From Bacteroidetes bacterium GWF2_33_38 (GTDB lineage Bacteria > Bacteroidota > Bacteroidia > Bacteroidales > GWF2-33-38), in contig MEOF01000003.1 of NCBI GenBank assembly GCA_001769505.1, positions 1 through 44,954 of the forward strand: DNA of 44,954 nucleotides. The letters are read 5' to 3'. The translations under genes were made by a program, and so were the position numbers. Below the pieces are notes generated by a model, which saw only the letters and a list, made by a program, of their open reading frames with translations, searched no databases and had not been told where the DNA came from. Shown one piece after another: positions 1 through 44,954 of this stretch; position 1 is the stretch's first letter; each line of letters starts with the position of its first letter.

Positions 1-71
1 TATTATCATTTTAAATCGTTTTTATAGGGGCTTTGTCAAAGTTGACCGAAGTATTATTTTTTAAATATTGG

Positions 72-102
72 TTTTTATAATTTAAATCAAATCGTATCTT
101 TA
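72..102 (+). promoter_or_regulatory. Possible promoter for the CvfB-like gene
   Basis: A TATCTTTA element at 95-102 fits the Bacteroidota -7 box TAnnTTTG except for its last base. Nineteen bases upstream, at 72-75, is TTTT in place of TTTG. Transcription would start near 109, leaving a leader of about 15 nt before the ATG at 124. The -33 match is poor, so this is a weak call. Confidence 0.3.
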
Positions 103-123
103 CTAAATCTAAGAAACAAGGAA

Positions 124-957
124 ATGGAAATTGGAAAGTATAATAAGTTAAGAGTAGTAAAAGAGGTTGATTTTGGTATTTATCTCGATGGTGGTAGCTA
201 TGGAGAGATTTTAATGCCTAAAAGATATGTACCAAAAGATTGCAAACCCGACGACGAAATTGAAGTTTTTATTTACTTGGATTCTGAGGATAGATTTATT
301 GCCACAAGCGAAAAACCTTATGGAATAGTTGGCGAATTTGCCTTGCTTAAAGTTGCCTCGATTAATCGGGTTGGAGCCTTTTTAAATTGGGGACTTCCTA
401 AAGATTTGTTGGTTCCGTTTAAAGAGCAAAAAGCAAAAATGGAAGAAGACAAATCGTATGTTGTATATATTTATGTAGATACCGTTACACAACGTATTGC
501 AGCTTCTTCGAATTTGGATAAATTTTTAGACAATACGCCTCCAGAATATGAAGAAAATCAAGAAGTTGACTTATTAATTAGCAATCCTACTGAAATTGGA
601 TACAAAGTTATAATCAATAATTTACATTGGGGAATGCTTTACAAAAACGAAGTATTTCAAAAATTGAGAAGAGGTCAAAAAATTAAAGGTTTTATCAAAA
701 AAGTTCGCGAAGACGAAAAAATTGATGTTTGTTTACAAAAACCCGGATTCGAAAAAATTGATACTCTTACCGATACAATTCTTCAAAAACTCAACGAATA
801 TGGCGGATTTATAATCGTAAACGATAAGAGTTCGTCTGAAGAAATTTATGAATTATTTGGAACAAGCAAAAAAACATTTAAAAAATCGGTTGGTGCTCTT
901 TACAAAAAACGACTCATCTCAATCGAAGAAAAAGGAATTCGATTGGTTACAAAATAA
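124..957 (+). CDS. cvfB: CvfB-like S1 RNA-binding protein
   Basis: This 277-residue cytoplasmic protein has the CvfB/YitL layout: three S1-type beta-barrel modules (about residues 1-65, 66-135 and 140-210) followed by a winged-helix-like end (about 215-277). Family hallmarks visible are GIYLDGG, EILMPKRYVP, the second-barrel segment GAFLNWGLPKDLLVPF, and the C-terminal SKKTFKKSVGALYKKRLI. CvfB proteins bind RNA and affect virulence-gene expression in Staphylococcus; the role in Bacteroidota is not known. The length is normal for the family. The start is the only ATG near the domain start and follows an A-rich stretch, with no Shine-Dalgarno sequence. It stands alone, with a gap of about 500 nt after it. 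Confidence 0.88.
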   Translation: MEIGKYNKLRVVKEVDFGIYLDGGSYGEILMPKRYVPKDCKPDDEIEVFIYLDSEDRFIATSEKPYGIVGEFALLKVASINRVGAFLNWGLPKDLLVPFKEQKAKMEEDKSYVVYIYVDTVTQRIAASSNLDKFLDNTPPEYEENQEVDLLISNPTEIGYKVIINNLHWGMLYKNEVFQKLRRGQKIKGFIKKVREDEKIDVCLQKPGFEKIDTLTDTILQKLNEYGGFIIVNDKSSSEEIYELFGTSKKTFKKSVGALYKKRLISIEEKGIRLVTK

Positions 958-1027
958 GGGTATAGAGGAGCTCTAAAAATTATAATGTAAACACGTTATA
1001 CGTTCGTACGGAATAACACGTGCAGGT

Positions 1028-1062
1028 TGTCATTTCGAGGGAAGTGCAATGCGAAAAATCTC
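1028..1062. repeat. Interspersed GTCATTTCGA...AAAATCTC repeat
   Basis: The stretch begins TGTCATTTCGAGGGAAGTG and ends GCGAAAAATCTC. It has the look of a short dispersed repeat seen between genes in many Bacteroidota genomes, GTCATTTCGA...GAGAAATCTC. Related pieces occur in this window at 1089-1111, 18253-18279 and 43079-43106, always between genes. Confidence 0.55.
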
Positions 1063-1088
1063 ATATTTCGACCGTAGTCCCTCTTTTT

Positions 1089-1111
1089 TGTCATTCTGAA
1101 GAAAGCGAAGC
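1089..1111. repeat. Second copy of the GTCATT..GA interspersed repeat
   Basis: TGTCATTCTGAAGAAAGCGA is a variant of the repeat at 1028-1062, in the same orientation and about 60 nt further on. The surface-protein gene relic begins directly after it, which suggests these repeats mark a rearrangement junction. Confidence 0.5.
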
Positions 1112-1115
1112 AATA

Positions 1116-1139
1116 TACATTGCAGCCAAAAATGGTACA
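1116..1139 (+). pseudogene. Relic of a tail-fibre-like surface protein gene
   Basis: These 24 bases match 5246-5269, inside the large tail-fibre-like gene, at 23 of 24 positions. Read in the matching frame both copies give YIAAKNGT. In the gap the frame closes at a TAG four bases after the match (1143-1145). No longer open frame surrounds it. It is best read as a leftover fragment of another copy of the tail-fibre-like gene, lying just upstream of the duplicated module at 1462-6907. It is too short to exclude a small dispersed element. Confidence 0.6.
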
Positions 1140-1280
1140 ATTTAGATTTTACAATTCGATTCATTTTAATTTTTTGATAAGTTCTTGATTTCTATTCAAA
1201 AATTATGTACATTTACTTGTTTGATTTTTTTTCTTTTAAAGAAGGTTCTTTTTTATAAAAATATTTTGTAGCGAAAGCTT

Positions 1281-1427
1281 TTATTCTTGCTCAAGAAAAC
1301 TGGTAATTTTTAGCAATGCAAGTGTAAAAAGTGGACGCTCACGCCATAGGGCGTGGGCTTTACTTATTTGCATTGCGGGTATACCAGTACCACTTGAGCA
1401 GATAATGTATAGTACCACGCTTTTTTT
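1281..1427 (+). ncRNA. Candidate structured RNA or leader element
   Basis: Five nested helices can be drawn by eye: 1289-1295 with 1393-1399 (GCTCAAG/CTTGAGC), 1300-1305 with 1382-1387 (CTGGTA/TACCAG), 1313-1321 with 1368-1376 (GCAATGCAA/TTGCATTGC), 1324-1328 with 1359-1363 (GTAAA/TTTAC), and 1337-1345 with 1350-1358 (one G-T pair, loop ATAG). That is 36 pairs in 111 nt. An unpaired AAGTGGAC (1329-1336) lies opposite a stacked junction. Downstream, CCACGC followed by seven Ts (1415-1427) could instead pair with GCGTGG at 1351-1356. It ends 34 nt before the secreted-protein gene at 1462, so it could be a leader, a small RNA or a mobile palindrome. I do not recognise the family. Confidence 0.5.
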
Positions 1428-1461
1428 GTGCCTATTAACAATTTAAAGCGTTTTTAAAGAT

Positions 1462-2478
1462 ATGAAAAGTAAAATTATTGTAATAGTAGCATTTTTTGCA
1501 GTAAGCTGTGCTTACTCGCAAAACCTTGTGCCTAATCCAAGTTTTGAAAATCGTGTAACATGCGACATTTATGGTGATTGTCCAACAGCACCGGTTATAT
1601 GTATTGCTGAATTCTGGTCAAGTGCAAGAGGTATTGTTGAGTATTATAATTCTTGTAGTGAAAATATTAATTCTCCTTTCTTTGGTTACAATATTGGAAG
1701 TTTTTCTGTACCACATAATGTATCTGGTAATCAAAATGCAGTAACTGGAAATGCTTATGCAGGTATTTTAACCCATTTGGGTTACAATCCAAATAATAGT
1801 AATGAACGTGAATGGCTGAAATGTAAATTAGTTAGCCCACTTGTTATTGGTGAAAAATATTATATTAATTTTAAAGTATCATTAGCCGATAGTGCTAATT
1901 GTGCTACAAATAATATTGGTGTTTTATTTTCTACAAATACTATTTACCAAGAAGTTTATATACCATTAAACAATTTTGCACATTTTAAAACTGATGAAAT
2001 TATTCAAGATACCACTAATTGGACTTTTATATCGGGTTCATTTATTGCTGATTCTGCTTATAATTATATGATTATAGGTAATTTTTTTGATTACTCATTA
2101 ACTGATTCAATTTTTTACACTGACAGACCAATTGGTCAAATTTTTTCCCATTCAAGTGGCTGTTATGCATATTATTATATTGACGATATTTATGTAAGTA
2201 AAGATTCATTAATTAACAATATTACATTAAATAATGAACAATATCTAAAATTATTTCCAAATCCAGCTACTGAGTTTATTAATTTAACTATATCAAACAT
2301 AATAACATTACCTGTAAAATTAATATTATACGATATAACAGGCTATTGTTTGAAAACTTATATAATAAACTCTTATAATAGTGTTATAAATATATTAGAA
2401 TTTAATTCTGGTATTTATAATATTCAATTACTATCTAAAAACAAAATTTATAATCAAAAATTAATTATTAATCATTAA
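1462..2478 (+). CDS. Secreted 'NLVPNPSFE' protein with type A sorting domain (copy 1)
   Basis: This 338-residue protein has a signal peptide of about 19 residues ending AYSQ, then NLVPNPSFEN. It continues with a beta-sandwich-like region typical of Bacteroidota surface proteins: a cysteine-containing CP motif, a Trp-containing stretch, GNAYAGI, EREWLKCKL and a YYINFKVSLAD segment. Residues about 262-338 form a type A sorting domain (LFPNPATEFINL ... GIYNIQL), so it should be exported by T9SS and anchored or released at the surface. No enzymatic motif is seen and the binding partner is unknown. The truncated tail-fibre-like gene follows after 5 nt, and the pair is paralogous to 3139-6907. The ATG at 1462 directly precedes the signal peptide. 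Confidence 0.8.
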   Translation: MKSKIIVIVAFFAVSCAYSQNLVPNPSFENRVTCDIYGDCPTAPVICIAEFWSSARGIVEYYNSCSENINSPFFGYNIGSFSVPHNVSGNQNAVTGNAYAGILTHLGYNPNNSNEREWLKCKLVSPLVIGEKYYINFKVSLADSANCATNNIGVLFSTNTIYQEVYIPLNNFAHFKTDEIIQDTTNWTFISGSFIADSAYNYMIIGNFFDYSLTDSIFYTDRPIGQIFSHSSGCYAYYYIDDIYVSKDSLINNITLNNEQYLKLFPNPATEFINLTISNIITLPVKLILYDITGYCLKTYIINSYNSVINILEFNSGIYNIQLLSKNKIYNQKLIINH

Positions 2479-2483
2479 ATCAA

Positions 2484-2819
2484 ATGCTTATGAAAAATTG
2501 TATTATTAAATTGACATTAGTTACATTATTTGTAACGAGTAATTATTTGTTGATGTCGCAGACTCAAACAGACTCAACAATGGTAAAAATAGGCTCAAAT
2601 AATGGACAGGGAAACCTCTGGAAGAAAGATAATTCTACAGGTACTATATACAACAATCCTACGAATAGCAATGTAGCAATTGGGAAACAAGTTGCTCAAG
2701 CTCCATTAGATGTTAATGGAGAAATAAAATCGGATAGCATTAAAGTTGAAGGCACAATAACCGCCGATAGTATGCACGTACGCTCTTTAAGAGTTGGTAA
2801 TAACCAGAGTTATTCGTAA
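2484..2819 (+). CDS. Truncated tail-fibre-like surface protein (N-terminal part only)
   Basis: The 111-residue product has a signal peptide and ends after a segment matching the N-terminus of the 927-residue protein at 4124: here TITADSMHVRSLRVGNNQS, there TITADSIHVRSIRIGQNS. The large protein goes on for over 800 residues with head repeats, an S74 domain and a sorting domain. This one stops at once, so it is probably a gene remnant. Two in-frame starts exist, ATG 2484 and ATG 2490; the second (MKNCIIKLT) gives the more usual signal peptide. It lies 5 nt after the upstream gene and its end overlaps the end of the convergent XRE gene by 10 nt. The missing remainder may have been lost when the XRE gene arrived. 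Confidence 0.65.
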   Translation: MLMKNCIIKLTLVTLFVTSNYLLMSQTQTDSTMVKIGSNNGQGNLWKKDNSTGTIYNNPTNSNVAIGKQVAQAPLDVNGEIKSDSIKVEGTITADSMHVRSLRVGNNQSYS

Positions 2820-3061
2820 AAAAAAGATTTTTCGATTTTTAAATCACTTAAAATGCTTAAATCAATTTCTAAAATAGTAAATATTTTTAACAAGGTTAAA
2901 ATGGTAGGGTTTACTTCGCCTTTTTCAATGCGACGAATTTGTTTTTCATCGGTATTTAGTTCTAACGCAAGTTTATTACGCGACATTCCTTTTGTAATTC
3001 GCTGGTTTGCAATAACATTACCTATTTCCGATAGAACTTTTTGTTGTGATTTGTTTCGCAC
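2810..3061 (-). CDS. Small XRE-family HTH regulator
   Basis: The 83-residue protein is almost entirely a Cro/C1-type helix-turn-helix domain (about residues 13-66). It shows VIANQRITKGMSRNKLALEL for helices 1-2 and TDEKQIRRIEKGEVNPTI for the recognition helix and following turn, then a LLKIFTILEIDL tail. The size and sequence resemble HipB-like antitoxins and small orphan regulators. No toxin gene is next to it, so a toxin-antitoxin role is not supported. It is convergent with the truncated surface gene and divergent from the gene at 3139. A perfect palindrome (3097-3110) lies in the divergent gap and is a natural candidate for its operator. Confidence 0.8.
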   Translation of the reverse strand: MRNKSQQKVLSEIGNVIANQRITKGMSRNKLALELNTDEKQIRRIEKGEVNPTILTLLKIFTILEIDLSILSDLKIEKSFFYE

Positions 3062-3096
3062 AACAAATGTTTTTTAAAATATTTTTAATTTATTCG

Positions 3097-3110
3097 GTCA
3101 TATATGACCT
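3097..3110. promoter_or_regulatory. Palindromic candidate operator GGTCATATATGACC
   Basis: A perfect 14-bp palindrome lies between the start of the XRE gene (3061, minus strand) and the start of the secreted-protein gene (3139, plus strand). Its position, length and symmetry fit a dimeric XRE repressor site that could control either or both genes. Binding by this regulator is an inference. Confidence 0.5.
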
Positions 3111-3138
3111 TTTTGTTTTATATTTGAACTTTAACATC

Positions 3139-4110
3139 ATGAGAAAAATTTATTACATAACAATATTATTTTGTTTGATTATTTTTAAATCAAACGCTCA
3201 AAATTTAGTCCCTAACCCGAGCTTTGAGGAATACACGGTGTGCCCACCTGGTAATTCAACTAACATTTCATATTTACCAACTGGGTGGAATATTAACATT
3301 AATTCTGCTGATTATTTTAATGTGTGTGCACCTATTTATACTCAAGTATCTATTCCAACAAATGCTTGGGGTTTTCAATACCCTTATTTGGGGAATGCAT
3401 ATTGTGGATTTTATGGAAATACAAAAACATTTACGGGTAACGATGCAAGAGAATTATTTGGTTGTGAATTATTAACTCCCTTACAAATACAAAAGAAGTA
3501 TTATGTTAGTTTTGAAATAAATTTATCTAATACTTCTACTTGTGCAACAAATAAAATAGGAATATTACTTACAAATAATTTGTATGGAGATACAATTATG
3601 AATCCAAATTCAATAGTAAATAATTTTTCTCACTTTTATTCCACTGATATTATTTCAGATACTAATAAATGGATTACCGTAGAAGGCTCTTTTGTTGCAG
3701 ACTCTTCATATAATTATTTATTAATAGGTAATTTTTATAATAGCACTTACTTTGATTCTATATCTTTTAATGGAGATTCATTTTGTGGAACTTATTACTA
3801 TATTGATAATGTTTGCATTTCAGAAGATTCATTGACTTGTAACAATGGAACAAGTGTTAATTATTTATCTGAATATGTACCCTTTAATGTATATTTTAAT
3901 TCGATTGATAATAATTTAATCATTAAATCAACTCTAAATTGTAAAGCAAACTATGATATTTATAACGATTTAGGGATAATTCAACAATCAGGTAATTTCA
4001 ACTTAGAGCCTCAAAGTAAAATCAACTTAAATTATTTAAAAACAGGTGTTTATATCATTAAAATAAACTATAATAATCAAATTTATATAAAACGATTTCT
4101 AAAACTTTAA
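3139..4110 (+). CDS. Secreted 'NLVPNPSFE' protein with type A sorting domain (copy 2)
   Basis: This 323-residue paralogue of 1462-2478 has a signal peptide (MRKIYYITILFCLIIFKSNA) followed by QNLVPNPSFEEYTVCP. It shares with copy 1 the GNAYCGFYG, ARELFGCELL, YYVSFEINLS and CGTYYYIDNVCISEDSL segments. The C-terminal 70 or so residues resemble a type A sorting domain, with DLGIIQQSGN and LKTGVYIIKINYNNQIYIKRF. I chose ATG 3139 because the signal peptide starts there; the frame stays open 93 nt further upstream, but that extension would put a long unrelated stretch before it. The tail-fibre-like gene starts 13 nt downstream, so the two are probably co-transcribed. Confidence 0.8.
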   Translation: MRKIYYITILFCLIIFKSNAQNLVPNPSFEEYTVCPPGNSTNISYLPTGWNININSADYFNVCAPIYTQVSIPTNAWGFQYPYLGNAYCGFYGNTKTFTGNDARELFGCELLTPLQIQKKYYVSFEINLSNTSTCATNKIGILLTNNLYGDTIMNPNSIVNNFSHFYSTDIISDTNKWITVEGSFVADSSYNYLLIGNFYNSTYFDSISFNGDSFCGTYYYIDNVCISEDSLTCNNGTSVNYLSEYVPFNVYFNSIDNNLIIKSTLNCKANYDIYNDLGIIQQSGNFNLEPQSKINLNYLKTGVYIIKINYNNQIYIKRFLKL

Positions 4111-4123
4111 AAACTGAAAAATC

Positions 4124-6907
4124 ATGAAAAATTTAAACGTATGGAAAAGTTTGGTATTTATTATCGCACTAATGATTCTAAATTCAAGCATTGCTTTTGG
4201 GCAAGGTAATAACTGGCGACTTGATGGCAACAATATCAGTAACAAAAAATTTATTGGGACAACCAATTATCAAGATTTTGTTGTAAAAACAAATGATTCC
4301 ACTCGTATGATTGTTACCAAAGATGGAGATATTAATATAAATCAAACTATTACTGCTGATAGTATACATGTTCGCTCTATTAGAATTGGACAAAATTCTT
4401 TATGGATTGGAGGAACTCCCCAAATACCAGCAGGTTCCGACTATATCCAATCTTCAGAAGGTTTCATCAACTTTGGCAATACCGTTATGTCAGACTTTGG
4501 CAACATAACCGTCGCTATAGCCAAGCAAATAAACACACCCAATATAAATCCATACCCAAATATTAAACTTGATGTAGGAGGCGGAATAAATGTTGACCAA
4601 GACCAAGGCTATTGTATAAATTCAAGACTTGTGTTAAGCGATAAAGGAAATTCAAATTTATTTGTGGGGTATAATTCAGGAGCAAACAATAATAGTTCAA
4701 CAAATACTGGAATGGGGAATACATTTTTTGGCAATAATTCAGGAGCAAACAATACCACAGGAAACTTTAATCTTATGAGTGGGAATAATGCCGGAATGAA
4801 CAACAGCACCGGCTCAAATAATGTATTCTTAGGTCCTGCCGTAGCAACTTATAACACAACAGGCTCAATGAATGCCTTTATTGGTCATGCTTCGGGTAAT
4901 AAAAATACAGGCAACAACAACACTTTTTTGGGCTATCGTTCAGGTATTAACAATACATCAGGTAATTATAATACTTTTATCGGTAACGAAAGCAAAGGAG
5001 CTACAGCTAGTCTTATTAATGCCGCTGCCATAGGTGCTAATGCAACTGTTTCGACCGATAACAGCATGGTTTTGGGAAGCATAAATGGTGTGAACGAAGC
5101 TACCGCTAATACCAATGTAGCTATAGGCAACACAGCTCCACTCCGTCGCTTAGATGTTACCGATACGCAAAACCCGCAAATACGTTTAACCCAAACCAAC
5201 TCTACCGTTTACACCGATATGCAAACTACCGCGGCAGGCGATTTGTACATTGCAGCCAAAAATGGCACATTAAATCGCAATGTTGGAGTTTCAAACTCTA
5301 CTCCAAAAGCTCGCCTCGATGTGTTTGCCAACGAAACCGATTTAGCTCAACTACGATTAACTTATCGCAACGATAGACTTTATTCAGAATTTAAAACAAC
5401 ACGAAACGGCGATTTGCTTATCAATACCTACAACAGTTTGCAAAAAAGGAGAGTTGGCATAAACTTAACCAATTCCACTCCAAGCAATACCTTAGAGGTA
5501 AACGGCGATGTATGTGTTCGTACTCTAAACATAGCCCCAAGCAAAGGAATTGTAACACACAATGCCGATGGAGTGCTACAATCACTAAAATTCACAGGCT
5601 CAGGACACGATGTTTTATTGGGTGATGGTACTTGGGGAGTTGTACCTTCGGGTGGCAGTGCCGATGACGATTGGACTGGAGCTGGCACAGGCGAAATGTA
5701 TGCAACTTACAACCATGATAATGTTTCAATTGGAACAAATACTTCGGGGAATTCGAAATTTAGGGTTTATAACGAGGAAAGACCAGTTGCGTTTGATTTA
5801 TTTTCAAATTATTCAAATTACTCTTCCTATACAGATGCTCGTGGTATAGACTTGACTCTGAAAGGAAGTAATACTATAAATTACGGGATAAATAGTTATG
5901 TAACAAATGGTATTAAAGAAAATTATGGAATTTCAGCTAAAGTGTTTAATGAATTAGAAACAAATAGTATAAATTGCGGTGTGTATGGTATTTCAGAAGG
6001 CGTACGAATAAATATTGGAATAAAAGGAGAGGCTATTGGAGGTTATGAAAGCTATGGTATTTATGGGGTTGCTAATCAAGGGGAGCGTAACTACGCTGGA
6101 TACTTCGATGGCGATGTTGTTATAACCGGAGATTTTCCAAATCCGTCTGACATTATGTTAAAAGATAACGCCACGTCGTTAAATAATTCCTTAAACATAA
6201 TTGAACAACTAAATCCTGTATCGTTTAATTACAAAGTTAACGAATTCCCTAGCATGTCGTTACCCGAAGGCGAACATTACGGTTTAATTGCACAAGAAGT
6301 TGAACTTATTATACCTGCCTTGGTAAGTGAAGCTACTCACCCCGCTAAATATGATTCGTTAGGCAATGTTATTTCTGATGAAATTACATATAAAACATTG
6401 AATTATACAGCCTTAATTCCATTTTTAATCGAAGCAGTAAAAGAACAAAGCGATAGCATTCGAGAACTAAAAAATATAATTTCGTCGTACGAATCTCGTT
6501 TCACTGAAATCGAAACCTTACTTGCACAATGTTGCCAACACGATAACGGAAACCACGGCGATGGAAACAACGGCAACGACAATGCAAAAAGTACCGATGT
6601 TAATTCGGTTATCAACATTACACAAGATAATTCGCTTACAAAAGCCTCAACCGAATTGTATCAAAATGTTCCAAATCCGTTTACAAGCAAAACTACATTT
6701 AACTATACACTAGGTACCGAAGGCAAAGTAGAACTTATTATTATGACTTACACTGGTCAATATGTTACAACATTAGTTAATTCAAATCAAGAAAGCGGAA
6801 ATTATTCAATTGATTGGAATACAACTGATATAGCTCCGGGAATTTATTTTTACGCATTGCAAGTTGATGGTGTAGAATGGGTTAAAAAAGCCATAAAGCT
6901 TAAATAA
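4124..6907 (+). CDS. Tail-fibre-like T9SS surface protein with S74 domain
   Basis: The 927-residue protein has a signal peptide (about 1-26). Residues about 170-330 hold head-type repeats such as NTFFGNNSGANNTTGN and NTFLGYRSGINNTSGN, which resemble trimeric adhesin heads. Two LDV-type repeats follow (about 335-470). A Peptidase_S74 intramolecular chaperone domain starts at SDIMLK, with Ser675 and Lys680 in the dyad spacing, and continues through YGLIAQEVE to LIPFLIEAVKEQ. Then come a short coiled coil (about 775-800), a His/Gly/Asn-rich linker (about 805-827) and a type A sorting domain (LYQNVPNPFTSKTTFNY ... GIYFYALQVDG). S74 domains assemble trimers and often cleave themselves; here cleavage would remove the sorting domain. 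The likely role is a trimeric surface fibre. It is preceded by copy 2 of the NLVPNPSFE gene and followed by a terminator. Confidence 0.85.
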   Translation: MKNLNVWKSLVFIIALMILNSSIAFGQGNNWRLDGNNISNKKFIGTTNYQDFVVKTNDSTRMIVTKDGDININQTITADSIHVRSIRIGQNSLWIGGTPQIPAGSDYIQSSEGFINFGNTVMSDFGNITVAIAKQINTPNINPYPNIKLDVGGGINVDQDQGYCINSRLVLSDKGNSNLFVGYNSGANNNSSTNTGMGNTFFGNNSGANNTTGNFNLMSGNNAGMNNSTGSNNVFLGPAVATYNTTGSMNAFIGHASGNKNTGNNNTFLGYRSGINNTSGNYNTFIGNESKGATASLINAAAIGANATVSTDNSMVLGSINGVNEATANTNVAIGNTAPLRRLDVTDTQNPQIRLTQTNSTVYTDMQTTAAGDLYIAAKNGTLNRNVGVSNSTPKARLDVFANETDLAQLRLTYRNDRLYSEFKTTRNGDLLINTYNSLQKRRVGINLTNSTPSNTLEVNGDVCVRTLNIAPSKGIVTHNADGVLQSLKFTGSGHDVLLGDGTWGVVPSGGSADDDWTGAGTGEMYATYNHDNVSIGTNTSGNSKFRVYNEERPVAFDLFSNYSNYSSYTDARGIDLTLKGSNTINYGINSYVTNGIKENYGISAKVFNELETNSINCGVYGISEGVRINIGIKGEAIGGYESYGIYGVANQGERNYAGYFDGDVVITGDFPNPSDIMLKDNATSLNNSLNIIEQLNPVSFNYKVNEFPSMSLPEGEHYGLIAQEVELIIPALVSEATHPAKYDSLGNVISDEITYKTLNYTALIPFLIEAVKEQSDSIRELKNIISSYESRFTEIETLLAQCCQHDNGNHGDGNNGNDNAKSTDVNSVINITQDNSLTKASTELYQNVPNPFTSKTTFNYTLGTEGKVELIIMTYTGQYVTTLVNSNQESGNYSIDWNTTDIAPGIYFYALQVDGVEWVKKAIKLK

Positions 6908-6931
6908 ATGTTAATAATCGCTATTTTTTTG

Positions 6932-6957
6932 AAAGCAGGTTTAAAACCTGCTTTTTT
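6932..6957 (+). terminator. Rho-independent terminator after the tail-fibre-like gene
   Basis: AAAGCAGGT (6932-6940) pairs with ACCTGCTTT (6946-6954) around a TTAAA loop, followed by more Ts. It lies 25 nt after the stop codon and should end the 3139-6907 transcript. Confidence 0.75.
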
Positions 6958-7017
6958 ATTTTTGCTTTATCGATTATATGTTTTAAAATTTCGCAGCATT
7001 ATCTCACAAAATTTATT

Positions 7018-7048
7018 TTTCATTTCGACAATTAAATTGGTATTTTTG
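7018..7048 (+). promoter_or_regulatory. Promoter for the TPR-rich protein gene
   Basis: TATTTTTG (7041-7048) matches the Bacteroidota -7 box exactly, and TTTC lies exactly 19 nt upstream (7018-7021). Transcription would begin near 7055, just before the ATG at 7064. This supports 7064 over the in-frame upstream ATG at 6908, which would overlap the terminator. Confidence 0.5.
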
Positions 7049-7063
7049 AAAAAAAATAAATAT

Positions 7064-9718
7064 ATGATTCGATTCATTTTAACCGTTTTAGTCATATCCT
7101 TTGTGCAATTGGTAACAGCACAGCAACAAATAATATTTAGCGAAAGCAAGCCAGAATCTTTTTTGGTAAAATACAATTCGTCGGCAGATAAAACAGTCGA
7201 AAATTTTATAATTAAAAATATTGCAACAGGTTCGAATAAACCATTGCAGGCTACTAAATTTACTTTTTCGTACAATCAAGCCTCTCAAATCATAAAGAAA
7301 AACGGAATTTTAGAATTTTTAGTCGAACTAAACGATGTACACTTTAACGGAGATATTTCGTATAAAAATATTTTTGTCGATGATGTTTTGTTTCCAGCCA
7401 AAGTAAATTTTGATTTAAAGCTTTACAACGCAGCCAATCAATTACTTAAAACATTCGAATTCGACGACGCAAGCATCGATTGGAACTCAAATAATTTGGT
7501 AAATATTACCGAAAAAGACACATTCGGAACTACCGATTATCGATTTGAAATTGTAAATAAAAACTATGTTTACAACAATTTGAATCAAAAATTCTTCAAG
7601 AACAAAATCGAACTTATCGACGAATATTACACACTTGGAAAACAAATTGAAATTGGCTTTCTCGAACTTCAATCCATTAATTTAGAAAACCTAGATTTCA
7701 TGTACGACTATCAACATACGATTGAGAAAAATGAATTATTGATAAAAACCATTAACGACAAAGATTTTTATAATCAATTAGCTCTCAGCAAGAACGACCC
7801 TATAAATCTCGACGAAAATATAAGCAATTTATACGATTTTAATATTCAGTTAAAACATTCGGTAAACGAAATTATTTCACATATTTACGAATATTATTTC
7901 AAAAAAGGAATGGATTTTATGTTAATGGGAAATCATTCGATGGCCGAAATTTATTTCAATAAATCAGTCAATACCAATATACGATTTGCTCCGGCACATT
8001 TTCAATTGGCAAAGTTGCGATATCTCGAAAAAAATTACGACGCATCTGTTTTAGGCTTAAAAAATATTATAAATAATATGAATGCTGACCCTCAAACCGT
8101 AGCTTTTTCGATTGAACTTGCCGAAAAAATACAATCCGACTACATTAATATCGGTATTCGACATTACGAAAACTCAGACTACGAATTAGCTTTGAATTCA
8201 CTTGATAAAGCCAAGGATATTTGCATTACGGTAAGAGGTGTGAATTGCTCAGAACAACTTAATAAAACATACTCGAACACTATAAACGCGAAGCTGAAAA
8301 AATATTTGCTTGATGCCGATATGATGGTAAAAAAAGATTTATTGGCAGATGCTGAAAATGAACTTCAAAAAGCTAAGTTTTTTTATCAAAATAATCAATC
8401 TTATTTTCAATCCGATGCTGATTTATTATCAGGATTAAATTCATTGTTTGTTGCATATTTGAATAAAGGTAAAATGCAAATCGACAGCAAAGCATTTACC
8501 GAAGCCTTAGCTTCTTTCGAAAAAGCCAAACAGCTTTGTATCGAAAACAACTCACTTAACTGCAACGACGAGGTTAATAATGGAATACTTTCAGCCAAAA
8601 ACGGCGTTTACGAAGCTAAGCTCAACGATGCTGAAATACTGATTACTGAAAAAAAATCGAATTTAGCTGAGAATAAGCTAAATGATGCCGAATCTTTTCA
8701 AAAGTTAAATTCACTAACTATTAGCAATCGTTTTAACAATATTCGCATAAAATTAAAACAATTACAATACGCTGAAATAATTGGTAAGGCAAAAGAGTTA
8801 AACCTGCAAAATAATACTGAGGCTGCTTTAAAAGCTCTTGACGAAGCAATTTTGATAGAATCAGAATTTGCCATCAAAAAAGATACTCAGTTGCCTAAAC
8901 TAATCGAAGAATTTGTTAGTAATGTGGTTATTTCAAACATAAATTTAGGAGAAGAATTTGTGAATCAAAATAAACTTTCGGCGGCTCGACAAAACTACGA
9001 AAATGCCCAAAGGTATATGTCAAATTATCGACAAGAATCTAATTCAAAATTAAATTCATTGCTAGCAAGTTTGCACGAAAAGATATTTTCGCAAGAATGT
9101 AAAAATCATCAATCAACCTACAATCAACAATTCGGTGTTGTATTAAATTTAATTGAGAAACAAAAATACATCGAAGCTGATGATGCAATTTCAAAAACCA
9201 TTCAAATTTCCGAAAAATATCCTGAATGTTATATGTCAACTAAGGAAGTCAATAATAAGCGTTCAGAAATATTGCCAGCAATTACTTACCAACGTTTACA
9301 AAAAAATATTAACGATGAAATTTCTAAAGGAAATTATAAGGAAGCTATCGATAAATACAACGAAAGCGAAGCATATTTTTACCAAAACAATGTTGGAAAT
9401 TTCAATTTAACTCACTTAGCTACTATTGATTTCATAAAATCGCAAGGTCAAAGTTTTGTGCATTTTGCAGTAGAAGAATACACCAAAAATAAAGACTTCG
9501 ATAATGCATTATTGTTTTTATCTGAACTAAAAAGTAGAAACTACTCATCGAAATGGGCAAGAATTATTCAAGAAAATTTAGCTGTTGAATTAGCAAAAAA
9601 AGATTTGATTACCCGCTCAAATGAAGACGGAAAACAAGTCGTAGCAAAATACACCAATAATGATAAATGGTACAAATATTTTTCAAAAGCGTACTTAAAG
9701 CAGTGGAAAGGTCTTTAA
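7064..9718 (+). CDS. Secreted TPR-rich protein of unknown function
   Basis: The 884-residue protein has a signal peptide ending VQLVTAQ (about residue 21). A mainly beta N-terminal region (about 22-230) is followed by a long helical part with TPR-like units, clearest at YYFKKGMDFMLMGNHSMAEI and in the paired units SDYELALNSLDKAKDIC and KAFTEALASFEKAKQLC. The two units share an LDKAKxIC/FEKAKQLC pattern and the motif VNC or LNC shortly after. No catalytic motif, lipobox or sorting domain is seen, so it is probably periplasmic and scaffolds protein contacts. The frame is open back to 6908, but the signal peptide and promoter place the start at 7064. I do not recognise the family beyond TPR. Confidence 0.75.
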   Translation: MIRFILTVLVISFVQLVTAQQQIIFSESKPESFLVKYNSSADKTVENFIIKNIATGSNKPLQATKFTFSYNQASQIIKKNGILEFLVELNDVHFNGDISYKNIFVDDVLFPAKVNFDLKLYNAANQLLKTFEFDDASIDWNSNNLVNITEKDTFGTTDYRFEIVNKNYVYNNLNQKFFKNKIELIDEYYTLGKQIEIGFLELQSINLENLDFMYDYQHTIEKNELLIKTINDKDFYNQLALSKNDPINLDENISNLYDFNIQLKHSVNEIISHIYEYYFKKGMDFMLMGNHSMAEIYFNKSVNTNIRFAPAHFQLAKLRYLEKNYDASVLGLKNIINNMNADPQTVAFSIELAEKIQSDYINIGIRHYENSDYELALNSLDKAKDICITVRGVNCSEQLNKTYSNTINAKLKKYLLDADMMVKKDLLADAENELQKAKFFYQNNQSYFQSDADLLSGLNSLFVAYLNKGKMQIDSKAFTEALASFEKAKQLCIENNSLNCNDEVNNGILSAKNGVYEAKLNDAEILITEKKSNLAENKLNDAESFQKLNSLTISNRFNNIRIKLKQLQYAEIIGKAKELNLQNNTEAALKALDEAILIESEFAIKKDTQLPKLIEEFVSNVVISNINLGEEFVNQNKLSAARQNYENAQRYMSNYRQESNSKLNSLLASLHEKIFSQECKNHQSTYNQQFGVVLNLIEKQKYIEADDAISKTIQISEKYPECYMSTKEVNNKRSEILPAITYQRLQKNINDEISKGNYKEAIDKYNESEAYFYQNNVGNFNLTHLATIDFIKSQGQSFVHFAVEEYTKNKDFDNALLFLSELKSRNYSSKWARIIQENLAVELAKKDLITRSNEDGKQVVAKYTNNDKWYKYFSKAYLKQWKGL

Positions 9719-9743
9719 ATAAATAATATTTTAAGGCGATATA

Positions 9744-9773
9744 CATTGAAAAAACAATAATATATTTAATTTT
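9744..9773 (+). promoter_or_regulatory. Promoter for the nucleotidyl cyclase gene
   Basis: TAATTTTG (9766-9773) is a full match to TAnnTTTG, and ATTG lies 18 nt upstream (9744-9747), close to the usual 19. The start site would be near 9780, about 14 nt before the ATG at 9794. Confidence 0.55.
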
Positions 9774-9793
9774 GCTTCAAATTTAGATTACAG

Positions 9794-10447
9794 ATGTCGG
9801 AAGTTAAAACAGTTCAAGCGAAATATATTTTTTTAGATGTAGTAAATTATACTCAAGACCGAACTGTTGAAGCCCAGTCTCATATCATTAAAGTCTTAAA
9901 TGAAATTGTTCAAGAGGGTTTAAATTTCTACGATTTAACATCGGCAAATCTGATTTTACTTCCTACAGGAGATGGTATTTGCATTGCCATAATTAATGTC
10001 GATGAACCTTACGATGTTCATATTGCACTGGCTTTACGTATATTATCGGGAATTGATAAGCATAACACTAAAACTGAAGATGTTATGCGTAAGTTTAGAA
10101 TTAGAATCGGGATTAACGAAAATACCGATAATCTAATTATCGATATAAATAACAATAGGAATATTGCCGGTGCCGGAATAAATGCAGCACAACGAGTTAT
10201 GAGCATCGCCGATGATAATCAAATTTTGGTTAGCCAAACTGTTTACGAAAAACTATATCAACGAGAAAAATATTGGAAAAAATTCACCCCGTTTACCGTT
10301 ACAGTTAAGCATGGTCAGAAAATGGTTGTATATCAGTATATAAACGAACACCAAGGCTTGGCAATTAATCCTCCTGCAGAAGTTGCAAATGCTGCAAATA
10401 ATTCTGAAAATAAGATTATGAAAGCTCTTCAGAACTTTTTTAAATAA
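9794..10447 (+). CDS. Stand-alone class III nucleotidyl cyclase
   Basis: The 217-residue protein is one adenylate/guanylate cyclase catalytic domain plus a short helical tail. The two metal-binding aspartates are present: Asp15 in IFLDVVNYT and Asp60 in PTGDGICI. The transition-state pair Asn130/Arg134 is in GINAAQRVMS. All core catalytic positions are therefore in place, so it may make cAMP or cGMP; the sequence does not tell me which. There is no signal peptide, membrane segment, GAF, PAS or CHASE sensor, so activity may depend on a partner. Its gene has its own promoter and ends 12 nt before the convergent DUF6873-like gene. Confidence 0.85.
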   Translation: MSEVKTVQAKYIFLDVVNYTQDRTVEAQSHIIKVLNEIVQEGLNFYDLTSANLILLPTGDGICIAIINVDEPYDVHIALALRILSGIDKHNTKTEDVMRKFRIRIGINENTDNLIIDINNNRNIAGAGINAAQRVMSIADDNQILVSQTVYEKLYQREKYWKKFTPFTVTVKHGQKMVVYQYINEHQGLAINPPAEVANAANNSENKIMKALQNFFK

Positions 10448-10459
10448 TGATTTTTTACT

Positions 10460-11149
10460 TCAAAAAAAGAAAATTCCGCCACCGTCGTACAAAAAATCAT
10501 CGTGTAAACAAACAATTTCGAGTTTGTGTTTTTCAAGAAAACTTGCTAGTTCCAATCCGTTTTCGTGTTTGAAAATATTTCCATTAAAAAAGATTCTATG
10601 TTTAAAAATGCCACAAGTTCCGCCCAGAAATCCATTTTTATGTTCAATAATTTTTATTTCGTTTGGCGAAAAATAAAAACACGATAAATCATTTTTTTTC
10701 AATTCGTTTTCAATTCCTTTATCCGAAGTTATAAAAACATTATTTCCTATATGAATCAAACTGCAACGAGTATAAGCTTGCGGGATGTTGATGAATTTTT
10801 TATGCGAATTCACATTCAGAATTGACTCATCGGTAAAATTTAATTTGTGTAAAAACAAATCGTTGGTAGCAATGCAATTGTACAAAACTGAATTTTCTAA
10901 ATCACTACCAATATTTTTAATTCCAATTTGAAATTTAAGATTGTGTTTTTTTAAAAAATCAAATAATTTTTTAGGAGAATTTGGAGCTATTATTAAATTT
11001 TCAGAATCTTGATGCACAAAAATGTCGGGATGACACGAAATTGAATTATATGTAATGTTTTGAGTTTTAAACAACAAAATATCATCTGCAATTTTTGCAA
11101 GTTTTTCAATAGCAATTTTTGAACTTCTATAATCAATTATGGCTAACAT
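10460..11149 (-). CDS. DUF6873-like (pentein/GME-fold) protein
   Basis: The 229-residue protein matches what I recall of the DUF6873 family, a proposed guanidino-group-modifying (pentein-like) fold. Landmarks are CHPDIF (39-44), QAYTRCS (124-130), FITSDKGIE (139-147), GFLGGTCGIF (173-182) and the C-terminal YDGGGIFFF. No substrate or reaction is established. The conserved cysteines and the GG motifs are where an active site might lie, but that is inference. It lies 36 nt downstream of the radical SAM gene on the same strand and probably shares its transcript. ATG 11149 is the natural start. It ends 12 nt from the convergent cyclase gene with no clear terminator between. Confidence 0.62.
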   Translation of the reverse strand: MLAIIDYRSSKIAIEKLAKIADDILLFKTQNITYNSISCHPDIFVHQDSENLIIAPNSPKKLFDFLKKHNLKFQIGIKNIGSDLENSVLYNCIATNDLFLHKLNFTDESILNVNSHKKFINIPQAYTRCSLIHIGNNVFITSDKGIENELKKNDLSCFYFSPNEIKIIEHKNGFLGGTCGIFKHRIFFNGNIFKHENGLELASFLEKHKLEIVCLHDDFLYDGGGIFFF

Positions 11150-11171
11150 TTTTATTTTATTTATCCACTCG

Positions 11172-11186
11172 AAACCTGACAGGTTT
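11172..11186. repeat. Short palindrome AAACCTGACAGGTTT
   Basis: A 6-bp inverted repeat with a 3-nt spacer sits at the end of the radical SAM gene and touches its stop codon. There is no T-run, so it is not an obvious terminator. It resembles a short palindrome that is common between Bacteroidota genes. Confidence 0.35.
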
Positions 11187-12196
11187 TACGAACCAACTTC
11201 TATTTGATATTTTTCAAAATTTTCAACTCCAACAAACTGAACATTAAAACCTAAATTTTGAAGCATTTTTCGGTTTTTTTGTTGGTAACCAATGGCATAA
11301 TTTAGTTGTTGTGAATTTACCAAAATCTTCCAATCTTCTAATCTTCTAATCTTCCAATCTTCTAATCGTATAATCAATAAATCATTCCAAATTTCGGTCA
11401 TAACCATTTCATTCAAAGCAATATGATACGGTCCAGCAACTAACGATTTTTCGGAATGTAATTCTTCCGATGGATGCAACCCAACTCGAAGAATTTTTAC
11501 ATTATTCTTCTCAAATATTTTCACAATTTCTTTCGTCCACAAAACAGCATTTTCGAGCGAAAGTGGCGAATAATTTCCATTTTCGTATAATTTTTCCAAC
11601 GCCGTTCCTTTTATAACCAAGGTTGGATAAATTCTGGTTGACGAAGCTCCCAAATTTACAATATCATTCGCCGTTTGAATGGCTCTTTCGAGCGAATCTG
11701 ATGGCAAACCAATCATCATTTGCAAACCCAATTCAAAACCATTTTTGAGAATCAATTCCGAAGCATTTTTGATTGCTTCAAAATCGTGTCCTCTACCCGA
11801 CTTTCGCAAAACTTCATCGTTGGTTGACTGAGCTCCCAATTCGATGGTAGAAACTCCATATTTTTTCAACAAATCCAAGATTTCTTGATTTATGTAATCT
11901 GGTCGTGTTGAAAGTCGAATTCCGCTAACTTTTTTCGATTGAATATATTGATGAGCAATTTTTAAATATTGTTCTTGCAAATCTATAGCAATTCCGGTAA
12001 AACTTCCACCAAAAAATGCAATTTCAACCCGTTTTTCGGCTGACATTGTTGCTAAATATTTTTCAATAATTTCAACAATTTCTTCAGGTTTTGGACTCGA
12101 AAAAGTGCCACTTATTTTCTGCTGATTACAAAAAACACATTGATGAGGACAAGCCAATTCGGGAATAAAAATGGGAATATTTGAATGTTTTTTCAA
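11186..12196 (-). CDS. Radical SAM protein, Elp3-like clade
   Basis: The 336-residue protein has the radical SAM cluster CPHQCVFC, with Cys16, Cys20 and Cys23 in CX3CX2C spacing. It also has FFGGSFTGI, GIRLSTRPDYI, VSTIELGAQS and LGLQMMIGLPSD, all typical of the Elp3/YhcC-like group without a GNAT domain. It should cleave S-adenosylmethionine using a 4Fe-4S cluster; the substrate is unknown. The start must be TTG 12196, because a stop lies two codons upstream and no ATG comes before the cluster. Near residues 277-292 a short tandem RLEDWKI duplication, encoded by a simple repeat at 11323-11366, interrupts the normal family sequence. The DUF6873-like gene follows. Confidence 0.85.
   Translation of the reverse strand: MKKHSNIPIFIPELACPHQCVFCNQQKISGTFSSPKPEEIVEIIEKYLATMSAEKRVEIAFFGGSFTGIAIDLQEQYLKIAHQYIQSKKVSGIRLSTRPDYINQEILDLLKKYGVSTIELGAQSTNDEVLRKSGRGHDFEAIKNASELILKNGFELGLQMMIGLPSDSLERAIQTANDIVNLGASSTRIYPTLVIKGTALEKLYENGNYSPLSLENAVLWTKEIVKIFEKNNVKILRVGLHPSEELHSEKSLVAGPYHIALNEMVMTEIWNDLLIIRLEDWKIRRLEDWKILVNSQQLNYAIGYQQKNRKMLQNLGFNVQFVGVENFEKYQIEVGS
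11323..11366 (-). repeat. AATCTTCTAATCTTCC simple repeat inside the radical SAM gene
   Basis: The stretch is made of copies of AATCTTC[C/T] in direct repeat, for example AATCTTCTAATCTTCCAATC. On the coding strand it reads GATTAGAAGATTGGAAGATT and encodes RLEDWKI twice in a row. The frame is kept, so the gene remains open. The sequence resembles short dispersed simple repeats found between genes in related genomes. Confidence 0.7.
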
Positions 12197-12284
12197 TGTT
12201 TAATTTATTACTTTTTCAAAATTCACTAATTTTGCTTTTCTACAATCGTGTTGAAATGTAGGTAAAATCTAATGACAAACACAG

Positions 12285-12315
12285 TTTGATATTGCGAAAC
12301 TTTGTAATACTTTTG
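12285..12315 (+). promoter_or_regulatory. Consensus Bacteroidota promoter for terC
   Basis: TTTG (12285-12288), exactly 19 nt, then TACTTTTG (12308-12315) is a perfect TTTG-N19-TAnnTTTG match. The start site would be near 12322, giving a leader of about 29 nt before ATG 12351. That is too short for the metal-sensing yybP-ykoY riboswitch often found before such genes. Confidence 0.75.
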
Positions 12316-12350
12316 CGACATCTAAAATAGATAAATTTTAAAAATAAATT

Positions 12351-13277
12351 ATGGAAATTAGTATATACGAATGGGTTGGTTTTTTGGCATTTGTTTTTTT
12401 AATGTTAGCTGTTGACTTAGGAATTTTCAACAAAAATTCTCACGAAGTTAAGATTAAAGAAGCTCTAGCTTGGAGTGGTGTTTGGATTGGACTAGCTTTA
12501 ATTTTTAATTATGGAGTTTACATTTTTCACGGACCAGATAAAGCACTCGAATTTTTAACAAGTTATTTAATCGAAAAGTCATTAAGCGTCGATAACTTGT
12601 TCGTTTTCATAATGTTATTTTCGTTTTTCAATGTAAATCCAAAATATCAACATAAAGTTTTGTTTTGGGGTATTCTAGGAGCATTGATAATGCGTGCAAT
12701 TTTCATTTTTGCAGGAGTTGCATTAATCAATAAATTCCATTGGATTATATATGTATTTGGAGCGTTTCTGGTGTTCACAGGTGTTAAAATGCTATTTACC
12801 AAAGATGAAGGCAAAGTTAAACCCGACAAAAATCCACTGGTTAAAATTTTTAAAAAGTTTTTCCCTGTTACCAATGAAATGCATGGCGAAAAGTTTTTTG
12901 TTAAAATAAATAAAAAATCGTTTGCAACTCCACTATTTATTGTGCTTTTGGTTATCGAATTTACCGATTTAATATTTGCTGTTGATTCAATTCCTGCTAT
13001 TTTGGCTATTTCTAAAGATACATTTATAATTTTCACGTCGAATGTATTTGCTATTCTTGGTTTGCGTGCTTTGTACTTTGCTTTGGCAGGAATTACAAAA
13101 TATTTCCATTTTTTAAAGTATGGTTTAGCTGCTATTTTAACATTTGTTGGAGTAAAAATGTGTATTGTTTCATTTTACAAAATTGAAACCTTACACTCTC
13201 TTTTTGTGATTTTGGCAATTTTAGTAGCTTCAGTATTACTTTCGTTGATATTTCCGGAGAAGAAACATTCGCATTAG
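12351..13277 (+). CDS. TerC/Alx-family membrane protein
   Basis: This 308-residue integral membrane protein has about nine hydrophobic segments and the two family hallmarks: EKSLSVDNLFVF (Glu75, Asp81) and IEFTDLIFAVDSIPAI (about 202-217). TerC/Alx proteins are linked to metal handling: Alx in manganese export, and several TerC members in metal loading of secreted enzymes. TerC is also named for tellurite resistance, but no other ter gene is nearby, so a tellurite role is not supported. The C-terminus ends in a short His-containing tail (KKHSH). The length is normal. The gene stands alone behind a strong promoter and no terminator is clear after it. Confidence 0.9.
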   Translation: MEISIYEWVGFLAFVFLMLAVDLGIFNKNSHEVKIKEALAWSGVWIGLALIFNYGVYIFHGPDKALEFLTSYLIEKSLSVDNLFVFIMLFSFFNVNPKYQHKVLFWGILGALIMRAIFIFAGVALINKFHWIIYVFGAFLVFTGVKMLFTKDEGKVKPDKNPLVKIFKKFFPVTNEMHGEKFFVKINKKSFATPLFIVLLVIEFTDLIFAVDSIPAILAISKDTFIIFTSNVFAILGLRALYFALAGITKYFHFLKYGLAAILTFVGVKMCIVSFYKIETLHSLFVILAILVASVLLSLIFPEKKHSH

Positions 13278-13390
13278 TATTTACGATGAAATCGATAAAA
13301 GTTCTATTTTTAATTTAATAATTTCATGTCAAATTGTACAAGCTCAAGTTAATTTACCTGGTCAAATTTTTTATGTTTCTCCGCTCTCGC

Positions 13391-13439
13391 TGGAATACTT
13401 TCCAATGACGTCAGAATTCATTTATTGGAAAGGATTCCA
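13391..13439. repeat. Inverted repeat TGGAATACTTTCCAAT / ATTGGAAAGGATTCCA
   Basis: The 16-nt arms (13391-13406 and 13424-13439) pair with one mismatch around a 17-nt loop holding GACGTC. There is no T-run. It lies in the 181-nt gap between terC and a convergent gene and looks like a palindromic intergenic repeat rather than a terminator. Confidence 0.55.
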
Positions 13440-13458
13440 ACAAAGGCTAAAAAGTTTT

Positions 13459-14217
13459 CTATTCTTCAAACTCGTCTAGACACTGTTTTATGGCTAGCGA
13501 TAATTCTAACTCAGTGCTATGGTCAATAAAATCGTCGTGAAAACTGCAAAATTCTATAAATGAGCGAATTGTAGATTCTTCGCTAATACCTGTTATCGTT
13601 TTTATTAATTTGGGAGTCATTTTTTTTGCGACTCTTGCTTTTTGTTCATCTTTAGCTGTCAAGGTTGCATATAATCGTTTACTTTTTTCATACTTACTGA
13701 AAGCATTATAAAGTGCGGTAATTGGAGAAATTCCAAGATTACACGGAGCATACGAAGCTAAATTTGGTTCATTAATGCTTTCGTTGAGAGCTTCGACCAA
13801 TCTTTCATTTTCAGTCTTTTTATGATTAACAAACTCATTCTTAAAATCAGAATACGTTTTGAATGGAAAAATATTGACTGCTTTTATTTGATAAACTTCT
13901 GGAATTAAATGAATAGTAACATTATTCTCCGTTGTAAATGAAGAATCAGCAAAACAAAGCTTATAGTTTTGAAATCCAATAGCTGAAAAAACAATTATAT
14001 CGTTTTTTTGAATATAAATCGAAAACTGCCCATTTTCATCGGCAGAAGTTCCAACATTTCTTTCAGGAACTAAAATATGAACATATGGTATTGATAGGTT
14101 ATTTTCTGAACTTACAATTTTTCCAACCAATTGAATTTTATCTTTATTTATCTGAGACAAAACATGTGTTGGAAATACAAATACAAAAATAATATAAAAA
14201 ATATTTTTTGAAAACAT
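13459..14217 (-). CDS. Secreted protein with carboxypeptidase-regulatory-like domain
   Basis: The 252-residue protein has a signal peptide (MFSKNIFYIIFVFVFPTHVL, then SQ). Next is a carboxypeptidase-D-regulatory-like beta-sandwich (about residues 30-105) with LVGKIVSSENNLSIPYVHI, VGTSADENGQFSIYI and ENNVTIHLIPEVYQI. The rest (about 110-252) is helical and unassigned. In Bacteroidota this domain often starts TonB-dependent receptors or heads small surface proteins; no receptor barrel is present here. I start it at ATG 14217; an in-frame TTG at 14244 would only lengthen the n-region. It is convergent with terC. Its function is unknown. Confidence 0.7.
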   Translation of the reverse strand: MFSKNIFYIIFVFVFPTHVLSQINKDKIQLVGKIVSSENNLSIPYVHILVPERNVGTSADENGQFSIYIQKNDIIVFSAIGFQNYKLCFADSSFTTENNVTIHLIPEVYQIKAVNIFPFKTYSDFKNEFVNHKKTENERLVEALNESINEPNLASYAPCNLGISPITALYNAFSKYEKSKRLYATLTAKDEQKARVAKKMTPKLIKTITGISEESTIRSFIEFCSFHDDFIDHSTELELSLAIKQCLDEFEE

Positions 14218-14445
14218 ACTCAAAAAAACTGATAATTGTCGCAATATATAGCTTATCGATTATCTATTGAATATTTTTAACAACTTTTACAATATTATTT
14301 TCAAATAGTTTAGGTGTTATTATCTCCAAGCATATGTCATAAAACTATACAACTATTTCAAATCCTCAAAAAAAAAACGATTTAAAATGATTGTTATTTT
14401 TTTGGTGAGTTCAATTTTGGATATTAGTTTTTTGCTGAATATTAT

Positions 14446-14487
14446 AAGTACTTCAAGGCTTTCAAAACCATGAAGTACTTATTTTTA
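14446..14487 (+). terminator. Hairpin with T-rich tail, no clear upstream gene
   Basis: AAGTACTTCA (14446-14455) pairs perfectly with TGAAGTACTT (14471-14480), followed by ATTTTTA. It looks like a plus-strand terminator, but no plus-strand gene lies in front of it. It might end a small untranslated transcript. Confidence 0.4.
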
Positions 14488-14548
14488 TTGAAATCGAATA
14501 AAAAATAGACATTATACCGAATAAGAAATTATATGCTAAAATTTAAAG

Positions 14549-14579
14549 ATTTGTATGACTCCTTTGGAGTCATACAAAT
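14549..14579. repeat. Perfect 14-bp hairpin with TTT loop
   Basis: ATTTGTATGACTCC (14549-14562) is the exact reverse complement of GGAGTCATACAAAT (14566-14579), with only three bases between. No T-run follows on either strand, so it is not a standard terminator. Confidence 0.6.
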
Positions 14580-14606
14580 TACGATTCAATGTGACCGACA
14601 CAATTT

Positions 14607-14645
14607 AAAAATAAGATACCCGCAAAAGCGGGTATCTTATTTTTT
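14607..14645. terminator. Strong bidirectional terminator-type hairpin
   Basis: A perfect 17-bp stem (14607-14623 with 14628-14644) has a GC-rich top, ATACCCGC/GCGGGTAT, an AAAA loop, and A-runs and T-runs at its foot. It can stop transcription from either side, although the nearest minus-strand gene already has its own terminator. Confidence 0.65.
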
Positions 14646-14652
14646 GAGGCAC

Positions 14653-14672
14653 ATTCCCTTGAAAAAGGGAAT
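14653..14672. repeat. Small hairpin ATTCCCTT-GAAA-AAGGGAAT
   Basis: A perfect 8-bp stem closes a GAAA tetraloop right after the larger hairpin at 14607-14645. An A-run follows on the plus strand. Its role is unknown. Confidence 0.5.
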
Positions 14673-14763
14673 CTAAAAAAACACATATGTGTCATATGGA
14701 AATAGAATTGGTATCAGGCTTTGAAAACCTTTAAGGTCAAGGCTATCTTGTAAATGAGGAATC

Positions 14764-14796
14764 AAAAAAAAATCCCCAACAGATTGTTGAGGATTT
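14764..14796 (-). terminator. Terminator of the C1 peptidase gene
   Basis: Read on the minus strand, AAATCCTCAACA pairs with TGTTGGGGATTT around a 3-nt loop (one G-T pair), followed by a run of Ts (plus-strand A-run 14764-14770). It lies 24 nt past the stop codon at 14820. Confidence 0.8.
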
Positions 14797-14819
14797 GGTT
14801 TTTCGAATGATTAAAAAAT

Positions 14820-16037
14820 TTACAATTTTAATTTTTTAGCAATATCGCTTGGTAACGATGCTTTGTTTATCATCATCGACATGGTTTTATATTTGATAAA
14901 CGATTCCGACATATAAAGGTATCCGTTGTATGGGTTTCCTTTGGTATTCCACGAATTTTTAACCAAATAAAATTTTGTTCCGTTTTGGTCTTTTGCAATT
15001 CCAACAATGTGCATCCCGTGATCATCGGTAGTTGTAAAATTGTCGAAAGCTGCTTGTCGAAGTTCTTGAGTAATTATTTTTTCTTTTCCGGCTTCGTCAA
15101 ACGAATAAAGTTGCTCGTCTTTTTCTTTTTGCGAAAGTTCGTCCCATTTTGCTCGTTCAAGGTCCGACATACTTTCAATATCTTTTTCGGGAACTACGGC
15201 AACACCTTTTTTCCAATTAAATCCTTTTTCGCTAACATCACCTGCCCAAGCAACTGTGTATCCATTGTTTATGGCATTGTCGATTGTTTTTATAAGTTCG
15301 TCCATTTGAACATTGTAAACTTCACCCCACGACCAATTGTCGGGTACTTCTAAAATGAATTTTTCGTAAAATGGGTGATGAGTAAACGATGACATTAATA
15401 TATAATCGTTTGTATTTAAGCCTATAACCTCATCAGCAAATGTTCTGGCTGTATATTCTTTGCCTTTGTAGTTGAATTTTTCAGGTTCTTTTCCTAAATA
15501 TGCGTTGGTTAAACCTTTAAATGCTTCGAACCAATTTGGAGTTAGTTTTTGATTTTTGTTATTGATAACTTCTTTTACCATTGCCTCGCAAACTCCGTCC
15601 ATTTCGCCATGAATGTGTCCTTCTTCTCCAATTACTAAACCCGAATAGGCTTCTTCGGTCATTATTCCGTGAATTTTTATTACGTTAAGTATGTCGTTTA
15701 AGGCTCCGCCTCCGCCAAAATTTAATGCTCCATGCATACGAACATAGCGTTGTGCTTTGTCTTCGTACGATTTTTTTACGATGTACATTTCCGATAAATC
15801 AAATTCTCCTTTTTTCAATCTTATTAGTTCTGATTCGAGGAAAGAAATTCCCGAAAAACTCCAACAAGTTCCTGAACGATATTGGTCTTTAACAGAGGTG
15901 GTTGCAAGTTGTTTGTCGATGGTAAATTGGTAGCCTTTTTTCTCGTCGGTAGTCTGCTTTACATCTTCTTGTGCAAACGATGGCTGAAAAATGACGAAGC
16001 TTAGTATTAAGCTGCTGATTAAATTTCTTAGTTTCAT
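14820..16037 (-). CDS. Secreted C1-family (bleomycin-hydrolase-like) cysteine peptidase
   Basis: The 405-residue protein has a signal peptide (LILSFVIFQPSFAQ) and the papain-like catalytic set of the PepC/bleomycin hydrolase group: Gln52 and Cys58 in DQYRSGTCWSFSG, His343 in DHGMHIVGIA and Asn361 in VKNSWN. Family features include FGGGGALNDIL and the C-terminal YMSESFIKYKTMSM. Cytosolic PepC enzymes lack a signal peptide; this one should act in the periplasm or outside, probably as an aminopeptidase on peptides. The start is ATG 16037, just before the signal peptide. A promoter lies upstream and a terminator downstream, so it forms its own unit. Confidence 0.88.
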   Translation of the reverse strand: MKLRNLISSLILSFVIFQPSFAQEDVKQTTDEKKGYQFTIDKQLATTSVKDQYRSGTCWSFSGISFLESELIRLKKGEFDLSEMYIVKKSYEDKAQRYVRMHGALNFGGGGALNDILNVIKIHGIMTEEAYSGLVIGEEGHIHGEMDGVCEAMVKEVINNKNQKLTPNWFEAFKGLTNAYLGKEPEKFNYKGKEYTARTFADEVIGLNTNDYILMSSFTHHPFYEKFILEVPDNWSWGEVYNVQMDELIKTIDNAINNGYTVAWAGDVSEKGFNWKKGVAVVPEKDIESMSDLERAKWDELSQKEKDEQLYSFDEAGKEKIITQELRQAAFDNFTTTDDHGMHIVGIAKDQNGTKFYLVKNSWNTKGNPYNGYLYMSESFIKYKTMSMMINKASLPSDIAKKLKL

Positions 16038-16079
16038 TATAGCGTTTTTAATGTTTATGAAATTGTAAATTATTTTCTT

Positions 16080-16110
16080 CAAAAGTAGTAAAAAACGTAA
16101 ATAAGGGAAA
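16080..16110 (-). promoter_or_regulatory. Promoter for the C1 peptidase gene
   Basis: On the minus strand TACTTTTG (plus-strand CAAAAGTA, 16080-16087) is a full -7 match, with TTTC exactly 19 nt upstream (plus-strand GAAA, 16107-16110). The start site would be near 16073, about 36 nt before ATG 16037. Confidence 0.55.
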
Positions 16111-16137
16111 TAAAAAACGACTTTATTTATAAAGATT

Positions 16138-16947
16138 CTAAATTAAAATGATTCCTGTAGCAAATCTTCCTGTTTTGCCTTTCGTTTTGCGTGCCGAAAA
16201 GAATTTTCCAGATTCACTATAGGTGCAAATTTCAGCGATTTCAATATTATTTTCTTTCACGCCAAGTTCCATTAGCTGAATTTTATTGGCTTTCCATAAA
16301 TTTAACATCGCTTTTTCGTTGGGTGCAGGTTTTAAAATCTTTTCGTGATAAACTATGTTTTTTTGAAATTCATTAATGACTTCTGTTCCGACTTCATAGG
16401 TCGATGGTCCTATCGAAGGTCCTATCCCGACAACCAAATCCTCGTATTTACATGCAAACTCTTTGTGCATTTGCTGTGCAGTTTTTTGCGTGATATTCAA
16501 GGCGGTTCCTCGCCAACCCGCATGAGAAATTCCAATTACTTTTTTGACTGAGTCGTATAGCAAAACAGGAACACAATCTGCCGTTAGAATGGTTAGGCAA
16601 AGACCTTTTTTATTTGTAATCATAGCGTCAACGCCAATCAAATCAGAATGTACATTGATTTTATCTTTGTGTAAATGTTTTTCGGTAATGCTTACTACCT
16701 TATCTTCACTTGACTGTTTGGCAAATATAAATCGGGATAAGATAATGTCGGTTGCTTCTGCTAAAATCTCACGATTTTTCAGAACATTTTCGGGTTTGTC
16801 GTTTACCGTAAATCCTAAGTTGAAACTTGACAAATGTTCAGTGCTTACTCCTCCTTCACGAGTGCTTACAAAATGAGAAATATCTTGAAATTTATTGAGA
16901 TTATTAAAATGTAAAAGAGGTATATCGAAGTGTTTTTTTTCAATCAT
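16138..16947 (-). CDS. pgeF: PgeF/YfiH-family (laccase-domain) protein
   Basis: The 269-residue protein is a full-length YfiH/PgeF protein, the family called peptidoglycan editing factor and formerly polyphenol oxidase or laccase-domain protein; relatives also act on purine nucleosides. Visible landmarks are FVSTREGGVS (26-35), LTADCVPVLL with Cys125, HAGWRG with His142, and GIGPSIGPSTYEVG. YfiH binds zinc with His-Cys-His. The first ligand normally lies in a Q-x-H motif; here it reads KQSSEDKV, so the expected His is Ser80. The second and third ligands remain. ATG 16947 overlaps the dGTPase stop by 4 nt (ATGA), so the two genes are translationally coupled. Confidence 0.9.
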   Translation of the reverse strand: MIEKKHFDIPLLHFNNLNKFQDISHFVSTREGGVSTEHLSSFNLGFTVNDKPENVLKNREILAEATDIILSRFIFAKQSSEDKVVSITEKHLHKDKINVHSDLIGVDAMITNKKGLCLTILTADCVPVLLYDSVKKVIGISHAGWRGTALNITQKTAQQMHKEFACKYEDLVVGIGPSIGPSTYEVGTEVINEFQKNIVYHEKILKPAPNEKAMLNLWKANKIQLMELGVKENNIEIAEICTYSESGKFFSARKTKGKTGRFATGIILI

Positions 16948-18062
16948 CGTAAATCAAAAGAAATAGGTTTTGGTAGAGTTATTTGTTTAATACAATCGAG
17001 TGCATATAAATCAGACATTCCGGCAATATAATCGCTTGCAATGATTCTAATATTATCTTCGTTGCCTTGGTAAAAATCATTCATTTTTTCGATGTGATTT
17101 CCGAATGCAACGTCGAGTTTAATGTGGCTTTGTCGATAAAGTTCAAAATTGCGACCAAATTTTTCGTAAAGTTCGCATAAATGGTTGAAAATATTTTCGA
17201 TTATTTTGTGACAAAAAACATTGTATTCTTGCAACTTTTTGTGAAAATAAATATGTTCGTAATTAAATTTTACGAGTTCTAACATTAATTCGTGTTTTTC
17301 GTCTGAAAGCTTTATTGAATCTGTGTTTTTAGATGCTTCAATTATATCAATAATTAATTTATTGATTATTTCGCCATTTGAATTTCCCAATGCTTTTTGA
17401 ACTTTTTCGGGAATATTTTTCCACTCAACAAATCCGGCTTTCACGGCATCTTCAATATCACGTCCGAGGTAGGCAATTTTGTCGGAAAATCGCATGATGC
17501 AACCTTCGTATGAATTTGAAATAAATTGTCGATTTTTGATTTCGTCTAAATTGTTTAAGCTTGTCGATGGTTTTAACGATTGCTCAAATTTTTCTCCATT
17601 ATGACAAATAATTCCATCTTTAACTCCAAAAGTTAAGTTCATACCTTGACCGTTATTTGCCAATTTTTCGACAACTCTATAACTGTTAACTTCGTGAACA
17701 AAAGCATTATTTCCACCTAAAATTTTGTCTAGTGCTTTTTCGCCTTGATGTCCAAAAGGAGCGTGCCCCAAATCATGTCCGATTCCAATTGCATAAGCCA
17801 TTTCCATATCTAAATCCCAACCATAACGATTAAGTCCTTTGCATACGGTTGCAGCGATGGTTGCAACGTGCAATACATGCTCAATTCGGGTACAAACATG
17901 GTCATTGTCAGGAGCATAAAAAACTTGGGTTTTGTGTTTCAACCGTCTAAATGGCATTGAATGGATTATAGCCGTTTGGTCGCGAAAATAATCCCCACGT
18001 ATATCCATTTCTCGCTCAATGGTTCGCTGTAAATATGTTTTTTCGTCAAAAGGATTTTTCAT
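16944..18062 (-). CDS. dgt: dGTP triphosphohydrolase (HD superfamily)
   Basis: The 372-residue protein carries the dGTPase HD metal site: His62 in RIEHVLHV, His96-Asp97 in GIGHDLGHAPFGHQGE, and Asp194 in FSDKIAYLGRDIEDA. The N-terminal PFRRLKHKTQVF and CTRIEHV segments are typical of the family. It hydrolyses dGTP, and often other dNTPs, to the nucleoside and triphosphate, trimming the dNTP pool; some relatives also restrict phage. The length suits the short dGTPase-like group. It is the first gene of a two-gene unit with pgeF. ATG 18062 directly precedes the conserved start MKNPFDEKTY. Confidence 0.9.
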   Translation of the reverse strand: MKNPFDEKTYLQRTIEREMDIRGDYFRDQTAIIHSMPFRRLKHKTQVFYAPDNDHVCTRIEHVLHVATIAATVCKGLNRYGWDLDMEMAYAIGIGHDLGHAPFGHQGEKALDKILGGNNAFVHEVNSYRVVEKLANNGQGMNLTFGVKDGIICHNGEKFEQSLKPSTSLNNLDEIKNRQFISNSYEGCIMRFSDKIAYLGRDIEDAVKAGFVEWKNIPEKVQKALGNSNGEIINKLIIDIIEASKNTDSIKLSDEKHELMLELVKFNYEHIYFHKKLQEYNVFCHKIIENIFNHLCELYEKFGRNFELYRQSHIKLDVAFGNHIEKMNDFYQGNEDNIRIIASDYIAGMSDLYALDCIKQITLPKPISFDLR

Positions 18063-18120
18063 TTATCAATTCACAATTTTTAATTATCGTTACAATATTC
18101 GTAAAAAATGCTGCAATAAT

Positions 18121-18151
18121 CAAATGTAACCAATTCCAATCAATTATAAAA
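18121..18151 (-). promoter_or_regulatory. Probable promoter for dgt-pgeF
   Basis: On the minus strand TACATTTG (plus-strand CAAATGTA, 18121-18128) is a full -7 match. The region 19 nt upstream is TTTT, a partial -33 match. The leader would be about 52 nt. Confidence 0.45.
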
Positions 18152-18252
18152 ATAGGTTTTATTATTTTATGGCAATAAGGTTTGTAAAAAAAAATATGTA
18201 CACAAAAACAATAACATTTTGCGTAGATACGACATTTTTAAATAGTATTCTT

Positions 18253-18279
18253 GTAATCGAACGAATGTGAGAAATCTTA
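18253..18279. repeat. GTCATT-type interspersed repeat, partial
   Basis: GTAATCGAACGAATGTGAGA followed by AATCTT resembles 43079-43106 (shared CGAAC, ATGTGAGAA) and the pair at 1028-1111. It looks like a degraded copy. Confidence 0.4.
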
Positions 18280-18320
18280 ATGACATAATTTAAACAAATT
18301 AGGTTACAAATGAGTTAAAA

Positions 18321-18512
18321 GTGAAGAGTGAAAAACTAAAAGTTGGGTGTAAAATTGAGCTTTACGATTTACTTGGTCGAAAAGTACTTTCAAAAGAACT
18401 TCAAGAACAAGAGCAAATTATAGATGTATCTAAAATTGGTAAAGGAGTATATTTGTATAATATTTCACGAGATGGATTAATTATTGAAAGTAACAAACTG
18501 ATTGTGAATTAG
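18321..18512 (+). pseudogene. Orphan C-terminal half of a T9SS type A sorting domain
   Basis: The 63 residues read KIELYDLLGRKVLSKEL and GKGVYLYNISRDG ... SNKLIVN, which is the second half of a type A sorting domain ending at a stop codon. The usual first half (YPNPxxxxLNI) and any signal peptide or passenger are missing. Only a GTG within low-complexity DNA could start it. It is best read as the tail left by a deleted surface-protein gene. Confidence 0.65.
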
Positions 18513-18555
18513 CTTTACTTACTTTATACTTTATAAACTTTAGCCACTTGCAACA

Positions 18556-19128
18556 CTAAAGCCATTTATCGCGAATATCAACAGCTTTGTAGTTCTCTAT
18601 ATAATCAATAGCTTCTTTTGGACTTTCGGTTACAAAATACAGTTGTCGGAAGTCTGCTAAAGCAAATTTTTCTTCAAATGATTTTTCAAATAGTAAAAAC
18701 AAATGTTCGAAATAGTTTCTGGTATTTACGAAAACAATCGGTTTTTCGTGATATTTTAATTGTTTTAGAGTTATAACTTCCAAAATTTCTTCGAATGTGC
18801 CAAAACCCCCAGGCAATGTGATAAAAGCATCGGCTTTACTTCTCATCATCTCTTTACGTGTGTGCATATCGGGAGTGATAATGAGTTCGTCATCGGTTTC
18901 GGAAACAACACCCTTTATTTTTAATTTTTCAGGAATTATTCCTAGCACTTTTCCTCCATGTTTTTGAGTATTGCGAGCAACTTCACCCATTAAGCCTATT
19001 TTTCCTCCGCCATGTACAAGTGTGTGTGTGCGTAATCCAATTATTTCTCCAACTTCTGAGGCAATTTTGAAATATTCTTGATGAATTGAATCGCTTGATG
19101 AACAAAATAAACAAATATTTATTGGCAT
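18556..19128 (-). CDS. LOG-family protein (putative nucleoside-5'-monophosphate phosphoribohydrolase)
   Basis: The 190-residue cytosolic protein has the TIGR00730/LOG motif PGGFGTFEE (106-114), with Arg91-Lys92 and MHTRKEMM before it and VHGGGKIGLMGEVA (38-51) near the start. LOG enzymes release the free base from nucleoside 5'-monophosphates, as in cytokinin activation; in bacteria outside plants the physiological substrate is usually unclear. The length is normal. It is on the minus strand, divergent from the surface-protein gene at 19364. No clear promoter was found in the 235-nt gap. Confidence 0.88.
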   Translation of the reverse strand: MPINICLFCSSSDSIHQEYFKIASEVGEIIGLRTHTLVHGGGKIGLMGEVARNTQKHGGKVLGIIPEKLKIKGVVSETDDELIITPDMHTRKEMMRSKADAFITLPGGFGTFEEILEVITLKQLKYHEKPIVFVNTRNYFEHLFLLFEKSFEEKFALADFRQLYFVTESPKEAIDYIENYKAVDIRDKWL

Positions 19129-19363
19129 TTGACTAAAATTTTTGATAAAAATATAAAATATTCTTTGTTAATAATTGTTGTGAGAAGGTTAAAAATATAA
19201 AAAACTGATAATTAATATCTTATTTATATTTTTATTCTTCATTTTAAGCTAGAATTGTTAATAAAAACAAGAAATTAACAAAATGTTAATAAGTTCGATT
19301 TTAACCAATGAACTTTATTGAGTATTTTGCGTAAAAATATTACAATATAGCGGGTTGGGAAGT

Positions 19364-22300
19364 ATGAAAAAGTGGAAGTACATATTGAGTTGGGTGTTAG
19401 TAACATTCAACCTTTTTGCATTTTCACAAACCGATACCGAATTTTGGTTTGTTGCTCCTGAAGTAACCTCTGGACACGGAGATAATCCAATTTCAATGCG
19501 ATTTTCTTCGTTTGGTGCTGCAGCAACTGTAACAGTTTATCAACCAGCAAATCCTGCATTTCCGGTTCAAACATTAAATATTCCTGCTGATGGTTTAATT
19601 TCTTTAGATTTAACACCTTGGAAAAATGTTTGTGTTGAAAATGATGCTTTTGTTGATATTAATGCTGCAAATTACACTTATCAAGATTTAAAAATAAATC
19701 CTTATGGTTTTCATATTTTAGCAACTTCTCCAATCACAGCATATTACGAAGTTGAACGAAGCAATAATCCCGATATTTTTACATTAAAAGGTCGTAATGC
19801 ATTGGGAACTAATTTTATGATTCCTGCTCAAAATTATATCGACAATGTAAGTGGACAAACTCCCGATGCTCGTTCTAGTTTTGAAATTGTTGCAACCGAA
19901 GATAATACTACCATCACAATTAATCCATCTAACACTATTGAAGTTGGGCACAATACCACATACACAATTGTATTGGATAGAGGCGAAACATATTCGGCAA
20001 CGGCAGCTTCTAGAGCAGCGTTAAGTCATTTATTTGGAACAACTGTAACATCGGATAAGCCAATTGCAATTACTATTAAAGACGACTCTGTTTATGGAAA
20101 TTCGTGTTACGATTTATTAGGAGACCAAATTGTACCAATTGATTTAATCGGAACCGACTATATTGCTATAAAAGGGGGATTGACTTCGAAAGAAGGTATT
20201 TGTGTAAATGCAGTTTACGATAATACCGACGTTTATGTAAACGGAGCGTTGGCGACAACTATTGATGCAGGGCAAGTTTACAAGTATGAAATTGCAGGAG
20301 CATCAGGAACTAGCAATTATATTAACACAAGCGAACAAGCCTATGTTTTACAGGTTACTGGTTTTGGTTGTGAAACAGGAATGGCACTTTTGCCTCCAGC
20401 TAGGTGTACTGGCTCGTCAAAAGTCGCTTTTGCAAGAACAACTGACGAATACTTTGGACTTATTTTATTTACAGAAAGTGGTTCTGAGGATGACTTTACC
20501 GTTAATTCAAATGGAAATATTTATACTATTCCTTCATCAAGTTTAATAGCTGTACCTGGGTCTGTTGGGTATGTAGCAGGTTTGGTCGATTTTAAGGATT
20601 ATGATATTGTACAATGGCATTTTCCAAATATTCCAGATAATAGCACTGCCGATGGGGGTGTAGCAGCAAATCTTGCGAAGACAATTTCAACAGTTGGAGG
20701 AACTTCTGCTATTGATTATTCAAATGCAGGTGCAACAACGCAAGCGGCTTATGCAACTGGATGGAATACAGGAAGTGGTTCAAAATATTGGATGGTAGAG
20801 TTTGCAACAACCGGCTTTCGTTCGATAAATATTTCATCAAAACAACGCAGTTCAACTGATGGTCCAAGAAATTTTAAAACTCAATATAAAGTAGGAGCCG
20901 GAGCATGGACAGATGTAACTTCAGGAGCCGTAGTGGTTGCAAATAACTGGACTGGAGGAGTTTTAAGCAATGTTGTTTTGCCAACAGCTTGCGATAATCA
21001 AGCATCGGTTTCTATAAGATGGATTATGACTTCAAACACAAGTGTTAGTGGTGCTGCAGTTGCAGTAGCTGGTAATTCGTTGATTGACGATATTTATATC
21101 AAAGGAGATGTAATTGTAACAAATGCACAAACAACAGTTTCAAATTCAACTGCCAAATTTCACTGTGGAGTTATTAATGGAGGAGCATTATCAGGTTGCA
21201 GATACGGGTATTTCTCAAATTATAATACGCTCGATATTGGCGAAAATGATATTTTATTTAATGGTTGTGGGTACGATTTAGATGCTGGCTCAGAGTGGAC
21301 AACTTTCTTGTGGAACACAGGAGAAACAACTCAACAAATTACGGCTCAGGATTCGGGTTGGTATTGGGTTGATGCAAGTAAACAAACGTGTTCGTTGAGG
21401 GATTCAATTTATATTGAATATATCCCCCCAATAACACTCGGGAACGATACGGCAATTTGTTATGGCGATTCTGTTGTATTAGATATCGGAGCTGGTTATG
21501 CACATTATAAATGGTCAACGGGTGCCGAAAATGATTCCATAAATTCAATTACTGTTTCTGGAGGAACTTACAGTGTAACCGTTACTGATTTCTTTGGATG
21601 CACCTCGACGGCAACTATCAGAGTTTTAGTCGGAACGCAAATGACGGTCGATATTGCTAAGACTGATGTTATTTGTTATGGAGAAAGCAACGGAAAAATA
21701 AATTTAACTGCCTCGGGTGGTTTTTTACCCTATTCTTTTAATTGGAATTCAGGTCATACAACCGAAGATATTGTAAATATTTCGCAAGGAAGCTATTTAG
21801 TTACGGTTACCGATAATATTGGTTGTCAGATTGATACTTTTATTGTTTTAAGCGAGCCAATTGCACCAATTAGTGTAACAAGCATCGTTAGCGACGTTTC
21901 CTGCTTCGAGTCTGCTAATGGAGTTATTGACATTTCTGTTTCAGGGGATATCCCTCCTTATGCTTTTATTTGGGACAATGGTGCAATAACCGAAGATGTT
22001 TCTGGTTTGCTTGCAGGAATTTATAGTGTTACCATAACTGGTGCAAATTTGTGTTCTCAAGTTTTTGTCGATACTGTTTCTCGCCCATCGAATGCTTTGT
22101 CGGTGTACATTTTAGGAAATTCGGCAAAATGTAAAGGTTCATCAGACGGAAGTACGTCAATTACTGTTTCAGGAGGGACTTTGCCATATTCATATTTATG
22201 GAGCAATGGTCAAACAACTCAAGATATTTCAGGTGTTTTATCAGGAAATTATTTATTAACGGTAACTGATGCAAATTTATGTACGGCTATTTCAAGTGTA

Positions 22301-22765
22301 AGTATTGGTGAGCCAAGTGCTAGTATTTCGGTTTCTGCCACAGCAATCGAACCATTATGTAATGGAGCGTATGATGGAACAATCAATTTAACCGTTTTAG
22401 GAGGAACTCCAGATTATAGCTTTATTTGGAACACAAGTCAAATTTCGGAAGATTTATTGGGAGTTTCTGCTGGCACATACTCTGTTACTGTTACCGATGT
22501 TAACGCTTGTATTGATTCAACTTCGATTATAGTTGGAGAACCAGATGAAATTATAATTACTGCATCAGTAACAAATATTACTTGTTTTGGAGGAAATGAT
22601 GGTAGCATATCAATTAATGTTACAGGAGGAACGCCTCCATTTACATATTTTTGGAGTAATGGACAAATCACAAGTAATATTTCAGGAATACCGGCAGGAA
22701 GTTATCAGGTAATTGTTACCGATAGTTTGAATTGTAAAAATTCAGATCAAATAGTAATTAATTAA
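19364..22765 (+). CDS. IgGFc-binding-domain protein with five SprB repeats, no sorting domain
   Basis: The 1,133-residue protein has a signal peptide (ILSWVLVTFNLFAFSQ). An N-terminal IgGFc-binding-like domain (about 25-420) includes TDTEFWFVAPEVTSG, FHILATSPITAYYEV and GTDYIAIKGG. A beta-rich stretch (about 430-590), an Ig/PKD-like module (GCGYDLDAGSEW ... GWYWVDASK) and five SprB repeats (about 765-1133) follow. It stops right after the fifth repeat (NSDQIVIN), without a type A or B sorting domain, so export and anchoring through T9SS are unexplained. Repeats 1-4 and the Ig-like module are close relatives of the start of the next gene. The in-frame TTG at 19355 adds only three residues; I prefer ATG 19364. 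Confidence 0.82.
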   Translation: MKKWKYILSWVLVTFNLFAFSQTDTEFWFVAPEVTSGHGDNPISMRFSSFGAAATVTVYQPANPAFPVQTLNIPADGLISLDLTPWKNVCVENDAFVDINAANYTYQDLKINPYGFHILATSPITAYYEVERSNNPDIFTLKGRNALGTNFMIPAQNYIDNVSGQTPDARSSFEIVATEDNTTITINPSNTIEVGHNTTYTIVLDRGETYSATAASRAALSHLFGTTVTSDKPIAITIKDDSVYGNSCYDLLGDQIVPIDLIGTDYIAIKGGLTSKEGICVNAVYDNTDVYVNGALATTIDAGQVYKYEIAGASGTSNYINTSEQAYVLQVTGFGCETGMALLPPARCTGSSKVAFARTTDEYFGLILFTESGSEDDFTVNSNGNIYTIPSSSLIAVPGSVGYVAGLVDFKDYDIVQWHFPNIPDNSTADGGVAANLAKTISTVGGTSAIDYSNAGATTQAAYATGWNTGSGSKYWMVEFATTGFRSINISSKQRSSTDGPRNFKTQYKVGAGAWTDVTSGAVVVANNWTGGVLSNVVLPTACDNQASVSIRWIMTSNTSVSGAAVAVAGNSLIDDIYIKGDVIVTNAQTTVSNSTAKFHCGVINGGALSGCRYGYFSNYNTLDIGENDILFNGCGYDLDAGSEWTTFLWNTGETTQQITAQDSGWYWVDASKQTCSLRDSIYIEYIPPITLGNDTAICYGDSVVLDIGAGYAHYKWSTGAENDSINSITVSGGTYSVTVTDFFGCTSTATIRVLVGTQMTVDIAKTDVICYGESNGKINLTASGGFLPYSFNWNSGHTTEDIVNISQGSYLVTVTDNIGCQIDTFIVLSEPIAPISVTSIVSDVSCFESANGVIDISVSGDIPPYAFIWDNGAITEDVSGLLAGIYSVTITGANLCSQVFVDTVSRPSNALSVYILGNSAKCKGSSDGSTSITVSGGTLPYSYLWSNGQTTQDISGVLSGNYLLTVTDANLCTAISSVSIGEPSASISVSATAIEPLCNGAYDGTINLTVLGGTPDYSFIWNTSQISEDLLGVSAGTYSVTVTDVNACIDSTSIIVGEPDEIIITASVTNITCFGGNDGSISINVTGGTPPFTYFWSNGQITSNISGIPAGSYQVIVTDSLNCKNSDQIVIN

Positions 22766-22860
22766 AATATGAAAAGGCTTGTTTTTAAATATCAAAATAG
22801 TAAAACTTTATCAATTTATTTTCGTACGTTGTACAGCATGTAAGAGGATTTAAATTTGTT

Positions 22861-25800
22861 ATGAAAAAAAGTGTAAAAAATATAATGATTTTTAATCAAC
22901 TTACAAAAAGTTTATCATTGTTAGTATGGCTAAAAAATACACACAGTGTAAAATTGCTATTGTTATTTTTTACGCAACTCTTTATTTCTATTAACATTTA
23001 TGCTCAAGCTGGAGAATGTGATGCTACAGTTCCTGTTTTTTATGTTGATTTATCGAATGACGCAAGTGGCTCTTGGGAAATGGAAAACGTTACGAGAGAT
23101 GGTTCGTGTTGTAGTTATTCACACCCACCACTAAGTTGTGTAAAGTTCATACTTACTTTAAATAGCGGAGCACGAAGTATAATTTTTAATGTAACAGATG
23201 GAGCTTTACCTTCAAATTTGGAGTGGCAGTTGATGAACCCCGATGGAGATTATTGTGATCCAACGGTTTACCCTGCAAATGTTCCTGTGTGTTTAAATGG
23301 AGTAGGACCTCATACTATAGTTTTTTGTAAACCAGGAGGTAATAATAATACTTATTCAATAACTTCAGTCCCTTCGTCTGTTTTGGAAATTGATTCTATT
23401 TTTAATGGTTGCAGTTATGTTTTAGATGCTGGAAGCGATTGGTCCACATTTTTTTGGAACACTGGAGATACTACTCAAACCATATCAGCACAAGATTCAG
23501 GATGGTATTGGGTTGAAACAAGTAATATTAATTGCATGTCCAAAAGAGATTCTGTATATTTTGGCTATATTCCTCCAATTTCTATTGGTAACGATACTTC
23601 TATTTGTTTTGGGCAAAACATAACATTATCCCCTGGAAATTCATATACATTTTATGAGTGGTCAACAGGAGTAAGTGGGAGTGATGCTAGTTCTATTACT
23701 GTTGGTGGAGGAACCTATAGTGTAACTGTAACAGATGCTACTGGGTGTATTTCAAATTCATCTATTCGGATAATAGAAGGGGCAAACATGGAAGTAAATA
23801 TTATTACTTCTAATGTGAAATGTATAGGCGAACAAACAGGTTCATTAAATCTTACAATTTCAGGAGGAATACAGCCGTATTCATATCTATGGAGTAATGG
23901 TTTTACTTCTGAAGATATAAATAATCTTTTTGTAGGAAATTATTCGGTTACTGTAACGGATTATATTGGCTGTCAAATTGATACTTCTGTTGTAGTGAGC
24001 GAACCTATTGCTCCAATCACGGTGTCAAGTTTAGTCAGCGATGCTTCTTGTTTTGAATCAAGTAATGGCATTATCGACATTAGTGTTTCAGGAGATGTGT
24101 CGCCTTATGCTTTTATTTGGGACAATGGTGCAATAACCGAAGATATTTCAAGTTTGCTTGCCGGAATTTATAGTGTTACCATTACTAGTGCAAATTTATG
24201 TTCTCAAGTTTTTACCGATACTGTTTTTCGTCCGTCGAATGTATTGTTGGCTTATATTGTAGGAAATTCTGCTAAGTGCAAAGGTTCGTTTGATGGAAGT
24301 ACTTCAACAACAGTTATTGGAGGAACGCCACCATATACGTATCTATGGAGCAATGGTCAAATAACTCAAGATATTTCAGACATTTCTGCTGGAAATTATT
24401 TGTTAACGGTAACCGACGCAAATTTATGTACGACTATTTCAAGTGTAAATATTGGTGAGCCAAGTGCTAGTATTTCGGTTTCTGCTACAGCAACCGAACC
24501 ATTATGTAGTGGAGCGTATGATGGTTCAATAGATTTAATTGTATCGGGAGGAACTCCAGATTATAGCTTTATTTGGAACACAAGTCAAATTTCGGAAGAT
24601 TTATTGGGTGTTTCTGCTGGAACATATTTTGTTACTGTTTCGGAAGTTAATAATTGTAAAGATTCCGTTTCAATTGTATTAGGAGAGCCAAATACGATAG
24701 ATATCTCATCAACAATAATTGATATTGAATGTTTCGGCGATTCAAATGGGAGTATAGATGTAAGTGTTTTGGGAGGAACTCCTGATTATTCGTATTTTTG
24801 GAATAATGGTTCAACAAACCAAGATTTGAATAATATTCAATCGGATACTTATGATTTGACGGTAGCTGATGCTCACTATTGTACACAAAAATCGTCAATT
24901 AATGTAAGTACACCTGATGAGTTATTGTATCAAATATTTGCAACAAGTGTCAGCTGTAAAGGGGGGAACGATGGAGCAATTAATCTAACCCCAATTGGCG
25001 GAACTGCTCCATATACATTTCTTTGGAATACAGGGGCAACAAGTGAAGATTTAAGCAATTTATCTATTGGAAATTTTTCAGTTGTAATTACTGATGCGAA
25101 TGCTTGTTCAACTTCGGCTGAAATTGTAGTTACTGAACCTGCAAATGATTTATCGGTTATCGTTATAGGAACAAATTTAGATTGCAACGGCATTCCAACG
25201 GGCGGAACACAAATATCCGTTAATGGAGGAACACCAAGTTATTCTTACTTGTGGAGCAATGGTTACACGAATGCTGATTTAACTAATTTGCTTGCTGGAA
25301 CATATAGTCTAACCGTTACCGACTCAAAGTCGTGTACGGCAAATGCAAGTGTAACTTTAACAGAACCATCAGCAATTACTGAGCTTACAAGTATTAATAA
25401 TCCTACTTGTGGACATGCAGATGGCTCTATTTCAGTAAGTGTTTCGGGCGGAACTCCTGGCTATTCGTATCTTTGGTCAAATGGAATTACTGTAAATTCT
25501 CTTTCCAATATTGATGCTGGAGCATATTCTCTTACTATTACTGATACTGAAAATTGTATAAAAGTAGTGAATGCTAATGTTGATGACGTAAATTCGCCCA
25601 CAATTACAACACAATCAGTTGCAGATGTAATTTGTTATGGTTCGGCTAATGGAAGTATTGCTGTGTCAGTAAGTGGCGGAACGTCTCCATACACATATCA
25701 ATGGTCAAATGGTGGAACATTGAATAGTATTTCTTCTCTTTCAGGTGGAACATACACAGTTGTTGTTGTTGATAATTTAGGTTGCACTTCTTCACAATCA

Positions 25801-28800
25801 ATAGATGTGTACGAACCTAGTGAGATTAATACAATTTTAGTTAAGCAGAATGTAAATTGTAATGCTGGAAGCGATGGCAACATCAACTTAATTGTCGAAG
25901 GAGGTACAAGCCCTTACTCTTTCAACTGGAATAATGGAGCTTCAACAGAAGATTTAATCAACATAGTTGCAGGTTCGTATATAGTAACTATTACCGATGC
26001 AAATGGTTGTATTGCTTCAGATAATATAAGCGTTACGCAACCAGCGAATGCTTTATCTGCAAGTGCAAATATTACAGCCGTTGTTTGTAATGGAGATGAA
26101 AATGGGAAAATTGATTTATCCGTAAATTTTGGAACCCCAACGTATGGTTATCAATGGTCTTCGGGACAACAATCGCAAGATATCGACAATTTGCAAGCAG
26201 GAACCTATGATGTTACAATTACAGATGCAAATAATTGTTTTATTAGTCATACATATACGGTTAGCGAACCACAGGTTTTGTCGGCAAGCATTGTTGGAAC
26301 TGATGTTTTGTGTAAAGGAGTTCCAACTGGCACTGCGACTTTAACCGTAACAGGCGGAAATATTGGAGCAAAAACCTATGTTTGGAACTATGGACAAGTA
26401 ACGCAGAATCTAACAAATATAGGCGAAGGAACCTACGAAGTAACAGTTACTGATTCTAAATCTTGTGTAACAACCGCTTCGGTAACAATATCAGAACCAT
26501 CGGCATTATCAGCAACTATCACTAAAACAAATATAAAGTGTAATGGTCAAGCAAATGGAACGGCGAATCTAGAAGTTAGTGGCGGAACACCTCCATATTC
26601 ATATTTGTGGAGTAATGGAGCAACTACTCAAGATTTAAGTAATATTGGTGCAGGAACCTATACGGTTACCGTCACTGATGATAATAATTGTACTGTAACT
26701 TCTTCAGTTTCGATATCATCGCCATCAGTCATCAGTGTAAGCGGAACTTCAAATACTGTTAGTTGTTTTGGAGGAAATGACGGAGAGGCTCTTTTAACCG
26801 TAAATGGAGGAACATCTCCATATACTTATCAATGGAATTTAGGACAAACATCAGAGGATTTAACGAATTTACAGGCTGGGATTTATTTGGTAACAATTTA
26901 TGATTCAAAACTTTGTAGTAAAACATATACAGTTACGGTAAATGAACCATCACCAATTTCGATAAATTCAGTTATAAGCGATGTTACTTGTCTGAATGGA
27001 AGCAATGGTGCTATTAATTTAACTATATCAGGAGGAACAGGTACATATACATATGTTTGGAATACAGGAGCAACAAGTCAAAATATTACTGGATTAAGCG
27101 ATGGAATTTATGAAGTTACCGTTTCAGATGCAAATTTATGTACAAATTCGAGTGCATTCACAATTGAACAACCCAGTACATCTATTACGATAGGTTTAGA
27201 TGCATATAATTTGAAATGTAGAGTTGGAGCCGATGGCGAAATTAACGCAACTATTAGTGGAGGAACACCTCCTTATACATACTTGTGGAGCAATGGCACA
27301 ACAACTCAAGACTTGACAAATTTATCAATAGGAACCTATACATTAACTGTAACAGATGCTAATGGTTGCACAAAATCATCATCGACAACTTTAACACAAC
27401 CCAATACACTTTTAACTTTAGCAACAACTCAAACAGATATTTTATGTAATTCTGCCTCTACTGGAGAAGTTAATTTAACAGTTACTGATGGAGTTCCTCC
27501 GTACACATATTTATGGTCGAATGGTCTGGTTTCGGAAGATGTTGCCAATCTTCCTGTTGGAACATATACTGTAAGTGTAACAGATGCCAATTCTTGTATA
27601 AAAAGCTCGTCAGTAACACTTATTGAGCCAAGTGCAGTAACCATTACCGATGTTTCCACTAACGCAACTTGTTTAACTCCAAACGGAAGTTCAACCTTAA
27701 CTGTTACAGGAGGAGTTGCTCCATATACATATTTATGGTCAACAGGAAGTACATCAAACAGTATTACGAATGTTACTTCGGGAGCATATTCTGTAACCGT
27801 AACAGATAGCCATGCTTGTGAAACCGATTATTCGGCTGATGTTAATGATGCTACTGGACCAAATGTTCAAATTTCTTACAAGTCAGATGTAACTTGTCAT
27901 GGTGATGCCGATGGAACGGCTACGGTTTATGTGATAAGTGGGTTAGCTCCATATACTTACTTATGGTCAGGAGGAAGCACAACTACCATACAAAGCAATC
28001 TGTCTGGAGGTTATCAAACTGTTCGAGTAACTGATGTTAATGGTTGTGTTGCTTCTCAATCGGTTTATATTAATGAACCTGAGCAGCTTGTTGTAACTAA
28101 TTATACTCCAAATATTTGTGATATAGCTGAATTGGGCTATATTGATTTATCAGTAACTGGCGGAATTCAAAATTATAGATACGAATGGAGCAATGGAAGT
28201 ACGTCGCAAGATTTGATTGATATTCCATCTGGAAACTATGTAGTTACGGTTACAGACGTAAATGCTTGTCAAGTTATTCAATCAATCGATGTTGATGCTC
28301 CCGCAATTACACTTTCTTCTTCAGTTGTTGGTACAAATGTGCAATGCAAAAATGCCTCAGATGGTGTAGCAAATATAAGCGTTGTTGGAGGGGCTTTACC
28401 ATATACATATTTGTGGAATTTTGGACAAATAACCGAAGATTTGAATAATATTACGGCTGGATTTTATGAAGTTACCGTTAGTGATGCAATCGGATGTAAA
28501 TCCATATCATCAATAACAATTACAGAGCCTTCTTTAATAATTAAAAATACAGTTAGAACGAATGTAACTTGTAATGGATTATCGAACGGAAGCATTGATT
28601 TAACGTCGAGTGGAGGAACTGCTCCTCATACATTTTTGTGGAGTAATGGAGAAACAACAGAAGATATTCTAAACATTTTAGCAGGTTCGTACACTGTAAC
28701 CATTACCGATGCAAATAGTTGTAGCACCACAATTTCTGCTACAGTTTCTGAACCTACAGAATTAACAGCGACAATATTAGGCACAAATGTAAAATGTAAT

Positions 28801-31800
28801 GGAGATAATTCAGGAACCGTTAGCGTGGTTGCCTCAGGAGGAACTCCTCTTTATTCGTATATTTGGTCGAATGGTTCAACGCAATCAAGCCAAACAAACG
28901 TAACTTCAAATACTTATTTGGTAACTGTAAGCGATGCAAACTTATGTTCTGTAAATAAATCATTGATAATTACGCAACCTAATGTTTTAACAACAAGCAT
29001 TGTGTCGTCTAACGTGAGTTGTTATGGTGATGTAAGTGGAGCCATTACATTAACTGTCGGTGGAGGAGTTCAAGATTATAGTTATATTTGGAACTTTGGA
29101 CAAACTTCGTCAACACTTCCCGATGTACAAGCAGGAGATTATCAAGTAACAGTAACGGATGCAAATTTATGTACAAAAACCGATTCTGTTACAATCACAG
29201 AGCCAATTTCAGCATTATCTTCAACACTTGCCATTACAAATGTTAGTTGCAATACAGGAACTGACGGTGAAATAAATTTAACGGTTTCGGGAGGTACAAT
29301 TCCATATACTTATAATTGGTCGCTAGGTTCAAGTAATCAAGATTTAAGTGCATTAACAGCTGCGAGTTACGATGTTACAATTACCGATAACAATGGTTGT
29401 ATAACAACAAATTCAGCAATTGTTACTCAACCAAATGCATTATCGATAACCGATGTAAAAACGAATGTAAGTTGTAATGGAGGAAACGATGGTGCTATAA
29501 CAATTTCTGTTTCAGGAGGAACTCCTAGTTATTCTTACAATTGGGGTGGAGGAGTTACAACTCAAAACAGATCGAGTTTAGTTGCTGGAAATTATACTGT
29601 AACTGTTACAGATAGTAAATTATGTACTTTTTCAAAAAGTTTTACAATTTCCGAACCTTCAACAATTCAAATAACGGTTGACAGTGTAAATGTTGATTGT
29701 AATGGAAACTATAATGGGAGCATTGATATTACAGCATCAGGAGGTACTCCAACATATTCGTATATTTGGAATAATGGAACTACAGTTGCCGATTTAAATA
29801 GCTTGTCAGGAGGAATATTTAAGGTAACGGTAACAGACAAAAATGGATGCTTTGCTATAGAAGATGTTGTAATTGAGGAGCCCGATGAATTATCTGTTAT
29901 TGCAATTATCGAAAATGTAAATTGTAGAGGTAACGCAACTGGTGATATTCAATTATTAGTGAGTGGAGGAGTTGCAGCATATAATTTTGCGTGGAGTTCA
30001 GGGCAAACTGTTGATTCAATAGTTAATGTTGTCGCTGGAAATTATATTTGTACTGTAACTGATGATAATTCTTGTTCGGTAACTGTAAATTCAACAATCA
30101 CTCAGCCTTCGGCAAGTTTGGCAATTGTTCCTACATGGAATAATGTGAGTTGTTATGACGGAGCCGATGGTAGCATTAATCTAATTATCACAGGAGGCGT
30201 CCTAGCATATTCGTATTTGTGGAGTAATGGAATTACAAGCAAAAACTTGTCAAATATTTCAGCAGGAAGTTATACTATTACCGTAACCGATGCAAATTCT
30301 TGTATCGTATCAACTTCTGTTACAATTACTCAACCATTGGCTTTGAGTTCATCAATTTTACCATCGAATGTTTCTTGTTATGGTGATAATACAGGTCTGG
30401 CAGATCTTGAAGTATTCGGCGGAACAACTCCATATTCATATGCTTGGAGTAACGGGCAAATAGGATTAGATGATTTGAATGGTGTTGCAGCAGGGATTTT
30501 CTTTGTTACTATAACCGATAATAAATTATGTCAATTAATTGATACGGTCGAAATAACACAGCCAATTTCAGCACTTCAGAATGCTATTTCAGGAACAAAT
30601 GCTTCTTGTTACGGATTTAGCGATGGCTCTGCACAAGTTGTTTCGATAGGAGGAACAAGTCCTTACACATATTTGTGGAATTATGGACAAGTTACAAGTA
30701 TTATAAATGGAATTTCAGCAGGTTCATTTAGTGTTACTGTAACTGATTCATTGTCTTGTAAAACAATCTCGACTGTAAATATTACTCAACCGTTAGCTTT
30801 GAGTGCAAATATAATTGTGAGTCCGGTAAATTGTAATGGAGAGAATACTGGAAGTGCAAATTTAACTGTTACCGGAGGAACTCAGCCGTATTCGTATAGT
30901 TGGAGTAACTTTACTTCAAATGAAGACATTTCAAACGTAATTGCAGGTAATTATCAGATAACAATCACCGATGATAAAATGTGTACATTGATAGCATCAA
31001 CAACTGTTACAGAGCCTGCTCTTTTGGTGGCATCAATCAATGGTGATGATGTAAATTGTTATGGAGGAACAAGCGGTGTTGCTGATTTAACTACTATTGG
31101 AGGAACTCCGTCATATACTTATTTGTGGAGTAGTGGACAAACTAATCCAGATATTAGCGGGCTGGTTGCTGGGAATTATTCAGTTACTGTAAGCGATGCA
31201 AAGAATTGTGTTACATCGGCAAGTGTCAATATTCTTGAGCCAAATGCACCCTTAAACATAACATATTCAAGTGTCAATGCTTCCTGTTTTTCCTCAGCTA
31301 CAGGTTCTGTAAATATTAATGTGTCGGGAGGAACAACTCCGTACACATATTTATGGAATTATGGACAAACAACCCAAGACCTAAATAATATTGTTTCTGC
31401 AAATTATTCGATTACGGTAACCGACCACAATTCTTGTATCGAAACGCAAGATATTGGCATTTATCAACCTACAGAATTAACGGGTTCTATCACTCAAACA
31501 AAAGTTAAATGCAAAGGAGAAAGTACAGGAAGTCTCGATTTAACAGTATCTGGAGGAATCACTCCATACACTTATAATTGGTCTAATAGTGGAACAACCC
31601 AAGATATTTCAAATCTTTTAGCCGGATTGTATGCTGTTACTGTAACTGATGCAAACGGTTGTACAAAAATATTATCCAAGACTGTAACCGAACCATCAGG
31701 AATTCTTACAATTGTTATGAATCCAAGCAATGTAAATTGTTACGATGGTAACGATGGAGCTGTAAATTTGACAGTTTCGGGCGGGACTGCACCTTACTCA

Positions 31801-34800
31801 TATTTGTGGAGTAATGGATTAACAAGTGAAGACTTATTAAATGTTACAAATGGAACGTATGATATTACCGTTACCGATGTGAATAGTTGTATTACTTCAG
31901 GCTCAATTACAATTACAGAACCTACTCCATTAAGTTTAATCCCTTCGCAAACAAATTCTACCTGCGGAATTGCCGACGGTACAGCAACTGTAAGCGTATC
32001 AGGCGGAACGGTAGGTGCTGGCTATACATACCTTTGGTCAAATGGTGCAAATACACCTTCGGTTATTAACGTATCGTCTGGAGTATATACAGTTACAGTA
32101 ACCGATGCAAATAGTTGTTCGGATAATATTTCGATAGCCGTAAACGATGAAGGTGCTCCGATAGCAAACATTATAGGGCTGCAAGACGTTACTTGTAATG
32201 GGATGAATGATGGCTGGGCTACTGTAACAGCATCAGGAGGAACAGGAAGTTATGTTTACGAATGGTCAAATGGAGTTAGCACTACCACTGCAAGTAATCT
32301 AGATGGTGGAATATACTATGCTTCGGTTACTGATGATAATCACTGTTTATCGATTGCTACAGTTTCAATCTACGAACCGGAACAGTTATTAGGTTCAATT
32401 ACTCCTATTAATGTAAAATGTAAAGGAAACGCAACCGGAGCAGCAAATTTATTAGTACAAGGCGGAACAACTCCATATCAATTCGCATGGAGCAGCGGAC
32501 AGATAAGTGAAGATATTTCTTCAATTGTTGCTGGTTTTTATACGGCTACTATTACCGACTTGAATAGTTGTCAAACAATGGCTAGTGTCGTAATTTCAGA
32601 GCCAGCACAAGTACTATCGGCTTCAATTTCAAAAACAGATGCTCAATGTAACGGAAGCAGTGATGGTTTTGTAGATTTAGCTGTTGCTGGAGGAACTCCT
32701 GCATATTCGTATTTATGGAATTACGGACAAGTATCTCAAGATTTATCGGGAGTAGAAGCTGGGTTCTATGAAGTTACTATTACCGACAATAATGCATGTA
32801 AAACAACAGCTTCAACCATTGTTAATCAGGCATCAGAAATTATTTCAAGCATTGTAATTACAAATAGTACGTGTAATAATGCAAACAATGGTGCAGCTGA
32901 TTTATCGGTTTCGGGAGGAACGCTTCCATACACATATTTATGGAATACGGGAGATATAACACAAGATTTAGTTAGTATTGATGCCGGAGTTTACATAGTA
33001 ACAATCACCGACGGACATTTATGTACACAAATCGAAACAGCAACAATTACTGAACCAACAGGACTTGCATATACTATATCGGGGCAAAATGTTAAATGCT
33101 ACGGAGAGAGTACTGGAAGTATTTCTCTTCAAGTATTGGGCGGAACAATGCCTTACACTTATTTATGGAATTCAGGAAGCACAAATGAAGATTTAAGTAA
33201 TATTCCTGCTGGAAATTATCAGGTATTAATTACCGATGCGAAAAATTGCTCTGCAAATACCTCTATCCTTATTTCGCAACCTATTGCTAGTCTTGTTACT
33301 GGAATCACCGGTAATAATGTAACTTGTTACGAAGGAACTAACGGAAGCATTAACTTATCAGTTGGAGGTGGTACAACACCGTATTCATATCAATGGAATT
33401 ATGGACAAATCACACAAGATTTGAATAATATTCAGGCTGGAACATACGAAGTTACTATTACCGATGCTAACAATTGCACGGCATCAACTTCAAAAATTAT
33501 TATCGAACCTTCTGAAATAACTATGACTCCTTCTCAAACATCATCTACTTGTGGTATTGCAAATGGAATTGCTCAAATCGCTGTTAGTGGAGGAGTTGCT
33601 CCATATACGTACCTATGGAATAATTTGAAAACAACCTCGATGATTGATAGTCTTGTCGCAAATGCTTATAGCGTAACAGTTACAGATGATAATGGATGTA
33701 CAAATCAAATTACCATAAATGTAAATGACTTTGGAGCTCCTTCTGCTTCGCTTACATATTCAAATGTTTCGTGCTATGGAGCTGCTGATGGCGAAATTTT
33801 ATTGAATCTTTCAGGTGGCACATCTCCATTTTCATACGAATGGAACAATACTTACAATACAAGTAATATTACAAATCTTTCGGGGGGAGTCTACATTGTA
33901 ACAGTTACAGATGGAAATAATTGTGTTGCAACAGCTACAGCTGAAATATATGAACCCGATGAATTGAATTTATCCTCAAGTTCGGTTAATGTTATGTGTA
34001 AAAATGAGAGCGATGGCGAAATAAATTTAGATGTAATCGGAGGAACTCCAGGCGCCGGATACGTTTATAATTGGTCGAATGGACAACATTCTCAAGATTT
34101 AACTGGATTATCCGGCGGAACGTACACCGTTACTGTAATCGATGCAAATATTTGTTTCAAAACGTATTCTGTTACGATTAACGAACCTGATGATACTCTA
34201 AGTTCGAGTTTTGTTGCAAATCATGTTTCTTGTTATGGAATGACCAATGGTGTAGCTAATTTATCAGTAAATGGAGGTACTCCAAACTATACTTATCAAT
34301 GGAATCATGGTGCAAGTTCAGAAGACGTATCTAATTTAGGGGCTGGAAATTATGAAGTTACAATACTCGATGCAAACGGTTGTGCTGAGACAAATAGTAT
34401 TACAATTATACAACCAACTGTATTAAGCTCTACGGTTACTACTGACGATGTAAATTGTAAAAATGAAAACGATGGTTCTGCAACTTTGACTGTAAACGGA
34501 GGAACATCACCATATTCATATTTCTGGTCGAATGGAGATATTTCAAATAATCCTCAAAACTTAACTGCCAACGAATATTTGCTTACAGTTACCGATGCAA
34601 ATTTATGCAAATTGTATTCATCAATAACTATTTCCGAACCAGATGATGCATTATCGCTTATTTCTTTAAAAACTGATGTGAATTGTTACGGAGATAGCTC
34701 TGGTTTGATAAATGTATCAGTTTCGGGTGGCACTCCTACATATTCTTATCAGTGGAGCAATGGTATTACAAGTGAAGATGTTGCGAATATTCCTGCTGGC

Positions 34801-37800
34801 ACTTATTCATTAACAATTACAGATGCAAACGCTTGTCAAACTATATTGAACAATATTGCCGTAACTCAGCCAACACATGCATTGTCGATTGCATTTGCTC
34901 CCGAAGATGTAAACTGTTATGGAGATTACACAGGCACAATTAATTTGTCGGTAAGTGGAGGAACTCCAAGTTATGAGTATTTTTGGAATTCGGGTCAAAT
35001 AAATCAAGATTTATCAAATATTCCAGCAGGGCTTTATTCTGTTACCGTTACTGACAATAATGATTGTCGAATCAGTGGCGATATTACCATAAGCCAGCCT
35101 GCAAATCTTGTTGCGAATGTCTCAAAAACAAATGTTACTTGCTTTGGAGAATCGAATGGAAATTTGAATTTAACAGTTTCGGGCGGAGTAACACCATATA
35201 CATATGCGTGGAATTATGGGCAAACTACAGAAGATATTAGCATGACCGATGCCGGATTTTATTCTGTTACAGTAAGCGATGTAAATAGTTGCATTTTTGT
35301 AGTCTCTTCGGTCGTAAACGAACCGCAGCCAATTCAAGTTTCGTTTAACTCGTCAGATGTTTCGTGTCGTGGTGGCAACGACGGATATATTGATTTAAAT
35401 ATTTTGGGAGGAACACCAAATTATAACTATTCGTGGAGCAATGGAGATTTTACAGAAGACTTATCGGATATCACGGCTGGAAATTATATAGTAACTATTT
35501 CCGATAATAATTTCTGTACAGAAATTGAAAGTATCGAAATATACGAGCCTTCCACTTCGATTGTTGCTTCAATTTCAGGAACAAACGTAAGTTGTAATGG
35601 CGAAAACGATGGCGTTGCTATTGTCGCTGTTATCGGAGGAACTGGATCTTATCAATATCATTGGAATTTTGGCTACAATACTCCAAGCATAACCGGATTA
35701 GTTGAAGGTCTTTACGAAGTAACGGTGAGCGATGCTCACAATTGTATTGACACGGTTTCAATTCAGATTATCGAGCCTGCGTCCTTGGTTTTGTTGCCTT
35801 CAAAAACAAACTCAACATGTGGACAAAGTAACGGAACTGCTTCGGTCGACGTAATTGGAGGCACTCCTCCATATTCATATTATTGGTCATCGGGAGAAAT
35901 AGTTGATTCAATAGCCAACAAACCTGCCGGAGCTTATTCTGTAACGGTTGTTGATGCTCATTCGTGTTCAAATTTTATCATCATTAGCGTCAACGATTTG
36001 GGTGCTCCTGCATCGGAAATATCAAGTTTTACAAATCCATCATGTTATGGATACAACAATGGAACTGCTACGGTTTCAGCAGTTGGAGGGACGGGGAATT
36101 ACACTTATATTTGGTCAACTGGAGCGACACAAATAACGGCAAATAATTTATCAGCCGGACCTTATATTGTTACAGTTTCAGATGAAAATCATTGTATTTC
36201 GTCGTCGTCGGTGATAATTGAGCAACCCGATTCAATTAGTATAAGTTTTGTAACAACAGACGTATTATGCAACGGCGGCTCTGATGGGAGTGTAAATATG
36301 ACTGTTAGCGGAGGTACCCCAAATTATTTCTATCAATGGAACTACGGTCAAACTACACAAGATTTAGTTAATGTTGGCAATGGATTATACGAAACGACTG
36401 TTACTGATAGCAAGTCATGTTCAGCAACTGCATCAGTTCAGGTAAATGAACCGTCGCAGCAAATTGTTATTAACGAATCACATGTAAATGTAAGTTGTTA
36501 TGATTATTCAAATGGAAGTATAAACATTAGCGTTAGTGGAGGCACATCTCCATATACATACTTGTGGAATTTTGGTCAATTTACTCAAGATTTGAATAAT
36601 ATTGAGTCTGGAATTTACGAAATTACGGTTACTGATGCGAGAACTTGTACCGAAACAAAATTGATAAGTATTACACAGCCAACCCAAATTTCAATTAGTT
36701 CGATTGCTCAAAATGTTTCTTGTAATAGTATGAATGATGGCTCTATCGATATCACCGTTTCTGGCGGAACTCCATCTTATTCTTTCGAATGGATTAATGG
36801 CGATGGGTTTGAAGATATTTCGGGCTTATCAGAAGGGAATTACACCCTAACAGTTACCGATAGTAAATCGTGTACAGCAACAGAAATAGTTACTATTTCT
36901 CAACCCGATTCGCTATTCGCAAATATTAATTACGAAAATGTTAATTGTAAATCAGGAAACGATGGCTCCGCATACGTTATAGTTAGCGGAGGAACTCCTG
37001 AATATGAATATAATTGGAGCAATGGTTCAACAACCGAAGACATAAGTAATTTACCAGCAGGAACGTTTTACCTTACTGTTTCCGATGCAAATAATTGTGA
37101 GGCAATTGCCGAAGTTGATGTTGATGAACCTGCTAATAATCTTACAATTACATATTATCAATCAAACGTATCGTGTTATGGAGGCTACGATGGTTATATT
37201 GATTTGAATGTTTCAGGTGGAACGCCAAACTATACTTATGTGTGGAATTACGGACAAACTACACAAGATATTGTTGATTTGAATGCTCGTATTTATCAAG
37301 TTACCGTAACTGATGCAAATGGCTGTATCGAGACCGAAAATATAACTTTAAATCAGCCAGCACAAATCATAATCACTCCAATTTCGAGCATGTCGATGTG
37401 TAACGATTCAACTGGAATGGCAACAGCATCGACTGTAGGAGGTACGGGTGCTTATTCTTATTTATGGTCAACTGGTTCAACAAACGATTCGATTATTAAT
37501 ATTCCATCAGAAGCATATTCGCTTACAATTACCGACGAAAATTCATGTAGTCAAAGTATTACAATCAATGTAAATGACCTTGGTGCTCCTGATTTGTCTG
37601 TTACTTACGATGATGTTACTTGTTATGGAGATGCTGATGGCAGCATTGATTTATCGACTTCAGGCGGAGGAACTCCTCCATTTACTTATTTGTGGAGTAA
37701 CAATGAAATAACTCAGGATATTTCTAATCTCTCTGGAGGAAATTACGCAGTTACGCTTACAGATTTGAACAATTGCAGAGCTTTTATAAATCAGGATATA

Positions 37801-40425
37801 TTTGAACCAAACCAACTTATAAGCGAAATTTTTAGTACCGATGTAAATTGTCATAATGGAAGCGATGGACTTATCAATCTTGTAGTAACAGGGGGAACAG
37901 GAGTTGGCTCATATACATTTGATTGGAGTAATGGTGCTTCTAGTGAAGATTTATTTAATATTCAAGCCGGAACATATAATGTTACAATTACTGATGCCAA
38001 CAATTGTTCAATTACCGATGACGTTGAAATAATTGAGCCTGAAAACCCATTAACAATTACCGAAACTCATGAAAACATAACTTGTTTTGGATATAATAAT
38101 GGATCAATTAATATTACCGTTTCGGGAGGAACCCCAAATTATATGTATTTGTGGAATTATGGACAAACCAGTCAGGATTTATCGGCTTTATCGCCTTATA
38201 ATTACGAAGTAACAGTAACTGATGAACAAGGCTGTACAGCATCGCAAGTAATTGAAATTTTACAACCGAATTCGATAAATATTGCATATATTCCAACACA
38301 TGTAAATTGTAAAGGAGGCAACAACGGAGCAATAAATGTAAGCGCTTCGGGAGGTACAAATCCGTATTCATATCTTTGGACTTATGGTCAAATAACAGAA
38401 GATATTGATAGTTTGACTGCTGATATATACTCGATAACCGTAACTGATGCTAATCTTTGTTCATCTAACACAAATATAACGATCACCGAGCCTGTATCTC
38501 CTTTGTATTCACAAATTTCAGGTTCACATGTTTTGTGTAAAGGTGAAAATAATGGAAGTTCATATATAGTTATTGCAGGAGGTACAACTCCATACTCATA
38601 CTTATGGAATACAGGATCTACATCAAGCAGTATCTCAAATTTGTATGCAGGAATCTATACTGTTGAGGCAAGTGATGCAAACGGCTGTGATATTACAAAT
38701 CAATTTACGGTTACAGAACCAGATTCGTTGTTATTGTCTAGCTCATTTGAAAATGTAAATTGTTTTGGAAATCGTGATGCCAGTATAAATTTATCGGTTA
38801 TTGGAGGAACTCAACCATATTTATATGCTTGGAGTCCGGGAAATATTACACAAGATTTGAGTGAAATAGGAAGCGGAATTTATGTTGTTACGGTAACCGA
38901 TGCTCATTTATGCAGCGAAATAGAAATGATTACCATTACTCAGCCCGATAAATTAATTAGCACCTTAACCGCTTCTGATGTTAAATGTTTTGGCGACAAT
39001 AATGGCGATGTTGACTTAACTGTAATAGGAGGAGTTCTTGATTATGCTTATGCATGGAATTATGGGCAAAATACTCAAGATTTATCGAATCTTACAGCTG
39101 GAAATTATGTTGTTACAATAACCGATGCTCATAATTGCAACTTAATTTCTTCGGTAAATGTATTTGAACCCGAAGCTCTCCAAATATCAGCTCAGATTAA
39201 CGATGTTTCGTGTAATGGAGATGACGATGGAGACGTAATTTTGACCGTAAGCGGAGGAACTCCAACATATTCATACTTGTGGAGCAACGGAACATTAAGT
39301 CGAGATTTGATAAATGTTGAGGTTGGAGAGTACAATGTTCATGTTGCCGATTTGAATGGTTGCTTCTTAGATTCTAGTTTTATTATCAACGAACCCGATA
39401 CGCTGGAAGCATATGTTTTAGCAAGCATGGATGCAAATTATAACGGTGATTGCGATGGCTATGTTACCATTGGAGTTCATGGTGGAACACCAAGTTACAC
39501 ATACAGCTGGACAAATGGCATGAGTGGAGCAACTCAGGCTGCCTTATGTGCCGGAAATTATTATATAAATGTTTCCGATGCAAACGGATGTATAACAACC
39601 GTTTTTCATCAAGTAGGATTGCTTAAACCGCCGCCAAATGCTAGTTTTATTATGACTGAAGATGATTGTCCTCCACTTCCAGTTCAGTTTACAAATAATT
39701 CGATATTTGCAACTTCATATTTGTGGGACTTCGGCGATGGTACAACTGATACGGTTAAAAATCCGCTTCACGTTTACGAAAATTCGGGAGTTTATGTTAT
39801 TACGTTAACAGCATATGGTGAGTCGGGTCAAGACGATACGTATGGTGTAATTACAGTATACCCTGAACCAAGTGCATATTTTACAGTTCAACCAACAACA
39901 GTTACTGCTTTAGAAACACCAATACATTGTTATAACAATTCGCAGGGAGGAACTACATATTTGTGGAATTTTGGTGATGGAACTATTTCAACCGAAGCAG
40001 AACCAATTCATTATTTTGAAGAAGAAGGTACATTTGATATTTTGTTTGAAGTTTATACCGAACATGGTTGTGTTGACTCAATGCGTATCGAAGATGCTGT
40101 AACGGTTTCTTCTTCGTGCGAAATGATTTTCCCCGATGCATTCATTCCAAATCAAGATGGTCCGATTGGTGGAAATTGGGAAAACGAAGATTATTACAGC
40201 AACCGAATTTTCCATCCGGTTTCACGTAAAATTGATGAATATCATTTAGAAATATATACTCGTTGGGGTGAAAAAATATTCGATAGCGAAGATGTAATGA
40301 TTGGTTGGGATGGATATTTTAAAGGTAAAATAGCACAGCAAGATGTTTATGTCTACAAAGCTAGGTGGAAATGCTCAAACGGAAAAGAATATGTCAAAGC
40401 AGGAGATATTACATTGTATCATTAA
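22861..40425 (+). CDS. sprB: Giant SprB-like cell-surface adhesin
   Basis: This 5,854-residue protein has a signal peptide with a long n-region (hydrophobic part LLLLFFTQLFISINIYAQ). A Cys-rich N-terminal domain (about 49-165) is followed by Ig-like modules (about 175-310), about 70 SprB repeats (about 313-5588), two PKD-type domains (SYLWDFGDGTTDT and TYLWNFGDGTIST) and a type B sorting domain (about 5753-5854: FPDAFIPNQDG, YTRWGEKIFDS, GWDGYFKG). Flavobacterium johnsoniae SprB, of similar size and layout, is the mobile adhesin of gliding motility; in non-gliders such proteins are large adhesins. Whether this organism glides cannot be told from the window. The frame is unbroken over 17.5 kb. 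PD40 and SprF genes follow as an apparent operon. Confidence 0.93.
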   Translation: MKKSVKNIMIFNQLTKSLSLLVWLKNTHSVKLLLLFFTQLFISINIYAQAGECDATVPVFYVDLSNDASGSWEMENVTRDGSCCSYSHPPLSCVKFILTLNSGARSIIFNVTDGALPSNLEWQLMNPDGDYCDPTVYPANVPVCLNGVGPHTIVFCKPGGNNNTYSITSVPSSVLEIDSIFNGCSYVLDAGSDWSTFFWNTGDTTQTISAQDSGWYWVETSNINCMSKRDSVYFGYIPPISIGNDTSICFGQNITLSPGNSYTFYEWSTGVSGSDASSITVGGGTYSVTVTDATGCISNSSIRIIEGANMEVNIITSNVKCIGEQTGSLNLTISGGIQPYSYLWSNGFTSEDINNLFVGNYSVTVTDYIGCQIDTSVVVSEPIAPITVSSLVSDASCFESSNGIIDISVSGDVSPYAFIWDNGAITEDISSLLAGIYSVTITSANLCSQVFTDTVFRPSNVLLAYIVGNSAKCKGSFDGSTSTTVIGGTPPYTYLWSNGQITQDISDISAGNYLLTVTDANLCTTISSVNIGEPSASISVSATATEPLCSGAYDGSIDLIVSGGTPDYSFIWNTSQISEDLLGVSAGTYFVTVSEVNNCKDSVSIVLGEPNTIDISSTIIDIECFGDSNGSIDVSVLGGTPDYSYFWNNGSTNQDLNNIQSDTYDLTVADAHYCTQKSSINVSTPDELLYQIFATSVSCKGGNDGAINLTPIGGTAPYTFLWNTGATSEDLSNLSIGNFSVVITDANACSTSAEIVVTEPANDLSVIVIGTNLDCNGIPTGGTQISVNGGTPSYSYLWSNGYTNADLTNLLAGTYSLTVTDSKSCTANASVTLTEPSAITELTSINNPTCGHADGSISVSVSGGTPGYSYLWSNGITVNSLSNIDAGAYSLTITDTENCIKVVNANVDDVNSPTITTQSVADVICYGSANGSIAVSVSGGTSPYTYQWSNGGTLNSISSLSGGTYTVVVVDNLGCTSSQSIDVYEPSEINTILVKQNVNCNAGSDGNINLIVEGGTSPYSFNWNNGASTEDLINIVAGSYIVTITDANGCIASDNISVTQPANALSASANITAVVCNGDENGKIDLSVNFGTPTYGYQWSSGQQSQDIDNLQAGTYDVTITDANNCFISHTYTVSEPQVLSASIVGTDVLCKGVPTGTATLTVTGGNIGAKTYVWNYGQVTQNLTNIGEGTYEVTVTDSKSCVTTASVTISEPSALSATITKTNIKCNGQANGTANLEVSGGTPPYSYLWSNGATTQDLSNIGAGTYTVTVTDDNNCTVTSSVSISSPSVISVSGTSNTVSCFGGNDGEALLTVNGGTSPYTYQWNLGQTSEDLTNLQAGIYLVTIYDSKLCSKTYTVTVNEPSPISINSVISDVTCLNGSNGAINLTISGGTGTYTYVWNTGATSQNITGLSDGIYEVTVSDANLCTNSSAFTIEQPSTSITIGLDAYNLKCRVGADGEINATISGGTPPYTYLWSNGTTTQDLTNLSIGTYTLTVTDANGCTKSSSTTLTQPNTLLTLATTQTDILCNSASTGEVNLTVTDGVPPYTYLWSNGLVSEDVANLPVGTYTVSVTDANSCIKSSSVTLIEPSAVTITDVSTNATCLTPNGSSTLTVTGGVAPYTYLWSTGSTSNSITNVTSGAYSVTVTDSHACETDYSADVNDATGPNVQISYKSDVTCHGDADGTATVYVISGLAPYTYLWSGGSTTTIQSNLSGGYQTVRVTDVNGCVASQSVYINEPEQLVVTNYTPNICDIAELGYIDLSVTGGIQNYRYEWSNGSTSQDLIDIPSGNYVVTVTDVNACQVIQSIDVDAPAITLSSSVVGTNVQCKNASDGVANISVVGGALPYTYLWNFGQITEDLNNITAGFYEVTVSDAIGCKSISSITITEPSLIIKNTVRTNVTCNGLSNGSIDLTSSGGTAPHTFLWSNGETTEDILNILAGSYTVTITDANSCSTTISATVSEPTELTATILGTNVKCNGDNSGTVSVVASGGTPLYSYIWSNGSTQSSQTNVTSNTYLVTVSDANLCSVNKSLIITQPNVLTTSIVSSNVSCYGDVSGAITLTVGGGVQDYSYIWNFGQTSSTLPDVQAGDYQVTVTDANLCTKTDSVTITEPISALSSTLAITNVSCNTGTDGEINLTVSGGTIPYTYNWSLGSSNQDLSALTAASYDVTITDNNGCITTNSAIVTQPNALSITDVKTNVSCNGGNDGAITISVSGGTPSYSYNWGGGVTTQNRSSLVAGNYTVTVTDSKLCTFSKSFTISEPSTIQITVDSVNVDCNGNYNGSIDITASGGTPTYSYIWNNGTTVADLNSLSGGIFKVTVTDKNGCFAIEDVVIEEPDELSVIAIIENVNCRGNATGDIQLLVSGGVAAYNFAWSSGQTVDSIVNVVAGNYICTVTDDNSCSVTVNSTITQPSASLAIVPTWNNVSCYDGADGSINLIITGGVLAYSYLWSNGITSKNLSNISAGSYTITVTDANSCIVSTSVTITQPLALSSSILPSNVSCYGDNTGLADLEVFGGTTPYSYAWSNGQIGLDDLNGVAAGIFFVTITDNKLCQLIDTVEITQPISALQNAISGTNASCYGFSDGSAQVVSIGGTSPYTYLWNYGQVTSIINGISAGSFSVTVTDSLSCKTISTVNITQPLALSANIIVSPVNCNGENTGSANLTVTGGTQPYSYSWSNFTSNEDISNVIAGNYQITITDDKMCTLIASTTVTEPALLVASINGDDVNCYGGTSGVADLTTIGGTPSYTYLWSSGQTNPDISGLVAGNYSVTVSDAKNCVTSASVNILEPNAPLNITYSSVNASCFSSATGSVNINVSGGTTPYTYLWNYGQTTQDLNNIVSANYSITVTDHNSCIETQDIGIYQPTELTGSITQTKVKCKGESTGSLDLTVSGGITPYTYNWSNSGTTQDISNLLAGLYAVTVTDANGCTKILSKTVTEPSGILTIVMNPSNVNCYDGNDGAVNLTVSGGTAPYSYLWSNGLTSEDLLNVTNGTYDITVTDVNSCITSGSITITEPTPLSLIPSQTNSTCGIADGTATVSVSGGTVGAGYTYLWSNGANTPSVINVSSGVYTVTVTDANSCSDNISIAVNDEGAPIANIIGLQDVTCNGMNDGWATVTASGGTGSYVYEWSNGVSTTTASNLDGGIYYASVTDDNHCLSIATVSIYEPEQLLGSITPINVKCKGNATGAANLLVQGGTTPYQFAWSSGQISEDISSIVAGFYTATITDLNSCQTMASVVISEPAQVLSASISKTDAQCNGSSDGFVDLAVAGGTPAYSYLWNYGQVSQDLSGVEAGFYEVTITDNNACKTTASTIVNQASEIISSIVITNSTCNNANNGAADLSVSGGTLPYTYLWNTGDITQDLVSIDAGVYIVTITDGHLCTQIETATITEPTGLAYTISGQNVKCYGESTGSISLQVLGGTMPYTYLWNSGSTNEDLSNIPAGNYQVLITDAKNCSANTSILISQPIASLVTGITGNNVTCYEGTNGSINLSVGGGTTPYSYQWNYGQITQDLNNIQAGTYEVTITDANNCTASTSKIIIEPSEITMTPSQTSSTCGIANGIAQIAVSGGVAPYTYLWNNLKTTSMIDSLVANAYSVTVTDDNGCTNQITINVNDFGAPSASLTYSNVSCYGAADGEILLNLSGGTSPFSYEWNNTYNTSNITNLSGGVYIVTVTDGNNCVATATAEIYEPDELNLSSSSVNVMCKNESDGEINLDVIGGTPGAGYVYNWSNGQHSQDLTGLSGGTYTVTVIDANICFKTYSVTINEPDDTLSSSFVANHVSCYGMTNGVANLSVNGGTPNYTYQWNHGASSEDVSNLGAGNYEVTILDANGCAETNSITIIQPTVLSSTVTTDDVNCKNENDGSATLTVNGGTSPYSYFWSNGDISNNPQNLTANEYLLTVTDANLCKLYSSITISEPDDALSLISLKTDVNCYGDSSGLINVSVSGGTPTYSYQWSNGITSEDVANIPAGTYSLTITDANACQTILNNIAVTQPTHALSIAFAPEDVNCYGDYTGTINLSVSGGTPSYEYFWNSGQINQDLSNIPAGLYSVTVTDNNDCRISGDITISQPANLVANVSKTNVTCFGESNGNLNLTVSGGVTPYTYAWNYGQTTEDISMTDAGFYSVTVSDVNSCIFVVSSVVNEPQPIQVSFNSSDVSCRGGNDGYIDLNILGGTPNYNYSWSNGDFTEDLSDITAGNYIVTISDNNFCTEIESIEIYEPSTSIVASISGTNVSCNGENDGVAIVAVIGGTGSYQYHWNFGYNTPSITGLVEGLYEVTVSDAHNCIDTVSIQIIEPASLVLLPSKTNSTCGQSNGTASVDVIGGTPPYSYYWSSGEIVDSIANKPAGAYSVTVVDAHSCSNFIIISVNDLGAPASEISSFTNPSCYGYNNGTATVSAVGGTGNYTYIWSTGATQITANNLSAGPYIVTVSDENHCISSSSVIIEQPDSISISFVTTDVLCNGGSDGSVNMTVSGGTPNYFYQWNYGQTTQDLVNVGNGLYETTVTDSKSCSATASVQVNEPSQQIVINESHVNVSCYDYSNGSINISVSGGTSPYTYLWNFGQFTQDLNNIESGIYEITVTDARTCTETKLISITQPTQISISSIAQNVSCNSMNDGSIDITVSGGTPSYSFEWINGDGFEDISGLSEGNYTLTVTDSKSCTATEIVTISQPDSLFANINYENVNCKSGNDGSAYVIVSGGTPEYEYNWSNGSTTEDISNLPAGTFYLTVSDANNCEAIAEVDVDEPANNLTITYYQSNVSCYGGYDGYIDLNVSGGTPNYTYVWNYGQTTQDIVDLNARIYQVTVTDANGCIETENITLNQPAQIIITPISSMSMCNDSTGMATASTVGGTGAYSYLWSTGSTNDSIINIPSEAYSLTITDENSCSQSITINVNDLGAPDLSVTYDDVTCYGDADGSIDLSTSGGGTPPFTYLWSNNEITQDISNLSGGNYAVTLTDLNNCRAFINQDIFEPNQLISEIFSTDVNCHNGSDGLINLVVTGGTGVGSYTFDWSNGASSEDLFNIQAGTYNVTITDANNCSITDDVEIIEPENPLTITETHENITCFGYNNGSINITVSGGTPNYMYLWNYGQTSQDLSALSPYNYEVTVTDEQGCTASQVIEILQPNSINIAYIPTHVNCKGGNNGAINVSASGGTNPYSYLWTYGQITEDIDSLTADIYSITVTDANLCSSNTNITITEPVSPLYSQISGSHVLCKGENNGSSYIVIAGGTTPYSYLWNTGSTSSSISNLYAGIYTVEASDANGCDITNQFTVTEPDSLLLSSSFENVNCFGNRDASINLSVIGGTQPYLYAWSPGNITQDLSEIGSGIYVVTVTDAHLCSEIEMITITQPDKLISTLTASDVKCFGDNNGDVDLTVIGGVLDYAYAWNYGQNTQDLSNLTAGNYVVTITDAHNCNLISSVNVFEPEALQISAQINDVSCNGDDDGDVILTVSGGTPTYSYLWSNGTLSRDLINVEVGEYNVHVADLNGCFLDSSFIINEPDTLEAYVLASMDANYNGDCDGYVTIGVHGGTPSYTYSWTNGMSGATQAALCAGNYYINVSDANGCITTVFHQVGLLKPPPNASFIMTEDDCPPLPVQFTNNSIFATSYLWDFGDGTTDTVKNPLHVYENSGVYVITLTAYGESGQDDTYGVITVYPEPSAYFTVQPTTVTALETPIHCYNNSQGGTTYLWNFGDGTISTEAEPIHYFEEEGTFDILFEVYTEHGCVDSMRIEDAVTVSSSCEMIFPDAFIPNQDGPIGGNWENEDYYSNRIFHPVSRKIDEYHLEIYTRWGEKIFDSEDVMIGWDGYFKGKIAQQDVYVYKARWKCSNGKEYVKAGDITLYH
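23797..39624 (+). repeat. Array of about 70 SprB repeats within the giant adhesin
   Basis: By manual count there are 70 units of about 72-79 residues (225 nt on average). The core reads VxCxGxxxGxxxLxVSGGTxPYxYxWSNG, then TxDLxNLxAGxYxVTVTDxNxCxxxxxxxIxEP. Two cysteines per unit, about 50 residues apart, suggest one disulfide each. The first five units are the closest to those of the upstream gene. The last unit is degenerate: its first Cys is shifted (NYNGDCDG). Most units differ at DNA level, so this is an old array, not a recent microsatellite-like expansion. Confidence 0.9.
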
Positions 40426-40433
40426 ATAGTAAA

Positions 40434-41999
40434 ATGAAAAATAAAATCATCGTATCGTTTTTTTTGCTACTGATAAGTATTTCGGCTTTCAGTCAACTTT
40501 ATGTTTTTTCAAAAGCTGAAATGAAAAAATATATCGAAGCCGACGTATATTACGAGAGTGGTTTTTATCATTTAGCATTGCCTATTTACGATAATTTATT
40601 AAAATTAGATAGTTTAAATAAAGATTTGAATTACAAGTTTGGAGTTTGTTTATTCCAAAAAAATGATAGGTCTATTAAGACTCTTTCATATTTTGAAAAT
40701 GCTACCGAAGAATATCCAAATTCGAGATATTATATGGCGAAAATTTATCATTATAATGAGCAATTCGATAAAGCTATTACGGAGTTCGATACTTATAAAA
40801 ATAATGTACAAATCGATGTTATGGATCAAGACATTGAGTATTTTAAACAAAAGTCGATTTATGCAAAAAAAATGTATGCTGAACCAGAAAATTTGAATAT
40901 TAAAAATCTTGGAAAAATTATTAATACTCAATACAACGAGTATGTTCCCTTGATAACAACCGACGACTCAACATTGTTGTTTACTTCGCGTCGAGAGGGT
41001 AGCATTGGTGGACTTGACCCCAATGGAGAATATTATGAAGATATTTATGTTTCAAAAAAAATAGGGGCGGAGTGGGCAATTCCAGAAAATATAGGCGAAC
41101 CAATTAATTCCGCTACTCACGATGCAACCGTTTCGATATCATCAGATGGCAAGAAATTATACATTTATCGAACAAATAAAGATTTATCGGGAGGAGATAT
41201 TTATGAATCGATATTTACTGCAAATAAATGGACAAAACCCATAAAAATGAAGGGAGATATTAATTGTAAATATTGTTGGAATGCAAGTGGTGCTTTGTCT
41301 CCAGACGAAAATGTTTTTTATTTTTCGAGTAATAAACCGGGCGGATTTGGCGGAAAAGATATTTATAAAATAGTAAAATTACCCGATGGGAAATGGAGTA
41401 AAGCAACAAACTTGGGCGAAACAATTAACACTAAATACGACGAAGATGCACCATTTATGCACCCTGACGGCGAAACTTTTTACTTTAGCTCAAAGGGACA
41501 TGAAAATATGGGGGAGTACGATATTTTTGTAAGCAAACTTAACATTGATGGAAATTGGGCAAAACCAAAGAATGTTGGACACCCAATAAATACCGCAAAA
41601 GATGATATTTTCTTCGTTGTTTCGGCAAACGGAAAAAAAGCATACTATTCGTCGGAAAAAGAAAGTGGTTTTGGAAAAAATGATATTTACGAAGTCGAAA
41701 TGCTCGAAAATCCTTCAAACTATGTAATGTTAAGAGGAGCTATTACTTCGAAAAATCCTGATGTCGAAAAAGTTGAGGCAGAAATTACCATTACCGATTT
41801 ATCGACAAACAAAATTCATGGAATTTATCGAACAACTACCGACTCACAAAAATATGTATTTGTGTTGTTGCCATACCGAAAATATAAATTGAAAGTTGAA
41901 TCGCAAGGCTATCAAACTTACGAATACGAAATTGATTTGACAGAAAAACTAAAAGTTCAGGATTTATTTAAAAGCATTGTACTTGAGAAAACAAATTAA
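40434..41999 (+). CDS. TPR/PD40 beta-propeller protein next to sprB
   Basis: The 521-residue protein has a signal peptide (FFLLLISISAFSQ), TPR-like helices (about 25-130), and at least four PD40 propeller blades (about 150-410) with repeats such as SPDENVFYFSSNKPGGFGGKDIY and HPDGETFYFSSKGHENMGEYDIF. A small beta-sandwich resembling a carboxypeptidase regulatory domain follows (about 430-520). PorE, a T9SS-associated protein, has this order plus a C-terminal OmpA peptidoglycan-binding domain; that domain is absent here. It starts 8 nt after the sprB stop and overlaps the sprF start, so it is likely periplasmic or outer-membrane-associated and works with both. I chose ATG 40434 because the signal peptide begins there. 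Confidence 0.82.
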   Translation: MKNKIIVSFFLLLISISAFSQLYVFSKAEMKKYIEADVYYESGFYHLALPIYDNLLKLDSLNKDLNYKFGVCLFQKNDRSIKTLSYFENATEEYPNSRYYMAKIYHYNEQFDKAITEFDTYKNNVQIDVMDQDIEYFKQKSIYAKKMYAEPENLNIKNLGKIINTQYNEYVPLITTDDSTLLFTSRREGSIGGLDPNGEYYEDIYVSKKIGAEWAIPENIGEPINSATHDATVSISSDGKKLYIYRTNKDLSGGDIYESIFTANKWTKPIKMKGDINCKYCWNASGALSPDENVFYFSSNKPGGFGGKDIYKIVKLPDGKWSKATNLGETINTKYDEDAPFMHPDGETFYFSSKGHENMGEYDIFVSKLNIDGNWAKPKNVGHPINTAKDDIFFVVSANGKKAYYSSEKESGFGKNDIYEVEMLENPSNYVMLRGAITSKNPDVEKVEAEITITDLSTNKIHGIYRTTTDSQKYVFVLLPYRKYKLKVESQGYQTYEYEIDLTEKLKVQDLFKSIVLEKTN

Positions 42000-42993
42000 C
42001 ATATTATTATTCCTACTTGCATTAGCCCTTTTCGGAAATGTAAAAGCACAAGATGCTCATTTTTCGCAATTCTATGCCGCTCCCTTATTTACTTGTCCTT
42101 CGTTTGCAGGTGCTACAGATGGAAGCCGAGTTGTAATGAATTACCGCGACCAATGGCCTCAATTGCCGGGCGATTTTGTAACGTATTCGTTTTCGGTTGA
42201 CCATTACATTCGCTCGCTTAAAAGTGGAATTGGATTATTGTTTTTTCGCGACCAAGCTGGAACTGGAGAGTTAAGTACAACAACCGTAGGTTGGCAATAT
42301 TCGTATAATATTAGGTTGAATAATAAATGGTACGCCCGACCAGGATTACATTTCCTATATTCGCAACGTAGTGTTAATTTCGACAAACAAACTTTTGTTG
42401 ACCAGATTTCGCTATACGGAATTACGCCACATACCATCGAAAATTTTGCAATCGATAGGGTTGGATACTTAGATTTTTCATCTTCGGCTCTGTTTTATTC
42501 ACGTAAACATTGGGCAGGAGTTACATTCGACCATATGCTTAAAACCGACCAGTCGTTTTTAGGAAATGAAAGTTCGGTTCCGTTGAAAACAAGCGTTTTT
42601 TTAGGAAAAAAAATTGACATCAATAAAAGAATGGGACGTTTCAACGAAGAAAGCATGACCGTGAGCCTTTTGTTTCAAAAACAAGCCAAATTTAAACAAT
42701 TGACTTTTGGTGCTTATTGGTACAAAGCTCCATTGGTACTTGGAATCTGGTATCGTGGACTACCTTTAATAACCGATTCGCAAACTGGATTCAAATACAA
42801 CGATGCTGCAATATTTTTGGTTGGTTTTAAAACCATACAATTAACGATTGGGTATAGCTACGATTTTACGATTTCGCATTTAATTGGCTCTACCGGCGGA
42901 GCTCACGAAGTTTCGATTGTTTACGAATTTAATCAATCTCCTAAAGTGAAAATGAAACGAAAGCATAACATAGTGTCTTGTCCAAAATTCTAG
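41983..42993 (+). CDS. sprF: PorP/SprF-family T9SS outer-membrane protein
   Basis: The protein is about 336 residues, with a signal peptide (ILLFLLALALFGNVKAQ) followed by the family's DAHFSQFYAAPLF motif, NYRDQWPQLPG, SGIGLLFFRDQAGTG, and amphipathic beta-strands to the end, as expected for a 14-strand-like PorP/SprF barrel. In F. johnsoniae, SprF is needed for SprB to reach the surface. The gene has no ATG before the signal peptide. TTG 41983 (LRKQINILL) or TTG 41977 must serve, both inside the end of the preceding gene (overlap 17 or 23 nt), so translation is probably coupled. The first downstream ATG would remove the signal peptide. Confidence 0.88.
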   Translation: MRKQINILLFLLALALFGNVKAQDAHFSQFYAAPLFTCPSFAGATDGSRVVMNYRDQWPQLPGDFVTYSFSVDHYIRSLKSGIGLLFFRDQAGTGELSTTTVGWQYSYNIRLNNKWYARPGLHFLYSQRSVNFDKQTFVDQISLYGITPHTIENFAIDRVGYLDFSSSALFYSRKHWAGVTFDHMLKTDQSFLGNESSVPLKTSVFLGKKIDINKRMGRFNEESMTVSLLFQKQAKFKQLTFGAYWYKAPLVLGIWYRGLPLITDSQTGFKYNDAAIFLVGFKTIQLTIGYSYDFTISHLIGSTGGAHEVSIVYEFNQSPKVKMKRKHNIVSCPKF

Positions 42994-43078
42994 AGATTAC
43001 AAGATGGAGTGATAACACCAACTAGGACAAAAAAATGTTTACAAGGTTTATATAGGGCAATACGTTTCAAAATTTATT

Positions 43079-43106
43079 GTCATTTCGAACTCATGTGAGA
43101 ATACTT
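43079..43106. repeat. GTCATTTCGA...GTGAGAATAC interspersed repeat
   Basis: GTCATTTCGAACTCATGTGA followed by GAATAC shares its first ten bases with 1029-1038 and its middle with 18257-18273. It lies between sprF and the cassette-like gene. Confidence 0.5.
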
Positions 43107-43253
43107 TCTTTTTAATTACAGCTGGGTTTAATAATTTTATTTGTACTTGAGTCATAAAAAAAATGAAACTAGAATTATTAGCTATTTTTGTATATTTGTA
43201 AAAATAGTATTCACTAAAAGGTGCACATATACAACCAAATTTAGATGTATCTG

Positions 43254-43289
43254 CGTACCTTTGGTACGGTTATAAACGAGTTAGTCCAC
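43254..43289. other. Left boundary of a possible gene cassette
   Basis: A CGTACC-TTT-GGTACG hairpin (43254-43268) is followed by GGTTATAAACG and GTTAGTCCAC (43280-43289). The last ten bases are the exact reverse complement of GTGGACTAAC (44745-44754) just after the gene. GTTAGTC resembles the integron core site GTTRRRY with one mismatch. No matching left half was found upstream, so at most this is half an attC site or a secondary insertion site. Confidence 0.4.
43256..43263 (+). promoter_or_regulatory. Possible -7 box for the DUF6035-like gene
   Basis: TACCTTTG matches TAnnTTTG exactly and would start transcription near 43270, about 48 nt before ATG 43318. No TTTG lies 19 nt upstream. A second box, TATATTTG at 43191-43198, also lacks a -33 partner. 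The element overlaps the small hairpin at 43254-43268. Confidence 0.3.
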
Positions 43290-43317
43290 ATTTTAGGACA
43301 GTGCACTTCACAGATTT

Positions 43318-44739
43318 ATGATTAAAACAGAACCGACATATAAGAGAACAATTGAAAGCGTACTTGACCTGAAAACAGGGAAAGAGGTTTTTGCTTCTGA
43401 TTTTTTCAAAAAATCAATTGATGAAATATTTAAACTGAGATACGAATTTGAAACTGCAATTAGGGAAAATACACCTCGTTTTGTTTGTTATTTTTGTCGA
43501 CAAGCCATAAAGATTAGAGGTCAGGCTGATTCGAAAAAGATTCTTCACTTTGCCCACTTGAAAGATAGTGATGACTGTTCCATCAAAACAAATAGCAAAT
43601 ACACAAAGGAGGAGTTGCTTAGAATTAAATATAATGGTGCAAAGGAAAGTGATTTGCATTTGGAGTTAAAAATGTTTATTGCAAATTCCCTTGCTGCTAA
43701 TAGGGATAATTCCAAGGGTATTGAGTTTGTTGATACAGAAATGATAAATAAACATCAAGCAATTCCCAAAATCTGGAAAAAACCTGATGTTTCGTCTAAA
43801 TATTTAGGTAAATCTGTCGTTTTTGAACTTCAATTATCTACTACATTTTTAAGTGTTATAAATTCTAGACAGGAGTTTTATAAGGAAAACAGTACTTTTA
43901 TTATTTGGGTGTTTAGCGTGTTTGAAACCGACGATGATAGAAGAAAGTTCACTCAAAGTGATGTCTTTTACAATAACAATAGAAATGGGTTTGAGTTGGA
44001 TGAGGAAGCAAAATTAAAATCAATACAAGAAAATGATTTAGTTTTAAAATGCAATTACCAAAAGCCTGTAATTAAAAATAACTATATTGATTACAAATGG
44101 GCTTTTGAATTTGTCAGATTACATGATTTAACTTTTGATTCAGATACTTTTAAAGTTTACTATTATGATGTAGACGGCGAAAGCGAAAAATTAAAAGTTG
44201 AATTAAAATTAAGCCAATCACCTTTAATAGATTTAATCCTAAATGGCGAAGATACAAAGGTTCTTGAGTTGTTTCTAAATGGTTTTAAAATTTCGGATTT
44301 GGAGAAACGACACGTTCTTGAGTTATATAGCAAACATGTGAAGACAAAGGACTGCATTGATAATTATACTTTCGAATATAGGGTTGTTCTGGCAACAATT
44401 TGTATTAAACTTGATGATTTAGAGTTAATCAAGGCGTTTCATGATGACCATAAACTAAGAAAGACTATTATTGATATTTTATCTTTAAAACTTGGAAAGA
44501 TAATTGGTTACGCTTTCAAAAAACAAATTCAAATCTCACATAGATTGATTGATTCACGACCAGAGCATTTTGATTTATATCATCAAGCAATTAGATTATA
44601 TCAACCTTTGCTAATTAAAGAACAGGATAGCTCAAATAAATTAAAGCAAAAAATTACTGGAATTAAAGATTCAGCAAAAGCACAGATTATAAATTATAGC
44701 CTTGTTGAAAAAATATTTCCAGAATTGATTAAAAAATAA
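43318..44739 (+). CDS. DUF6035/CoiA-like protein with zinc finger and nuclease-like motif
   Basis: The 473-residue protein begins with IESVLDLKTGKEVFA. It has a likely zinc site, Cys57/Cys60 in VCYFC with HFAH (77-80) and Cys87, then YNGAKESDLHLELK, KKPDVSS (Asp157) and VVFELQLSTTFLSVI (Glu170, Gln172), and a helical rest with no assignment. The layout matches what I recall of DUF6035, related to competence protein CoiA, with a restriction-endonuclease-like D...ExQ core. Nuclease activity is inferred from motifs. It stands alone, is bounded by an inverted 10-bp repeat and lies next to an attC-like hairpin, so it may be a mobile cassette with a defence or DNA-handling role. ATG 43318 is the first start after the boundary. 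Confidence 0.68.
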   Translation: MIKTEPTYKRTIESVLDLKTGKEVFASDFFKKSIDEIFKLRYEFETAIRENTPRFVCYFCRQAIKIRGQADSKKILHFAHLKDSDDCSIKTNSKYTKEELLRIKYNGAKESDLHLELKMFIANSLAANRDNSKGIEFVDTEMINKHQAIPKIWKKPDVSSKYLGKSVVFELQLSTTFLSVINSRQEFYKENSTFIIWVFSVFETDDDRRKFTQSDVFYNNNRNGFELDEEAKLKSIQENDLVLKCNYQKPVIKNNYIDYKWAFEFVRLHDLTFDSDTFKVYYYDVDGESEKLKVELKLSQSPLIDLILNGEDTKVLELFLNGFKISDLEKRHVLELYSKHVKTKDCIDNYTFEYRVVLATICIKLDDLELIKAFHDDHKLRKTIIDILSLKLGKIIGYAFKKQIQISHRLIDSRPEHFDLYHQAIRLYQPLLIKEQDSSNKLKQKITGIKDSAKAQIINYSLVEKIFPELIKK

Positions 44740-44744
44740 AAAAC

Positions 44745-44883
44745 GTGGACTAACACGCGGTTATAAAACATTGGGGTTTAAGTGGTATGCCAAGTGCATC
44801 ACTCGCTGGCAAGGTTCTTATCGGTTGATAGGTTCGTGTCCATGAATTCCCCAACGTTTCATACCGCCACCGTCAGTTCGTCT
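44745..44883 (+). other. attC-like imperfect palindrome after the DUF6035-like gene
   Basis: The element opens with GTGGACTAAC (44745-44754). GCGGTTATAAAACATTGGGG (44757-44776) then pairs with CCCCAACGTTTCATACCGCC (44849-44868), about 19 pairs with two mismatches and one bulged base, and it ends at CAGTTCGTCT (44874-44883). The inside is a variable stretch of about 70 nt. A gene followed at once by a long imperfect hairpin with a GACTAAC-type start and a GTT-type end is how integron cassettes look. The end boxes fit RYYYAAC and GTTRRRY only with one mismatch each, and no integrase is in the window. Confidence 0.45.
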
Positions 44884-44954
44884 AAAAACCAGCTATTTGT
44901 TTTAATTTTTGACTAAAAATAAGGCGATTTAACGAGAGATAAAAATATTCAGAC

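Follow-up and report, generated by a model that had tools for sequence, protein, structure and literature searches.

An uncatalogued leader RNA family of Bacteroidota in which one strand has two covarying and mutually exclusive partners

The locus

The window analysed here is a stretch of 44,954 nucleotides (positions 1 to 44,954 of contig MEOF01000003.1, assembly GCA_001769505.1) from Bacteroidetes bacterium GWF2_33_38. Near its start, a gene for a CvfB-like S1-domain RNA-binding protein (124-957; PF13509, PF17783) lies just upstream of a structured element, which is followed by a gene at 1462. This gene and a second at 3139 both read QNLVPNPSFE when inspected by eye. A preliminary description of the locus had placed a palindromic operator before the gene at 3139; the palindrome GGTCATATATGACC is present at 3096-3109, between that gene and a divergent HTH gene (2810-3061, minus strand), and is possibly the operator of the HTH regulator, a role for which no more than possibility can be claimed. 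Further downstream, positions 22861-40425 are occupied by a single ORF of 5854 aa.

The fold predicted for positions 1281-1427 had an energy of -58.0 kcal/mol, whereas shuffled sequences averaged -32.74 (sd 3.98), giving z -6.35, and 0 of 200 shuffles reached the native value; the minus strand of the same stretch folded more weakly (-48.0). Five nested helices had been described here and five nested runs are indeed present, comprising 43 pairs rather than the 36 first counted. The downstream T-run (seven T at 1421-1427) and the gap of 34 nt between its end and the ATG at 1462 were both correctly described. Using a covariance model built from 27 copies, the window copy among them (model R1), the leader unit was delimited as positions 1269-1429 of the plus strand, corresponding to family model positions 1-161 (147.8 bits, E 2.1e-29). 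The next-best R1 match in the window scored 13 bits (E 1), and there were no others up to E 10. The features are as follows.

1208-1215, plus strand: TACATTTA, one mismatch from the TAnnTTTG box; possible promoter of the window leader, for this copy an inference only, the exact box being enriched in other copies at a similar distance
1245-1251, plus strand: GTTCTTT, by eye like the CGTTCTTTA motif upstream of some copies without a mini-ORF
1269-1278, plus strand: segment M1, TAGCGAAAGC; small 5' hairpin by eye, perhaps also pairing with M4 to close the element
1281-1295, plus strand: left strand of arm A; partner about 1393-1405
1287-1295 and 1393-1400, plus strand: helix strands TTGCTCAAG and CTTGAGCA of the window fold
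1299-1305, plus strand: left strand of arm B, ACTGGTA; partner 1382-1388, also a helix of the window fold
1313-1322, plus strand: left strand of arm C; partner about 1368-1376
1313-1322 and 1368-1376, plus strand: helix strands GCAATGCAAG and TTGCATTGC of the window fold
1337-1345, plus strand: segment M2, GCTCACGCC; left strand of apical hairpin K
1337-1345 and 1349-1358, plus strand: helix strands GCTCACGCC and GGGCGTGGGC of the window fold
1351-1359, plus strand: segment M3, GCGTGGGCT; partner M2 (hairpin K) or M4 (alternative X)
1382-1388, plus strand: right strand of arm B, TACCAGT; from family covariation
1393-1405, plus strand: right strand of arm A, CTTGAGCAGATAA; from helix positions and family covariation
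1411-1420, plus strand: segment M4, AGTACCACGC; partner M3 (X) or, as many relatives show, a loop further downstream (Y); M1 is a third possibility
1421-1427, plus strand: seven-T run directly after M4; with X an intrinsic terminator, termination being inferred
1445-1451, plus strand: AAAGCGT, complementary to ACGCTTT, which spans M4 and the T-run; might replace Y in the window copy (single copy, weak)
1462-2478, plus strand: downstream gene, 338 aa; as first described, a type IX secretion (T9SS) cargo protein with a C-terminal sorting domain (PF18962, E 3.3e-08)

A family of related elements

BLAST with the folded stretch hit its own genome at five places, one of them the stretch itself, and a search with a fuller copy matched 19 of 99 relatives. 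Model R1 recovered six confident copies in the genome of origin (contigs C3, C21, C52, C54, C57 and C58); a seventh match (E 0.022) proved to be the antisense of one of these. Matches were obtained in 119 of 295 sampled genomes of the order (E 1e-3) and, as a lower bound, in at least 58 of 395 sampled genomes of the phylum (E 1e-6), with at most nine and seven candidates per genome scored, respectively, under stricter filters. Eight chosen genomes contained between 8 and 31 matches each. Additionally, a scan of genome contigs for the core pattern found at least 111 stretches, of which 80 were listed, each with an R1 match at E 0.01 or better. Among the matches listed, which are a sample, three of 80 came from Chlorobiota or Ignavibacteriales bins, three had uninformative titles and the others were Bacteroidota; named records included Flavobacterium, Chryseobacterium, Polaribacter, Pedobacter and many Bacteroidales.

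Three alignments were used. A2 comprises 27 BLAST-found copies aligned with MAFFT without structure fitting, and A4 comprises 101 model-found copies fitted to R1. The pattern-scan copies were chosen by core pattern, which biases hairpin K statistics on alignment A3; A2 and A4 were not so chosen. The pattern-scan set holds 95 R1 matches, of which 82 were kept for context counts and 13 left out: ten weak opposite-strand matches (palindromes already counted) and three that were partial or weak (two in L174, one in L156). One set of arm pairing percentages used 93 distinct pattern-scan rows, left-out matches included. The sets of 82 and 101 copies share 10 identical sequences, and further near-identical overlap is likely.

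No Rfam 15 family reached its gathering cut-off for the window element, there being 0 matches in the window, so the initial statement that no known RNA class could be recognised holds against this database. Below the cut-off, window positions 1180-1480 gave only PrfA (E 3.7) and mir-234 (E 1.4). Loci L002-L005 gave 11 weak matches, likewise below the cut-off (best E 0.6); among them GibS, snoR66 and BSR0626 overlapped the element (E 0.78-3.7) and disagreed between copies. Viral, phage and plasmid collections yielded no match by exact pattern or BLAST, a search of limited sensitivity; since nothing else was used, diverged copies in these collections would be missed. We conclude that the folded element belongs to a large leader RNA family of Bacteroidota that is absent from the RNA catalogue searched.

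Structure and covariation

Compensatory change among homologues had been named in the preliminary description as the check on its helices, and it was found. In A2, for which no structure model was used, a nested structure of 45 pairs had 90.7% of cells paired (74.3% in shuffles) and two-sided changes in 32 of the 45 pairs, with 206 two-sided cells as against 62.3 in shuffles. Covariation was 0.494, compared with 0.188 when shuffled and no more than 0.106 with slid partners; the structure is favoured over its slid versions, having been drawn up after inspection of the same sequences. In the model-fitted A4 (n=101) covariation was 0.671 versus 0.188.

The inner part of arm A was 95.4-97.5% paired in relatives and its outer part 74.7-77.6%, the weakest of all; arm B had 98.9-99.5% of cells paired with two-sided changes at seven of seven pairs, arm C 95.0-95.8% over eight model pairs, all with two-sided changes, and hairpin K 98.3% (A4). 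Arms A, B, C and D vary in sequence yet remain complementary. The unpaired strips GAAA, AATTTC, GGGTA and ACCTC are mostly conserved, as is the apex GCTCACG...CGTGGGC. Hairpins GAAA/TTTC plus GGTA/TACC, considered as hypothetical kissing loops, were 91.7% paired versus 87.4%, with covariation of 0.145 versus 0.088, above all 500 shuffles; pairs with a two-sided change were no commoner than in shuffles (two, a count reached by 324 of the 500), and the reading is unsupported.

Related copies were compared in 12 chosen pairs on the model-fitted A3, where 72 two-sided changes stood against 22 one-sided changes that kept pairing. For L161/L176, 43 base pairs were scored and 13 of them had two-sided changes, and 16 of 71 unpaired columns differed; in four of the 12 pairs there was no change, the scored pairs being identical. 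Many two-sided changes on A3 were swaps, such as CG to GC or UA to AU. The arms look as if rewritten as a unit, by template switching or by selection for distinct arms.

The plus strand is the strand that folds. On it, G-U pairs outnumbered A-C mismatches by 94 to 29 in A2 and by 344 to 74 in A4 (53 to 19 and 205 to 71 without the pairs at which either was common), and it folded the more stably in 100 of 101 copies.

Mutually exclusive pairings of M4

Two short complementarities competing with the nested fold had been noted in the window, AAGTGG/CCACTT and GCGTGG/CCACGC. The former is confined to the window copy: CCACTT was found in one of the 27 A2 sequences, and 25 of the 27 have CCTC at this place. 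It was rejected as a pairing of the family. The latter corresponds to the pairing of M3 with M4, here called X, which recurs and covaries in relatives. In A2, 97.9% of its cells were paired and three pairs had two-sided changes; in A4 it scored 18.15, compared with a permuted mean of 17.11 (sd 0.12) and a maximum of 17.51 (5000 permutations, n=101). In genome G272, for instance, M3 is TCGTGGGCT and M4 is AGTTCACGA.

M4 has a second partner, in a loop beyond the T-run. This pairing, Y, scored 15.22 on A4 versus 12.61, with a permuted maximum of 13.48 (5000 permutations, n=101). When A4 was reduced to 70 dereplicated copies, X scored 18.33 (permuted maximum 17.81) and Y 15.24 (maximum 13.92). 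In the partly overlapping pattern-scan set, Y could be scored for 93 of 95 copies among the matches listed and reached 12.85 versus 10.57 (maximum 11.54; 10000 permutations, n=93); a sub-test aimed at copies with unusual tails took in all 93 and carries no further information. Examples are AATGTCCC/GGGACATT in L141, AATGCCCC/GGGGCATT in L155 and TCAGACCC/GGGTCTGA in L159. The closing stem M1:M4 was the weakest of the three, its score (16.06; permuted mean 15.24, maximum 16.07) falling within the permuted range. None of these permutation tests corrects for relatedness.

As both use M4, X and Y are mutually exclusive. The element thereby has the structural features of an attenuator, whose signal-dependent early termination is here only inferred, namely exclusive helices that share a strand, both exceeding all 5000 permutations, with one stem followed by a U-run. 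TTTT follows M4 in 75 of 82 pattern-scan copies among the matches listed and in 93 of 101 model-found copies, two partly overlapping sets, and is missing from seven and eight copies, respectively; in some lineages the T-run is displaced or interrupted, as in CGCTTCGTTG of L028. In the window copy, X is weak, with six pairs, and Y is not recognisable.

Exchanging K for X carries a mean cost of 6.8 kcal/mol (sd 3.0, range -2.7 to 14.5), any pseudoknot penalty excluded. X needs K to be opened and, without a pseudoknot, arms A-C as well, and the terminator state is therefore disfavoured by energy alone; a ligand or protein could pay this cost. Y lies beyond the T-run, which leaves it no ordinary antiterminator role. 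From the exclusive pairing we infer that the element is probably a switch for the genes downstream, switching and attenuation being inferences. The two-state leader originally suggested is thus supported in respect of GCGTGG/CCACGC, although switching itself has not been shown, and finds no support in AAGTGG/CCACTT.

Placement before genes and upstream features

Copies at random positions would have counted against the element as first described, and these were not seen. Among the matches listed, the next gene pointed in the same direction in 71 of 76 pattern-scan copies, as it did in 37 of 38 copies from three further genomes (drawn from 40 of their best matches: 16 of 19, 4 of 14 and 20 of 31). 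The upstream gene, again among the matches listed, was in the same direction in 35 copies and in the opposite direction in 35. Six of the 82 kept copies had no called downstream gene and 12 no called upstream gene; the gene calls behind these direction and spacing counts followed a simple longest-ORF rule.

For 102 elements (82 from the pattern scan and 20 chosen from other loci), a first gene, defined as a same-direction ORF within 400 nt, was found in 90 cases. The spacing between element and gene had a median of 52 nt (range 6 to 373); 38 of the 90 genes begin 40-59 nt past the element and another 38 at 70 nt or more. In six scored Flavobacterium copies the next gene was 213-323 nt away. 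A cis-regulatory leader is expected to stand 5' of its gene in a constant place and orientation and to show a conserved structure with compensatory changes on the sense strand, and the element does both.

The -7 box of Bacteroidota promoters is TAnnTTTG. Upstream sequence sufficed in 78 of the 82 kept copies (four had too little), and among the matches listed this box occurred at -100 to -60 in 37 of the 78 and at -60 to -20 in 24 (shuffled mean 3.57). Within 90 nt, most occurrences lay between -75 and -46, and another group was centred near -35. In the absence of RNA-seq, this enrichment is only indirect evidence that element and gene are transcribed together.

A mini-ORF consisting of a start codon, one codon and a stop was present in 34 of the 78 copies among the matches listed, compared with a shuffled mean of 5.35 and maximum of 14; 24 of its 36 occurrences began at -33 to -28. 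With TAA as the only stop permitted the count was 29 of 78, and with the spacing one base longer or shorter it fell to two and three of 78, all among the matches listed. The middle codon is variable, ACA being commonest, followed by AAA, ATA, GCA, GAA and others; two copies of one genome (L261 and L262) have ATG directly followed by TAG, and in one genus ACG often replaces the ATG of others. The remaining 44 of 78 copies among the matches listed, that of the window included, lack the mini-ORF. By eye, a GTTCTT-like motif stands in its place in most Flavobacterium and several Bacteroidales copies, again including the window's.

Downstream genes

Of the 90 first genes, 80 were compared with Pfam; their matches spread over 74 families, none in more than six of the 80; the commonest were TonB plug, CarbopepD_reg_2 and Por_Secre_tail, with six each. 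By a crude rule, an N-terminal hydrophobic segment was found in 65 of the 90, as opposed to 182 of 472 other ORFs of at least 100 aa in the same loci. A metabolite riboswitch would be expected before genes of a shared pathway, and no such pathway was found among the 80 first genes with their 74 families. Such diversity does not fit a single metabolite feedback loop, and a general signal is therefore likelier than a classical metabolite.

Proposed mechanism and alternatives

We favour the interpretation, as likely if well short of certain, that the element is a two-state cis-regulatory leader RNA, not yet catalogued, which serves a varied set of genes, most of them accessory or for exported products. 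By inference from the upstream box, transcription would start at a promoter some 50-75 nt before the element, nearer in some lineages, and many transcripts would carry the mini-ORF first, to which a role can only be ascribed by inference. About 165 nt would then fold into one long stem, built of arms A to D and capped by apical hairpin K, in which the internal loops are conserved and the arms vary but stay complementary; the T-run would follow, with the first codon a median of 52 nt further on. In the putative default state, M2 would hold M3 in hairpin K and transcription would proceed into the gene, M4 pairing with the downstream loop (Y) after read-through. A signal that opens K would allow M3 to pair with M4 (X) directly before the T-run, and the presumed outcome would be an early end of transcription or a hidden gene start. 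Such a general signal might be a protein, a ribosome at the mini-ORF, or a cue tied to the envelope or to growth.

A bolder version, which we offer tentatively and hold to be somewhat doubtful, is that of a general-purpose RNA switch throughout the phylum, in which several to dozens of copies per genome place exported and accessory genes under one global signal, perhaps a ribosome at the two-codon start-stop ORF. If true, Bacteroidota would place their surface proteins and toxins, along with recently acquired genes, under one shared RNA control. We know of no regulatory RNA in Bacteroidota that acts from the 5' leader on so wide and changeable a set of genes.

One leader links T9SS cargo, TonB-dependent receptors, lipoproteins and some toxin-antitoxin genes, which offers a direct way into the control of surface and accessory genes in Bacteroidota. 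With matches in 119 of the 295 sampled genomes of the order, up to 31 matches per genome and no Rfam 15 entry at the cut-offs, the family would rank among the larger regulatory RNAs still unrecognised in the phylum. Reporter mutants could test the simple predictions that follow from the alternative pairings.

An unlikely alternative, though the least unlikely of three, is that the element signals processive antitermination, its RNA binding RNA polymerase or a partner protein at the start of long surface-protein operons such that later terminators are ignored. The great variety of downstream genes, some of them for large surface proteins, would agree with this, and conserved internal loops on variable arms resemble a protein-binding scaffold. 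However, X, Y and the T-run would be left unexplained, and no extra NusG paralogue accompanies the element: in hand-picked samples, five of nine bearer genomes had a single NusG hit, and two or three hits were found in seven of 10 genomes without a match in the order scan. RRM proteins likewise do not track the element in these samples (five of nine bearers, seven of 10 matchless genomes).

We regard as improbable a mobile palindrome, either MITE-like or a folded single-stranded DNA for a transposase or recombinase, comparable to attC, that has spread with accessory gene cassettes. Its numbers per genome (8 to 31 in the eight chosen genomes), its same-orientation copies, some of them half elements, between toxin-antitoxin and other accessory genes, and the unit shared over more than 500 bp upstream in G272 (among the matches listed) would all suit such an origin. 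Against it are the fixed direction before genes at a favoured spacing, the stabler fold and G-U excess of one strand, compensatory changes between copies before similar genes (such as the 13 in L161/L176) and the position of Y and the mini-ORF outside the palindrome. Nor did the viral, phage and plasmid collections give a match, within the limited sensitivity of that search, and in the genome of origin the Y1 transposase genes are on other contigs.

Least credible is a family of trans-acting small RNAs that end at the T-run beside an incidental gene, for while the stable fold, the T-run and the distant genes of the six Flavobacterium copies could be so read, the co-directional gene in 71 of 76 copies (among the matches listed) and the covarying partner Y, by which the selected RNA reaches past the T-run, speak against it.

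Comparison with known systems

The two-state leader that we propose shares with trp-type attenuators and terminator riboswitches a promoter-like box, a short leader ORF in many copies, exclusive helices on one strand and a T-run shortly before the gene. It differs from them in that its genes have no common pathway and Y is past the T-run. Unlike the leader peptides of trp-type attenuators, its mini-ORF has a single variable codon before the stop and so cannot count one amino acid. First genes spanning 74 Pfam families likewise set it apart from ordinary riboswitches. The put RNA of phage HK022 and the EAR element of Bacillus are also structured leaders before operons, but our element precedes unrelated genes, in many copies per genome, and has alternative pairings and a T-run.

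With attC sites and REP/RAYT palindromes the element has in common an imperfect palindrome, a conserved structure and an association with accessory genes; it differs from them in its conserved apex, its one favoured position before genes and its strand bias. Integron attC sites have the ends GTTRRRY/RYYYAAC, and none was seen by eye in the element. No copy adjoins a Y1 transposase gene, as a REP/RAYT palindrome would, in the genome of origin, the only one considered, where Y1_Tnp matches are on contigs C15, C60, C20 and C27 and the elements on others.

Within open-licence papers, we found no recognisable description of the leader family. One report (PMC8040213) describes two candidates, HMP2_4205 (132 bp) and HMP2_1065 (80 bp), that are palindromic and mostly or wholly from Bacteroidetes; both are predicted intrinsic terminators, and HMP2_4205 is commonly near TPR genes. 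They resemble our element in being palindromic and from Bacteroidetes and differ in being shorter. They could overlap with the leader family. Another report (PMC9723704) describes 5' elements that lack Rfam hits in Flavobacterium psychrophilum.

Arrays and half elements

In some genomes the elements form arrays, partly of half elements, in the same orientation and separating toxin-antitoxin, PDDEXK and other accessory genes. These arrays suggested integron cassettes, a reading rejected on the placement of the element as a leader. The half elements (L045:4180-4250, L046:405-327, L046:1408-1361, L052:4384-4309 and L055:2469-2532) keep the 5' half to about M2, less in L046:1408, and lack the 3' half, unrelated sequence coming next; in some a gene starts soon after this sequence. 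They could be leaders that have lost the switch.

In genome G272, among the matches listed, a shared repeated unit extends more than 500 bp upstream of the leader. Here nine loci (L239-L241, L243-L245, L247, L251 and L252) have a shared upstream stretch rich in TTTTCATCGGA-like repeats before different genes. Tandem copies of element and gene were observed at L044:1970-4932, where the encoded proteins (pairs of 246 and 245 aa and of 91 and 101 aa) are alike at one end and different at the other, as in polymorphic toxin systems; the 91-aa protein matches a URI-fold toxin family.
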